64,000 bases of DNA from Siphonodentalium dalli. Its lineage: Eukaryota > Mollusca > Scaphopoda > Gadilida > Siphonodentaliidae. How positions within the stretch are numbered: position 1 is the stretch's first letter; the number at the start of each line of letters is the position of its first letter. The notes under the pieces were generated by a model. The model ran no database searches. It was not told the origin of the DNA and saw only the letters and a list, made by a program, of their open reading frames with translations. Below are positions 1 through 64,000 of the stretch, piece by piece. The translations under genes were made by a program, and so were the position numbers. The stretch covers positions 111,588,004 to 111,652,003 of the forward strand of contig CP136064.1 of NCBI GenBank assembly GCA_032622095.1. The letters are read 5' to 3'.

Positions 1-1640
1 GTTTTCAAAACACCACAACTCAGCTCCGTATGTCATAATTGGTATGATCGATTTTTCATAGATCTCCGAGATGCTTTGTACAGTGAATTTATGACAAGGC
101 GCGTAATGCGTACATCGCCGTTTTTGCGGATTGGAATCTCAAACTCCTTTCCATAGCAAAATAGCCTCGTTTGTGAAATGTAGTTCCCAGATACTTAAAG
201 TGGTCTATACTGTTCAATAATTTGGTCGTTGAATGCGAACTCTTTTAGTGGGTTCTTTGTTTTCGGCTTACGACCAAAGATGACAACTTTGGTTTTAGAA
301 ATGTTCACATTCAGTTTCCAACGTATATGCAATATGCAGAGAAATTATCTAAGGCGCTTTGTAGTCCTGCGTGTGTGTTGGCCAGTAACACAGTATCATA
401 GGCATATATGAGTAAATATAGCTTTAACTTGATACCAGTTTCCACTCCACTAAGCTTATCTAACGCTATCCCACTGCAACAATTAGACCACAAATAATTG
501 TCTAAATCATTGACGTAAGCGGCGTATACAGCAGATGGGATATATTGTCACCATGTTTTAAGCCAATGTGGCTAGAGAAGAAACCTGAGTCTTCACCGTT
601 CGCGCGAACGCACAGTTTGAGGTGTTTATAGATGGACTGGATAACATTTAAAGTCTTCATTGATACCATATGCAATAAGTTTCCCCCAGAGCCCGACTCT
701 CCACACAGAATCAAAAGCCTTTGAAAAGTCTATGAAGGCACAATATAAGTTTTGTTTGCTTGCTTGCATAAAGTGAGAAGATATGGTCGATTGTAGATTA
801 ACCTTTCCTGAACCCAGCCTGTGCTTCTACCTGCAGGCAATTGGTCTCGAGAAAACATTTTAATCGATTGTTAATTATGCTGGTGAACAGCTTAGAGAAA
901 GAACTCAATAAGGTTATTTTTCGGTAATTGTTTGGGTCCATGCTATCTCCCTTCCGTTTAAATATAGGTCTAATAACACCAACCCTCCACTCGTGCGGAA
1001 CGATGCCCGTAGAAAGGATCAGGTTAAAATACCGTAGCAGCATGTGGTTCATTATACTAAATGATGATTTTGTCAAATCATTAGTGATTGAGTCATATCC
1101 AGCAGATGCCCCCGATTTAAGGTTTCTCACTGCGCGCTCTAGTTCATCAATTGTGATTAACGCATGTACTGTCTACATTCTGAGAGGGGGCACAGTATAT
1201 CAGCCATGATATTGCGCTCATCGGTGTCTTTACAGTTTTCAAACTGGGTGGGTGACACGTCCTCTCGTTCAAAATGGTTTTGGAATTCCGCGCAATCAGG
1301 GGATGTTTTTTCGGGCCAATGGTTATCAAGTGTCCAAATTAGTTTCCAAAATTCTTTACTTGAATTTGCACGCAAACCATGTATATGTTTACTCAGCTTG
1401 GTATTATGGCGTATTCTACTGGTATGTAATACATGTTTATAGTTTTGCCTACTATTTATCAGAAGAATTCGATTCTCTGAATTTGGTTGGCGTTTGTATG
1501 TGCGACGTGCTTTGCGGTATTTGGTCCGTGCTGATTTACAGTCATTAGCGAACCAATGTTGTGACGTTTTTCTTGGCGGGGGGCTTGCGGCTTCTGTGAG
1601 CAATGTCGCGTGGCGGCGTCTGAGTTTGCTTTTCAAGTGG
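1..1640 (-). pseudogene. LINE reverse transcriptase domain remnant
   Basis: The linker (1636-1157) is basic, with W-F-A-N-D-C-K-S-A-R-T-K-Y. Block 1130-798 holds the fingers and palm: S-A-G-Y-D-S-I, N-N-Y-R-K-I-T-L-L-S, K-L-F-T-S-I-I-N-N-R-L and Q-A-G-F-R-K-G. Block 714-502 has I-G-L-K-H-G-D-N-I-S, the counterpart of the usual G-V-R-Q-G-D-N-L-S-P motif. Block 493-311 carries the catalytic box as Y-A-Y-D (about 406-395) instead of Y-A-D-D, so one catalytic aspartate is lost. The blocks lie in different frames, which adds further evidence of decay. Confidence 0.9.
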
Positions 1641-1659
1641 TTGAGTGAGGAGATTATTG

Positions 1660-2600
1660 ATTGAATCAGTTATTGAGTCCAGGTCACCTTGGGGCACTGT
1701 GGAGAAAAAAACATTTGATTGAGTTCATTTTGCTGTGCGTTCAAAGCGACCCTGTCGATGTGGTTAATAAACTGTTCGGATAAATTCTTGTCCCACGTTT
1801 TCGCGGCTCGTTCCGATTGGTCCGTTTTTACTACTTTGTTTATGTTTGCGTGCATTCGATTTACGCGGTTGCGGTTTACTATATCAGTCATATTTAGACC
1901 GATGTGAACTATGACCCCCGAGCGCGTATCTGCTAATAAATCATTAAATTGATCGATGATTACCCGCTCGACACATTTTGTGAATGGGGGCGAGCAGATT
2001 GCGTAGTCTACAACACTGATTCCCTTACGTGTAACTGATGCGGATTCGGGGCCCATACGACCGTTGAGTATTATTAACGCACAGTCTCATCACAAATATG
2101 CATGAGTTTTCCTCCGTGGTTGTTATTACATTGATCATCAATTGCTTTGGTTTCCGAAATGTTTGTGATATGGTGGTTGGCAATTAATTTGCGTATTTTA
2201 TCTGTGTCACATAGGATACCGGTTATTCAGTTAAAATCGCATAAGATCACCAAGTGATCATAATTTATATATTTGTCAAGGATAGAGATGTGAATGTTAT
2301 GCAATTCACATCCTTTGAATTCTCGGGTGGTATATAAGTGTTCCCGGGTGCACATGTTTTTTTCCAGTTGCATCGGTGTATATACACCATAGAACGACGT
2401 CGCTAAATATAATTGTCGTTAATCATAGAAAAACTATTCTTAAGGCTGTCCCTGACAGCAATTCAAAGACCTCCCGATTTGGTCCGTGATCTTACCGAAA
2501 TGTGCCGACGTATCTGAATATATTCTGGCTAAATTCAATAATTATTAAGCAAAGCCATTCATATTATTTAGCTTCGTGGCTGCATGTTTTGTAAAGTTCA
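1660..2600 (-). pseudogene. LINE endonuclease domain remnant
   Basis: This is the N-terminal exonuclease-endonuclease-phosphatase domain, which in live LINEs nicks the target DNA. Around 2251-2228 the frame reads V-I-L-C-D-F-N followed by a stop, corresponding to the catalytic GDFN motif with the glycine lost. Further on come N-N-N-H-G-G-K-L near 2130-2105 and, after a one-base frameshift, I-L-N-G-R-M-G-P near 2075-2045. The block 2056-1670 contains S-V-V-D-Y-A-I, matching the S-x-x-D-Y/H motif at the domain's C-terminal end. A glycine-rich R-S-G-G-L stretch is readable near 2490-2470. Stops and frameshifts rule out activity. Confidence 0.85.
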
Positions 2601-2699
2601 AGTAAAAGACGAATCGTCAATTCCGTGCTGTTTAAATATGCGTGGAGCCCAAATCTATACATATATTAATAATATGATCATACGTAAACGTAACCATAG

Positions 2700-3760
2700 T
2701 ATAGTGTTATTATTGTAACTATATTATATACCGGGTATGGGTTCTATATTCTGGTCGTTGCAAACCATAATGTGCTATGCACATCGAACCATGTATTACA
2801 CTATATACACATATATATGCAATATTTACAACACCGTGTGATAAGATCGAACACCAATGCTATCAGGTATCACACACAGTACACGCAGTTCAAACTGCTC
2901 ACATATTCATTATAAAATAGCACATGCATGTTCAAAACATCGAACACCCAGTTCCTGTGTGCAAGTCGATGTCGTATATAGTTTCAATAATAATGGAGTG
3001 GTGACATATATTTATTCAAAACTATAACATATATGTGTGACCAACATCAAATAGTGTTTTGACTTTGTTCAAATGTACAACACTATGTATTGGATAATAT
3101 AGAATACATTGAGCATGTAAAGTCTGTAGATTGTCATATTTGTTCAAACACTGCATAAATTGTTATGCAGATATAAATTGTCGACACACCATTGTATTCA
3201 ATTTTTGCATATATATATGACCACATTGCATAAATATATGACAGTGCGTAAACGGTTATACACATATGTGTATGCAAAATTTACAACACTGTGTGATAAG
3301 ATTGAACACAAATGTACATTGGTAGTGTAAACTGCACCTTTGTGTTGTAAAGGTAGCACATTGGTATTGTAAAATACCACATGTATGTTTAAAACATCGA
3401 ACATATGTTGTGCCCGTAAACAAGTCGATGTCATGTATATGTTCAATAAAACGAGAGTAGTGGCATATATTTGTTCAATAATACAACATATATATGTCAC
3501 ATACATCAAATAGTGTGCTGACATTAATTTATTTGTTCAAAAATATAACACGATGTATTGGATAATATAGAACACAGTAGGTATGTAAAGTGTGTAGATT
3601 GTCATATTTGTTCAAAAACTACATAAATTGTTATGCAGATATAAATTGTCGGCACACTATTGTCTTAAATTTTTGCATATATATGTGACCGCATTGCATC
3701 AATATATGACAGTGCGTAAACGGTTGTCATATATATTTGTTGTATATTCCGGTCGCTATC
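2700..3760. repeat. 460 bp repeat, two tandem copies
   Basis: Two diverged copies lie head to tail. The landmark GTGTGATAAGAT occurs near 2836 and 3291, and TGGATAATATAGAA near 3091 and 3559, giving a spacing of 455-468 bp. The sequence is AT-rich, with many ATATATG words and no convincing reading frame. In reverse orientation it is related to the 295 bp TIR elements at 40404, 41984 and 43238, sharing for example the stretch around CATATACATGACAT and TATTGAACAAATATATGCC. A partial third copy follows the adjacent 150 bp array. Confidence 0.85.
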
Positions 3761-3798
3761 GCCGAGAAAATTGGTCGAAATTGTCGGACTAAATGAAA

Positions 3799-4985
3799 GG
3801 GACGTATTGATGTTTCATGGTGACAGGGGTGGTTGCGTAGAGGGGTGGCGGACAAAAATATCCTTTGTCGAAAACCGGCAGTCAAATAGGGAGTGTTTCG
3901 TGGAGGGGGGCTATATAGCCCCGAACCAAATTAAAGTATTTTCGGGTATACAGGGACGTATTGATGTTGCATTGTGACAGGGGTGGTTGTGTACAGGGGC
4001 GGCGGACAAAAATATCCTTTATCGAAAACCGACAGTCAAATAGGGAGTGTTTCGGGAAAGGGGACTAGCCCCTGACCAAATTAAAGTATTTTCGGGTCAA
4101 CAGGGACGTATTGGTGTTGCATTGTGACAGGGGTGGTTGTGTACAGGGGCGGCGGACAAAAATATCCTTTATCGAAAACCGACAGTCAAATAGGGAGTGT
4201 TTCGGGAAAGGGGACTAGCCCCTGACCAAATTAAAGTATTTTCGGGTCAACAGGGACGTATTTGTGTTGCATTGTGACAGGGGTGGTTGTGTACAGGGCC
4301 GGCGGACAAAAATATCCTTTATCGAAAACCGACAGTCAAATAGGGAGTGTTTCGGGAAAGGGGACTAGCCCCTGACCAAATTAAAGTATTTTCGGGTCAA
4401 CAGGGACGTATTTGTGTTGCATTGTGACAGGGGTGGTTGTGTACAGGGCCGGCGGACAAAAATATCCTTTGTCGAAAACCGGCAGTCAAATAGGGATTGT
4501 TTCGGGAAAGGGGACTACCCCCTGACCAAATTAAAGTATTTTCGGGTCAACAGGGACGTATTGATGTTGCATTGTGACAGGGGCGGTTGTGTACAGGGGC
4601 GACGGACAAAACTATCCTTGATAGAAAACCGGTAGTCAAATAGTGAGTGTTTCGGGGAAAGGGGCTAGCCCCGGACCAAATTAAAGTATGTTCGGGTCAA
4701 CATGAACACATTGATGTTGCATTGTGACAGGGCTGGTTGCGTACGGGGACGGCGGACAAAGTTATCCTTTATCGAATACCGCCAGTCAAATAGGTTATAG
4801 GGAGTGTTTCGGGGAAGGGGGCTTGCCCCGGACTAAATTAACAGTTCAATAGGGCCGTATTGATTTTGAATTGCGACATGGGTGGTTGCGTAGAGGGGCA
4901 GCGGACAAAATTATACTTTATCGATCACCGGCAGTCTTGTAGTGAGTGTTTCGGGGAAGGGGGCCAGACCCGGCATGATCGAGAG
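3799..4985 (+). repeat. 150 bp tandem array, eight units
   Basis: Units begin with GGGACGTATTGATGTTGC at 3799, 3953, 4103, 4253, 4403 and 4553. Diverged units follow at 4703 and 4852, and the last is truncated near 4985. The four central units are almost identical, whereas the outer ones diverge, the pattern expected of homogenisation by unequal exchange. Because 150 is divisible by three, short frames such as 4414-4635 recur with a 50-residue period, but an in-frame TAG in other units argues against coding. The array lies between copies of the 460 bp family. Confidence 0.95.
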
Positions 4986-5390
4986 GGTGGATAGATAGGA
5001 TGCTTCACTCCTCGAAAATCGCAGTAGAAAATATATATACATGTATCACCAAGAAGGCTTCAGACAGAGTAATGAATCTGACATATTATTTAAAGTTACT
5101 CACTGACGTCACCGGTGTCACGGCCACGTCGTGGGGGAGGGGGACTAAAAATAATGACTACACCTCAACGATTTAGTGGGTAGTATGTAACACATTGAGC
5201 ATGTTAAGCCTGTAGTGCGCATATTCGTTTAAATGTTGCATACATTGGTATACAGATATATATTGTCGGCACACCATTGAGTTTTATTTGCGCACATGTA
5301 GATGACCACATTGCATACATTGTATGATTGCGTTGCTAAACGGTTGTCACATATATATCGGTTGTATAACACCCCGGCCAAGTGGTCCTG
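4986..5390. repeat. Partial third copy of the 460 bp family, with unique lead-in
   Basis: From about 5180 to 5370 the sequence matches the second half of the 460 bp unit: TGTCGGCACACCATTG, TGACCACATTGCATA and CTAAACGGTTGTCA. With the copies at 2700-3760, this places the 150 bp array inside one flanking family, as if it were the core of a single element. From 4986 to 5180 I see only unassigned sequence. Confidence 0.7.
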
Positions 5391-6640
5391 CTAATGTGAT
5401 ATGTTGTTGGTGGGTTTTGCTGAATTGCTATCCTATTGGTAGTATATGGCCGCACTGGGGCAGCGTACTAAAAAATCTCCTTTAGCGAAAATTTGTAGCA
5501 GACAATAAACGGGTTTTACATGAAGGCCTACCATCTAGAAGGCAGAGGAAATAGTTTATAGGTAATCTGACAGGTGCTTGAACGTGGCTCACTTTGGTCA
5601 CCAGTATCACGACCAGGGTCGGGTTGGGGGGGGGGGGGTGCGGTAGAAACTGAAAATAATGATTACTTGGCCGATTCTTATATTTTAAATAAGGCATCTC
5701 AATGATTTATAATTAGTGAATTCATGAATACAATGTCATTTACTACGCTATGATGTATATACACAGACAGAAACAGTTGGACATGCAAGGGAGAGGGGTG
5801 GTCCACTGAAATTAATAAAAAAAGGTCCTTGTTTTGACGCAAATTTCCACCAGTCGTTTCGGAATTTCATGATATTCTATGTTAACAATATATATTGGTA
5901 TATTTCAAATTTGTCAACGAGGCGCCGTTCTGGGTCAACAAATTGGCGATGTGGTATGTCGCAAATTTCATCCCAATCTTAGATATGTCAGAGAAATTGA
6001 CGCACAGACTCAGTTCATGAGTGTTCATAGCTTCAAATGTGATTGTTTCAGTGAGCGTGAATAAGTTCTCATTTTTATCAAAATGGTTATGCGTCGATCG
6101 GAATAGCACTTTGGGATGCTCCTCAACTCATATCAAGCTTGGAAATCGATCCCAAATTTCGAACATGTTATGGTTCTAATCCGATGCATGACAACCTCAT
6201 CTATACATAGCCCATGCAGACGACGATCACATATATCCAGAATCTACCCACCTCGGCTATAGGGGGTGGGGGGGGGGGGGCTAAATGTGTTAATAAAGTT
6301 GTCTAGTTGCATGGTGTCATCATATGGGTCATAGATATGATATACACTATGTAGAGGAGATGTGCATCATAATTGATGAGCAATAATTCTGTAAAAATAG
6401 AGGATCTACAACTGGTCCCCAGTTTATAGCCGAATTACCAAAAAGACCAGTATATTAGGTCTGACCTGATATACTGGAGGCGTTTTGTAAAATCCGCTAT
6501 AAGCACGAGAGGTTGTATGCAGTCTCACTCCCCAACCTTTGTCAAAATATTCAACAGAGAAGAATTTCACACCTGACACAACATTAGTTGGAAATTTCAC
6601 ATCAACAATAGGTTGAAAATGTTCTTGTAGTTTGATTTCA
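5391..6640. other. Unassigned stretch with G runs
   Basis: No gene, exon or clear repeat is supported here. Long G runs lie near 5626-5638 and 6258-6280. Short open frames on both strands are no longer than expected by chance in AT-rich DNA. Confidence 0.5.
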
Positions 6641-7180
6641 AACAATTTATTGAGTGAAATTTATTGTTGTTCAACCAATATTCGCATATTTTCCTTCTTT
6701 TTGTCCAAATTTTGGACTGAAATGGGCATCAACATTTCCAACCTTATAGGCGGTGCCATGTTGGAAAGTTTGTGTCCTGGTCCCTCCCTCGTGGCCAGTA
6801 AAAACTGATATTAATTTTAAGAATACAATATTGTCCTACATTTGGTAAAAATTGTCATTAGTCAGAACTTTTCCAACCTATGTAGGGTGTCGGGTTTAAA
6901 ATTTCCAAACACTAGGAATGCTTGAGGCTAGTCTAGATGCTAAGATTTCGCGATTTTCGTGTCCAGATAAAACACTGCTTATTTGTATAATGAAAACAAT
7001 AGTTTAATACATTTGGTCAAAATTGAAATGAAATGGTCATCAGTTGACAATACCGGGGAGTATGAGGTTTGAAATTTCGCTTGAGGTCAGTATTGATGCT
7101 AGGATTTCGCGATTTTCTTGCTTAGTTTAGTTCTCTCAGACCGGGCCGACTATGGGTGTTATGATTTATGCAATTTTCAT
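6640..7180. repeat. Degenerate tandem repeat, period about 170 bp
   Basis: The phrase CATTTGGT(A/C)AAAATTG recurs near 6838 and 7010, and GATGCTA(A/G)GATTTCGCGATTTTC recurs near 6938 and 7098. A weaker first unit is visible from about 6690. The units are old and diverged, with no coding content. Confidence 0.55.
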
Positions 7181-8258
7181 GTTAAGATATATGAATATCT
7201 CATACTGGGTATATGCATAGGCTATGAGGCCTGAGCACTTATGTGTATAACCGTACTACAACGGGTGCAAGTGGAATTATTCAAAACCTTATGATTCACG
7301 GGGGTGCATTTGAAATTTCGCAAGGTGGACACCCTCCCCAACGGACATCATCTAGCCACGTCCCCGAGCTTGCAGTGCGACTTCAATACCGCACGGCCAC
7401 CACAAAGCTACCCAAAACATATGAAGCTCAATTCGCCGCTGTATTCCGACGTCACATGCACTTGGGAGTTAGGACAATATCATTATGGCCATATTAATGT
7501 TGCTGTGTTAGAGGTACAAGTTATATGCCTGGGTTCGAATCCCACCCATTCAAACAAAATACACATTATACATCGGCGCCTTATGTGTTATGTTATAATT
7601 ATATGGTAGCTGGCATGTACACAGGGTAACGCTCGACATGTCTTGGAGACAAATACATATAATATGCAGCCGTAGGCGTGCCAACGCATATATCATACAC
7701 CTAACACAGCTACCTTAAAATCAGTCACCTATATATAGGCTATATATATGTGTTCATGCGACATCGAAATACATCGGTCACTTTTATGGGAATGATCGAA
7801 TGCTGACCATCTCACCTAAAATCCCCAAATGGCTGTGATCAAATATCACCACTGGGACAGTAAACTGGTTTATCATATATAAATTAAAATATATGTTCCG
7901 AACTCCACAAATAGTTGTCAATTGAAAGTAGTAGATAAATGTGAATACCATTATGTCCCTTTTTGTAGTATTAAAAGCTGACAAAAATATTTGGAATGAT
8001 ATCTCACATACAAAATCTAAGACATATACCATTTTTTGTTGGGTTACAAATGATTTTGATTTGAGAGTTCGGTTTCTTATAAGGCCAGAAGGAATTGTAA
8101 CCAATAAAAAATTAAAATTAAAATGTAAGATTCCTTTATATTCTGCATCAGTCCAGTTTGCTGGGGTTTTCAAATGCAATTGTTTTCACTGATGGGTCAG
8201 CAAGAGTTTCACATATAATGCCAATCAAATTTGTGGGATCTTGGCATACCACGACATA
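7181..8258. other. Unassigned stretch left of the hAT-like element
   Basis: I see no supported gene. A tRNA B-box-like word (GGTTCGAATCC) occurs at about 7533, but no full tRNA fold fits. A 131-codon minus-strand frame (8179-7784) overlaps a plus-strand frame and has no recognisable domain; a frame of this length is expected about once by chance in this window. Confidence 0.4.
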
Positions 8259-8340
8259 CTTCCTAGTAGTGATGCGGACCGGACCGGACCGGATCACCCA
8301 AGGTGGTCCAATCAAGTACACATGCCTGGACCGGTCCAAA

Positions 8341-8745
8341 ATTTTTGCAAAGGTAAAATGGCGGCCTAAACTCGAACATTTGAAGTTTTTGCCTAATATC
8401 TTAAAGATCAATTCCTGTTGTTTTGATAATGGTTCAGACTGGCGACTTTGATTAGGCTTATTCATGTTAATTCAGCATTGGAGCAATGAAAGATACCATA
8501 AATGGGGTCCCAGACTCATCTACACCCTCAAAAATTCGATTTTACAGAACGCGGTATAAAATTCCACAAAACTCGCCATTGTGATTACAGTCATATATTA
8601 ACAAGAAATGGACAGAACTGTACAATGTAAGTTGGGCATACCAATATCTATAAATACTCCAATTCAATGAAACCATAATTGGCGCTTTGTCTCAAAATGG
8701 CTGCCAAAATGGCGGTCAAAATATGGAAAATGGCGGATATTGGTC
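8341..8745 (+). repeat. Left inverted arm of the hAT-like element
   Basis: This arm pairs with about 12072-11620. Shared phrases include AAATGGGGTCCCAGACTCAT, GAATTGGAGTATTTATAGAT in reverse, and GGCGCTTTGTCT. Identity is high but interrupted by small indels, so the arms are older than a fresh foldback. Words of the type AAAATGGCGGCC and AAAATGGCTGCC recur within it. Confidence 0.85.
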
Positions 8746-10476
8746 ACAGTGTCATTCAATCCATTATAAGTAGTGGCTGATGAATAAAATTGACAAAATA
8801 AATACGAATGTATACCTCTTTATGATGCCATTATGCTAGCTCTATGTAAAGACTTAAAATCAGTACCAAAAATGCTGCCAAAATGGCCACCCGACGTGAA
8901 AAATACTGTTTTCTATCACTTCTGTTTATCACTTGTTGCTGTCTGAACTGGGAAACAATGGGTATATTCTTCCAATGATCGTGTCAACTGATCATTACAG
9001 CAATGACATGTCTAATCGATTAGATAATAGTTTACTCCGGGCCTTCACTAATAAGTTATAACGAATGTGGTATGAAATTTAACCAAAATCGACTTTGGGG
9101 TTTTGGTCACATTTGATATTGAGGGATGAGCAGATCTTGTCTACAAAATAATTGATCGTTTCTTTTATTTGTGAACATTCCATCTCAAATAGACAAAAAT
9201 AAACAATAACTTTTATCTAATATGGCTTCCAAAACGAAAATGGTAGACTCTGCCAGCTTATCATATAATGGACTGAAGTTGTGAGTGGTGGATGCAGTTG
9301 ATAGTTGGCTAATATACATGTATGTGGCTCATATACATACAAACTATTCATTTTCAATCTTTTGGTGGCTTCCCGCGGGTTGACAAAATCTCGACGCATC
9401 AGTGCTATAATGTCGTAACTCCATTATGGCGGGAACGGAGTATTTGATACCATTGAAAAAATCCAATCCGATGGGCCAAACTGTCTTTGCATTTGGATGA
9501 CAAATATTCGCACAAACCAGTGAAGCAAATGTCGTATCTCCAGCGATCTTTACAATTATTCGTGCTATGAGGTCGTATGTCCAACAGCAGCCAATCGGAC
9601 GCTTCAGGTTGTCCACGTGACATCTGTTTTGTGTTTGTGAATTCTAAAATGTGTGCTATATGGTAGTATCTCCATGCTAGTCACGTGATCATTTGGTGAT
9701 TTAAATTTTGTGATTGTTCCACACATTTCTGTATGGTGATGCACATGGGTGAATTGTGATAGTGTAGAATAGGCACTCTTTAGTTCATAGACACATGCGA
9801 TTGCCACCATATTTAGCTTAATCTGCATTTATTAGCACAAATTCATTACAGCACGGAAACGAATCGTCGCTGGCATACGCAAAATGTCATAACTCCAAAC
9901 AAGCTATTTCTTTTTAAAAGAAAACGAGGGAGTAAACAGAAAACAATATGTGGTTCGATGAACAGCTAATGTCAGTTTCCATTGGGATAAATACAACAAT
10001 ACGCCATGCTTTGTCAACATTAGGAGAAATGTTGTCTAAAACTTCAACCTTCAATTTCTCGGAAAGTTGAAAATGTGGGTTACATTATAGCACTGATGCG
10101 ACGAAATATTAACTATTCGGGCTCGGCCATCATTTTCCAGTTTCAAGCTGGGACTAAATGTAGCCCGTGGATTCCCCATTTCGACATGTAAGAAAGTAGT
10201 TTTACTCTGATCTCTTCCCAGATATCAACTCGCCGGTAAATGTTGATCTCTTATGCTCTAGAAAATACGTGTACCAAATACATATCTGTATAAAGAAACT
10301 ATCCCCATACATTGTTTACACATCGACTCCGTAAGTATGTGGAGGTTTTCTTGGACAAGCGGGATTTTCAAACCTCGAAACCGTCCGTACCAACAATAAA
10401 AGTTAATAGGAAATGACGTTGGATGATGTAGGTCTAGAGTACGTCGTCCGCATGAAATAGTTTTCGTGTAATTAAT

Positions 10477-11004
10477 TTGCACATATTTCGTGCTCTGATT
10501 AGCATGGATGAACGCCTTATGTGGCAGTTTGATTGTCTAGCATCCGGAAAATATCATGTTCATTGTTCACATTTCTTAGACAAACATGTTGTTAATCACC
10601 ATGTTCATGTTGCATTTATATCCAATGACAACCTTGAAATACCAGTTCATCAAGCTAAATGGTTGATACCTTTACACATACGGGTCAGATCCAGCCGTGG
10701 CGCACATTGTGTCCACATATCATTGATGAAATTCACTAAATGTGTAGAAGATATCGGTGCGTCTATCCACATGTATATACCCCACAGTCGCATGACACGG
10801 AAATGTCACATGGAGTGTGAAGGGTATACAATGTATATATACGTGCGAATTTTCATTTTTCCTCTTGATATTGAAGAAAATAATTTTACTTTGAAACTCC
10901 CCAGCTCCGATAACCAACTTGCCCACCAATTAAGTAAACCCCAGATTATTCGCTTTTCCCTCCTGTCCTTTACACTTTCGCCATCACTGGAAAACCCATT
11001 ATAG
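10477..11004 (+). CDS. Unidentified 175-codon open frame inside the hAT-like element
   Basis: This is the longest open frame of the window, lying in the unique centre of the 4.7 kb element. The predicted protein is histidine-rich near its start (H-V-V-N-H-H-V-H-V) and shows no domain, signal peptide or transmembrane pattern that I recognise, and no hAT transposase signature. A methionine at codon 10 (M-D-E-R-L-M-W) could equally be the start. By a rough stop-codon estimate, a frame this long is unusual but not impossible by chance in DNA of this composition. It could be a captured fragment, part of an old transposase, or noise; I lean to noise. Confidence 0.15.
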   Translation: MHIFRALISMDERLMWQFDCLASGKYHVHCSHFLDKHVVNHHVHVAFISNDNLEIPVHQAKWLIPLHIRVRSSRGAHCVHISLMKFTKCVEDIGASIHMYIPHSRMTRKCHMECEGYTMYIYVRIFIFPLDIEENNFTLKLPSSDNQLAHQLSKPQIIRFSLLSFTLSPSLENPL

Positions 11005-11619
11005 CCTGATGCTTCCGGACTAGACCACCGATGCCCATATATTTGATGTTCCGAATAGTCGTTATAAGTAGAAATATTGACACTGTGTTTTCAAATAATC
11101 CAGATTCGTAGCAATTTAATTTCTTTTTAATTAATTTCCAGATAGTCCCTCGTAATAAGTGGACATCGTGTTGGATCCTGTAGTATATACTGCTTAGTTG
11201 GAACATTACGGGCTGAACTGATTGTGGTAGTAGATTATTGGCAACATGTTTAATAGGTCTGTCATCGTTAGCTCACAACCGAAGTGTTGTTTCGGCTTTC
11301 CTCTGAGCAGAACTTAAATTTCGACAATTTTCGGTGGCCATTTTGGTAGCCATCTTAGCAATTTGAATCGTGATTGGCTACTCACACCCACAAAAAACAT
11401 TGATTTCAATCAATGATGTGTATTGGTGCCGAATTGGCGTTTTGTCGAATGGGTTTTCGTGATTAACTACATATTTGCCATTTTCATTATTATTGGCGAC
11501 CATGTTGGACGCCATCTTGAATTCTGATTTTGGATATGTTATACACGAGATTATCCAGCGTCGAATGACAACAAAACCACTTCTTTACCAATTCCTTATG
11601 GGTCTAACCCTCTGACGAC

Positions 11620-12072
11620 CATTCTAAATATCTGCCATTTTCCATATGACCGTCATTTTAAGACAAAGCGCCAATTTGGCTTTCATTGAATTGGAGTATT
11701 TATAGATAATGGTATGCCCAACTTACATTGTACAGTTCTGTCCATTTCTTGTTGATACATGACTGGAATCCCAATGGCGATTTTTGTGGAATTTTATACC
11801 GTGTTCTGTAAAATCAAATTTTTGAGGGTGTATATGAGTCTGGGACCCCATTTATGGTATCTTTCATTGCTCCAATGCTGAATTAACACGAATATGACTG
11901 ATCAATGTCGCCAGTCTGAACCATTATCAAACAACAGGAATTGATATTTAAGATATTAGGCAAAAACTTCAATTTTTTGAGTTTAGACCGCCGTTTTGGT
12001 AGCCATCTGGGGCGAGGGGTTCCATTTTTTCTATAGATATGTGGCATAATACTTTACCTTCGCAAAAATGTT
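11620..12072 (-). repeat. Right inverted arm of the hAT-like element
   Basis: This is the reverse complement of the left arm. It contains an insertion of about 60 bp after GTAGCCATCTGG (about 12000) that the left arm lacks. Around it lies a degenerate internal duplication: 11497-11600 and 12149-12290 share GTTGGACGCCATCTTG and CTTCTTTACCAATT, showing that this side grew by repeat duplication. Confidence 0.8.
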
Positions 12073-13012
12073 TACATTTGTATAAATATGTCAACATTTG
12101 TTCTCATTATGTCGAATTAATCTCAGTCGGAATATCTTTTGACTAAAGGAGGCCATGTTGGACGCCATCTTGGATCCTGAATTTTGCCCAACGCGGATTT
12201 TAGCGGACTTTGGATATGTTGTAGCAGAGATTGTCCCACGTTGAAGAACACCAAGATCGCTTCTTTACCAATTTCTTCTGGGTCAACCCCTTTCTTTGCG
12301 TACCACGACCACACTAGTTACTGAGTTCAGTGCATTGCAATGAGTCCATATATGTCAAAACTTACATTGTTTGCCGATTGTATGCATCGTTGTCTGTCTC
12401 TGGTGGGATACACTGGGAACGATGCACGATAATAGTATTTCTAGTAATGCGAACATGCACTAATAAAGTGTATTGGACAGATATATAGCTTGGGCCATAT
12501 AATGTGTTATAACCAATCTAACATAGCACTCAACTGATCGTGTGCATGATTCGTATCAGACTTATTTTCATTGAATTGAAATTTAAACGAAATAAACTCT
12601 ACTGATAAAAATTATACAAAAGTGTACTGTAATATGACTACTACATTAATATTGGAGTCTTGGAGATTGTGATGGCTGATTGTATAGTCCTGACAATTAC
12701 AGTTATACACCTATGTACAACTACTATTGGATTAATGTGACTGTCTTGTCTACAAAATACAAGATATTAATCACTTGAATGTGTAAATACATCGTTGCTA
12801 ATTTATATGATGGCAAATACGCAATAATATTCGCGATAGTTTATTATAACTGAAGTAAAATAGTGGACCGGACCGGAGAGTACCAGACCGACGGCAAAAA
12901 GCGTTCCGGTCCGTTCCAGCGACACCCGGTCCGGACCGTGGTCCACCCCTGGACTGCGGTCCACCCCTGGACTGCGGACCAGACTGGTCCGGTCCGCATC
13001 ACTAGTTCCTAG

Positions 13013-13400
13013 TCAGATCTAGAAAATAATGTATCCCCACATAATATATTTATTAATCAGTGCAGATGGTGGACACCTTCCAGTGATAATTTTCACCCAG
13101 AATATTGTCTTCCCCTAGTTTTCTGACATCATCAACTAAGATATATTCCATTATTGGAGAGTGTTCATAAGAAATGCAATTCTTGACTATTTGTATTCTT
13201 TTATTATTAATTATTATATCATAATAATAGTCTTATCAACAGAACACATATGCATGTACAATAAATATTTAGTACATCAATAATGAGCACACAAAGCTTT
13301 GAAACAATATTGAAAACAAAAAAATATATAAACACATTCAGTTATTTGTAGATAATATACATGTTGAAACATTGACACTATTATAAACCACAGACAAAAA
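13013..13400. other. Unassigned AT-rich stretch
   Basis: Nothing beyond AT-rich sequence is seen here. It resumes the flank interrupted by the hAT-like insertion. Confidence 0.4.
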
Positions 13401-14240
13401 TGTCAATGACCATGTAGCTCAGCTTGGAGAGAGGTTAATGTCATACATTACAATGGGTTGAATTATTATGAAAAGTTTAAGTCATACCAGACGTTTACCT
13501 GAATAGCCATATAAAGTTTGGGATCAATTGGATAAAACATGATGGATGAAGGGTATGCCAAAGTATTTATTTATTCAAAGAGCAGCCATGTTTCTGACCA
13601 AATATTGTTCAAATTTGATAGCTCCCATCTAGAAATGATAACATTTTTCCGATAAATGTTGGCTGCAGAGTGTGGCAATGGATTCAATTAAGAAATCCAA
13701 CATGTTTAACTAAATTTGGAAAACTTTGAAGACTTCCATCTAATGGTCAACCCACAGTTCCATATGAAGTTTAGGGGCGGTATGATAAGGAATGTGACAT
13801 GTAGGATATGACAAAGAATTTAGTCGTGCAATTAGTAACAACAATATGGCATCTGGTACCCATGTAAATCAACAAAATTCACATCTTGTGGCAATGCATG
13901 AAAAATCCATATAAACTTTGGTGACAATCGGATGAGAGATGTGAACTGTTTGTTGTACTAATGGAAATTTATGATGGGCGGACAATGTTTGTGCTTGAAT
14001 TTGTCAAGATGAGCTAAAGTCATATATCCATACCAAAACCATTACACATGAGGTCTATTCATCACACTTTTATCCTAGATATCTAGATGGTTAATACTTA
14101 AGTTGTCAGTTGTTGGTTTCAGCAAAATAATTTTATACAGTTACACAGTGTTATTGACAGTGGAAGCGTCAGTGACACTACAGCTCAACTTGGAATTGGG
14201 ATTATGCACTGGAATCTTTTGTGGGGAGGATTAACAAGCA
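13401..14240 (+). repeat. Ancient R160-type repeats
   Basis: A degraded R160 left module (TGTCAATGACCATGTAGCTCAGCTT) opens the stretch at 13401. It is followed by diverged units with AAAGTATTTATTTATTCAAAGAG, AGCCATGTTTCTGACC and GGCAATGGATTCAATTAAGAAATCC. A second left-module relic (GTCAGTGACACTACAGCTCAACTT) is at about 14169. Divergence is much higher than in the arrays after 26781, so the family has been active or amplified at very different times. Confidence 0.7.
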
Positions 14241-14884
14241 CTATACCGGTATATTGTAAACAGTTTGGTGTCCTTTCTAACCAATGGTCACTTAGTGTGG
14301 TCTGCCTGTTGTTGAGTGTACTGCTTATTGCATACTTTTTGCCTACTGATTGTTTACATAGTTTAGCATTTGTTTAAGAACACAGATAACTAACATGGCA
14401 ATAACATGCAATTTACGCGATGATTTTAAGAACAAAGTTTGTCTATGATACAATATTCTTTTTGTTTACAGAAGTGTTAACAAATATGGCTATTTTAATA
14501 GCAATACTACTGATAACACTTAAGGTATCAGTAACATTGGCCTTTTCGGATATTAAAAGCACATAGTGTTCTAAACATACAACAATAACTAATGTGAACG
14601 AGAGGCGGATCACGATCTGCAGATGTTTAACACATACCTTGGCGACAGCTATGAGCTATTTTCATAAAACCTTACACAATCCTTTCCATGAGTGCAAAAC
14701 TTTCAACAATTCAAGCCTTACTATTAAGTTCACAAGTGGAATAACACTTATTGGGCACCTTGCTCACATTAACACAATGTTAACACAGATGTGGCTTTGA
14801 TTTCAACCTATCAGTGACTCCAACACAGATATGTCTTTTTGAGTGATAAAGCTAATTAAACTCAATTAAAAGTGGGACAGTTTA
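14240..14884. other. Unassigned AT-rich stretch
   Basis: No gene or repeat is supported. A pyrimidine-rich tract ending CAG near 14472 is not followed by a usable open frame. Confidence 0.4.
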
Positions 14885-15538
14885 GGCCAAAAAAAAAAAG
14901 TGTTTTGGTTCTCGGGCAATTTTTTTCTTCAAATCAATGAGGGAGGGAGGGTTTTATTTTTATTTTTTATTTTTTTCTGCGCATAGTAAGCATGGACAAA
15001 GATACCTTCCTCTGTCTAGTAATAACCAGAAAGGTAGAGGGAACTGTTATGCATATAAACTCATTTAGTCTTATATAAAAATGACATTGTACTACCAGTG
15101 TATGACTGGGATTACCAAACAATATATAATGCCCCTGACATTAACTACTGTTATTGTTGTCTAAAAACTGATAACTCCCCATTCTAATATGTGATCCTGA
15201 ATTTAGTCCTGTGCCTTTCAATTGTATAAAGTTACAATTAGTGTAAGTTGTTCACAATGACTAATTGTAAGAAGAGCATGAGGATCAGCTAATCATTTTC
15301 TTAATTGTAGTCATCTACTTTATGTTGTAAGCCTGCAAGTCACTTTTTAACACATTACATGTTAGAGCTCAATGCACACTAATATTCAACACATATCTGC
15401 TATGGACATGTTGATTAAATCCCCAAAAAAAAAAGTTTTTTTGTCGTAACATCGGGCATTGCAATAAAAAGGCCTAATGCGGCCCTTTTTATTCAATGCG
15501 GCGGTGCCTGAGAACCAAAACCTTTTTTTTTTTTGGCC
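14885..15538. mobile_element. TTA-flanked TIR element, Harbinger-like MITE
   Basis: The left end reads GGCC, an A run, then GTGTTTTGGTTCTCGGGC. The right end is the inverse: GCC(T)GAGAACCAAAACC, a T run, then GGCC. TTA stands immediately outside both ends (14882-14884 and 15539-15541). A 3 bp TTA/TAA duplication is typical of PIF/Harbinger. There is no transposase, so the element is non-autonomous. Near the right end an internal palindrome (AATAAAAAGGCC against GGCCCTTTTTATT) adds a second hairpin. Confidence 0.7.
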
Positions 15539-15540
15539 TT

Positions 15541-17370
15541 ATAGCTGTTAAATACAAAATAGTTAAGAAATTAAGTAGATAAACACCATAGCAACTCATG
15601 TTATCCGTTTATTACAATGGAACATGAGACATAACATATTGTGTTATTTTTTATTAATATATGTAGTATCATTGCTATTTTTTTTTTATTATGTTTTGTG
15701 TCGGCTGCATATTAAAAATTCATAACAACCTATTAATATTCCGCAACTAAAAAAACAATCAATACCTGAACAACTATACAAGTGAGGAATGTATAGACCT
15801 GGATATAAAATATGATTGCTAATGATTGGCTATAAAGGTTAGTTTTCTTCTAAGCTGATCATTGGAAAGATACAATGTTTGTAAACAGTTTAAATATAAT
15901 TAAAGTTATGGTTAATATTTTCAAAACCATTCGATCCGATACAAAATTCTATACAGGTGAAGAATGTGTCATGATTATCACAGATGTGATTATTTATAGA
16001 GTGGTCATGTACAAAATATTTAGCTATCACATTGTGTCATCAGGATTGATGAAGGAAGTTAATATATTTAAGCAAATAAACCAAATGACCATCACTATGC
16101 AGGTCAGGGGGTGTGTTATCATAAACCGTGCCATAACTATAAACATAATCAATGGAAATATTTGAGTTATCAAATTGGATAGTAAGGGGTTAGTCTTACC
16201 CAAACTAATGAACTGATAAACACAGAGTAGTCAGTCTCAAGAATCCCAGCACTGTTAATATTATTCTGCAACCCAAATGCATTTAAGGGAATTTCAAAAT
16301 AAGACATTTCCTCTAATGATGAATATTCAATTGGTCATGTATTGAAACACTGACTGAACCTGGCTCAAAGTGAAGGCGATAATTTAATATCGGTCTATCA
16401 GATGATATGTGTCTATCAACTGGATTTTAATCAAAAAATGGAGAATGATCAAATAAAAAACATGAGAAGACCATATGATGTGTGTAGAGGGTTAATCATT
16501 TTCGATGACATCATATGATGGAAGTAAGGAATGTGTGGAATAACTCTTTTCTAAGATATGACAACAGTGTCTTTGTAAACAATTAATGTACGTACCTGTT
16601 TCAACACAGAAAACAGAACTGGAATAAAGGGCTTTCAATTATAGTGTGATAGACGATAAAAAAGTCTGCAGTCATCAGTAGTTACAAAGTACTATGGTTG
16701 TCCATAGCTATATATTGTCTCACTCCAAACCACAGGCCTGTTGTGTCATGTTCTCTTCAAATTTCACAGTGCATGGCAAACAGGTATGAATTATTAAGGG
16801 CCATAACTCTGTTGAAATATATTGGATCAAACCGATATTTGAACTTGATCTGTATTTAGTTGTCAGAAATTCATATACCAAATTTGGTGTCTATCAGATG
16901 AAAAATGTTAGAGTCATCGTCAGGCTTGGATGAATTCTATTTAAAAACAAGAGTGGAAAGGGTTAACTAAACATTACCAAAATCCAATCCATACAGATAA
17001 AGAACGTGCTAAGAAAGACGTAGGTATGAAATATCAGGCAGATCAGAAGAAAATTGTTTGACTTAGATGCATCAGATAGCATTTGTGTGCAGTGTTAGTT
17101 ATTTTCTAAACTGATCAACTAATCAACACCAAAAACTATACAGGTGAGCCATGTATCATCATAAACCAGCATATATGAACACAATGGGTAAAATAATACA
17201 TGAGTTATGGCATCGGATAGAACATGACCAGGTATGGATGGAAAGTGTTAATCATTTCTAAACTAACAACCGATCGATACCAAAAACTATACAGGTGAGG
17301 GGTGTGTCATCATAAACGCGCAATTAAATTTGAACATGATCCGATAAAAAATACTTGAGTGTTGAGTGTT
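15541..17370 (+). repeat. Degenerate tandem array, period about 155 bp
   Basis: The phrase ACCAAAAACTATACAGGTGAG recurs near 17125 and 17277. Recognisable relics lie near 15770, 15940, 16085 and 16975, each followed by GTGT(C/T)ATCATAAAC-like sequence and a GTTAATC...CTAA(A/G)CTGAT block. It is too diverged to be a recent array. The 96-codon frame at 15875-16165 lies within these repeats and is not convincing as coding. Confidence 0.6.
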
Positions 17371-17851
17371 TTGTTTATCGCTCACTATTTAATATCATTA
17401 TACTATACTACTATATGGAAATAACACTCCACCCCATGTTCAATTAGGAACAAGATATGTGTCCCACTGTTGTGAGTAAACATAAACATATAAATCAGGA
17501 CTTAGCAAATAAAACTGAAATATATGGGTCACCCGACTCACCCTTTCCATGACTGGAGCTTCATGAAATTTTGAGAAAACCCTGTGCCAATGCATGTTCA
17601 CATATATAAGGTAGCCTCACATATATAAGAGAATACATTGACCTAACATAATTTCCTTGACCTTCAAAATCAGTTCATTCTCGTATATATATGAGAGGGT
17701 CCCTTTAATACTACACCAACACAGACCCTGTTATGAAAGGGTTCATACCAATACTAATAATAAAATGTCAAACTGTATTTGTTTTAGACAGTGGTCAAAA
17801 CATTGGATTAAACTGCATTCATCCAAAGGTTCCAACCCACTATCTGCTAGC
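17371..17851. other. Unassigned stretch
   Basis: There is no supported gene. Short frames near 17657-17990 overlap the left arm of the next element and share no protein motif. Confidence 0.4.
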
Positions 17852-17853
17852 TA

Positions 17854-18736
17854 ATGGAGCGTTCCACAGAGGCCACGCCCACAGCGTAGTCCCGCCCAAT
17901 GGCAATTTATTAGAATATATTCGACCAATCAGATGCCGAGCCGGCCGCTGGCTGCGGAGATCTTTTCGACGCCATCTTTCTTCACCCTAATTTTGATATC
18001 CATGCATACATTCAGTGTTAAATTGGTTATATTCAAACAACTTTTTTGTTGTCAAATCATAATATACTGAGATTTGTATCTGCGGCATGATGTTACAAAT
18101 TTATCCGTGATTATAACAGTGTTTTTCGTTTAGCATGACACTTGTCACAATTTTCACATTTAATGGCAAAACGAATGTATGTTCTCTGGTTTAGATATAT
18201 TAGAGTTCAGTGATCTGTCTGTCTGTTCTGGTCCGTATGCAATTTTTCTTCCAGAACCCTTGATCGATTTTAACCACATTTGGCGTGGTGCCAACTTATA
18301 TTTTAAACTAAATTTTTTAAACAAATAAAAATACTTTTGAATTTTTTTTTTGAATTTTTTAGCAAGAAGTTTTAATCTAAAAATCTAAAAAAAACAATTC
18401 AAAATTAAATAAAAAAAATTAAATTTCAAATTTTTTTTTTTTTAATTTAAAAAACAATTATTATTTTGTTTTTGTTCAACAGCAGATCAAAGTTCAATCT
18501 AAAAAAATAATAAAAAATTGAATCTCAATAATTTTTTTTAAATCAAACTGGTTAAAAGATCAAATTTGAACGAATCATATACATGAGTCTGTTTCAGCTA
18601 GTTAACATAATGGCAGGTGCTAATGTGTTCACGTCGGAAATCGATCTCGGGTAACAGAAAATATTTATGTGGATAAAGTATTTTCACCCGTGGGCGGGAC
18701 TACCGCTGTGGGTGTGGCCTCTGTGGAAAGCTCCAT
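17854..18736. mobile_element. TA-flanked TIR element
   Basis: Imperfect inverted ends of about 50 bp pair 17854-17903 with 18736-18686: ATGGAGCGTTCCACAGAGG on the left and its complement on the right, including GGCGGGACTA(C)CGCTGTGGG. TA stands outside each end, compatible with a Tc1/mariner-type TA duplication. The centre (18300-18545) is A/T homopolymer-rich. No transposase is present. Confidence 0.65.
18300..18545. repeat. A/T low-complexity tract
   Basis: Long runs of A and T, with words such as AAAAAATTAAATTT, fill this stretch inside the TIR element. Confidence 0.9.
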
Positions 18737-19027
18737 TAGTTTATACTGTGTTGCAGAGTGTCACCTGTATATAGTAAAGCCAGTGTATTGCCATATCTAC
18801 ATGCACACATTGGAATGTCAAATAGCCTGTAAAACAACTGTAGTTAACAGAAGGAATTTAATATGCTGGGCAGGGATCTGGCTATATGGTGGGGTTGGAT
18901 GGACATAGTTGATAATGGGAGATGATGGTGATGTGGTGTGACCAAAAAAAATTAAACTTCTATAACCAAAAAAAGTCAAATTAAAAATAAAAAACTTTAA
19001 AATTTATATAGACTTTATTTCATTTAA

Positions 19028-19280
19028 TTGAGCAAGGATTCCAATCTAATATTTTTAAAGAGTTATGTCCCTGGCTCTACTCCTATCATCCAAGGACCCT
19101 CCATACCAAATATAAGCTGAAGAGGCCTGGTGTTTTTTTAGAAATTGTTTTAAGAATTACTATGATGGGAAAAAGCTGTGGTGCTGGCTTTGTAAGTATT
19201 TGACTTGACAACCTTATTTTAACAAATCTGATAATGTGAGTCACACAGGGAACATCCACACCAAACATTCGGTCTTATGG
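19028..19280 (+). repeat. R3 family fragment
   Basis: The stretch matches the repeat seen at 21640, 23690 and 63740: AAGGACCCTCCATACCAAATATAAGCT, TTAAGAATTACTATG, AACAAATCTGA and GGGAACATCCACACCAAA. It lacks the terminal hairpin. Confidence 0.7.
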
Positions 19281-20560
19281 TTCTGGGGGAAAAGACAAAT
19301 TTTGATTTTGAATTCGGTGATAATGGGTGATTATACTTAGCAGATATCATAACGTCCAATTTTCGTGAAGAATCGACCAAAATCAAACAGAAATTTTCAA
19401 ACGACATATATGAGAAAAAAAATCACACAACATGTTCAAACAAGCTCATCATGAATCACCATAATAGAAACCAATTGTTGAAAAATGTTGTTAAAATTAG
19501 TACAGAAAAATTGTTAACAAGAGGTCGTGAGAATGTGATGTTGAATGTGGCAGAGACAAGAGTAATTTATTTTTCAAATGCTAGAAACATTTGTCTCGTT
19601 TGGGGAAATTAAATCAGAAAATCTTTGTAAAATTAAACTATAATCTATATTATCATGTTTGGGATAATAATATTGATTAAATTGTATCAAAACCAACTAT
19701 TGTTAGAACTTAATATAGACAGGGATCATATTTTAAGAGGCAGACGCAAGTTTTGCATAAATCCTGCCGAAAATGGCAAGATATTTTCTATAATGAATTT
19801 CTCTCGATCTATATGGCAAAAAAATCTAGAGTTTCTTATATCATCATCTTCATTGTATATTGAATCTGAGCAATTAAAGTATGGGCTCTAATTAATACTC
19901 GAGGTGTCACCAGAAAGCGGAATTTCAGCAACCACCATTTTTTAGGTAGCCCAGCTATTCTAACTTTGGGAACCAGTTCTTGTGGGGTCAATATAGGGGG
20001 CAAAATATAATTTTTTTTCACTTTTTTCACTGGCGTCTTTTGTGTATGATATGTGAATTGAAATTTCTCAAACATAGTATGTATGAAACTCAGGTGCAGT
20101 TCAGAAAAATTTGGATGTGGTCAGATTATTCTCCCCGACTACAGTTGCGATCAAAATTTAGCATTCAACCTACTGAATATATTTTGTTATATTACTCAAA
20201 CTTTGATAGTAATATCTCTAAATGGTCACATCGTGCTACTATGTGAAGACAATACAATGGCGTCTGACATACTGTAATTATCAGTAATCTAATTCAAGCA
20301 ATATATGTAGTTAGTCGCTATATTTATGCTTCTAGATGCAGTACTGGGAAAAAGTTTGTATAGAATACTTTATAATGACACCGATATCATACAGTCTGAT
20401 GCATGTTGAGCCAAACGAAAAATTATCACAAGACTATAGTTTTTTTTTCACAATGTGAAGATGTTGTAAATTATTGTCTTATTGATACCTGTTATCAACT
20501 GACTAAATTTAATGTTGAAGTCAATTGTAGATCATAATGAATTTTAGCGTGACAAATATA
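19281..20560. other. Unassigned stretch
   Basis: Short frames (19655-19891 plus; 20075-19836 minus) look moderately protein-like but have no splice-site support or recognised domain. I see no repeat structure. Confidence 0.35.
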
Positions 20561-20639
20561 CTTGCAAATGATACTCCAGCATCATCATCATCATGACATC
20601 ATCATCACAGATGCACCCATCGTATGTGTCATCCTTTCT

Positions 20640-21215
20640 ATGATGTTGTTCTACATTTTTATGGTGTCCATTCACCTTAAATTTGCGTGGAGTGCGAATC
20701 ATTTATGACTTTATAAGGTGGTAGCACTGTTCTTTTTTGGTGCGCATTCATCTTTATATATTGTCCATTTACCTTCATATGCTATGTTTCACCTGTATAT
20801 GGTATCCATTCACCATTAGTATGATGTCCTCTATTCTCTATATGATATGCATACATCTTTGATGATGTGGTTCCACCTTTATATATGGTTTCCATTCATT
20901 TTTAGAGGACAATTGTCATCATATGGTGGAAATATGCCCATATTTATATGGTGTGAAAATATCTTTAAATATGGTGTCAATTCACTATCATAATGCTATA
21001 CCATAACATACAGACATATACTCATCATATATACACATCATATAAAGTTGTATATGCAGCATATAAAGTAATATGTACATCATATAAATAATAGCGGCCA
21101 TCATAAATGGTCACCATATACAGATTAAGGTAAATTGATACCAACAAAGGTAAATGGACACCATATAAAGGTACAAACCACATCATATATAGGTAAATAC
21201 ACACCATAACAAGAC
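20640..21215. repeat. Minisatellite of about 20 bp units in inverted arrangement
   Basis: The left half carries units of the type GGTGTCCATTCACCTTTATAT. The right half carries the complement, AAGGTAAATGGACACCATAT. The orientation switch is near 20950. A small extra patch of the same unit lies at 24072-24150, just after an R3 hairpin. An (ATC)n patch precedes it at about 20578-20607. Confidence 0.75.
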
Positions 21216-21390
21216 AGTCAAAGACTGTGGGGTCGCTCACCATACTGCAAAGACTGATAAGACTGGGACTTTGGAGACCATAACAGAACTTTTCATAATC
21301 ACTTTAAAAAAGTAATCTAAACAGGATATGTAGATAGAGAGGCTTCACATACCAACTGTACGCTACTGATCACCCCCCCTCCTCCTCCAG

Positions 21391-21594
21391 CTCATGTCCC
21401 TTCCCGACAAGGCTCCAGACTCCCAAGTCTTAGATTGGCAACTGTCATCTCAAACTTTCTCTATTGTTGGAAATTTCCAATCTCACAAGCACCTTTTTAT
21501 AAACTATTTAGACATGTTTGAAGCCCAATTATCCATGGACCCAAAAACAGCATATATGTATGTTAAATTAATCAGTCAGGTAGTTAGTTCCAAG
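21391..21594 (+). CDS. Candidate internal exon of an unidentified gene
   Basis: An open stretch of 63-68 codons starts right after a strong acceptor: TACTGAT (a good branch-point match) about 17 bases upstream, then a C/T tract ending CTCCAG at 21390. Two donors lie in the same frame: CAG|GTAGTT after 21579 and AAG|GTAGAT after 21594. Both give an exon whose length is a multiple of three (phase 0 at each side). The translation is mixed and hydrophilic (S-H-K-H-L-F-I-N-Y-L-D-M-F then D-P-K-T-A-Y-M-Y-V-K-L-I-S-Q), unlike nearby repeat translations, and suggests an alpha-helical globular segment. I do not recognise the family. It is single-copy within this window. No partner exon was found, so it could also be a pseudo-exon. 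Confidence 0.45.
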
Positions 21595-21639
21595 GTAGAT
21601 GTTTTAATGAATTTTGTATTTTAATGATCTTATTAGACA

Positions 21640-22094
21640 CAAAAGTGTTAAGTCCCCATAGCCCCGTCATTTCTTAACAGGTTGCCTTATGTTAACAAAT
21701 CTGAATCTCAGTCACTAAAGGATCCTCCATCCTATATGTAAGCTAAATAGTCCAACCTCTCTTGAGAAGACATTTTAAGTATTACTATAGAGGCATACAG
21801 TTATGTCTCGGGTCCCACACTATATCTGATGGTAGATGAGAAGTCGTTTTTAAGAATTACCATGGAGGGCAAGAGTTATGGCCCTGGCTTCACAACCATT
21901 TGAAAGAGTGACCTCATTTGAACAATTCTGAATGTGAATCACCTAGGGAAAATATCCACACCAAATATGAACCCATTCAGTCTTATGATCTAGAGAAGAT
22001 GTTCACAGAATTGTTGACAGATTGATGGATGGACAGAAAGATGAACAGGTGACAGATGAGAAGTGATGACTATAGCTTCGTCTCAGGTGAGCTC
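21640..22094 (+). repeat. R3 element fragment with right end
   Basis: R3 units (GATCCTCCATCCTATATGTAAGCT, AACAAATCTGAAT, GGGAAAATATCCACACCAAATATGAACCC) lead into a right terminus: TTGTTGACAG, a GATGGATGGACAG spacer, and ATAGCTTCGTCTCAGGTGAGCT. Compared with 24038-24071, the terminal hairpin here has lost part of its left arm. The start matches 63745 onwards closely. Confidence 0.75.
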
Positions 22095-22329
22095 AAAAAT
22101 TACATTTCATTGAACAAATCTGTAAATCACCTCCCCAACACTGTGGGGACATCGCTGCAAGAATATGACATTATCTTATTATACCAGTAGCGTACAGCAT
22201 AGATACAGGTAGTGTGGGTGGGGTCTCTGCCCCTATTTGAACAAACATGAATCCCCATCTCTGATATCTATTCATCTTATAATTATAAACATTCGCTTTT
22301 AAGAGTTAAAGTTAATTGATTTTCCAAAA

Positions 22330-22660
22330 AGGCCCCCATTGGAACAGATCTAAACATGCCACCCAAGGACCCTGCATACACAAATATAAGCTAAATAGAC
22401 TTGATGGTTCTTGAGTAGTAATAGTTGTTAGAATTACTATGGAGGGAAAACGTTATGGCCCTGGCATCCCTCCTATTTGACCTGATGAACTTATTTGAAC
22501 AAATCTGAATTTGAGTCACATACAGGTAGGGAATTCATATAGATCTCGAGAAGAAAACAATTGTTGATGGATGGATGGACAGAACAATGGATGGAAGGAC
22601 ACACCGACAGACCAACATATTTAATCCAATATACCCCCCCCCCCACTTTTTTGTCCATAA
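22330..22660 (+). repeat. R3-like fragment ending in GGATGGA spacer and C run
   Basis: It contains CCAAGGACCCTGCATACACAAATATAAGCT, AGAATTACTATGGAGG and AACAAATCTGAATTTGAGTCAC. It then has TTGTTGATGGATGGATGGACAG and a C run (22634-22646) preceded by ATATA. The spacer is like that of other R3 and R2 right ends, but no clear hairpin remains. Confidence 0.6.
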
Positions 22661-22689
22661 TAAGGTATAATGAGGTCATGTAGCTAAGT

Positions 22690-23130
22690 GATTAAGAAAA
22701 TAATATTGGAACAGCCAAGCGTGAATTTAGTGTGTCTGAGTTCCAAAAAGGGTGAATGTAGTGATGCTATTCTGTACGGTAGGCTAGCATCAACAAATTC
22801 ACATCTGGGAACCCAATTTTACTTAGTCCTCAACTGCTATGGGAGACCTAGGGACAGACAGAAGTTCTCCAGCTGAAGTTGGTGACATTACTGACATATG
22901 ACAGTATGCGCACCCATTTGACACCTCAATTGTGCATTTTAAAATCTGAACAGAAAGGAAAAGAGCTGCTAAAAATGTCACTTTGAAACTCTAGATACTT
23001 CCCAGAAGATGAAGCCTAAGCAGAATGAGGTCCACATAGGGTATATTTGGCGATGCTAGCCTGTCGTGCAGGGTAGCATAATTAAATTCACCCTCTGGGA
23101 ACCTCATTCTACAAATGATGCCAGACACAC
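22690..23130. mobile_element. Two hairpin MITE copies, GCAGAATGAGG family
   Basis: The second copy (about 23017-23105) folds back: GCAGAATGAGGTCC and GGCGATGCTAGCC pair with GGGTAGCATAATTAAATTC and GGAACCTCATTCT. The first copy (about 22735-22960) has the same core plus the longer tail (GGGAGACCTAGG, CCAGCTGAAGTTGGTGA) also seen at 38400-38520 and 63105-63190. Confidence 0.65.
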
Positions 23131-23305
23131 TTAAAGCTCTGAGAAAAGGAATTTAATCTGATATTAATGACCAGTGTAATGTAAACAATGATGGTGCTAC
23201 TGACAACTTTAGAAAACAAATGTACAACACAATTAATCTCATTTAAATAATGAATGACACGAATACACTCCCTGTGGACTCTGCGTATAGATACAGAAGT
23301 TCTCT

Positions 23306-23690
23306 TATCTATCTATCTATCTGGCCCTGATTATAAACAACATGTGTCATGTCTGTCAGTTCAGAGCAGAGTTGGCTTGTAATGAGAATGCACAGATACT
23401 AGTATTAAAAGGAATTTACTGAACATTTCTGTACATCCGACTGTTCATCTTTTCTCCCAAACCCCTGATTTCAACCAAATTTAGTGGGGAGACTAGAGGT
23501 ACCTACCCCCCCCCCCGAAGATGTAATGTCAGAAGTTCTTAAAAATTTTAATTAAATGTTTTTTATTTTATTTAAATAAAAAATATTTTATTTAATAAAA
23601 AAAATATTTATTAAAAATAAAATATATATAATTTTTTTTTTTTTTGGTTAAATTGAGCAATAAGTTAAATCTAAAAAAAAAATATTCTTC
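23306..23690. repeat. Simple repeats: ATCT run and A/T tract
   Basis: A short (ATCT)n run lies at about 23306-23324, a C run at about 23507-23517, and a dense A/T tract at 23540-23690. Nothing else is visible here. Confidence 0.85.
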
Positions 23691-24071
23691 AGATTTATGT
23701 CCATAGCCCCACCCACATTTGACCCAGTGACCTCATTTGAACAAATCTGAACCACAGTCACCCAAGATACGCTCATACCAAATATGAACCCATTTGGCCC
23801 GACAACTTCAGAAAAGTAGTCGTTTTAAGAATTACTGTGGAAAAATAGTTATGGTCCTGACATCAAAACTATTTGACTTGGTGACCTCATTTGAACAAAT
23901 CTGAATAAGAGTCATCTATAGCTAGGGAACATCCACACCAAATATAAACCCAATCGGTCTGATGGTTTCAGAGGAGAAGATGTTTAAAGAATTGTTGACG
24001 GACGGTACGACGGACGACGGATGAGGAGTGATGACTATAGCTCCACCGGAGACTTCGTCTCAGGTGAGCTA
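23690..24071 (+). repeat. R3 element fragment with intact right-end hairpin
   Basis: Two R3 units (AACAAATCTGAACCACAGTCACC, ACCAAATATGAACCC) are followed by ATTGTTGACGGACGGTACGACGGACG and the hairpin at 24038-24071. TAGCTCCACC pairs with GGTGAGCTA around a GGAGACTTCGTCTCA loop that is itself self-complementary. The element stops directly at AAAA. Confidence 0.8.
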
Positions 24072-25284
24072 AAAAGGTAAATACACACCATAGTAAAGGT
24101 AAATGGACACAATATAAAGTAAATAAACACACAATAAAGATGAATGGGAACTACAACCCACATACCAAATTTGAGTCAGATCGGTCAAAAAGATTTTGAG
24201 TCTATAACACACACATATACAAAATACACAGAGACAGCAGTTCCAAAATATATAGTAGATTATTATACCAAGTTGCATTTGGTTATCTACAAACCAAATG
24301 TATTGAACAATAGCCTGACAAGTTTTCAGCCTGCTGGTTGTACCTGCCTCGAAAAGACTGGTGCTGTGATATAGCAGTTTGGATAGTCTTTGGTATTCAA
24401 GTGCCTTCATATGTGTTGTCAGATTCCAGAAGAAATAATCTCATGACATCTTGCCCGGTATGGCTGCATGGTATTTGATGAACATAATTCACAGAACTTT
24501 ACCACTGTGTTATTTCGGCATAGTCATCTCACAAGACACTAATGCTTGTAAAAAAGACAATCAGAACCTGAAAAAAAATAAAAGGGTTTTAATTGTCGCT
24601 TGTATATCACTTGTGTAATGTCAGTTAAGCTTGTGTGCTTCAATATTGTATACTAGCAGGGTACCCTGGCATATATTGTAAAAAGTAAACCAAATTTAAA
24701 TAGCGGAACCTCATATATACAAATTTAAATATATTTTTATCGGTTAACAGATAAACATATACATAACCTCATATTTCCAAATTTGATGGTGCCCGACCCG
24801 ACCCCAACCCCTATCTCGGACGGCATCACTTGGAAATACTCAAAATATACCATTATATAATGTCAAATAATTGAGATGACTGTATGAGTTCAGTTAGTGA
24901 ATTAGCATTCACTAGTCATACGGAACCCCATTCCTAACTTTGAGAGCACCATTTTGTGAACTAATTAAAACTGACTAATCTTCTTCAGCTACCTGCATAT
25001 AAATCAGACAAATTCTGATGACGTTTTTTAAACTCAGTCGACTCAATATGAAATAACCATATGAATAGGATATATATGTTGATATTCATTCTTTAATAAA
25101 CTTAATAAATCAATCTTCGAGAAAACATGTTTGCTTTTTATATTCATGAAATGCATCAAAAAACAAGGGTTCATTGTTTAGCATACTTTCAGAGTGCATT
25201 GAGAAAGGAATATGATCATGTGATAAAACCCAGATGTATGGCAAATATATGCACCCATATAAGATGTCTTCAAGGACAATTTTA
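24072..25284. other. Mostly unassigned stretch
   Basis: After a small minisatellite patch (24072-24150) I see no supported gene. Frames at 24410-24069 (minus) and 24144-24374 (plus) overlap and resemble no family. A good acceptor on the minus strand at about 24583 leads into an interrupted frame (listed as rejected). Two GACCCGACCCC-type words at about 24790 are isolated. Confidence 0.4.
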
Positions 25285-26550
25285 CAAATTCTAAGATGTT
25301 TCACATGTCAGTAAACATTTTAGTTAAAATAATAAAATAACAGTTCCCATTGCAGGTGCACAAACGTAACTGTAATCTTAAACCTATTGACCGAAAAATG
25401 TAGGAATAAAAGCTCGGACAAAATTAGACATGTTGCAAAAAATATTCTAAGTCAGAAAAGGTGGATAACTCCACCAAAACATGCCCGACAGATGTCACAA
25501 TCGCAGGTGCACAGGTTCCCATGGTACTAAATGTCTGTGCCAAGTTAAAATCAAATTTACCTAACTAGAGGATACCCCCCCCCCCGTGTTTTTAAAATAC
25601 TAAGATGTTTCACATGTCAGTAAACATTTAATTAAAATAATAAAATAAAAGTTCCCATTGTAGGTGCACAACAATAACACAAATCTTAAACCTATTGACC
25701 CAAAAAATGTAGGAATAAAAATTCAGACAAAATTATGCATGTTGCAAACTTAGTCGAAAAAGGGGAATAACTCCAAAAAAAAAGTCAGACAGACATCATA
25801 GTCACAGGTGCACAGGTTCCCATGGTACTTAATATCAGTGCCAAGTTAAAAAAAACATTGACCTATAAATGTAGGAATAAAAGCTCGAACAAAATTATGC
25901 ATGTTGCAAAAATATTTCTAAGTTGAAAAAGGAGGATAACTCCACCAAAAAATGTCGGACAGACGTCATAATTGGAGGTGCACAGGTTCCCATGGTACTA
26001 AATATCTGTGCCAAGTTTTAAAAGAATTCAAACCTAAAAATGTATGAATAAAAGCTCGGACTAAATTATACATGTTGCGAAAAAATTTATAAGTCGAAAA
26101 AGGGTGGATAACTCCACAAATAAAATCCAACAGATGTCATAATTGCACGTGCACAGGTTCCCATGGTGGTTAATGATGTCTGTGCCAAGTTTCACGGAAA
26201 TTGATCTAAAAACAACTGAGAAAAACTCCGGACAAATTTGTGTCCCCGGCCAGATGGACGGACGAATAAGCTGACTCCAGTATACACCCCCCCTAACTTC
26301 GTTGCGGGGGGGGGGGGGGTATAAAAATTATACATGTTTCAAAAAGAGGGAATAACTCCATCAAAAGAAGTCCGACAGACGTCATAAACGCAAGTGCGCA
26401 GGTGCCCATGGTGGTTGATGCCTGTACCAAGTTTCAAGACTGACAAAAACTCCTGACAAATTTGTGTCCACGGCTCGACGGACGACGGATGGCGGACGGA
26501 TGAGCTGACTCCAGTATACCCCCTAACTTCGTTGCGGAGGGTATAATAAG
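25285..26550 (+). repeat. R2 array with two right-end hairpins
   Basis: Units of about 165 bp carry AATGTAGGAATAAAAGCTCGG, GCATGTTGCAAAA, GGATAACTCCACC, the phrase GACAGA(C/T)GTCATAAT and GGTGCACAGGTTCCCATGG near 25405, 25703, 25868 and 26040. Bases 25285-25590 are duplicated at 25592 onward (offset 307). Right ends occur twice: a GGACGGACGA spacer, CTGACTCCAG, then hairpins at 26281-26322 (C run paired with G run) and 26514-26545 (TATACCCCCT... GGAGGGTATA). Confidence 0.85.
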
Positions 26551-26780
26551 TTTAGTTTGTCTCTTGAAAAATGCGTAAATCACCCAATATCTAGGGTAGG
26601 GGTTCAACGGGTTAACAATTTCTGTACTAAATAGATTTTTGCCCTCAGTTTTAAAAGTGTACACTGGAATGTTCTATTATTTATCTGGATGAAATCCAGT
26701 GCATTTATGGTTTCACCTCAAACTAATTTTTCAGTGGGAATAGGTACTTTAACCCAGCACAAACAACATACATGTACTAA
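26551..26780. other. Unassigned stretch between R2 and R160
   Basis: No gene or repeat was recognised. Confidence 0.4.
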
Positions 26781-28778
26781 TGAAAGTGTCAATAACACTG
26801 TAGCTCAACTTAGGTAGGGGAATAATTTAATGGTTGACAGTAAATGGAGGAATTAGGAAAGGTGCTAATGGAAATGTCTAAGTATGACAAGATGTACATG
26901 TGAAGTGAGACCAAAACAATAGTCGTATTGGTAGAAGTAGAAATGGAATGATAATGTATACGAATGAACAATGTTAACTAGATGGCAAGGACAGGAAAAG
27001 CAGCAACAAGTCATTTGTGATCAGACCATGGACACTGTATTACTGTTGTCAGAACATCTGTCATGTATGTGAAAATAAGATCAAGTCTTGATTTGGTGTG
27101 TGGTGCTTGGAAGTATCTTTATCAATGAAAGTGTCAATGACACTGTAGCTCAACTTAGGTAGGGGAATAATTTAATGGTCGACAGTAAATGGAGGAATAG
27201 GAAAAGTGCTAATTGAAATGTCTAAGTAAGACTAGATGTACATTAAATATCAACATTCATAACAGGTTTCATAATGATCGGATCAGGGATGTGGTGATTA
27301 TGGTGTGCCAAATGATTTATTGATGCAAAGAGTAAATTCTAAAATGGCCACCGGCAGCCATGTTTTTTTCCGAATTACCCCAAAATGACTTGTTCCCATC
27401 TACAGCCTTCACAAATCTCATAATGATCTGATCAAAGGTATGACCTGTAGCCTGTGCCAATGGATTTAGTCATGCAAAGAGTACAATCCAAGATGGCTGC
27501 TGGCGGCCATGTTTTTCGGCTGAACGACCCGAAAATGACTCGTTTCCCCATCTACATGTCATTGTTAACATACATGACAAATTTCTTGAAGTTCCGACCA
27601 AAGCTACGACCTGTAGCCCGCACCAAAGGATTTATTCATGCAAAGAGTAAAATCCAATATGGCTGCTGGCGGACACATTTTTTTTCCAAAAGACCCCAAA
27701 ATGACTCGTTCCCATCTACATGTTAATATTAACATCTATGATAAATATCATGATGATGAGACAAACAGTACGACCTGTAGCCCGTGCCAATGGATTGAAT
27801 TTTTAAATCCAACATGGCTGCCAGCGGCCATTTTTTTGGCCATATGACCCCAAAATGACTCGTTCCCATATACATGTCAATATCAATATTCATGACAAAT
27901 TTCATAAAGGTCAGACCAAAGGTACGACCTGTAACCCGCGCCAAAGGATTTAGTCATTGAAAGAGTAAAATCCAAGATGGCTGCTGGCGGCCATGTTTTT
28001 TGGCTGAACGACCCCAAAATCACTTGTTCTACATGTCAATATTAACATCCATGACAAATTTCATGATGATCCGACGAACAGCACGACATGTAGCCCGCGC
28101 CAATGGATTGAATTTTGAAATCCAAAATGGCCACCAGCGGCCATGTTTTTTGGCCGAATGACCCCAAAATGACTCGTTCCCATCTACATGTCAATGTCAA
28201 CATTCATGACAAAATTCATAAAGATCAGACCATAGGTACGACCTGTAGCCCGCGCCAAATGATTTAGTAATGCAAAGAGTAAAATCCATGATGGCTGCTG
28301 GCGGCCATGTTTTTTGGCCGAACAACCCCAAAATGACTCGTTCCCATCTACATGTCAATATTAACATCCATGACAAACTTCATAATGATCAGACGAACAG
28401 TACGACCTGTAGCCCGCGCCAATGGATTGAATTTTGAAATCCAAAATGGCCACCAGTGGCCATGTTTTTTGGCCGAATGACCCCAAAATGAATCGTTCCC
28501 ATCTACATGTCAATGTTAACATTCATGACAAATTTCATGAAGTTCCGATCAAAACTACGACCTGTAGCCTGCGCCAAATGATTTAGTCATGCAAAGAGTA
28601 AAATCCAAGATGGCTGCTGACGGCCATGTTTTTTGGCCCACTGACCCCAAAATGACTCGTTCCCATCTACATGTCAATGTCAACATTTGCCCGCGCCAAA
28701 GGAAATTGTTGACGGACACACGGACGAAGGACACCAAGCCATGGCAATAGCTCAAACTTACAAAAGTAAGTTGAGCTA
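26781..28778 (+). mobile_element. R160 element with left module duplicated
   Basis: The left module (TGAAAGTGTCAATAACACTG, TAGCTCAACTTAGG, GGGGAATAATTTAATGG) occurs at 26781 and again at 27125, 344 bp apart. Units of about 160 bp start near 27330. They alternate between type A (GGATTTAGTCATGCAAAGAG) and type B (GGATTGAATTTTGAAATCC). The right end is at 28700-28778: TTGTTGACGGACACACGGACG, AAGCCATGGCAA and the hairpin TAGCTCAAACTTA-CAAAAG-TAAGTTGAGCTA (28748-28778). No protein is encoded; short frames are unit-length artefacts. Confidence 0.85.
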
Positions 28779-30035
28779 ATAAAGGGTGTGTCAAAGGATT
28801 TAGTGATCCTAATAGTAAATGCAAGATGGCCGTGGTGGCCATGTTTTTTGACCGAATGACCCTAAAATGACTCGTTCCCATCTTCATCTCAATGTCGACA
28901 TCCATGATAATTTTTATGATGATCAAACAAACAGTACAGCCTGTAACCACGTTAACTGAATAAATTTTGAAATCCATGATGTTCACCAGCGGCCATGTCT
29001 TTTGGCTGAATGACCCCCAAAATGACTCGTTCTCATCTACATGTCAATATCAACATTCATGATAAATTTCATAATGATCAGATCAGGGATGTGGTCTGTA
29101 GGGTTTGCCAAAGTATTTAATGATGTAAAGATAAAATTCTAGAATGGCCACCAGTAACCAATTTTTTTGGGAATCACCCCAAAATAACTCGTTCCCATCT
29201 ACATGTCAACATCCATGAAAAAATTCATGAAGATCAAACAAACATATCGGTCTATAACACATGCTAATGAATTTTGTAGAAATATTTAGTCATACAAAGA
29301 GTAAAATCTAAAATGGAAATTGGTGGCCATATTTTTTTGACGAATGACACCAAAATGACTCGTTCCCATCTACATATCAATATTAACATCCATGACAAAT
29401 TTCATGATGATCAGACGAACATTACGACCTGTAGCCCGCGCCAATGGATTGAATTTTTAAATCCAAGATGGCCACCAGCGGCCATGTTTTTTGACCAAAT
29501 GACCCCAAAATGACTCGTTCCCATCTACATGACAATGTCAACATTCATGACAAATTTCATACAGATTACACCAAAGGTACGACCTGTAGCTCGCGCTAAA
29601 CGATTTAGTCATGCAAAGAGTAAAATCCAAGATGGCTGCTGGCGGCCATGTTTTTTGGCCGAATGACCCCAAAATTACTCGTTCCCATCTACATGTCAAT
29701 ATTATCATCCATGACAAATTTCATGATGATCAGACAAACAGTACGACCTGTGGCACGTGGTAATGGATTAATTTTTTTAATCCAAGATGGCCGCTGGCGG
29801 CCATGTTTTTCGTCCGAATGACCCCAAAATGACTCATTCCCATCTACATGTCATTATTAACATTCATGACAAATTTTATGATGATCATAATAAAGGTACG
29901 ACCTTTAGCCTGTGCTAAAGGATTTAGTCATACAAAGAGTAAAATCCAAGATGGCTGCTGGTGGCCATGTTTTTTGGCCGAATGACCCCAAAATGACTCG
30001 TTCCCAACTACATGTCATTATTAACATTCATCATA
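28779..30035 (+). repeat. R160 array lacking both ends
   Basis: About eight A and B units follow directly after the hairpin of the preceding element, in the same orientation. They stop mid-unit at 30035, where unrelated sequence begins. The first units (28790-29300) are more diverged than those after 29380. Confidence 0.85.
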
Positions 30036-30744
30036 TTACGTGTTCACTGGCTTTAAAAAATGATTCGGGGGTACCTCACCAAATGTTCTGAGCTGGTGTG
30101 GGTCATAATATCAGTTCCAATGGGGTTTTATTACTGTGAAACAAATCAATGCAAACGCAGCAAATGCTAGGTGCGGTTTGGAACCCCTGAGTCCACACCC
30201 TGGGTCTGTGTTTTACACTAATAATTCATCAATCTAATCGACTTGAGTGTGTGCATGTGTAGGAGTAGTCCTGTCTGGTGCATTGAAACTTCATGCAGGT
30301 TTGTTTGAGGTTGCATATCGATATTCATGTCTCTTTATATGATATTTGCTTATCTTACAGTCGTCGGTATATATAGGCTAGTGAATATGTAAAAGTTGTA
30401 GTTGGAAACTTTGGACAATTCATCGACTAATGTCTTTTCTAGTTGCTTTTATAAGCTACTAGTATATAAAAATTCAAACACGCGAACTTGAAGGTCAAGA
30501 CCCTGTTCTGTTATCAAATATTTCGTCAAAGCATGCATTGAGCGGTCGGGTAGAGTACACTGAATACTTGACTTGAAACAAATTTTATTTACAAAAAATA
30601 CGAAAGGGATTTGGACACAAGTTTTGCAACTTATAAAGCTCCTCTCCCAATACGATAACACACAAACAAGATGACGGTTTTACGTATACACTGAATATTC
30701 AGGTGCACGCCAGGAAAATTGTTTCAAGACTAGCATGGCTTAAC
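30036..30744. other. Unassigned stretch
   Basis: No gene, exon or repeat is supported. Confidence 0.4.
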
Positions 30745-31126
30745 CCCGACAATACGCTTAGTTAGACTGATATGATGATTGCAGTTTGCAAACGGTTAAC
30801 AGCTTTTAAATAGCATATATATTGGCTATACATTTAATATACAACAATAATTGTTGTATAACCAACAATGTATCATAGATATCAGTTGCGATAAACTACA
30901 AATAAACAATGCATGCATGTTGCAGTCATTAGCTACATGCGGCCATATATGACCCCTGTCAGTCTAGACTATCAATACACTATCAATAAACATCCACCCA
31001 TAATCCCCTAATACACAGTGTATTCGGGAGTGTATTGGGAATCACACATACCAGCAAAGGTGAAAGGTTAAACCCGAGTGATTTCTAACTATCATTGTAA
31101 AGAAATTGTTAATTAATTTTTATAGC
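30745..31126 (+). repeat. Flank repeat, copy 1 (matches 34316 onward)
   Basis: This stretch, from TACGCTTAGTTAGACTGATA to the CATTGTAAAGAAATTG region, is repeated in the same orientation at 34316-34790 with minor changes. The second copy gains about 30 bp (GTTAATTGCCGCTGTCTGCC). It shows that a block of about 430 bp was duplicated on either side of the main 225 bp array. Confidence 0.9.
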
Positions 31127-31193
31127 GTTTCTTCGCCACATATCAACAGGTAAATATACAATTTTCCGAGATGATGTAAGGCACCTGAGTGAA

Positions 31194-31432
31194 AGGGGAA
31201 CATTCCCTCTGTGTAACTAGATATTTCCCGAGCTCACCCTTCTGGAGAAGTTGCCGAGATATTAAGAAACAAAAGACAGGGTCCCAATCTCACTAAATTT
31301 ACAGAGTGCATATGCAATAAATAATATTCGATGAATCTGCCGAATTTATCACTTGAAACCCTGGAATATTTCCACGCTGTGGACAGAAGCTGGGAATTAA
31401 TTTTGATACCATCGGAAAGGGGAACTCTGTAA
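31194..31432 (-). repeat. Single inverted 225 bp unit
   Basis: This unit is in the opposite orientation to all later ones: GGGGAACATTCCCTCTGTGTAACTAG at its start is the complement of the array phrase. It meets the first forward unit at AACTCTGTAATTTAGTGAGG (31425-31445), making a palindromic array start. Confidence 0.9.
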
Positions 31433-34315
31433 TTTAGTGAGGTTGGGACCCGACTTTTGTTTCTCAATATATCGGCAACTTATCCATAAGGGAGGGGCTC
31501 TGGAAATATCTAGTTACACAGAGGGAATGTTCCCCTTTTCGATGACATCAAAATTAACTCCCAGGTTCTTCCCACGGCGTGGAAATATCCCAGCGTTTCA
31601 AGTGATAAATTATGCAGATTCATCGGATATTATCTATAACAGATGCACTCTGTAATTTAGTGAGGTTGGGACCCCGACTTTTGTTTCTCAATATATCGGC
31701 AACTTATCCAGAAGGGAGGGGCTCGGGAAATATCTAGTTACACAGAGGGAATGTTCCCCTTTCCGATGACATCAAAATTAATTCCCAGATTCTTCCCACA
31801 ACGTGGAAATATCTCAGCGTTTCAAGTAATAAATTCGGCAGATTCAACAAACATATTCTGTAACAGATGCACTCTGTAAATTTAGTGAGGTTGTGACCCC
31901 AACTTTTGTTTCTTAATATGTCGGCAACTTATCCAGAAGGAAGGGGCTCGGGAAATATCTAGTTATACAGAGGGAATGTTTCCCTTTCCGATGGCATCAA
32001 AATTAATTCCCAGGTTCTGCCCACAGCGTGGAAATATCTCCGCGTTTCAAGTGATAAATTCGGCAGATTCATCGGATATTAACTATAACAGATGCACTCT
32101 GTAAATTTAGTGAGGTTGGGACCCCGACTTTTGTTTCTTAATATCTCGGCAACTTATCCAGAAGGAAGGGGCTCGGGAGATATCTAGTTACACAGAGGGA
32201 ATGTTCCCCTTTCCGATGGCATCAAAATGAATTCCCAGGTTCTTACCACAGCGTGGAAATATCTCAGCGTTTCAAGTGTAATAAATTCGGCAGATTCAAC
32301 AAACATATTCTGTAACAGATACACTCAGTAAATTTAGTGAGGTTGGGACCCACGACTTTTGTTTCTTAATATCTCGACAACTTATCCATTAGGGAGGGGC
32401 TCGGGAAATATCTAGTTATACAGAGGGAATGTTCCCCTTTCCGATGACATAAAAATTAACTCCCATGTTCATCCCACAGCGTGTAAATATCCCAGCGTTT
32501 CAAGTGATAAATTCGACAGATTCATCAGATATTATCTATAACAGATGCACTCTGCAATTTAGTGAGGTTGGGACCTCGACTTTTGTTTCTTAATATCTTG
32601 GCAACTTATCCAGAAGGGAGGGGCTCGGGAAATATCTAGTTACACAGAGGGAATGTTCCCCTTTTCGATGACATCAAAATTAACTCCCAGGTTCTTCCCA
32701 CGGCGTGGAAATATCCCAGGGTTTCAAGTGATAAATTCTGCAGATTCATCAGATATTATCTATAACAGATGCACTCTGTAATTTAGTGAGGTTGGGACCC
32801 CGACTTTTGTTTCTCAATATATCGGCAACTTATCCAGAAGGGAGGGGCTCGGGAAATATCTAGTTACACAGAGGGAAAGTTCCCCTTTCCGATGACATCA
32901 AAATTAATTCCCAGATTCTGCCCACAATGTGGAAATATCTCAGCGTTTCAAGTAATAAATTCGGCAGATTCAACAAACATATTCTGTAACAGATGCACTC
33001 TGTAAATTTAGTGAGGTTGTGACCCCAACTTTTGTTTCTTAATATGTCAGCAACTTATCCAGAAGGGAGGGGCTCGGAAAATATCTAGTTATACAGAGGG
33101 AATGTTCCCCTTTCCGGTGGAATCAAAATTAATTCCCAGGTTCTGCCCACAGCATGGAAATATCTCAGCGTTTCAAGTGATAAATTCGGCAGATTCATCG
33201 GATATTAACTATAACAGATGCACTCTGTAAATTTAGTGATGTTGGGACCCCGACTTTTGTTTCTTAATATCTCGGCAACTTATCCAGAAGGAAGGGGCTC
33301 GGGAGATATCTAGTTACACAGAGGGAATGTTCCCCTTTCCGATGGCATCAAAATGAATTCCCAGGTTCTTACCACAGCGTGGAAATATCTCAGCGTTTCA
33401 AGTAATAAATTCGGCAGATTCAACATACATATTCTGTAACAGATGCACTCAGTAAATTTAGTGAGGTTGGGACCTCGACTTTTGTTTCTTAATATCTCGG
33501 CAACTTATCCAGAATGGAGGGCTCAGGAAATATCTAGTTACACAGAGGGAATGTTCCTCTTTTCGATTACATCAAAATTAACTCCCAGGTTCTTCCCACG
33601 GCGTGGAAATATCTCAGCGTTTCAAGTAATAAATTCGGCAGATTCAACAAACATATTCTGTAACAGATGCACTCTGTAAATTTAGTTAGGTTGGGGGCCC
33701 AACTTTTGTTTCTTAATATGTCGGCAACTTATCCAGAAGGGAGTGGCTCGGGAATTATCTAGTTATACAGAGGGAATGTTCCCCTTTCCGATAGCATCAA
33801 AATTAATTCCCAGGTTCTTACCACAGCGTGGAAATATCTCAGCGTTTCAAGTAATAAATTCGGCAGATTCAACAAACATATTCTGTAACAGATGCACTCA
33901 GTAAATTTATTGAGGTTGGGACCCCGACTTTTGTTTCTTAATATCTCGACAACTTACCCATTAGGGAGGGGCTCGGAAATATCTAGTTATACAGAGGGAA
34001 TGTTCCCCTTTCCGATGACATCAAAATTAACTCCCAGGTTCTTCCCACAGCATGGAAATATCCCAGCGTTTCAAGTGATAAATTCAGCAGATTCATCAGA
34101 TATTATCTATAATAGATGCACTCTGTAATTTAGTGAGGTTGGGACCCTGACTTTTGTTTCTTAATATTTCTGCAACTTATCCAGAAGGGAGGGACTTGGG
34201 AAATATCTAGTTATACAGAGGGAATGTTCCCCTTCCGATGACATCAAAATTAACTCCCAGTTTCTTCCCACAGCGTGGAAATATCCCAGCGTCTCAAGTG
34301 ATAAATTAATTCCCG
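31433..34315 (+). repeat. 225 bp tandem array, about 13 units
   Basis: GTGAGGTTGGGACCCCGACTT recurs every 224-226 bp (about 31436, 31661, 31886, 32111 and so on to 34135). Each unit has GGCAACTTATCCAGAAGGGA, CTAGTTACACAGAGGGAATG, CCACAGCGTGGAAATATC and GCACTCTGTAA. Units come in recurring sub-variants, for example ATTCATCGGATATTA versus ATTCAACAAACATATTCTG. Because these variants repeat in order, multi-unit blocks were copied. Similar 72-78 codon frames recur (31437, 33443, 33892) but each ends at the unit's own CTCTGTAA stop. Confidence 0.95.
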
Positions 34316-34800
34316 GTTACGCTTAGTTAGACTGATATGATGATTGCAGTTTGCAAACGGTTAACAGCTTTTAAATAGCATATATATTGGATATACATGT
34401 AATATACAACAATAAGTGTCGTATAACCAACAATGTATCATTGACTTCAGTTGCAATAAACTACAAATAAACAATGCATGCATGTTGCGGTCATTAGCTA
34501 TATGTGACCATATATGACCCCTGTCAGTCTAGACTATCAGTACACTATCAATAAACATCCATACCGCGCCCATAATCCCTTATACACAGTGTATTCGGGA
34601 GTGTATTGGGAATCACTCATACCAACAATGTTAATTGCCGCTGTCTGCCACAGAGGTGAAAGGTTATACCTGAGTGATTTCTGACTATCATTGTAAAGAA
34701 ATTGTTTCTTAATTTTGTTAGCGTTTCTTTACAAACATATCAAGAATTTAATAGATAAATATACCATTTTGCGAGGTGAGGTTGGGCACCGGAGTTATTT
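34316..34800 (+). repeat. Flank repeat, copy 2
   Basis: This is the direct repeat of 30745-31190. Together with copy 1 it brackets the 13-unit array. The end of this copy (GCGAGGTGAGGTTGGGCACC) is a diverged form of the TIR region at 31160-31190. Confidence 0.9.
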
Positions 34801-35390
34801 CTGATGTTAAATTTAGTGAGGTTGGGACCCCGACTTTTGTTTCTCAATATTTTGGCAACTTATCCAGAAGGGAGGGACTCGGGTGATATCTAGTTATACA
34901 GAGGGAATGTTCCTCTTTCCGATGACATCAAAATTAACTCCCAGGTTCTTACCACAGAGTGGAAATATCTCAGCGTTTCAAGTAATAAATTTGGCAGATT
35001 CAACAAACATATTCTGTAACATATATGCACTCAGTGAATTTAGTGAGGTTGGGACCCCAACTTTTGTTTCTTAATATGTCGGCAACTTATCCAGAAGGGA
35101 GGGGTTCGGGAAATATCTAGTTACACAGAGGGAATGCTCCTCTTTCCGGTGGCATCAAATTAATGCCCAGCTTCTGCCCACAGCGTGGAAATATTCCAGC
35201 GTTTCAAGTGATAAATTCGGCAGATTCATCGAATATTATCTATAGCATATGCACTCTGTAAATTTAGTGAGGTTGGGACCCCGTCTTTTGTTTCTTAATA
35301 TCTCGGCAACTTCTCCAGAAGGGGGGGGGGGGGCTCGGGAAATATCTAGTTATACAGAGGGAATGTTCCCCTGTGCGATGGCTATATTCT
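34801..35390 (+). repeat. Second 225 bp array, about three units
   Basis: Units begin near 34815, 35043 and 35270. The last carries an expanded G run (about 35323-35334) in place of GGGAGGGG. Confidence 0.92.
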
Positions 35391-35607
35391 ATTAAAGTCC
35401 TTGTACATGAAATGGACAAACGCTCTTTATCCATACCCCGCAATGCATTTAAACGAATGCTGTTTATTTGTCATGCTTAATCTTGATATATTGTAAAGGA
35501 AAGTTGTCAGCATAATGCAAACTTACAAACTTAAAAATTCACTCAGGTGCCTCACATCATCTCAGAAAATTGTATATTTACCTGTTGATATGTGGCGAAG
35601 AAACATT

Positions 35608-35914
35608 GATGTTCACGTTACCCGCTATTATATTAACCTCTCTATTTATAATGAATATCTCAATGTGTATGGTAGTTAGATTACCTCATAAACAGAACAT
35701 ATGACCACACGATGAGGAAATTCAATTAACATGCATGTGATTTATAGATTTTAGATGATTTAAATTTTTTTTATTTAATTTAATTTAATTCAATTTAAAC
35801 AAGTTTATAACATCAAACGACTGATGTAGCAAGTCTTACAAATGTCTACTTTTACAAGAGTCATGTCAAAACGTGATATATGGGTAATTTGCTGGCTATA
35901 TTGGCTTAATTAAT
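35608..35914. other. AT-rich unassigned stretch
   Basis: AT-rich sequence with a (TTTAA)n-like patch near 35765-35800. Nothing else is seen. Confidence 0.5.
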
Positions 35915-36900
35915 TTAGTGAGGTTGGGACCCCGACTTTCTTCTATAATCCAGGGTATGCAGATGTACACGTAATGAACAAATTTTATGATGATCAGAAT
36001 AAAGGTACGACCTGTAGCCCGTGCTAAAGGATTTAGTCATGAAAAGAGTAAAATCCAAGATAGCTGCTGGCGGCCATGTTTTTTGGCCGAATGACCCTAA
36101 AATTACTCGTTCCCATCTACATGTCAAAATTAACATCCATGACAAATTTCATGATGATCAGGCAAAGAGTATGACCTGTGGCCCGTGCTAATGGATTAAA
36201 TTTTGAAATCAAAGATGGCCCTGCACTGGTGGCCATGTTTTTTGTCCTAATGACCCCAAAATGACTCGTTCCTATCTACATTCCAATTTCATGATGATCA
36301 GACTAAAGGTACGACCTGTAACCCGTGCTAAAGGATTTAGTCATACAAAGAGTAAAATCCAAGATGGCTGCTGGTGGTCATATTTTTTGGCCGAATGACC
36401 CAAAAATGACTCGTTCCCATCTACGTGTCATTGTTAAAATCCAAGACAAATTTTATGATGATCCGACCAAAGGTACGACCTGAAGCCTGTGTCAAAGGAT
36501 TTAGTCATGCAAAGAGTAAAATCTAAGATGGCTGCCGGCGGTCATGTTTTTTGGCCAAATGACCCCAAAATTACTCTTTCCCATCTAGATGTCAATATTA
36601 ACATCCATGACAAATTTCATGACAATAAGATGAACAGTACGGCCTGTAGCCCGTGCTAATGGATTGAATTTTAAAATACAAGATGGCCGCTGGTGGCCAT
36701 GTTTTTTCCGAATGACCCCAAAATGACTCGTTCCCATCTACATGTCAACATCCATGACAAATTTCATAATAATCGGACCAAAGGTACGAACTGTAGCCCG
36801 TGCTAAAGGAAATTGTTGACGAATCACGCCCACACACACACGCACGACGGATACCAAGCCATGGCAATAGCTCAAACTTTACAAAGTAAAGTTGAGCTAA
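35915..36900 (+). repeat. R160 fragment with right end, preceded by a 225 bp relic
   Basis: The stretch opens with a 30 bp relic of the 225 bp unit (TTTAGTGAGGTTGGGACCCC at 35914). Five or six R160 units follow from 35975. The right end holds TTGTTGACGAATCACG, a CACACACACG spacer, GCCATGGCAA and the hairpin at 36868-36899. Confidence 0.85.
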
Positions 36901-37480
36901 TAATTAAATATATTTACATAGCCTGTCTGTGTTACACTAAATCCTGTTTGGTGATTGTCAACTGTCAATTGGATCACACACTTTCCCAATAACACAAAGA
37001 ATGTAACACGAACATGACGTCACAAATTGGCTACCTAATCTGACCTAATCCCTAAAAGTGGTCAGCAGAATAATGAGGCATGCTTTTCGAAGTTAAGCCA
37101 ATTTGCATCTGAAGCCAGCTATTTGTATCAATCACATTATTGTCGCAAAGTGCTTGAAAATCTTATGTTGGGCTGACTTAATGCATTGCGTGGGCTAGTA
37201 CACAAATTCTCGGCAGATTTTGTGAAAATTAATAAGAATACACTCACCTTTTTGTGGGAATAAATCATCAAAAAACTATATAATATAAGAAATGAATGTA
37301 GTGGGTGTGTGTGTTATTGTGGGATATGTCGCTGTGTTCATAGGGGGAACACATTCACAATATACCTTAACAACCACAGCGCAGTATCCCCCAATAACAC
37401 ACACCCACTACATTTCATTTCTTAAATAACGTCAAGACATCGCATAAGGGGGCAGCCAGGCATTGAATGAGTTAACAAAC
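36901..37480. other. Mostly unassigned, containing one hairpin
   Basis: The only structure is the inverted repeat at 37286-37424, listed separately. Confidence 0.5.
37286..37424. repeat. Inverted repeat with 50 bp arms
   Basis: TAAGAAATGAATGTAGTGGGTGTG and GTTATTGTGGGATA on the left pair with the complement at 37376-37424. The loop is about 40 bp. The arms match apart from a few small differences, suggesting a small MITE or foldback. Confidence 0.75.
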
Positions 37481-37627
37481 CTGTTCCGTTGATTACAAGT
37501 CGAACTGGTATCTGAGCTGTTCCAAAAGCAGTATTATATCCTGGCTCAGTGAAATAGTAATGAAGGTTGTTTCCATCTTGTCAATATGAATGCACGACGT
37601 CCAGTGCTGCACAGGAATTCCTTGGAC
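37481..37627 (-). pseudogene. Broken exon of an unidentified, possibly secreted, protein
   Basis: On the minus strand a good acceptor (ACTTTTCAG) precedes 37627 and a good donor (ACAG|GTTTGT) follows 37481, framing exactly 147 bases. The downstream two thirds translate to a very protein-like run including N-L-H-Y-Y-F-T-E-P-G-Y-N-T-A-F and I-P-V-R-L-V-I-N-G-T. In that frame an in-frame TGA sits just upstream (H-S-Y-stop-Q-D-G). If that stop is a single-base loss of a tryptophan codon, both exon ends are phase 1. Alternatively the start is in another frame (V-Q-G-I-P-V-Q-H-W) and one indel has occurred. Either reading requires one lesion. I do not recognise the family; N-G-T is a potential glycosylation site. 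Confidence 0.5.
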
Positions 37628-37965
37628 CTGAAAAGTATATATTAACCTTTACTTTACTGAATGCAGCTATAAAGGTATACATTGGAATAAGTCTATTATT
37701 CATTTGGAGGGATATTCATGAAAAATGGGCAGACGACAGATACACGAGTGGATAATACAACTGCAGAAGAATTCCTTTTCATTGGTGGGAAATGTTTTGA
37801 TAATAAGTCCAATAAATGGCCTATTGTTTAACTTATTATCAGAACATTTCATAAGGGAGATACTCGGCAATGACTATTTAGTAAAGAAAGTGTTAAAGAC
37901 ATATTATGCACCTATTTCAGTTTTCACTTACTGAAGGTGATTTTACTATTCAGCCACCACACCTA

Positions 37966-38175
37966 CAGTAATGCTCTAATTAATCGACTCCTTAACCACA
38001 GCAGAATTATGGGTAACTTTTCAGGATTCAGTTGGAAATATGGCTTGTTGCCATTCATCAGAAAGCTCTTGGCCAAGAGCTTTCCGATTAATGGCAACAA
38101 GACATATTTCCGACTAAATCCTGAAAAGTTACCCATAATTCTGCTGTGGGGAGTCGATTATTTAGAGCATTACTG
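37966..38175. mobile_element. Palindromic 210 bp MITE, TA-flanked
   Basis: CAGTAATGCTCTAATTAATC on the left is mirrored on the right, and the whole element folds at CTCTTGGCCAAGAG in its centre. TA stands outside each end (37964-37965, 38176-38177), as for Tc1/mariner-type elements. The arms are about 100 bp with few mismatches. A half copy lies at 56967-57055. Confidence 0.88.
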
Positions 38176-38279
38176 TATTTGAATAATGTATCAGTCAAGT
38201 ATTATAGCTGAAAAATTCAACATTGGTTTTACCTTTACTAAAACATAACATCTGACTTGCATAATAATGTAAATGAACA

Positions 38280-38540
38280 AGCCTGCAAATAGTGTGTCTG
38301 TCATTTGCAGAATGAGGTCCACAGAGTGTAAATTTAGTGATGCTATCCCACATCCCAAATTCACCCTCTGGGAACCTCATTCTGCTGAGGTCTCAACTCC
38401 TATGGCCCATGGGAGACCTGAGGATCAGATTGAAGTTCCCCAGTTGAAGTTGGTGATGTTCACACATTAGTCACCTCGATTATGCATTTTATCTTCTCTA
38501 ATTTTATGGGATATAGAATCTTCCCAGAAGAGAACAAGAG
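38280..38540. mobile_element. MITE copy, GCAGAATGAGG family
   Basis: GCAGAATGAGGTCC, then GTGATGCTATCCCA, is mirrored by AATTCACCCTCTGGGAACCTCATTCTGC. It is followed by the family tail (GGGAGACCTGAGG, CCAGTTGAAGTTGGTGATG). Related copies are at 22690-23130 and 62976-63430. Confidence 0.7.
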
Positions 38541-38544
38541 CATC

Positions 38545-40403
38545 GTAACAAATTTCATGACGATCTGACCAAAGCTACAACCTGTAGGCCGCGCCAGAGG
38601 ATTTAGTCATGCAAAGAGTTAAATCCAAGATGGCTTCTGGTGACCATTTGTTTTGGCCGAATGACCCCCAAAATGACTCGTTCCCATCTACATGTCAATA
38701 TTAATATCCATGACAAATTTCATGATGATCAGACAAACGGTACGACCTGTAGCCTGTGCTAATGGATTGAATATTGAAATCCAAGACGGCCACTGGCGGC
38801 CATGTTTTTTTCCCGAATGAACCCAAAATGACTCGTTCCCATCTACATTTCAATGTCAACAGCTATGACACATTTTATGATGACCCGACCAAGGGTACGA
38901 CCTGTAGGTCGTACCAAAGAATTTAGTCATGAAAAGAGTAAATGTAAGATGGCGGCCGGCAGCCATGTTTTTTAGCCGAATGACCCCAAAATTACTCGTT
39001 CCCATCTACATGTCAATGTTAACATTCAAGACAAATTTCATGATGATCAGACCAAAGGTACCTGTACGACCTGTAGCCCGTGCTACTGGATTGAATTTTG
39101 AAATCCAAGATGGCCACTGGCGGCCATGTTGTTTGTCCGAATGACCCCAAAACGACTCGTTCCCATCTGCATTCCAATTTCAACAGCCATGACAAATTTC
39201 ATGATGATCAGACTAAAGGTACGACCTGTAGCCCGTGCTAAAGGATTTAGTCATACAAAGAGTACAATCCAAAATGGCTGCTGGCGGCCATGTTTTTTTG
39301 CCGAATGACCCCAAAATGACTCGTTCCCATCTACATGTCATTGTTAACATCCATGAAAAAATTTATGATGATCCGACCAAAGGTACGTCTACGACCTGTA
39401 GGCCGTGCCAAAAAATTTAGTCATGCAAAGAGTAAAATCTAAGATGGCTGCCGGCGCGGTGGCCATGTTTTTGGGGCGAACAACCCCAAAATTACTCGTT
39501 CCCATCTACATGTCAATATTAACATCCAAGACAAATTTCATGATGATCAGACGAACAGTACGACCTGTAGCCCGTGCTAATGGATTGAATATTGAAATCC
39601 AAGATGGCCACTGGCGGCCATGTTTTTTTCCTGAATGAACACAAAATGACTCGTTCCCATCAACATGTCAATGTCAACAGCCATGACAAATTTCATGATG
39701 ATCAGAATGAAAGTGTCAATGACACTGTAGCTCAACTTAGGTAGGGGAATAATTTAATGGTTTACAGTAAATGGAGAAATAGGAAAGATGCTGATTGAAA
39801 TGTCTTACCTGTGCCAAAGGATTTAGTCATGCAAATAGTAAAATCCAAGATGGCTGCTGCCGAATGACCCCAAAAGAACTTGTTCCCATCTACATGTCAT
39901 TATTAACATCCATGACAAATTTTATGAAGATCCGACCAAAGCTACAACCTGTAGCCTACTCCAAAGGATTTAGTCATGCAAAGAGTAAAATCCAAGATGG
40001 TTGCTGGCGGCCATGTTTTTTTGCCGAACGACCCCAAAATGACTTGTTCCGATCTACATGTCAATATTATCATCCATGACAAATTTCATGATTATCAGAC
40101 GAATAGTATGACATGTAGCCCGCCCGCGTCAATGGATTTAATTTTGAAATCCAAGATGGGCCACCAGCGGCCATGTTTTTTGGCCGAATGACCCATCTAC
40201 ATGTCAATGTCAACATTCATGATAAATTGCATAAAGATCAGACAAAAGGTACGACATGTAGCCCGCGCCAAAGGATTTAGTCATGCAAAGAGTAAAATCC
40301 AAGATGGCTGCTGGTGGCCATGTTTTTTGGCTGAACGACCCCAAAATAACTAGATGTCATTGTTAACATCCATGACAAATTTCATGAAGATCTGACCAAA
40401 GCT
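38545..40403 (+). repeat. R160 array, forward block
   Basis: About eleven A/B units. A left module (TGAAAGTGTCAATGACACTG) is embedded at 39708-39810, so one element has inserted into, or been joined to, another. The last unit leads with CATGAAGATCTGACCAAAGCT straight into the 295 bp TIR element. Confidence 0.9.
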
Positions 40404-40698
40404 AAAGATCGAACACATATGCACATGGCATACTGTTGTAAAATGCTCATTTGTGTTCTATATTATCCAATACATATCGTTGTATATGTGAACAAAGACA
40501 GCACTTTATTTGATGTATCTGTCATATATATGTTATATTATTGAATAAATATATGCCACTACTCACGTTTTATTGAACATATACATGACATAGACTTTTA
40601 TACAGGCACTGGATGTTCGATGTTGTAAACATATATGTGGTATTTTACAACACAAATGTGCATGTTACAACACCAGTGTGCATATGTGTTCGATCTTT
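40404..40698. mobile_element. 295 bp TIR element at palindrome axis, copy 1
   Basis: The ends are AAAGATCGAACACATATGCA and its complement TGCATATGTGTTCGATCTTT. The interior matches the 460 bp family near 2840-3560 in reverse orientation. The flanks GACCAAAGCT and AGCTTTGGTC are themselves mirrored because the R160 arrays on the two sides face each other. Confidence 0.9.
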
Positions 40699-41384
40699 AG
40701 CTTTGGTCAGATCTTCATGAAATTTGTCATGAATATTGACATTGACATGTAGATGGGAACGAGTCATTTTGGGGTCATTTGGCCAAAAAACATGGCCGCC
40801 AGCAGCCATCTTGGATTTTACTCTTTGCATGACTAAATCGTTTAGCACGGGCTACAGGTCGTACCTTTGGTCGGAACTTCATGAAATTTGTCATTGATAT
40901 TAGAAATGACATGTATATGGGACGAGTCATTTTGGGGTTATTTGGCCGAAAAACATGGCCGCCAGCAGCCATCTTGGATTTTACTCTTTGCATTACTAAA
41001 TCCTTTGGCGCGGGCTACAGGTTGTACCTTTGGTCTAATCTTTATGAAATTTGTCATGGATATTGACATTGACATGTAGATGGGAACGAGTCATTTGGGG
41101 TCATTTGGCCAAAAAACATGGCCGCTGGCGGTCATCTCGGATTTAAAAATTTAAGCCATTGGCGCGGGCTACAGGTCGTACTGTTCGTCTGATCATGAAA
41201 TGTGTTATGGATGTTAACAATGACATGTAGATGGGAACGAGCCATTTTAGGGTTTTTCGGCATTAAAGCATGGCTGCCAATGGCCATGTTGGATTTTACT
41301 TTTTGCATGACTAAAGCTATCAAATATTTTTGAATATAGCCGCCAGCAACCATCTTAGATTTTACTTGTATATACATACCGGTA
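40699..41384 (-). repeat. R160 array, reverse block 1
   Basis: Units read in the opposite direction (GGCCGCCAGCAGCCATCTTGG, TACTCTTTGCATGACTAAATC). The block runs from the palindrome axis to an inverted left module. Confidence 0.92.
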
Positions 41385-41474
41385 TATCTCTCCATGTTGA
41401 TAACCTAGTATTAGACATTCAATTTTCCACATTCCTAATCGCTCCATTGACTGTAACACATTAAATTATTCCCT
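41385..41474 (-). repeat. Inverted R160 left module, copy 1
   Basis: It is the complement of 51369-51480: AGGGAATAATTTAATG, CAGTCAATGGAGCGATTAGG, TCTAATACTAG and TATCAACATG. It lacks the terminal palindrome GTGTCAATGACAC and is fused at 41474 to a forward array. Its inner edge (GAGAGATATACCGG) is the unoccupied counterpart of the Helitron insertion site at 51478. Confidence 0.9.
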
Positions 41475-41983
41475 GAAGATCTGACCAAAGGTACGACCTG
41501 TAGCCCGTGCCAAAGGATTTAGTAATGTAAAGAGTAAAATTCAAGATGGTTGCTGGCGGCCATGTTTTTTGGCCGAATGACCCCAAAATGACTCGTTCAC
41601 ATCTACATGTCATTGTTAACATCCGTGACAAATTTCATGAAGATCCGACCAAAGGTATGACCTGTAGCCCGTGCTAAACGATTTAGTCATGCAAAGAGTA
41701 AAATTCAAGATGGTTGCTGGCGGCCATGTTTTTTGGCCGAATGACCCCAAAATGACTCGTTCACATCTACATGTCATTGTTAACATCCGTGCCAAATTTC
41801 ATGGAGATCCGACCAAAGGTATGACATGTAGCCCGTGCTAAACGATTTAGTCATGCAAAGAGTAAAATTCAAGATGGCTGCTGGCGGCCATGTTTTTTGG
41901 CGGAATGACCCCAAAATTACTCGTTCCATCTAGATGTCATTGTTAACATCCATGACAAATTTCATGAAGATCTGACCAAAGCT
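41475..41983 (+). repeat. R160 array, forward block 2
   Basis: Three to four type A units, nearly identical to each other (AAACGATTTAGTCATGCAAAG, TTCAAGATGGTTGCTGGCGG). They lead into the second 295 bp element. Confidence 0.9.
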
Positions 41984-42278
41984 AAAGATCGAACACATAT
42001 GCACACATCATGCTGTTGTAAAATGCTCATTTATGTTCTATATTATCCAATACATATGGTTGTATATGTGAACAAAGACAGCACTTTATTTGATGTATGT
42101 GTCATATATATGTTATATTATTGAATAAATATATGCCACTACTCACTTTTTATTGAACATATACATGACATTGACTTTTATACAGGCACTGGATGTTCGA
42201 TGTTGTAAACATATATGTGGTATTTTAAAACACAAATGTGCATGTTACAACACCAGTGTGCATATGTGTTCGATCTTT
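41984..42278. mobile_element. 295 bp TIR element at palindrome axis, copy 2
   Basis: Same length, ends and flanks as copy 1, with only scattered substitutions, for example CACATCATGCTG against CACATGGCATACTG. Confidence 0.9.
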
Positions 42279-42890
42279 AGCTTTGTTCAGATCTTCATGA
42301 AATTTGTCATGAATATTGACATTGACATGTAGATGGGAACGAGTCATTTTGGGGCCATTTGGCCAAAAAACATGGCCGCCAGCAGCCATCTTGGATTTTA
42401 CTCTTTGCATGACTAAATCCTTTGGCGCGGGCTACAGGTTGTACCTTTGGTCTAATCTTTATGAAATTTGTCATGGATTTTGACATTGACATGTAGATGG
42501 GAACGAGTCATTTGGGGTCATTTGGCCAAAAAACATGGCCGCTGGCGGTCATCTCGGATTAAAAAATTTAAGCCATTGGCGCGGGCTACAGGTCGTACTG
42601 TTCGTCTGATCATGAAATGTGTTATGGATGTTAACAATGACATGTAGATGGGAACGAGCCATTTTAGGGTTTTTCGGCATTAAAGCATGGCTGCCAATGG
42701 CCATGTTGGATTTTACTTTTTGCATGACTAAAGCTATCAAATATTTTTAAATATAGCCGCCAGCAACCATCTTAGATTTTACTTTTATATACATACCGGT
42801 ATATCTCTCCATGTTGATAACCTAGTATTAGACATTCAATTTTCCACATTCCTAATCGCTCCATTGACTGTAACACATTAAATTATTCCC
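42279..42890 (-). repeat. R160 reverse block 2 with inverted left module
   Basis: This is a shorter version of 40699-41474 with one fewer unit pair. The inverted left module is at 42796-42890 and is again fused to a forward array at CCCTGAAGATCTG. Confidence 0.9.
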
Positions 42891-43237
42891 TGAAGATCTG
42901 ACCAAAGGTACGACCTGTAGCCCGTGCCAAAGGATTTAGTAATGTAAAGAGTAAAATTCAAGATGGTTGCTGGGGGCCATGTTTTTTGGCCGAATGACCC
43001 CAAAATGACTCATTCACATCTACGTGTCATTGTTAACATCTGTGACAAATTTCATGAAGATCCGACCAATGGTACGACCTGTAGCCCGTGCTAAACGATT
43101 TAGTCATGCAAAGAGTAAAATTCAAGATGGCTGCTGGCGGCCATGTTTTTTGGTGGAATGACCCCAAAATTACTCGTTCCCATCTAGATGTCATTGTTAA
43201 CATCCATGACAAATTTCATGAAGATCTGACCAAAGCT
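42891..43237 (+). repeat. R160 array, forward block 3
   Basis: About two units, the shortest of the forward blocks, matching block 2. Confidence 0.9.
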
Positions 43238-43532
43238 AAAGATCGAACACATATGCACACGGCATGCTGTTGTAAAATGCTCATTTATGTTCTATATTAT
43301 CCAATACATATGGTTGTATATGTGAACAAAGACAGCACTTTATTTTATGTATGTGTCATATATATGTTATATTATTGAATAAATATATGCCACTACTCAC
43401 TTTTTATTGAACATATACATGACATCGACTTTTATACAGCCACTGGATGTTCGATGTTTTAAACATATATGTGGTATTTTACAACACAAATGTGCATGTT
43501 ACAACACCAGTGTGCATATGTGTTCGATCTTT
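43238..43532. mobile_element. 295 bp TIR element at palindrome axis, copy 3
   Basis: Third copy with identical length and ends. Spacing from copy 2 is 1254 bp; copies 1 and 2 are 1580 bp apart. The difference is due to the number of R160 units. Confidence 0.9.
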
Positions 43533-44424
43533 AGCTTTGGTCAGATCTTCATGAAATTTGTCATGAATATTGACATTGACATGTAGATGGGTACGAGTCA
43601 TTTTGGGGTCATTTGGCTAAAAAACATGGCCGCCAGCAGCCATCTTGGATTTTACTCTTTGCATGACTAAATCCTTTGGCATTGGCTACAGGTCGTACCT
43701 TTGGTCGGAACTTCATTAAATTTGTCATTGATATTAGAAATGACATGTATATGTGAACGAGTCATTTTGGGGTTATTTGGCCGAAAAACATGGCCGCCAG
43801 CAGCCATCTTGGATTTTATTCTTTGCATTACTAAATCCTATGGCGCGGGCTACAGGTTGTACCTTTGGTCTAATCTTTATGAAATTTGTCATGTATGTTA
43901 ACACTGACATGTAGATGGGAACGAGTCATTTTGAGGCCATTCGGCCAAAAAACATGGCCGCCAGCAGCCATCTTGGATTTTACTCTTTGCATTACTAAAT
44001 CCTTTGGCGCGGGCTACAGGTTGTACCTTTGATCTAATCTTTATGAAATTTGTCATGAATATTGACATTGGCATGTAGATGGGAACGAGTCATTTTGGGG
44101 TCATTTGGCCAAAAAACATGGCCGCTGGCGGTCATCTCGGATTTAAAAATTCAATCCATTGGCGCGGGCTACAGGTCGTACCTGTTATGGATGTTAACAA
44201 TGACATGTAGATGGGAAAGAGCCATTTTAGGGTTATTCGGCATTAAAACATGGCTGCCAGTGGCCATCTTGGATTTTACATCTTGCATGACTAAAGCTAG
44301 CCGCCAGCAACCATCTTAGATTTTACTTTTATATATATCTCTTCATGTTGATAACCTAGTATTAGACATTCAACTTTCCACATTCCTAATCGCTCCATTG
44401 ACTGTAACACATTAAATTATTCCC
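43533..44424 (-). repeat. R160 reverse block 3 with inverted left module
   Basis: About five reverse units. The inverted left module is at 44335-44424 and is fused to the following forward array at the same base as in the other two blocks. Confidence 0.9.
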
Positions 44425-47302
44425 TGAAGATCTGACCAAAGGTACGACCTGTAGCCCGTGCCAAAGGATTTAGTAATGTAAAGAGTAAAATTCAAGATGG
44501 TTGCTGGCGGCCATGTTTTTTGGCCGAATGACCCCAAAATGACTCGTTCACATCTACATGTCATTGTTAACATCCGTGACAAATTTCATGAAGATCCGAC
44601 CAAAGGTATGACCTGTAGCCCGTGCTAAACGATTTAGTCATGCAAAGAGTAAAATTCAAGATGGTTGCTGGCGGCCATGTTTTTTGACCGAATGAACACA
44701 AAATGACTCGTTCACATCTAGATGTCATTGTTAACATCCGTGACAAATTTCATGAAGATCCGACCAAAGGTATGACCTGTAGCCCGTGCTAAGAATTTAG
44801 TCATACAAAGAGTAAAATCCAAGATGGCTGCTGGCGGCCACGTTTTTTCCGCCAAATGACCCCAAAATTACTCGTTCCCATCTACATATCAACATTAACA
44901 TCCAGGACAAATTTCATGATGATCAGACGAATAGTACGACCTGTGGCCCGTGCTAATGGATTAAATTTTGAAATCCAAGATGGCCGCTGGCGGCCATGTT
45001 TTTTTGTCCGAATGACCCCAAAATGACTCGTTCCCATTTACATTCCAATTTCAACAGCCATGAAAAATTTTATGATGATCAGACTAAAGGTACGACCTGT
45101 AGCCCGTGCTAAAGGATTTAGTCATACAAAGAGTAAAATCCAAGATGGCTGCTGGCGGCCATCTTTTTTGGCCGAATGACCCCAAAATGACTCGTTCCCA
45201 TCTACATGTCATTATTAACATTCATAAAATTTTTTATGATGATCAGACTAAAGATACAACCTGTAGCCCGTGCTAAAGGATTTAGTCATACAAAGAGTAA
45301 ATTCCAAGATGGCTGCTGGCGACCATGTTTTTGGCCGATTGACCCCAAAATTACCCGTTCCCATCTATATGTCATTGTTAACATCCATGAGAAATTTTAT
45401 GATGATCAGACTAAAGGTACGACCTGCAGCCCGTGATAAAGAAGTTAGTCATACAAAGAGTAAAATCTAAGATGGCTGCTGGTGGCCATGTTTTTGGCCG
45501 AATGACCCCAAAATTACTCGTTCCCATCTACATGTAAATATTATCATCCATGACAAATTTCATGATGATCAGACAATCAGTACGACCTGTGGCCCGTGCT
45601 AATGGATTAAATTTTGAAATCCAAGATGGCCGCTGGCGGCCATGTTTTTTGGCCGAATGACCCCAAAATGACTCGTTCCCATCTACATGTCAATATTAAC
45701 ATTCTTGACAAATTTTATGATGATCAGACTAAAAGTAGGTCCTGTAGCCCGTGCTAAAGGATTTAGTCATGCAAAGAGTAAAATCCAAGACGGCTGCTGG
45801 CGGCCATGTGTTTTGGCCGATTGACCCCAAAATGACTCGTTCCAATCTACATGTCATTGTTAACATCCATGACAAATTTGATGATGATCAGACTAAAGGT
45901 ACCACCTGTAGCCCGTGCTAAAGAATTTAGTCATACAAAGAGTAAAATCCAAGATGGCTGCTGGCGGCCATGTTTTTGGGCCGAATGACCCCAAAATTAC
46001 TCGTTCCCATCTACATATCAATATTAACATCCATGACAAATTTCATGACGATCAGACGAACAGTGCGACCTGTGGCCCGTGCTAATGGATTGAATTTTGA
46101 AAACAAAGATGGCCACTGGCGGCCATGTTTTTTGTCCGAATGACCCCAAAATGACTCGTTCCCATCTACATTTCAATTTCAACAGCCATGATAAATTTCA
46201 TGATTATCAGACTAAAGGTACGACCTGTAGCCCGTGCTAAAGGATTTAGTCATACAAAGAGTAAAATCCAAGATGGCTGCTGACGGCCATGTTTTTTGGC
46301 CGAATGACCCCAAAATGACTCGTTCCCATCTACATGTCATTATTAACATTCTTGACAAATTTTATGATGATCAGACTAAAAGTAGGACCTGTAGCCCGTG
46401 CTAAAGGATTTAGTCATGCAAAGAGTAAAATCCAAGACGGCTGCTGGCGGCCATGTTTTTTGGCCGATTGACCCCAAAATGACTCGTTCCAATCTACATG
46501 TCATTGTTAACATCCATGACAAATTTGATGATGATCAGACTAAAGGTACCACCTGTAGCCCGTGCTAAAGAATTTAGTCATACAAAGAGTAAAATCCAAG
46601 ATGGCTGCTGGCGGCCATGTTTTTGGGCCGAATGACCCCAAAATGACTCGTTCCCATCTACATTTCAATTTCAACAGCCATGATAAATTTCATGATTATC
46701 AGACTAAAGGTACGACCTGTAGCCCGTGCTAAAGGATTTAGTCATACAAAGAGTAAAATCCAAGATGGCTGCTGGCGGCCATGTTTTTTGCCCGAATAAC
46801 CCAAAAATGACTCGTTCCCATCTACATGTCATTGTTAACATCCATGTCAAATTTTATGACGATCTGACTGAAGGTACGACCTGTAGCCCGTGCTAAAGGA
46901 TTTAGTCATGCAAAGAGTAAAATCGAAGATGGCTGTTGGCGGCCATGTTTTTTGGCCGAATGACCCCAAAATTACTCGTTCCCATCTACATGTCAATATT
47001 AACATCCATGACAAATTTCATGACGATCAGACGAACAGTACGGCCTGTAGCCCGTGCTAATGGATTGAACTTTGAAATCTAAGATGGCCGCTGGCGGCCA
47101 TGTTTTTTTTCCGTATGACCCCAAAATGAATCATTCCGGTACAAATGTTGATGTCAACAGCTATGACAAATTTCATAATGATCCGATCAAAGGTACGACC
47201 TGTAGCCTCTATTGTTGACGCGTTACGTACACACGCACACACGGACGACGGACGACAAAGCCATGGCAATAGCTCAAACTTTACAAAGTAAAGTTGAGCT
47301 AA
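44425..47302 (+). repeat. R160 array, forward block 4 with right end
   Basis: About seventeen units of alternating A and B type. A multi-unit block is itself duplicated: 45730-46000 and 46370-46640 share AAAGTAGG(T/A)CCTGTAGCCC, CCAAGACGGCTGC and GGTACCACCTG. The array ends with TTGTTGACGCGTTACG, ACGGACGACGGACGAC, GCCATGGCAA and the hairpin at 47270-47301. Confidence 0.92.
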
Positions 47303-47850
47303 AAATGGATGTATAGCCAAATTTCACTTCTTTTTTGCTCACGATATCAGTGACAATAAAATCTTCGTTACTGTGATTAACATTACAAGCTGATCCACAT
47401 TAACATGGAAAACAATGTGAAATTATTCAAGCTGGCCCGGCTGGCTTTCAATTTATTTGTTAAGATTTTATGTTTTACGTTGTCAAAAGTCTATTTTATT
47501 CCATTATTTATTATATCTTTATTTCCATGTCACATATGGTCAAGTGTGCTTTCATTTTATTGCTTATTTTCAGCTGAGTTCTGCATAGTTATTCTAATTT
47601 TGTTGTATCAGTAGATGGAATCCTGATTAAATTTTATTTTTCCAATAGCGCAGTGTCTAGTTCTATCAAGTTGAATTTGGGTTATTGTTGGCCATTGTGC
47701 AACTGATCCAACTTCTGATAACCTCTATATGTAGTATAGCATTAGTATTAACTATATAGACCTGTTTCTGTTCAAAACACATCAAAATAAGACTCAATAG
47801 CAGGAATGGAAAACAAATTTGGCATATGGAAAAAACTGTTTTTTGGAACC
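47303..47850. other. Unassigned stretch
   Basis: A 69-codon hydrophobic frame (47405-47614, plus) could by composition be membrane-spanning, but it has no splice or promoter support. I do not annotate it as a gene. Confidence 0.4.
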
Positions 47851-50800
47851 ATTAAAGCGACACCCACCCACCCCATCATACGTGCTTGGAAATTTTTTCC
47901 GACCCCCCCCCCCGCCTGGAACTTTAACTTGAATTAGGTCCTGTAACCCATTATATGTTTTTATTTCCACCATTTTTAGTGTGTTTGGATAGGTCTGCAC
48001 CTATATAAAATATTAGCAAAAGCTTGGGCTTCTCAGTTGAATTTAAGGATAAGCACCCATGATAAAACTACTCAGCATCCGTTCCTATAAAATCATAATT
48101 TGGGGTCAGTTTTCTCTCAGTCTCAGACTATACTCATTTGTGAAAATGATTCCACATATGACTTTAGAACATAGACAGGCAATCAATCAAAATATTTGGG
48201 CACCTGGAAAGGATTTTTGGCTCAAGGGGAGGGGAATATTTGTGTTTATTAATAGTCAAATTGGTATTTTTAACATTTATTGGGCCGTGTATCACATTGT
48301 GTGGGTACCAGTCTAATAAATTTATGGTTTTTGGATAGGTATGCATCTATACAAATGGCTTGCACAAAGTTTGGGCTCCTCAGTGGGTTTTAAGGGTATG
48401 GAGACAGCCCAACACCCACAGCACCCATGAAAAAAATATACAGCACCCGTGCCTATGAAAACATATTTCTGAATCAGATCTCTTTCAGACTATACCCATT
48501 CTCAAAATTACTCCACATTTGACGCTAGAATATATAAAGGCAATGGGAGAAAAAATTGTTGGGCATCTAATTGGGATTTTGGGCTTTGGTCAGGGAGAGG
48601 GGAATATTTGGGTCTCTAATTAATCGTCAAATTGGTATATTTAACTTCAAATTGGGCCCTGTGACCCATTATATGTATCAACTACTAGGTACATGTATAT
48701 CTTAGTGTTTTTGGAAAGATCGGAATCAGTATAAGAAGATTTGCAAAAGTTTGGGCTCCTCAGTTAATTCCAGGGTTTTAAGGGCATGGAGACAGCCCAA
48801 CACCCACGGCACCTGTGATAAAACCATACAGCACCCATGCCTATAAACTCATATTTTGAGGTCAGTTTTCCATCAGACTACAATCATATATATATATATA
48901 TATTAAGATAATTCCACATCTGACTTCAGAATATAGGCAGGCAATGAACAAAAATATAATTGGGCACCTTGGTTGAGTTTTGGACTCAAGGGGAGGGGAA
49001 TATTTGTGTTTATTAATAGTCAAATTGGTATTTTTAACTTTCATTGGGCCCCTGCATCACATTTTGTGGGTACCAGTCTAGTACATTTAGGGTGTTTGGA
49101 TAGGTATGCATCTATACAAATGGTTTGCAGAAAGATTGGGCTCCTCAGTGGGTTTTAAGGGTATGGAGACAGCCCAACACCCACAGCACACATGAAAAAA
49201 ACATACAGCACCCGTGCCTATGAAAATATATTTCTGAATCAGATCTCTTTCAGACTATTCCCATTCTCAAAATTACACCACATTTGACGTTAGAATATAT
49301 ATAGGCAATGGGAGAAAAAATTGTTGGGCATCTAATTGGTCAGGGAGAGGGGAATATTTGGGTCTCTTAATGGTCAAATTTGTATATTTAACTTCAATTG
49401 GGCCCTGTGACCCATTATAACTTCTAGGTATATCTTAATGTTTTTGGAAAGATCTGCATCAATATAAGAAGATTTGCAAAAGTTTGGGCTCCTCAGTGGG
49501 TTTTAATGGTATGGAGACAGTCCCAACACCCACGGCACCCGTGATAAAACCATACAGCACCCATGCCTATAAACTCATATTTTGAGGTCAGCTTTCTATC
49601 AGACTATACTCATTATTAAGACAATTCCACATCTGACTTCAGAATATAGGCAGGCTATGAACAAAAACATATGGGTACCTGGGTGGGGTTTTGGGCTGAG
49701 GGGATGGCAATATTTGGGTCTTTTATAGGTATACATATACTTCTAGGTATCTTAGTGTTTTTGGAAAGATCAGCATCGGTATAAGAAGTTTTGCAAAAGT
49801 TTGGGCTTCTCAGTGGGTTTTAAGGGTATGGAGACAGCCCAACACCCACAGCACCAATGACAAATTCATACAGCACCCGTGCCTATGAAAACATATTTCT
49901 GAGTCAGCGATATTTCAGACTATACCCATCCTGAAAATTATTCCACATTTGATTTTAGAATATATAGATGCAATGGGAAAAAAATTTGTTGGGCATCTGT
50001 TTGGGATTTTGGGCTTCGGTCAGGGGGAGGGAAATATATATATATTTTTGAATTGTCATATTGGTATATTTAAGTTGAATTGGGTCATATGACCCATTAT
50101 AGGTATCTACTTCTAGCACTTTTGTTGTTTGTGGATAGGTATTCATCTATGCAAATAGATTGTACAAAGTTTGGGTTCCTCAGTGGGTTTTAAGGGTATG
50201 GAGACAGCCCAACACCCACAGCACCCATGACAATTCAAGTTAAATTGGTATATTTAACTTGAATTGGGCCATATGACCCATTATATGTATCTACTTCCAG
50301 CACTTCTGCTGTTTATAGAAATTTAAGGTATGCATCTATGCAAATAGATTGCACAAAGTTTGGGTTCCTCAGTGAGTTTAAGGGTATGGAGACAGCCCAA
50401 CACCCAAATTACCCTCGATAAAACCATACAGCACCCGCGCCTATGAAAACATATTTCTGGGTCACTGTTGTCTCAGACTATAACCATTCTGAAAATGATT
50501 CCACATTTGACTTTAGAATATATATAGGCAATGGGAAAAAATTATTTGGGTACCTGAATGGCATTTTGGGCTCTGGTCAGGAGGAGGGGGATATTTGGGA
50601 TTTTTTAATGGTCAAATTGGTATATTTAAGTTGAACTGGGCCATATGACCCATTATTGGTACCTACTTCCAGCACTTTTGTTGTTTGTGTAATTGTGGAT
50701 AGGAATGCATCTATGCAAATAGTTTGCACAAAGGTTGGGCTCCTCAGTGGGTTTTAAGGGTATGGAGATAGCCCAACACCCACAGCTGGCACAGCACCCA

Positions 50801-51352
50801 TGATAAAACAATAAAGCACCCGTGTCTATGGAAACATATTTCTGGGTCACTGTTGTCTCAGAATATACCCATTCAGAAAATGATTCCACATTTGACTTTA
50901 GAATATGTAGAGGCAATGGGGACAAAAATTTGTTGGGCATCTGTTTGGGATTATCATTTTGGGCTTCGGTCAGAGGGAGAGGAATATTTGGGGTTTTTTA
51001 ATGGTCAAATTGGTATATTTAACATGGGCCCATTACAGGTACCTACTCCCAGCACTTTTGTTGTTTGTGGATAGGTATGCATCTATGCAAATACATGTAG
51101 TTTACACAAAGTTTGGGCTCCTCAGTGGGTTTTAAGGGTATGGAGAGAGCCCAGCACCCACAGCACCCATGGTAATAGCATACAACACCCATGCCTATGA
51201 AAATATATTTCTGAAAATCACTCCACAGTCAAAAGTGACATAGGTAAAAACTTCTAGGTCTCTTAATCAGTATAAGAAAATTTGCAAAAGTTTGGGCTCA
51301 TCAGTGGGTTTTAAGGGTATGGAGACAGCCAAAAACCCACAGCACCCATGAA
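47850..51352 (+). repeat. 370 bp tandem array, about ten units
   Basis: GTGGGTTTTAAGGGTATGGAGAC recurs near 48384, 48778 (variant), 49148, 49496, 49815, 50185, 50373, 50738, 51126 and 51306. Full spacing is 350-390 bp, with two deleted units of 180-190 bp. Other constant phrases are GACAGCCCAACACCCACAGC, ATACAGCACCCGTGCCTATG and AATTGGTATATTTAA. Minus-strand frames repeat with the units and are not coding. The array ends exactly where the R160 element at 51355 begins. Confidence 0.9.
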
Positions 51353-51354
51353 AT

Positions 51355-54125
51355 AAAAGTGTCAATGACACTGTAGCTCAACTTGGAAAGGGAATAATTT
51401 AATGTATTACAGTCAATGGAGCGATTAGGAATGTGGAAAGTTTAATGTCTAATACTAGTTTATCAACATGAAGATATATCTATTATATTTGAAAGATCTG
51501 TGTGTGTGTGTGTTTGTGTGTGTCTAATCGATGGACTCGAAAACGACTAAGCCAATTTCGATGAAATTTGGTATTTTAGGGTATTTTCGGCCGGCGACGA
51601 ACATAGGCATATTTATTTGTCCGTGCGAGGTCAACTTTTCACGTGCCGAGGTCAAATCTGTTTTCACGCCGTTTTGCGCTAATATATTTCAGTTCGGTGC
51701 TCACAAATCGATTCGATATAGCGCGAATAATAAATTGCCAGTCATATAATTTGCACAGTTAGAATCTGTGTGGCTTCATCTTTCCAACGATATATAATAT
51801 GTATGTATCCGTTTTAGTTATCTGCCTCAATTATTAAGAAGAAGTGGTACGATCTTTTATCAGGATAAAAACAATGCGTAACTTCTATGACGTCGTTAGA
51901 GGTCATAAAGTTAGATCACGTTAACTCTCACCCGGCCGATGCATTTGACTGTTTCAGACGTCTTGGCGATATCTCGGGCACCGATGGTAATTTAGCTTTA
52001 CGTTGAAACTTGATAATTAATGAGTGTGTGTATATGAGGCGCGTTTATATACTTCAGTGGAAATCAAATCGGGTTAAACTGGCGGATTTTTACGGACGAA
52101 ATTAATTTGATGCATAGGGTATCTCGGTATCCGCTGGGCCGATTTCCCGGTATCCGCTGGGCCGATTTCCACCATTTTTGGGGTGTTGGTGTTTGACCCC
52201 ACCTGACCTTGACCTTCAAAATGGTCAATTCAAGGTCAAATCGGGTAAAACCGGATGGATTTCGACGGGTACTTTTGTCGGGTACTTTTGTTCGGGCAGT
52301 GTTTTGGACGGGTCAAATCGTGACCCCACTTGACCTTGGCCTTCAAAATAGACAATTCAAGGTCAAACCCCGGACGAAGTCGGGTCACCTTCTAGTATAT
52401 ATATAAAAGTAAAACCTAAGATGGTTGCCGGCGGCTATGTTTTCCAATAAAATTCAAAAACATTTGATAGCTTTAGTCATCCAAATAGTAAAATCCAAGA
52501 TGGCTGCCGGCGACCATGTTTTTTGGCCAAATAAAGCCCCAAATTACTCGTTCCTATTTACATGTCAATATTAACATCCATGACAAATTTCATGATGATC
52601 AGACAAACAGTACGACCTGTAGACCGTGCTAATAGATTGAATTTTGAAATCCAAGATGGCTCTGGAGGCCATGTTTTTTGTCTAAATGACCCCAAAATGA
52701 CTTTAATATTCTCATCTACATTCCAATTTCAACAGCCAGGACAAATTTCATTATGATGAGACTAAAGCTACAACCTGTAGCCCATGGTAAAGGATTTAGT
52801 CGTACAAAGAGTAAAATCCAAGATAGCTGCATGCTGGCAGCCATGTTTTTTGGCCGAATGACCCCAAAATGACTCGTTCCCATCTACATGACACTGTTAA
52901 CATTCATGACAAATTTTATGATGATCCGACCAAAGGTACGACCTGTAACCTGTGCCAAAGGGTTTAGTCATGCAAAGAGTAAAATCAAAGATGGTTGCCG
53001 GCGGCCATGCCAAATTTCATGATGATCTGATGAGCAGTACGACATGTATGATCTGATGAACAGTACGACATGTAGCCCGTGCTAATGGATCGAATTTTGA
53101 AATCCAAGATGGCCACTGGCGACCATGTTTTTTGTCCGAATGACCCCAAAATGACTCGTTCCCATCTACATTCCAATTTCAACAGCCATGACAAATTTTA
53201 TGATGATCAGACTAAAGGTACAACCTGTAGCCCTTGCTAAAGGATTTAGTCATACAAAGAGTAAAATCCAAAATGGCTGCTGGCGGCCATGTTTTTGGCC
53301 GAATGACCCCAAAATGACTCGTTTCCCATCTACATGTCACTGTTAACATCCATGACAAATTTTATGATGATCAGACTAAAAGTACGACCTGTAGCCCGTG
53401 CTAAAGAATTTAGTCATACAAAGAGTAAAAACCAAGATGGCTGCTGGTGGCCATGTTTTTGTGCCGAATGACCCCAAAGTTACTCGTTCCCATCTACCGG
53501 TATATGTTAATATTAACATCCACGACAAATTTCATGATGATCAGATGAACAGTACGATATGTAGCCCGTGCTAATGGATTGAATTTTGAAATCCAAGATG
53601 GCCACTGGCGGCCATGTTTTTTGTCCGAATCATCCCAAAATTACTCGTTCCCATCAACATTCCAATTTCAACAGCCATGACAAATTTTATGATGATCAGA
53701 CTAAAGGTACGACATGTAGCCCGTGCTAAAGAATTTATTCATACGAAGAGTAAAATCCAAGATGGCTGCTGGCGGCCATGTTTTTGTGCCGAATAACCCC
53801 AAAATTACTCGTTCCCATTTACATGTCAATATTAACATCCGTGACAAATTTCATGATGATCAGACAAACAGTGCGACCTGTGGCCTGTGCTAATGGATTG
53901 GACTTTGAAATCCAAGATGGCTGCTAGTGGCCATGTTTTTTTTCGAATGACCCCAAAATGAATCATTCCAGTCTAAATGTTGATGTCAACAGCTATGACA
54001 AATTTCATAATGATCTGAACAAAGGTACGACCTGTAGCCTGTATTGTTGACAAATCATGCACACACGGACGACGGTCGACAAAGCCATGGCAATAGCTCA
54101 AACTTTACAAAGTAAAGTTCAGCTA
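51355..54125 (+). mobile_element. Complete R160 element, interrupted by a Helitron-like insert
   Basis: This is the best full-length example. The left module runs from AAAAGTGTCAATGACACTG through TATCAACATGAAGATA (51355-51478). The Helitron-like insert is at 51479-52395. About ten A/B units follow (52396-54035), then a CACACACGGACGACGGTCGAC spacer and the terminal hairpin at 54094-54125. The left GTAGCTCAACTT and right AAGTT(G/C)AGCTA are inverted copies of each other. Short asymmetric terminal repeats, an internal tandem core and a 3' palindrome fit Helentron-associated (HINE) or pearl-type elements; that placement is an inference. Confidence 0.8.
51479..52395 (+). mobile_element. Non-autonomous Helitron-like insertion, 917 bp
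   Basis: It starts TCTATTATATTT and ends with a GC-rich hairpin (ACCCCGGAC-GAA-GTCGGGT) ten bases before CTAG. The base before it is A and the base after it is T, the canonical A|TC...CTAG|T pattern of Helitrons. No Rep/helicase is encoded. A (TG)n run lies at 51500-51524. The interior repeats TGACCTTGACCTTCAAAAT and GGTATCCGCTGGGCCGATTTCC. The paralogous R160 sequence at 41345-41400 continues across the insertion point without it. Confidence 0.8.
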
Positions 54126-54275
54126 AAAATGACTGTAGGAAAAAAATATACAGGGCCCTGCCAGGAAAAAATGTGTAAGCCGGGCTGCTGAACCACACAC
54201 AAACCCCCGCCTAGTGTTCAGAATCAGAAAAAATTGCAGACCCCACCCTGCTTAAACGCAATCAATTGCGCTTAA
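54126..54275. other. Unassigned spacer
   Basis: Short non-repetitive sequence ending in AATTGCGCTTAA, which is the left target of the next element. Confidence 0.4.
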
Positions 54276-54755
54276 AGGTACTCAACCCGTAAAAACTCCT
54301 CTCAATAACTATTTCAATGGCTTCAGGGGTCAAAAATATTTGATTCGAGTCGAGGAAGTCACCCATCAAAGCTCAGATTTGTTAGATATCGATTTTAGAA
54401 ATCTATTATTTTTCATTATCGGGAATTCTTTCTGGCCCAGAAGAAAGTCATAAATTCGTTATTATTACCCACTTGATTATAGAGTTATCCATCCTTGCCT
54501 GTTTGAATAGAATTTTGGCGTAACATCTCGAGCATGTTACCAAATTGACGGCAGTTATTGGTACCCATCTCGAGAACATAAGAATTTTCAAAAATCAATA
54601 TCTAATAACTCTGAGCTTTGTTTGATGGGTTCCTCGACTCGAATCAAATATTTTTTACCCCCAAAGCCAAAGAAATAGTAATATAGGACCCTCTGATCGG
54701 ATTGTTGTTGTTGGAATCTGTTGAGATGGGGACCCTCTTTACGGGTTGAGTACCT
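54276..54755. mobile_element. TTAA-flanked TIR element, 480 bp
   Basis: The ends are AGGTACTCAACCCGTAAA and its complement, flanked on both sides by TTAA (54272-54275, 54756-54759). Imperfect inverted arms of about 140 bp pair TCAAAAATATTTGATTCGAGTCGAGGAA with its mirror on the right. A TTAA duplication is typical of piggyBac-like elements, though the first terminal bases do not match the usual CCC start. No transposase is present. Confidence 0.72.
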
Positions 54756-54767
54756 TTAAGCGCAATT

Positions 54768-55473
54768 CCTTATTAGATGTGAATTTTGCCTCCTACATGT
54801 ATATGTTCATCGCTTTTTGAGACCCCCACCCACTATACTAGGCACTAGGCCTTTTGCCAGTATTTTAGCTGGGCACTTTGCAATGAAATCACAGGGGTCC
54901 AGATTTTTTAAAATGAAAATAACAATGTCACAGATATGAGAGGCCTTTGTCACATATTATTATTTATCTTTGCTTTATGGTGGGCCTATATAGACTTTAA
55001 TGATGTAGGCTATTCAGGCCTGTGCCATTTAAAATTAATCCATGGTGATCAGCCGGGGGAATCATGAATTTTTTTATTTGCGCTAAAGCCTTAAAGACAT
55101 ATTAAGCACTTGGTCGAGTGTGGGAAACTAATAAGTTAGTACGCAGGCGCTATGCCAACTTGGTGAATGTAGCATTCTACAAACAATGCCGCAAATTTCA
55201 AAGAAATCGACCATACCACTCCTTAGAAAACACGGTTGGAACTACGCTCAATTATCAATATTTACATCTCGATTCGGGACGCAACTATCGGCGATAAACT
55301 AACACAAATGATTTCGCCATCGAGAGTCATTGCATTTAATTAATATATAAGAATGGCGGTGTGTGTTGTCAATTTGGATTACTATTCGTAAAGAGAAAAA
55401 CTTTGAGCAAGATTATTCTCCATTTCTATTTGATCACCCCACCACAGTGTTTCATATCACTTTAATGGAAGTT
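54768..55473. other. Unassigned stretch
   Basis: No gene or repeat is supported. Confidence 0.4.
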
Positions 55474-55615
55474 TTAAACGCAAATAATTTGCGCTTTAAG
55501 AGTAATATGATCTATTTGCGCTTGAGAAAAAAATTATTTGCGCTGAAGCATAACTGATTTGCATTTAAGCACAAATGATTTGTTCTTAAGCGCAAATGGT
55601 TTGCACTTGAGCACA
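55474..55615. repeat. Minisatellite of about 21 bp, GCGCTTAAGC type
   Basis: Six or seven diverged units of the form ATTTGCGCTTAAGCACAAATG. The unit contains the same GCGCTTAA word that flanks the 480 bp TTAA element, so that element probably landed in a unit of this type. Confidence 0.7.
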
Positions 55616-56279
55616 AGTGACAGACTAACAAGTCCCAAAATTAATCATTTAAATTATTTAATGGCATGAACAGTGATTTTCAGTAAAGACACCAGCTTCT
55701 ACAATTCATTAGGATGGGGTCTGTTGTGACAGTCAGGCAGGGACGTGCTGTCTGGGGGATGTCTCTGTTGGGGTGGGAGAGTGTCTGTGTCCATCTTGGG
55801 GAAATTCCTGTGTGAAATTTCCATCTGTTTTGGCAACTGTTTTGGCAACATTTTTTACCAAAGTTGGGGGGGGGGGTGAGACACACTGAAACAATAACTG
55901 CATCAATGAATCATTTACAAATTTAGAATTCCATATGATAATTGATATTTTCCATTTGCCATTTTGGCATGAAAATCATTGAAATGATGATGAAATTTCC
56001 TACTAATTCAGGCTATGCCTATGGTTCTTTAGTTTCCCCAACCAATCAGTTTCCCCAAATTTTATTTTGTTGACACATTCATACAACTGAATTAATTTAA
56101 TGTTTATTTATAATCATATGTTGTCACAATACCGCCCAATCACAAATTCACAACATATTGGGTTGTTTATATTTTCTCCATAGTTAACCTCAGTCATCTT
56201 TTTCTGGTTTTGCGCATGGGTCGAATTGTCAGTCCGAAGTGTTTTGGACGGATACCACACTATGGCCAAATTGGTCGAC
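55616..56279. other. Unassigned stretch
   Basis: A G run lies at about 55865-55876. The minus-strand 75-codon frame ending at 56114 is hydrophilic and partly protein-like but overlaps the start of an R160 fragment and has no splice support. Confidence 0.35.
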
Positions 56280-56965
56280 CATCTGGGATGTGGTATGTAG
56301 GGTGTATCAAAGTAATTAATGATGTAAAGAGTAAAATCCAATATGGCTGCGGACGACCATGTTTTTTTGGGTAAATGACCCCAAAATGACTCGTTCCCAT
56401 CTAGAGGTCACCCCGATGATCCATATGAAGTTTGGTGACGATCAAATCAGGGATGTGGTCTGTAGGATATGTCAAATGATTTATGGCTGACAGTGGACAC
56501 GTTTTAGGGCCAAATGACCCTCAAATGACTCGTTCCTAACTACGTCCCAATGTCAACAGCCATGAGAAATTTCATTGATGGTCCAACTAAAGGTACGACC
56601 TGCAGTCCGTGCCAAAGGATTTAGTCATGCGAAGAGTAAAATCCAAGATGGCTTCTGGCGGCCAGAATATTTGGCCGAATGACCTATTGAAAGTGTCAAT
56701 GACACTGTAGCTCAACTTAGGTAGGGGAATAATTTAATGGTTGACAACAGATGGGTCTGCAGCACATGCAAATAGATTTTGTAGAAATATTTAGTGATAC
56801 AAAGAGTAAAAACCAAACTGGCCATTGGCGGCAATATTTTTTTTGCCGAATGACCCCAAAATGACGAGTTCCCATCTAGGCCACCCTGATACTCAATTAG
56901 TCTCAATATGAAGTTTGGTGATGATCAGATCAGGGATATGGTCTGTAGGGTGTGTCAAAGGATTT
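56280..56965 (+). repeat. R160 fragment with embedded left module
   Basis: Diverged units carry GTAAAATCCAATATGGCTGC and GACCCCAAAATGACTCGTTCCC. A left module (TGAAAGTGTCAATGACACTG) begins at 56688, directly after a truncated unit, and further diverged units follow. There is no right hairpin. Confidence 0.8.
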
Positions 56966-56966
56966 A

Positions 56967-57055
56967 CAGTAATGCCTTAAGTAATCAACCTCTTAACTAA
57001 AGCAGAATTATGGGTAACTTTTCAGTATTTAGTCGGAAATATGGCTCATTGTGCA
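56967..57055. mobile_element. Half copy of the 210 bp palindromic MITE
   Basis: Preceded by TA, it reads CAGTAATGCCTTAAGTAATC, CAGAATTATGGGTAACTTTTCAG and GGAAATATGGC, matching the left arm of 37966-38175. The right arm is missing. Confidence 0.8.
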
Positions 57056-57890
57056 TTAAAAGGTATTGCATCTCATAATTCTCATTGGAATATGCCTTGA
57101 AAACAGCAATGTTTTCTCAAGATCCATGTGAACATTTGACACCTAGGTTGTTTTACATACAAAAAACACCATATGGACCGAACTTCGAAAAAAAAAAAAA
57201 AAAAAAATCTGTGCTAATTGAGCACTAAAAAGTGATATAACCCTTTAACAGGCTATCATTTGAATATGCCATATAACAAAAATGTATTTTCAAGATCCAT
57301 TTGAAATTTTGACACTTTCAATTGTTTTCCTGACAAAAAATACCTTATGCCCAAAAATAAGGGTTTAATCAAGTTTATGAATGGGTATCCCAATATGATG
57401 GGATACCCATTTATAAACTTGATTAAACCCTTATTTTTTGGGACTGTATGTCCAACTGTGGTAGATTGACCTAATTTATACAGGAATTTGTAGTTATAGA
57501 ACCAACTCTTTCCATGAACCTGTGTGATGGCTGGAGTGAATTTTTTTTCGGAATTACATCACGATACAAGGCCCAAGTGAATCTTATTTGGAATACTCTC
57601 CAATGCTGACCAATGAAGTAAAAAGGCACTGTGTGACAAATATATCCTACCTTATGTGTATTTAGCTGTGCATGGTTTGTTAATTAGGCCAGCCTATTGT
57701 CATATTAGAACAGTCTCCAATAACATACAAGCTCTCTGCACACTGCTCTGCAGGGAACATTGTGAATTTGGCAACAGTCCAAGCAGGCTCTCTGCATGGA
57801 TCACTGTGAATTTGGCAACAGTCCAAGACACATGGGGTATAATATAAACTGAACACCTGTGGCCAACTTGATCTCCAGAAGTGGAAGGAA
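57056..57890. other. Unassigned, with poly-A, one hairpin and one short duplication
   Basis: An A run of about 20 lies at 57188-57207. A near-perfect hairpin lies at 57350-57442 (listed separately). TGTGAATTTGGCAACAGTCCAAG is repeated at about 57761 and 57807 (offset about 46). Confidence 0.6.
57350..57442. repeat. Near-perfect hairpin, 43 bp arms
   Basis: CCCAAAAATAAGGGTTTAAT and AAGTTTATGAATGGGTATCCCA are mirrored after a loop of about 6 bases. Only single-base differences separate the arms. It is the tightest palindrome in the window. Confidence 0.92.
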
Positions 57891-58420
57891 CAGTGTAGTG
57901 GGGTGGGGTGGGGGTGGAAGTTGGATTTTGAGTGTGTATGATTCACAACTTTTGTAAAAAAAAGTTAATACACATGTACCGGTAGTTGGAAATTTCATAC
58001 ATTATTACACTACAACGTAAAGGTTAAAATACATGGTTACCATTGCCTGGTATCCCAACTAGTAATTATTGTCCCCATTATGATGGGGTCGGGGATCGAG
58101 TGATGGAGGTATTTTGAGGGGGTGGGAGTCACAACTGTTATAAAGAATTTTAACAGTTGGAAATTTCATACATGATTACACTAACTTTTTGTCCCCATTT
58201 ATTTTACTGCTGTCTGGAATATCAATCAATTAGAACAAATTCAAGCTATATGTGGCCTATCATTCTCAAATAATTTTAATTTCAACTGAAAAACATTTTC
58301 AACAATTGGAAATTTCATTCATGGCCTGGCATTGAACACAATTTAATAATTGGAAATTGTTCATATCTGTTCGATACCCCTCCCTCACTTTAAAATTGGG
58401 GAAGGTCAATGTCGCCAAAG
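57890..58420 (+). repeat. Degenerate tandem repeat, period about 160 bp
   Basis: GTTGGAAATTTCATACAT(T/G)ATTACACTA recurs near 57985 and 58148, with a weaker copy near 58306. GGGGT(G/C)GGG... words precede each. Confidence 0.6.
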
Positions 58421-58829
58421 GGTAGAAAACGTCATATAAACCATTTTTAGCTTGTTGTCTGGTCCTCATTTCCATACATTATCTCTTCCAGTTAGATACT
58501 GCAGGCAACCGGTGTACCACGTTAAGTTCCCCCCCTGGATAAGTCACCCCGCGGGGGAACTTATCCTAGGATAAGTTCCCCCCCGCGGGGTGACTTATCC
58601 TAGGATAAGTTCCCCCCACCCTGGATAAGTTCCCTCCCATGTATGACAAAAAAATAATTTCACTCATTTGATATCGTTTGGTCCTCAAATGGCCAGAAAA
58701 ATGTTTTTTTGAGATTGAAATTTATTTTTTATTATTTTTTATTTAAAAAAAAAAAAGTGACAAATTGTTTTTATCATGCATTTGATTGTTTGTTCCTGAA
58801 ATGGCCATTTTTTTTTTGTTTTTTTTAAT

Positions 58830-60093
58830 TAAATTTTTTTTTTTTTATAAATGTCCAGGCTTGGATATTCCCCACCCCCCCACCCATCACCTACATGACA
58901 AATAAAAATCAACTTATGATTTTATCGCTTATTTTGCTTTATATATTCATGAAACAGCGAGAAATTAACTTCTTCTGACAACAAGTTGTTTGAGTCAGGG
59001 TTTGGGGTGGGGGGGGGGGGGAAGATGTCGTGGTCAGGATATCTCCCCCCCCCCCCCCACCCAGCACCTACATGACAAAAAAATAATCTTATGGTTTTAT
59101 CGCTCGTTTTGCTTTATATAGTCATGAAACAGCGAGAAATTAACTTCTTCTGACAACAAGTTGTTTGAGTCAGGGTTTGGGGTGGGGGGGGGGGGGGGAA
59201 ATGTCCAGGTCAGGATATCTTCTCCCCCACCCAGCACCCTACATGACAAAAAAAATAATCTTATGGTTTTATCACTTGTTTTGCTTTATAGTCATGAAAC
59301 AGCGAGAAATTAACTTCTTCTGACAACAAGTTGTTTGAGTCAGGGTTTGGGGTGGGGGGGGGGGGGGGGGAAATGTCCAGGTCAGGATATCTCCCCCCCC
59401 CCCCCACCCAGCACCTACATGACAAAAAATAATCTTCTGGTTTTATCGCTTGTTTTGCTTTATATAGTCATGAAACAGCGAGAAATTAACTTCTTCTGAG
59501 AACAAGTTGTTTGAGTCAGGGTTTGGGGTGGGAGGGGGAAGATATCCAGGTCAGGATATTCCCCCCCCCCACCCAGCACCTACATGACAAAAAAATAATC
59601 TTATGGTTTTATCGCTTGTTTTGCTTTATATAGTCTTGAAACAGCGAGAAATTAACTTCTTCTGAGAACAAGTTGTTCGAGTCAGGGTTTGGGGTGGGGG
59701 GGGGGGGGGGGGAAATGTCCAGGTCAGGATATCTTCCCCCCCACCCAGCACCTACATGACAAAAAAAATAATCTTATGGTTTTATCGCTTGTTTTGCTTT
59801 ATCTAGTCATGAAACGGCGAGAAATTAACTTCTTCTGAGAAAAAGTGTTTTGAGTCAGGGTTTGGGGTGGGGGGAAGATGTCCAGGTCAGGATATTCTCC
59901 CCCCCCCCACCTACATGACAAAACAATCATCTTATGGTTTTATCGCTTGTTTTGCTTTATCTAGTCATGAAACGGCGAGAAATTAACTTCTTCTGAGAAA
60001 AAGTTTTTAGAGTCAGGGTTTGGGGTGGGGGGGGGGGGGGGGAGATGTCCAGGTAGGTCAGGATATCCACCCCCACCCGCCACCTACATGACT
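58830..60093 (+). repeat. Left arm array, about seven 170 bp units
   Basis: GAAACAGCGAGAAATTAACTTC recurs near 58951, 59125, 59296, 59472, 59638, 59810 and 59968. Each unit ends GTCAGGGTTTGGGGTGG, then 8-18 Gs, then (A)GATGTCCAGGTCAGGATATC, then 7-15 Cs. The G and C runs vary in length from unit to unit. Confidence 0.95.
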
Positions 60094-62440
60094 CAAAAAA
60101 CTTGTTCTCAGAAGAAGTTAATTTCTCGCTGTTTCTTATATAAAGCAAAACGAGCGATAAAAACCATAAGATTATCTTTTTGTCATGTAGGTACTGGGTG
60201 GGGGGAGATATCCTGACCTGGACATCTTCCCCCCCACCCCAAACCCTGACTCAAACAACTTGTTGTCAGAAGAAGTTAATTTCTCGCTGTTTCATGACTA
60301 TATAAAGCAAAACGAGCGATTAAAACCATCAGATTATTTTTTTGTCATGTAGGTGCTGGGTGGGGGGGGGGGGGGGGAGATATCCTGACCTGGACATTTC
60401 CCCCCCCCCCACCCCAAACCCTGACTCAAACAACTTGTTGTCAGAAGAAGTTAATTTCTCGCTGTTTCATGACTATATAAAGCAAAACGAGCGATAAAAC
60501 CATAAGATTATTTTTTTGTCATGTAGGTGCTGGGTGGGGGGGGGGGGAGATATCCTGACCTGGACATTTCCCCCCCCACCCCAAACCCTGACTCAAACAA
60601 CTTGTTGTCAGAAGAAGTTAATTTCTCGCTATTTCATGGACTATATAAAGCAAAACGAGCGATAAAACCATAAGATTATTTTCTTGTCATGTAGGTGCTG
60701 GGTGGGGGGGGGGGAAGATATCCCGACCTGGACATCTTCCCCCCCCCCACCCCAAACCCTGACTCAAACAACTTGTTGTCAGAAGAAGTTAATTTCTCGC
60801 CGTTTCATGACTATGTAAAGCAAAACAAGCGATAAAACCATAAGATTATTTTTTTGTCATGTAGGTGCTGGGTGGGGGGGAAGATATCCTGACCTGGACA
60901 TCTTCCCCCCCCCACACCCTGACTCAAACAACTTGTCCTCAGAAGAAGTTAATTTCTCGCTGTTTCATGACTATATAAAGCAAAACAAGCGATAAAACCA
61001 TAAGATTATTTTCTTGTCATGTAGGTGCTGGGGTGGGGGGGGGGGGAAGATATCCTGACCTGGACATCTTCCCCCCCACCCCAAACCCTGACTCAAACAA
61101 CTTGTTCTCAGAAGAAGTTAATTTCTCGCTGTTTCATGACTATATAAAGCAAAACAAGCGATAAAACCATAAGATTATTTTTTTGTCATGTAGGTGCTGG
61201 GGAACCCTGACTCAAACAACTTGTTGTCAGAAGAAGTTAATTTCTCGCTGTTTCATGACTATATAAAGCAAAACGAGCGATAAAACCATAAGATTATTTT
61301 TTTGTCATGTAGGTGCTGGGTGGGGGGGGGGAAGATATCCTGACCTGGACATCTTCCCCCCCCCCCAAACCCTGACTCAAACAACTTGTTCTCAGAAGAA
61401 GTTAATTTCTCGCTGTTTCATGACTATATAAAGCAAAACAAGCGATTAAACCATAAGATTATATTTTTGTCATGTAGGTGCTGGGTGGGGGGGGGGAAGA
61501 TATCCTGACCTGGACATCTTCCCCCCCACCCCAAACCCTGACTCAAACAACTTGTTGTCAGAAGAAGTTAATTTCTCGCTATTTCATGACTATATAAAGC
61601 AAAACGAGCGATAAAACCATAAGATTATTTTCTTGTCATGTAGGTGCTGGGTGGGGGGGAAGATATCCTGACCTGGACATCTTCCCCCCCCCCCCACCCC
61701 AAACCCTGACTCAAACAACTTGTTCTCAGAAGAAGTTAATTTCTCGCTGTTTCATGACTATATAAAGCAAAACAAGCGATAAAACCATAAGATTATTTTT
61801 TTGTCATGTAGGTGCTGGGTGGGGGGGGGGGGGGGAGATATCCTGACCTGGACATTTCCCCCCCCAAACCCTGACTCAAACAACTTGTTCTCAGAAGAAG
61901 TTAATTTCTCGCTGTTTCATGACTATATAAAGCAAAACAAGCGATAAAACCATAAGATTATATTTTTGTTATGTAGGTGCTGGGTGGGGGGGGGGGTAAA
62001 TATCCTGACCTGGACATCTCCCCCCCCACCCCAAACCCTGACTCAAACAACTTGTTGTCAGAAGAAGTTAATTTCTCGCTGTTTCATGACTATATAAAGC
62101 AAAACGAGCGATAAAACCATAAGATTATTTTTTGTCTTGTAGGTGCTGGGTGGGGGGGGGGGGGGGGAGATATCCTGACCTGGACATCTTCCCCCCCCAT
62201 CCCCAAACCCTGACTCAAACAACTTGTTGTCAGAAGAAGTTAATTTCTCGCTGTTTCATGACTATATAAAGCAAAACGAGCGATAAAACCATTAGATTAT
62301 TTTTTTGTCATGTAGGTGCTGGGTTGGGGGGGGGGGAGTTATCCTGACATGGACATCTTCCCCCCACCCCAAACCCTGACTCATGAATATATAAAGCAAA
62401 ATAAGCAATAAAACCATAAGATGATTTTTTTGTCATGTAG
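60094..62440 (-). repeat. Right arm array, about fourteen 170 bp units
   Basis: The complementary phrase GTTAATTTCTCGCTGTTTC recurs from 60116 to 62239 at 156-178 bp, with one 117 bp deleted unit near 61111-61228. The junction at about 60093 (CACCTACATGACTCAAAAAAC) joins the two orientations directly. Confidence 0.95.
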
Positions 62441-62761
62441 GTGCTGGGTGGAGGGGGGGGGGGGGGTGATGGAATATTATCCAAGCCTGGACATTTGAAA
62501 GAAGAAAAAAAGACAATAAAATTCGTGAAAACAAAAATTTTGTCAAAATCAAAAATCAAAAAAAATTTAATCTCAAAAAACATTTTTCTGGCCATTTCAG
62601 AACCTAACGATATCAAATGAGTGAAATTATTTTTTAGTCGTACATGGGGGGGGGGGAAGATATCCAGGGTGGGGGGTAAGATATCCTAGGATATCTTCCC
62701 CCCCGGGGGGGGGGGGGAAGATATCCAGGGGGGGGGGGGGGAGATATCCTGTTACACCGGT

Positions 62762-62975
62762 ACATTTTTCCTCCACTAGGGCATTTTGTAACACCTTTAC
62801 AAATGTTACAAGTGTTACAATATGCATATTCTTGGCATCGATCTTACTTCATATGATTTCTGAGATACCAGAGATACTATAAACAGTGCCCACATATATC
62901 ACAAACTGTCTTACTTAAAGAGACCAGAGGGAGCATTTAGACTTTAGAGGGGTTATGAGTCCAAGTCTGCAAATA
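62762..62975. other. Unassigned spacer
   Basis: Nothing recognised. Confidence 0.4.
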
Positions 62976-63430
62976 TTTAGTGTGTCTGTCATTTGCAGAA
63001 TGAGCCCCCCCCCAGAGGGTGAATTTATTGATACTATCTCACATAGTGGGCTTATAAGCATCACCAAACTCACCCTTCGGGAACCTCATTCTGCTTAGGC
63101 CTCAACTACTATTAGAAACCTAGGATCAGATTGAAATTCCCCAGTTGAAGTTGGTCATGTTCCCCCAAATTAGTCGCCTCAATTACGAATTTTATCTTCT
63201 GGAAATTTATAGGGGAAATAAAAACTTCTCACAAGGGAAAACGTAATTAAAAACAATGTTAACTTGAGACTAAAGATACCTTCCAGAAGATGATGGCTAA
63301 GCAGATGAGGTATCCAGATGGTGAATTTTGTGATGCTAGCCTACTTTGTGGGATAGCATCACTAAATTCACCCTCTGGGGACCTACATGTAATTCTGCAA
63401 ATGACAGCCACACTGTGCAGGCTTGTATGA
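62976..63430. mobile_element. Two MITE copies, GCAGAATGAGG family
   Basis: Copy one has GCAGAATGAG, a C run, GAGGGTGAATTTATTGATACTATC and the mirror CACCCTTCGGGAACCTCATTCTGC. Copy two (about 63298-63400) has GATGAGGTATCC, GTGATGCTAGCC and the mirror GGATAGCATCACTAAATTC. The tail CCAGTTGAAGTTGGTCATG follows the first. Confidence 0.7.
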
Positions 63431-63719
63431 TCGAGTCACATCTTTTGTAAAAAAAATGTTAATATTTACTAGTATATTGTTATATTTATATATTATTTTG
63501 TTTTTCATTTAGTTATTATTGTTTTGCACATGCAGGGTGAGGCAGAAAAAAAATCGGACACTTAGGGAGGGATGGGTGGGTCATCAGCTTAAATGAATTT
63601 TTTTTTTCAGACTGAACATTTTTTCCTCATTCCTTTTCTCAAAATATAGCATAAATTTTCACCTACATGTATAAATGGACAAAATATTGTATAATGAAGT
63701 CAATGCTACATATAGCAGT
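63431..63719. other. Unassigned AT-rich stretch
   Basis: No gene or repeat is supported. Confidence 0.4.
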
Positions 63720-63734
63720 ATATTGTGTTATATA

Positions 63735-64000
63735 TGAATTTATTAGACACAAATGTGTTAACTCCCAACAGCCCCGCCATTTCTTGACAGGTTGCCCTCA
63801 TTTTAACAAATCTGAATCTCAGTCACTAAAGGATCCTCCATACTACAATATATGTAATCTAAATAGTCCAACCTCTCTTGAGAAGACATTTTAGGAACTA
63901 CTATAGAGACATATAGTTATCGTATGTCCCTGGTCCCACTCTATTTAACCTGGTGAACCCATCAGAATAAATTTTAACCCTAGACACCAAAGAACTCTTC
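63735..64000 (+). repeat. R3 element, left part, cut by window end
   Basis: It matches 21625-21840 from TTATTAGACACAAA(T/A)GTGTTAA onward, including CAGCCCCG(C/T)CATTTCTT, GGATCCTCCAT and AACCTCTCTTGAGAAGACATTTTA. Both copies begin with ATTAGACACAAA, so this may be the R3 left end. Confidence 0.75.

Follow-up and report, generated by a model that had tools for sequence, protein, structure and literature searches.

Within a 64,000-nucleotide stretch of the genome of the scaphopod Siphonodentalium dalli (the window, to which positions refer unless a contig is named), three elements of 295 bp each sit at a point where forward units of the repeat R160 give way to reverse units, raising the question of whether this triplicated mirror-image arrangement arose in place or arrived as part of something larger. 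Based on the arrangement in the window and comparisons to other loci of the same assembly, we propose that it is a variable palindromic satellite inside a HINE-like element, which itself lies in a giant IS3EU-type transposon, and that an ancestral inverted duplication was followed by spread. We assign this reading as a whole a probability of roughly 0.85.

Mirror axes, repeat units and their recurrence

The three core palindromes, none of which has a strand, occupy 40404-40698 (axis 1), 41984-42278 (axis 2) and 43238-43532 (axis 3), in agreement with the earlier note, which had placed one at each forward-to-reverse switch of R160. Pairwise alignment over 295 positions shows 7-10 differences. 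The palindromy of the core is imperfect: the outer ~50 bp match at 85%, and the whole agrees with its own reverse complement at 67%. Its flanks are mirrored, without direct repetition (50, 53 and 54 of 60 bp agree across the two sides); in the BLAST rows for axes 2 and 3, forward R160 breaks off at unit position 118, and in those for axes 1 and 3 its reverse counterpart sets in at position 121. No direct target duplication was found around the 295-bp core, and the core resembles two subterminal repeats near the left end of the giant element (82% over 244 bp and 81% over 213 bp). The previous designation of the core as a TIR element lacks support in so far as it implies mobility of its own, as does the view of the core as an insertion.

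Downstream of the cores, reverse R160 blocks on the minus strand extend over 40699-41315 (4 units), 42279-42732 (3 units) and 43533-44299. Each is followed by an inverted, truncated left module, again on the minus strand (41376-41473, 42793-42890 and 44334-44424), fused to forward R160 at the same base every time, as previously proposed (41473/41474, 42890/42891 and 44424/44425). At the third fusion the long forward R160 array of the plus strand begins (44425-47207; 17 copies by TRF, 18 sequence matches). The spacings of 1580 and 1254 bp between the axes were correctly attributed to R160 unit count, the 326 bp by which they differ corresponding to approximately two units (4+4 versus 3+3).

The triplicated unit is contained in a HINE-like (Helentron-type, Pearl-like) element at 39712-47301 on the minus strand, nested in the giant element, and R160 is its central repeat. 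The landmarks comprise the palindrome AGTGTCAATGACACT at 39712, the subterminal TAGCTCAAC at 39728, GTTGAGCTA at 47293, a microsatellite-like GGACGAC stretch and the R160 central repeats, i.e. the subterminal inverted motifs, 3' palindrome, microsatellite and central tandem repeats of HINE/Helentron elements; in the giant element, HINE landmarks occur at 27130, 39712, 51358 and 56692. Compared to HINE architecture as given in PMC7492417, the element shares with the HINE/Pearl non-autonomous Helentrons of bivalves the end palindrome with a subterminal inverted motif, a GGAC-type microsatellite and central repeats of ~160 bp. Unlike these, it sits within a larger transposon and has had its repeats reshaped into a palindromic higher-order array around the 295-bp core.

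The search for the junctions elsewhere in the genome, suggested beforehand, recovered both axis and junction at each of the 20 further loci read, which are spread over 8 contigs, and the arrangement is therefore beyond chance. Because these loci were chosen from the 40 best-scoring core matches, they do not sample core-like sequence at random. Across them, 60 of 61 axes are alike, leaving out core matches shorter than about 200 bp (three pieces at C8:106), as are 48 of 50 junctions, leaving out left-module matches that are oppositely oriented or do not reach about 60 bp. One core at C8:106 is split by an insertion. When the first core within the stretch read at each locus is compared with the first core of the window, 11 of 20 are identical to it and another four differ from it at 1-2 positions (15/20 together). 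Unit number varies: among the seven loci read furthest it is 3 in the window and 3, 4, 5, at least 5, at least 5 and at least 6 elsewhere. At C5:37, units are scattered over 36 kb, as judged from core matches and two probes without read-through. The triplicated unit is a palindromic higher-order satellite of variable number, forming a small internal part of a giant transposon.

The giant element and its IS3EU-like ends

The copy of the giant element in the window starts at 2700 on the plus strand, fills the window to 64000 and ends at C4:111657175, 5,172 bp beyond it, with a total length of 66,473 bp. Its left end (2700-2733, plus strand; TATAGTGTTATTATTGTAACTATATTATATACC) is matched in inverted orientation, though imperfectly, by the right end, which reads TATGGCGTTTTTTTTGTAACTATATTGTATCC towards the interior; the two form terminal inverted repeats of ~32 bp, TATAG...CCATA. 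Two core-related subterminal repeats, about 79% alike, follow on the plus strand at 2804-3267 and 3257-3734 (2804-3734 overall). The left breakpoint falls at 2693-2700 in 11 of 11 loci. With 40 of 320 candidates scored, the left end is listed at 41 places; a separate list of exact ends contains 48 left and 22 right ones. Interior sequence is found in these same places: 39 of the 40 listed core matches are located no more than 120 kb from a left end, together with 35/40 listed matches to a probe from 20001-20800, 39/40 to one from 5501-6300 and 23 of 24 full-length matches to one from 57001-57800.

Among the 24 copies for which both ends are available, 19 are flanked by exact 6-bp target duplications, which abut the ends in 15 and, in four cases spotted by eye, stand behind 4-6 nt of filler; of the remaining five, one has a duplication matching at 5/6 positions and four, including the window copy, have none. 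Outside the 24 are C3:216, with the right end absent from the piece, and C6:87, C5:239, C4:227, C3:144, C7:51 and C1:52, represented by left ends only. In other copies the ends are 41-355 kb apart, and C8:50 and C5:190 are inverted pairs of copies. A right end at extended position 67662, derived from one locus, was rejected, since 22 of the 23 strongest matches listed run through this point, which is consequently taken as an indel in C5:100. The 355-kb copy at C5:220 was likewise dismissed as a giant array expansion: 14 of 16 probes were devoid of R160 and core, with a full R160 array in probe L117 and a short R160 stretch in L112, so that the additional ~290 kb consists of other sequence.

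Judged from sequence, the ends and the 6-bp duplications fit the IS3EU type, for which PMC10045372 and PMC12730594 give TA..TA termini, inverted ends and 6-bp target duplications. In the giant element TA..TA is present, the right end CCATA fits CCRTA and the inverted ends span ~30 bp, whereas the left end TATAG departs at one place from TAYGG, the consensus being that of fungal IS3EU. Further differences are the length of 66 kb, the large internal satellite arrays, the range of 41-355 kb among other copies (foreign DNA lies within the longest) and the transposase, which was not found in 19 frames of the window copy.

The longest reading frame of that copy outside the arrays encodes 199 amino acids. 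No Pfam family scored above the cut-off in the 19 frames tested, neither an IS3EU-type DDE transposase nor the Polinton/Maverick families (protein-primed DNA polymerase, integrase, capsid); sub-cut-off matches to DUF6347, DUF4647 and Intron_maturas2 were taken as noise. The absence of a transposase is expected if the element is non-autonomous. A search for an autonomous partner through related ends gave 27 exact TATRGTATT matches and no compact inverted pair among them. PF24764 (rva_4), which we take to be an IS3EU-related integrase, has 126 matches in the genome; the nearest is 287 kb from any of the exact ends listed, in a comparison covering 112 distinct places, and six fetched regions, two of one family, contain no matching ends.

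Joined ends and a possible circular form

In five copies the tip of the opposite end is found beside the copy's own end, mostly 1 nt apart. These footprints make up four rows at left ends and three at right ends, the C4:194 junction appearing in both lists, and controls with backward patterns yielded none; a sixth candidate, C7:150, is weak. In the window copy, CCATAG stands before the left end: the terminal 5 nt of the right end, followed by a single further base. C4:194 is a tandem dimer of copies of 40,667 and 40,666 bp with a single outer duplication, CCTCTG, and its junction reads CGCCATA-G-TATAGTG (right end, 1 bp, left end), the only complete one seen.

As read from these genomic footprints, the joined ends suggest an IS3-like circular intermediate. 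The abutted ends of C4:194 resemble bacterial copy-out/paste-in by IS2 and the IS3 family, where PMC3299598 gives one- or two-bp spacers for IS2 at 90 to 10; in contrast to those systems, the host is not a bacterium, the element is giant, no transposase was seen and the evidence consists of genomic footprints. KolobokP of molluscs (PMC9587614) likewise forms tandem multimers flanked by target duplications, with a circular intermediate discussed there, but it has long terminal direct repeats instead of the inverted repeats joined here. The texts returned by a literature search on the matter contained no statement that IS3EU uses circular intermediates. We tentatively envisage a family of giant transposons (41 kb to >100 kb) that have IS3EU-type ends and no recognised gene and might move by IS2-like copy-out/paste-in with ~1 bp junctions and seed palindromic satellites that change in size, the 5-nt tips being scars of junction opening; we hold this combined proposal at somewhat below even odds. 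The transposon may adopt a circular or tandem intermediate in which about 1 bp separates the joined ends, as it does in the bacterial IS3 family, and imprecise opening of that junction could leave a few opposite-end bases on some copies, the window copy included; both steps are less certain than those proposed below for the satellite.

Ordinary recombination or adjacent insertion, with no circle, could also have joined right end, G and left end, and this is a serious contender, if short of an even chance. The single complete junction speaks for it, as do the 1-bp difference in length between the copies at C4:194, as after later tandem duplication, and the two of five footprint copies (the window copy and C1:204) without a target duplication. 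Adjacent insertion, however, would leave a 6-bp duplication between the copies, where 1 bp is found, and 5-nt footprints at 1 nt recur at independent sites (four seen at left ends versus ~0.3 expected from 48 x 7/1024, base composition ignored), that at C7:149 within the exact duplication AACCGT.

Origin and spread of the palindromic satellite

The earlier note had envisaged one foldback or template switch followed by tandem amplification. The uniformity of axis and junction in the window is consistent with an event of this kind, yet such an event at this locus, amplified in place, is very improbable: identical axes and junctions are common to 20/20 other loci, the block lies inside a transposon of ~66 kb with dozens of copies, and the first cores, alike at 15 of 20 loci, are common to different loci rather than to one. 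Spread of the 66-kb repeat by segmental duplication or ectopic recombination would accommodate the inverted pairs at C8:50 and C5:190 and the tandem pair at C4:194; it is largely refuted by unrelated flanks whose breakpoints coincide to the base at either end and by the exact duplications in 19/24 copies, which leaves it slightly less credible still. Movement of the whole 66 kb as a Helitron/Helentron-type rolling-circle element, which HINE-like elements inside it and the capacity of such elements for tandem formation might bring to mind, is highly unlikely and refuted for the outer element, which terminates in inverted repeats flanked by 6-bp duplications; to our knowledge, rolling-circle elements have neither terminal inverted repeats nor target duplications. 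Equally remote is a collapse or misjoin in assembly, a worry raised by the difficulty of assembling such arrays and the use of one assembly, and largely answered because 20 other loci, albeit of that same assembly, share the architecture with different unit numbers.

The reading of an ancestral duplication spread by a transposon builds on the observed ends and target duplications, the dispersal, the axis and junction common to the loci, and the differing unit numbers. As unit number varies among transposon copies, we infer that transposition spread a single ancestral inverted duplication and that units were gained or lost later. This duplication would have taken place at the core, joining a reversed HINE fragment to the forward R160 array. 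A transposase acting in trans could then have carried the resulting unit to new sites, where unequal exchange or replication slippage probably altered unit number copy by copy.

In conclusion, the data suggest an element of ~66 kb that moves without recognisable genes of its own. Its 48 left and 22 right ends are a natural data set for testing whether eukaryotic IS3 relatives use circular intermediates, and its array provides an example of a complex palindromic satellite born inside a transposon, distributed by copying over dozens of sites and later diverging in size.

The palindromic unit in the window and across the genome

Sequence, repeat and BLAST analysis bore out the coordinates and geometry that the earlier note had given for a three-fold palindromic unit. 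Each of the three 295-bp cores (40404, 41984 and 43238) is an imperfect palindrome, and the flanking R160 repeat (a tandem repeat of ~160 bp) is mirrored around them, with 50, 53 and 54 of 60 bp agreeing at axes 1-3, i.e. the cores where forward meets reverse R160. The three inverted left modules share their terminal base, as the note had also claimed, and the R160 position that comes next does not vary among them.

A search of the genome (2.23 Gb, 9 contigs), in which the window occupies C4:111588004-111652003, placed the best 40 of 322 candidate core matches on eight of the nine contigs, 13 of these 40, the window's own included, being 100% identical over all 297 bp. The junctions, which the note had proposed to seek elsewhere, recur, as do the axes: at all 20 loci taken for comparison from the best 40 matches, a core is bordered by R160 in forward orientation on one flank and in reverse orientation on the other. 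Two exceptions occur within these loci (named by contig and approximate Mb), namely a truncated second core that adjoins the inverted module directly (C6:157) and one core split by an insertion (C8:106). The flanks are identical bar point changes at 60 of 61 axes, three of them from the window, with perfect mirror symmetry of at least 15 bp at 42 of 61, and the junction of the inverted module is alike, bar single substitutions, in 48 of 50 cases. The palindromic R160 unit is not local to the window locus.

At 11 of the 20 comparison loci the first core read equals the window's first core, and at four more it differs by one or two. For three of the remaining five (C7:150, C2:34 and C8:106) the stretch read begins inside the array, so that its first core is not the first of the array. 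C8:134, C5:100, C7:149, C8:50 and C6:87 each have a later core identical to the window's third. These identities indicate that more than one or two unit types were already present before the spread, and that individual copies gained or lost units afterwards. Three cores were read in the window and in C5:100, four in C7:149 and five in C8:134, with at least five in C3:216 and C6:87 and at least six in C8:6; at C5:37, core match positions and two probes indicate units scattered across 36 kb.

Borders and class of the giant element

The palindromic unit is part of a giant element, which is a transposon, and probes spread over the window co-locate with its left ends. A left end lies within 120 kb of 39 of the best 40 core matches, of 39/40 matches to probe 5501-6300, of 35/40 to probe 20001-20800 (four matches being more diverged, 78-81%), and of 23/24 full-length matches to probe 57001-57800, partial or weaker matches excluded. 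The left border is at window position 2700, with a break at 2693-2700 in 11/11 loci. For a probe across it, with the best 40 of 320 candidates scored, similarity is lost at the border in 40 of the 41 places listed, and continues imperfectly for 26 further bp at C4:227. The right border, C4:111657175 (position 5172 of L062, the stretch past the window end), is seen in the window copy, in both C8:50 copies and in 13 of another 14 pieces retrieved for their right ends. The element spans 66,473 bp here and 40,666-355,039 bp over 24 end pairs (median 73,300); longer copies hold longer arrays (C8:128, C5:37) or other DNA (C5:220, C8:128). The copy at C5:220119149-220474187, which has a matching 6-bp duplication, encloses ~290 kb of other DNA.

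The two ends pair as imperfect inverted repeats ~32 bp long (TATAGTGTTATTATTGTAACTATATT / TATGGCGTTTTTTTTGTAACTATATT), with at least 48 exact left and at least 22 exact right ends listed. Among 24 copies with both ends read, an exact 6-bp duplication lies directly at the ends in 15 (C8:128, C5:191, C8:6, C5:220, C1:112, C2:212, C8:134, C5:84, the C8:50 minus copy, C5:37, C8:106, C2:34, C7:178, C5:100 and the outer ends of C4:194) and behind 4-6 nt of filler in four (C7:149, C7:150, C6:28, C5:190). C5:86 has a 5/6 match, and four of the 24 have no target duplication (the window copy, C4:75, C1:204 and the C8:50 plus copy). IS3EU elements, according to PMC10045372 and PMC12730594, carry TA..TA or TAYGG..CCRTA termini and 6-bp duplications. 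The giant element is accordingly classed as IS3EU-like rather than as a proven member, since 19 reading frames tested in the window copy yielded no transposase.

A related end set, TATRGTATTNTTATTGTAACTATATT, has 27 exact matches in the genome; one inverted pair with one common mismatch is spaced 97.6 kb apart on C3 (2528810, 2626440). The integrase core rva_4 (PF24764) has many genomic matches; 17 of them score almost alike and lie in a 294-aa open frame free of stops, and may represent a transposon family that was active recently. Inverted elements with facing right ends occur at C8:50751849-50913102 (gap 1.3 kb; 6-bp duplication on one copy, absent on the other) and C5:190138287-190224817 (gap 13.6 kb), and two same-orientation left ends lie 3.45 kb apart (C7:41061922, C7:41065375). 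Just outside the window copy's left end are minus-strand reverse-transcriptase-like frames (798-2086), of which 798-1169 matches RVT_1 weakly, below cut-off.

A HINE-like element around R160

The palindrome AGTGTCAATGACACT lies at window position 39712, 16 bp before TAGCTCAAC, and GTTGAGCTA, at 47293, follows a GGACGAC stretch; this pairing returns at 27130/28770, and palindrome plus motif at 51358 and 56692. According to PMC7492417, oyster HINE elements and Pearl combine subterminal inverted motifs, a short palindrome, a microsatellite and satellite-like central repeats, and the layout around R160 is the same. The palindromic unit thus sits in a HINE-like element at 39712-47301, minus strand. 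The reversed R160 block with its truncated left module is an oppositely oriented fragment of such an element. The core may derive from the giant element's own subterminal repeats, which it resembles at 82% over 244 bp.

Further repeats within the giant element are another inverted satellite (58851-62383), i.e. two oppositely oriented arrays of one ~170-bp repeat meeting near 60.07 kb, a ~225-bp repeat array with a 449-bp higher-order period (31424-35380) and, near the right end, G-rich repeats in both orientations (L062:1977-3549).

End-to-end junctions and a possible circular step

C4:194, read in element orientation, carries a left-end fragment of 430 bp together with two elements (40,667 and 40,666 bp) linked as right end-G-left end, and a single 6-bp duplication, CCTCTG, lies outside the whole arrangement. 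A search for the right end's last 5 nt at 0-6 nt from a left end gave four footprints, with spacers G (window copy, C4:194), T (C7:149) and TTG (C1:204), against ~0.3 expected for 48 ends from a simple calculation that takes no account of base composition. On the right side (right end, then TATAG) there are three, with spacers G (C1:204, C4:194) and A (C6:28); backward-pattern controls returned none. The opposite-end tip at C7:149 lies inside the exact duplication AACCGT, and C7:150 is a weaker case, with ATA-A inside ACCCGC. Bacterial IS2 has spacers of one and two bp in a ratio of 90 to 10 (PMC3299598), and similar traces led to discussion of a circular intermediate for KolobokP (PMC9587614). 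We infer from these hints that IS3EU-like elements might pass through a circular step. Against this stand the single full junction, the lack of an opposite-end trace in most copies, and the lack of a target duplication in two footprint carriers, the window copy and C1:204.

Satellites carried by transposons are already known, as are HINE elements and IS3EU. As far as the literature searched shows, subscription-journal reports being outside its reach, what is new is their combination: a giant IS3EU-like element without a recognised gene, carrying an inner palindromic higher-order satellite and end-junction footprints.
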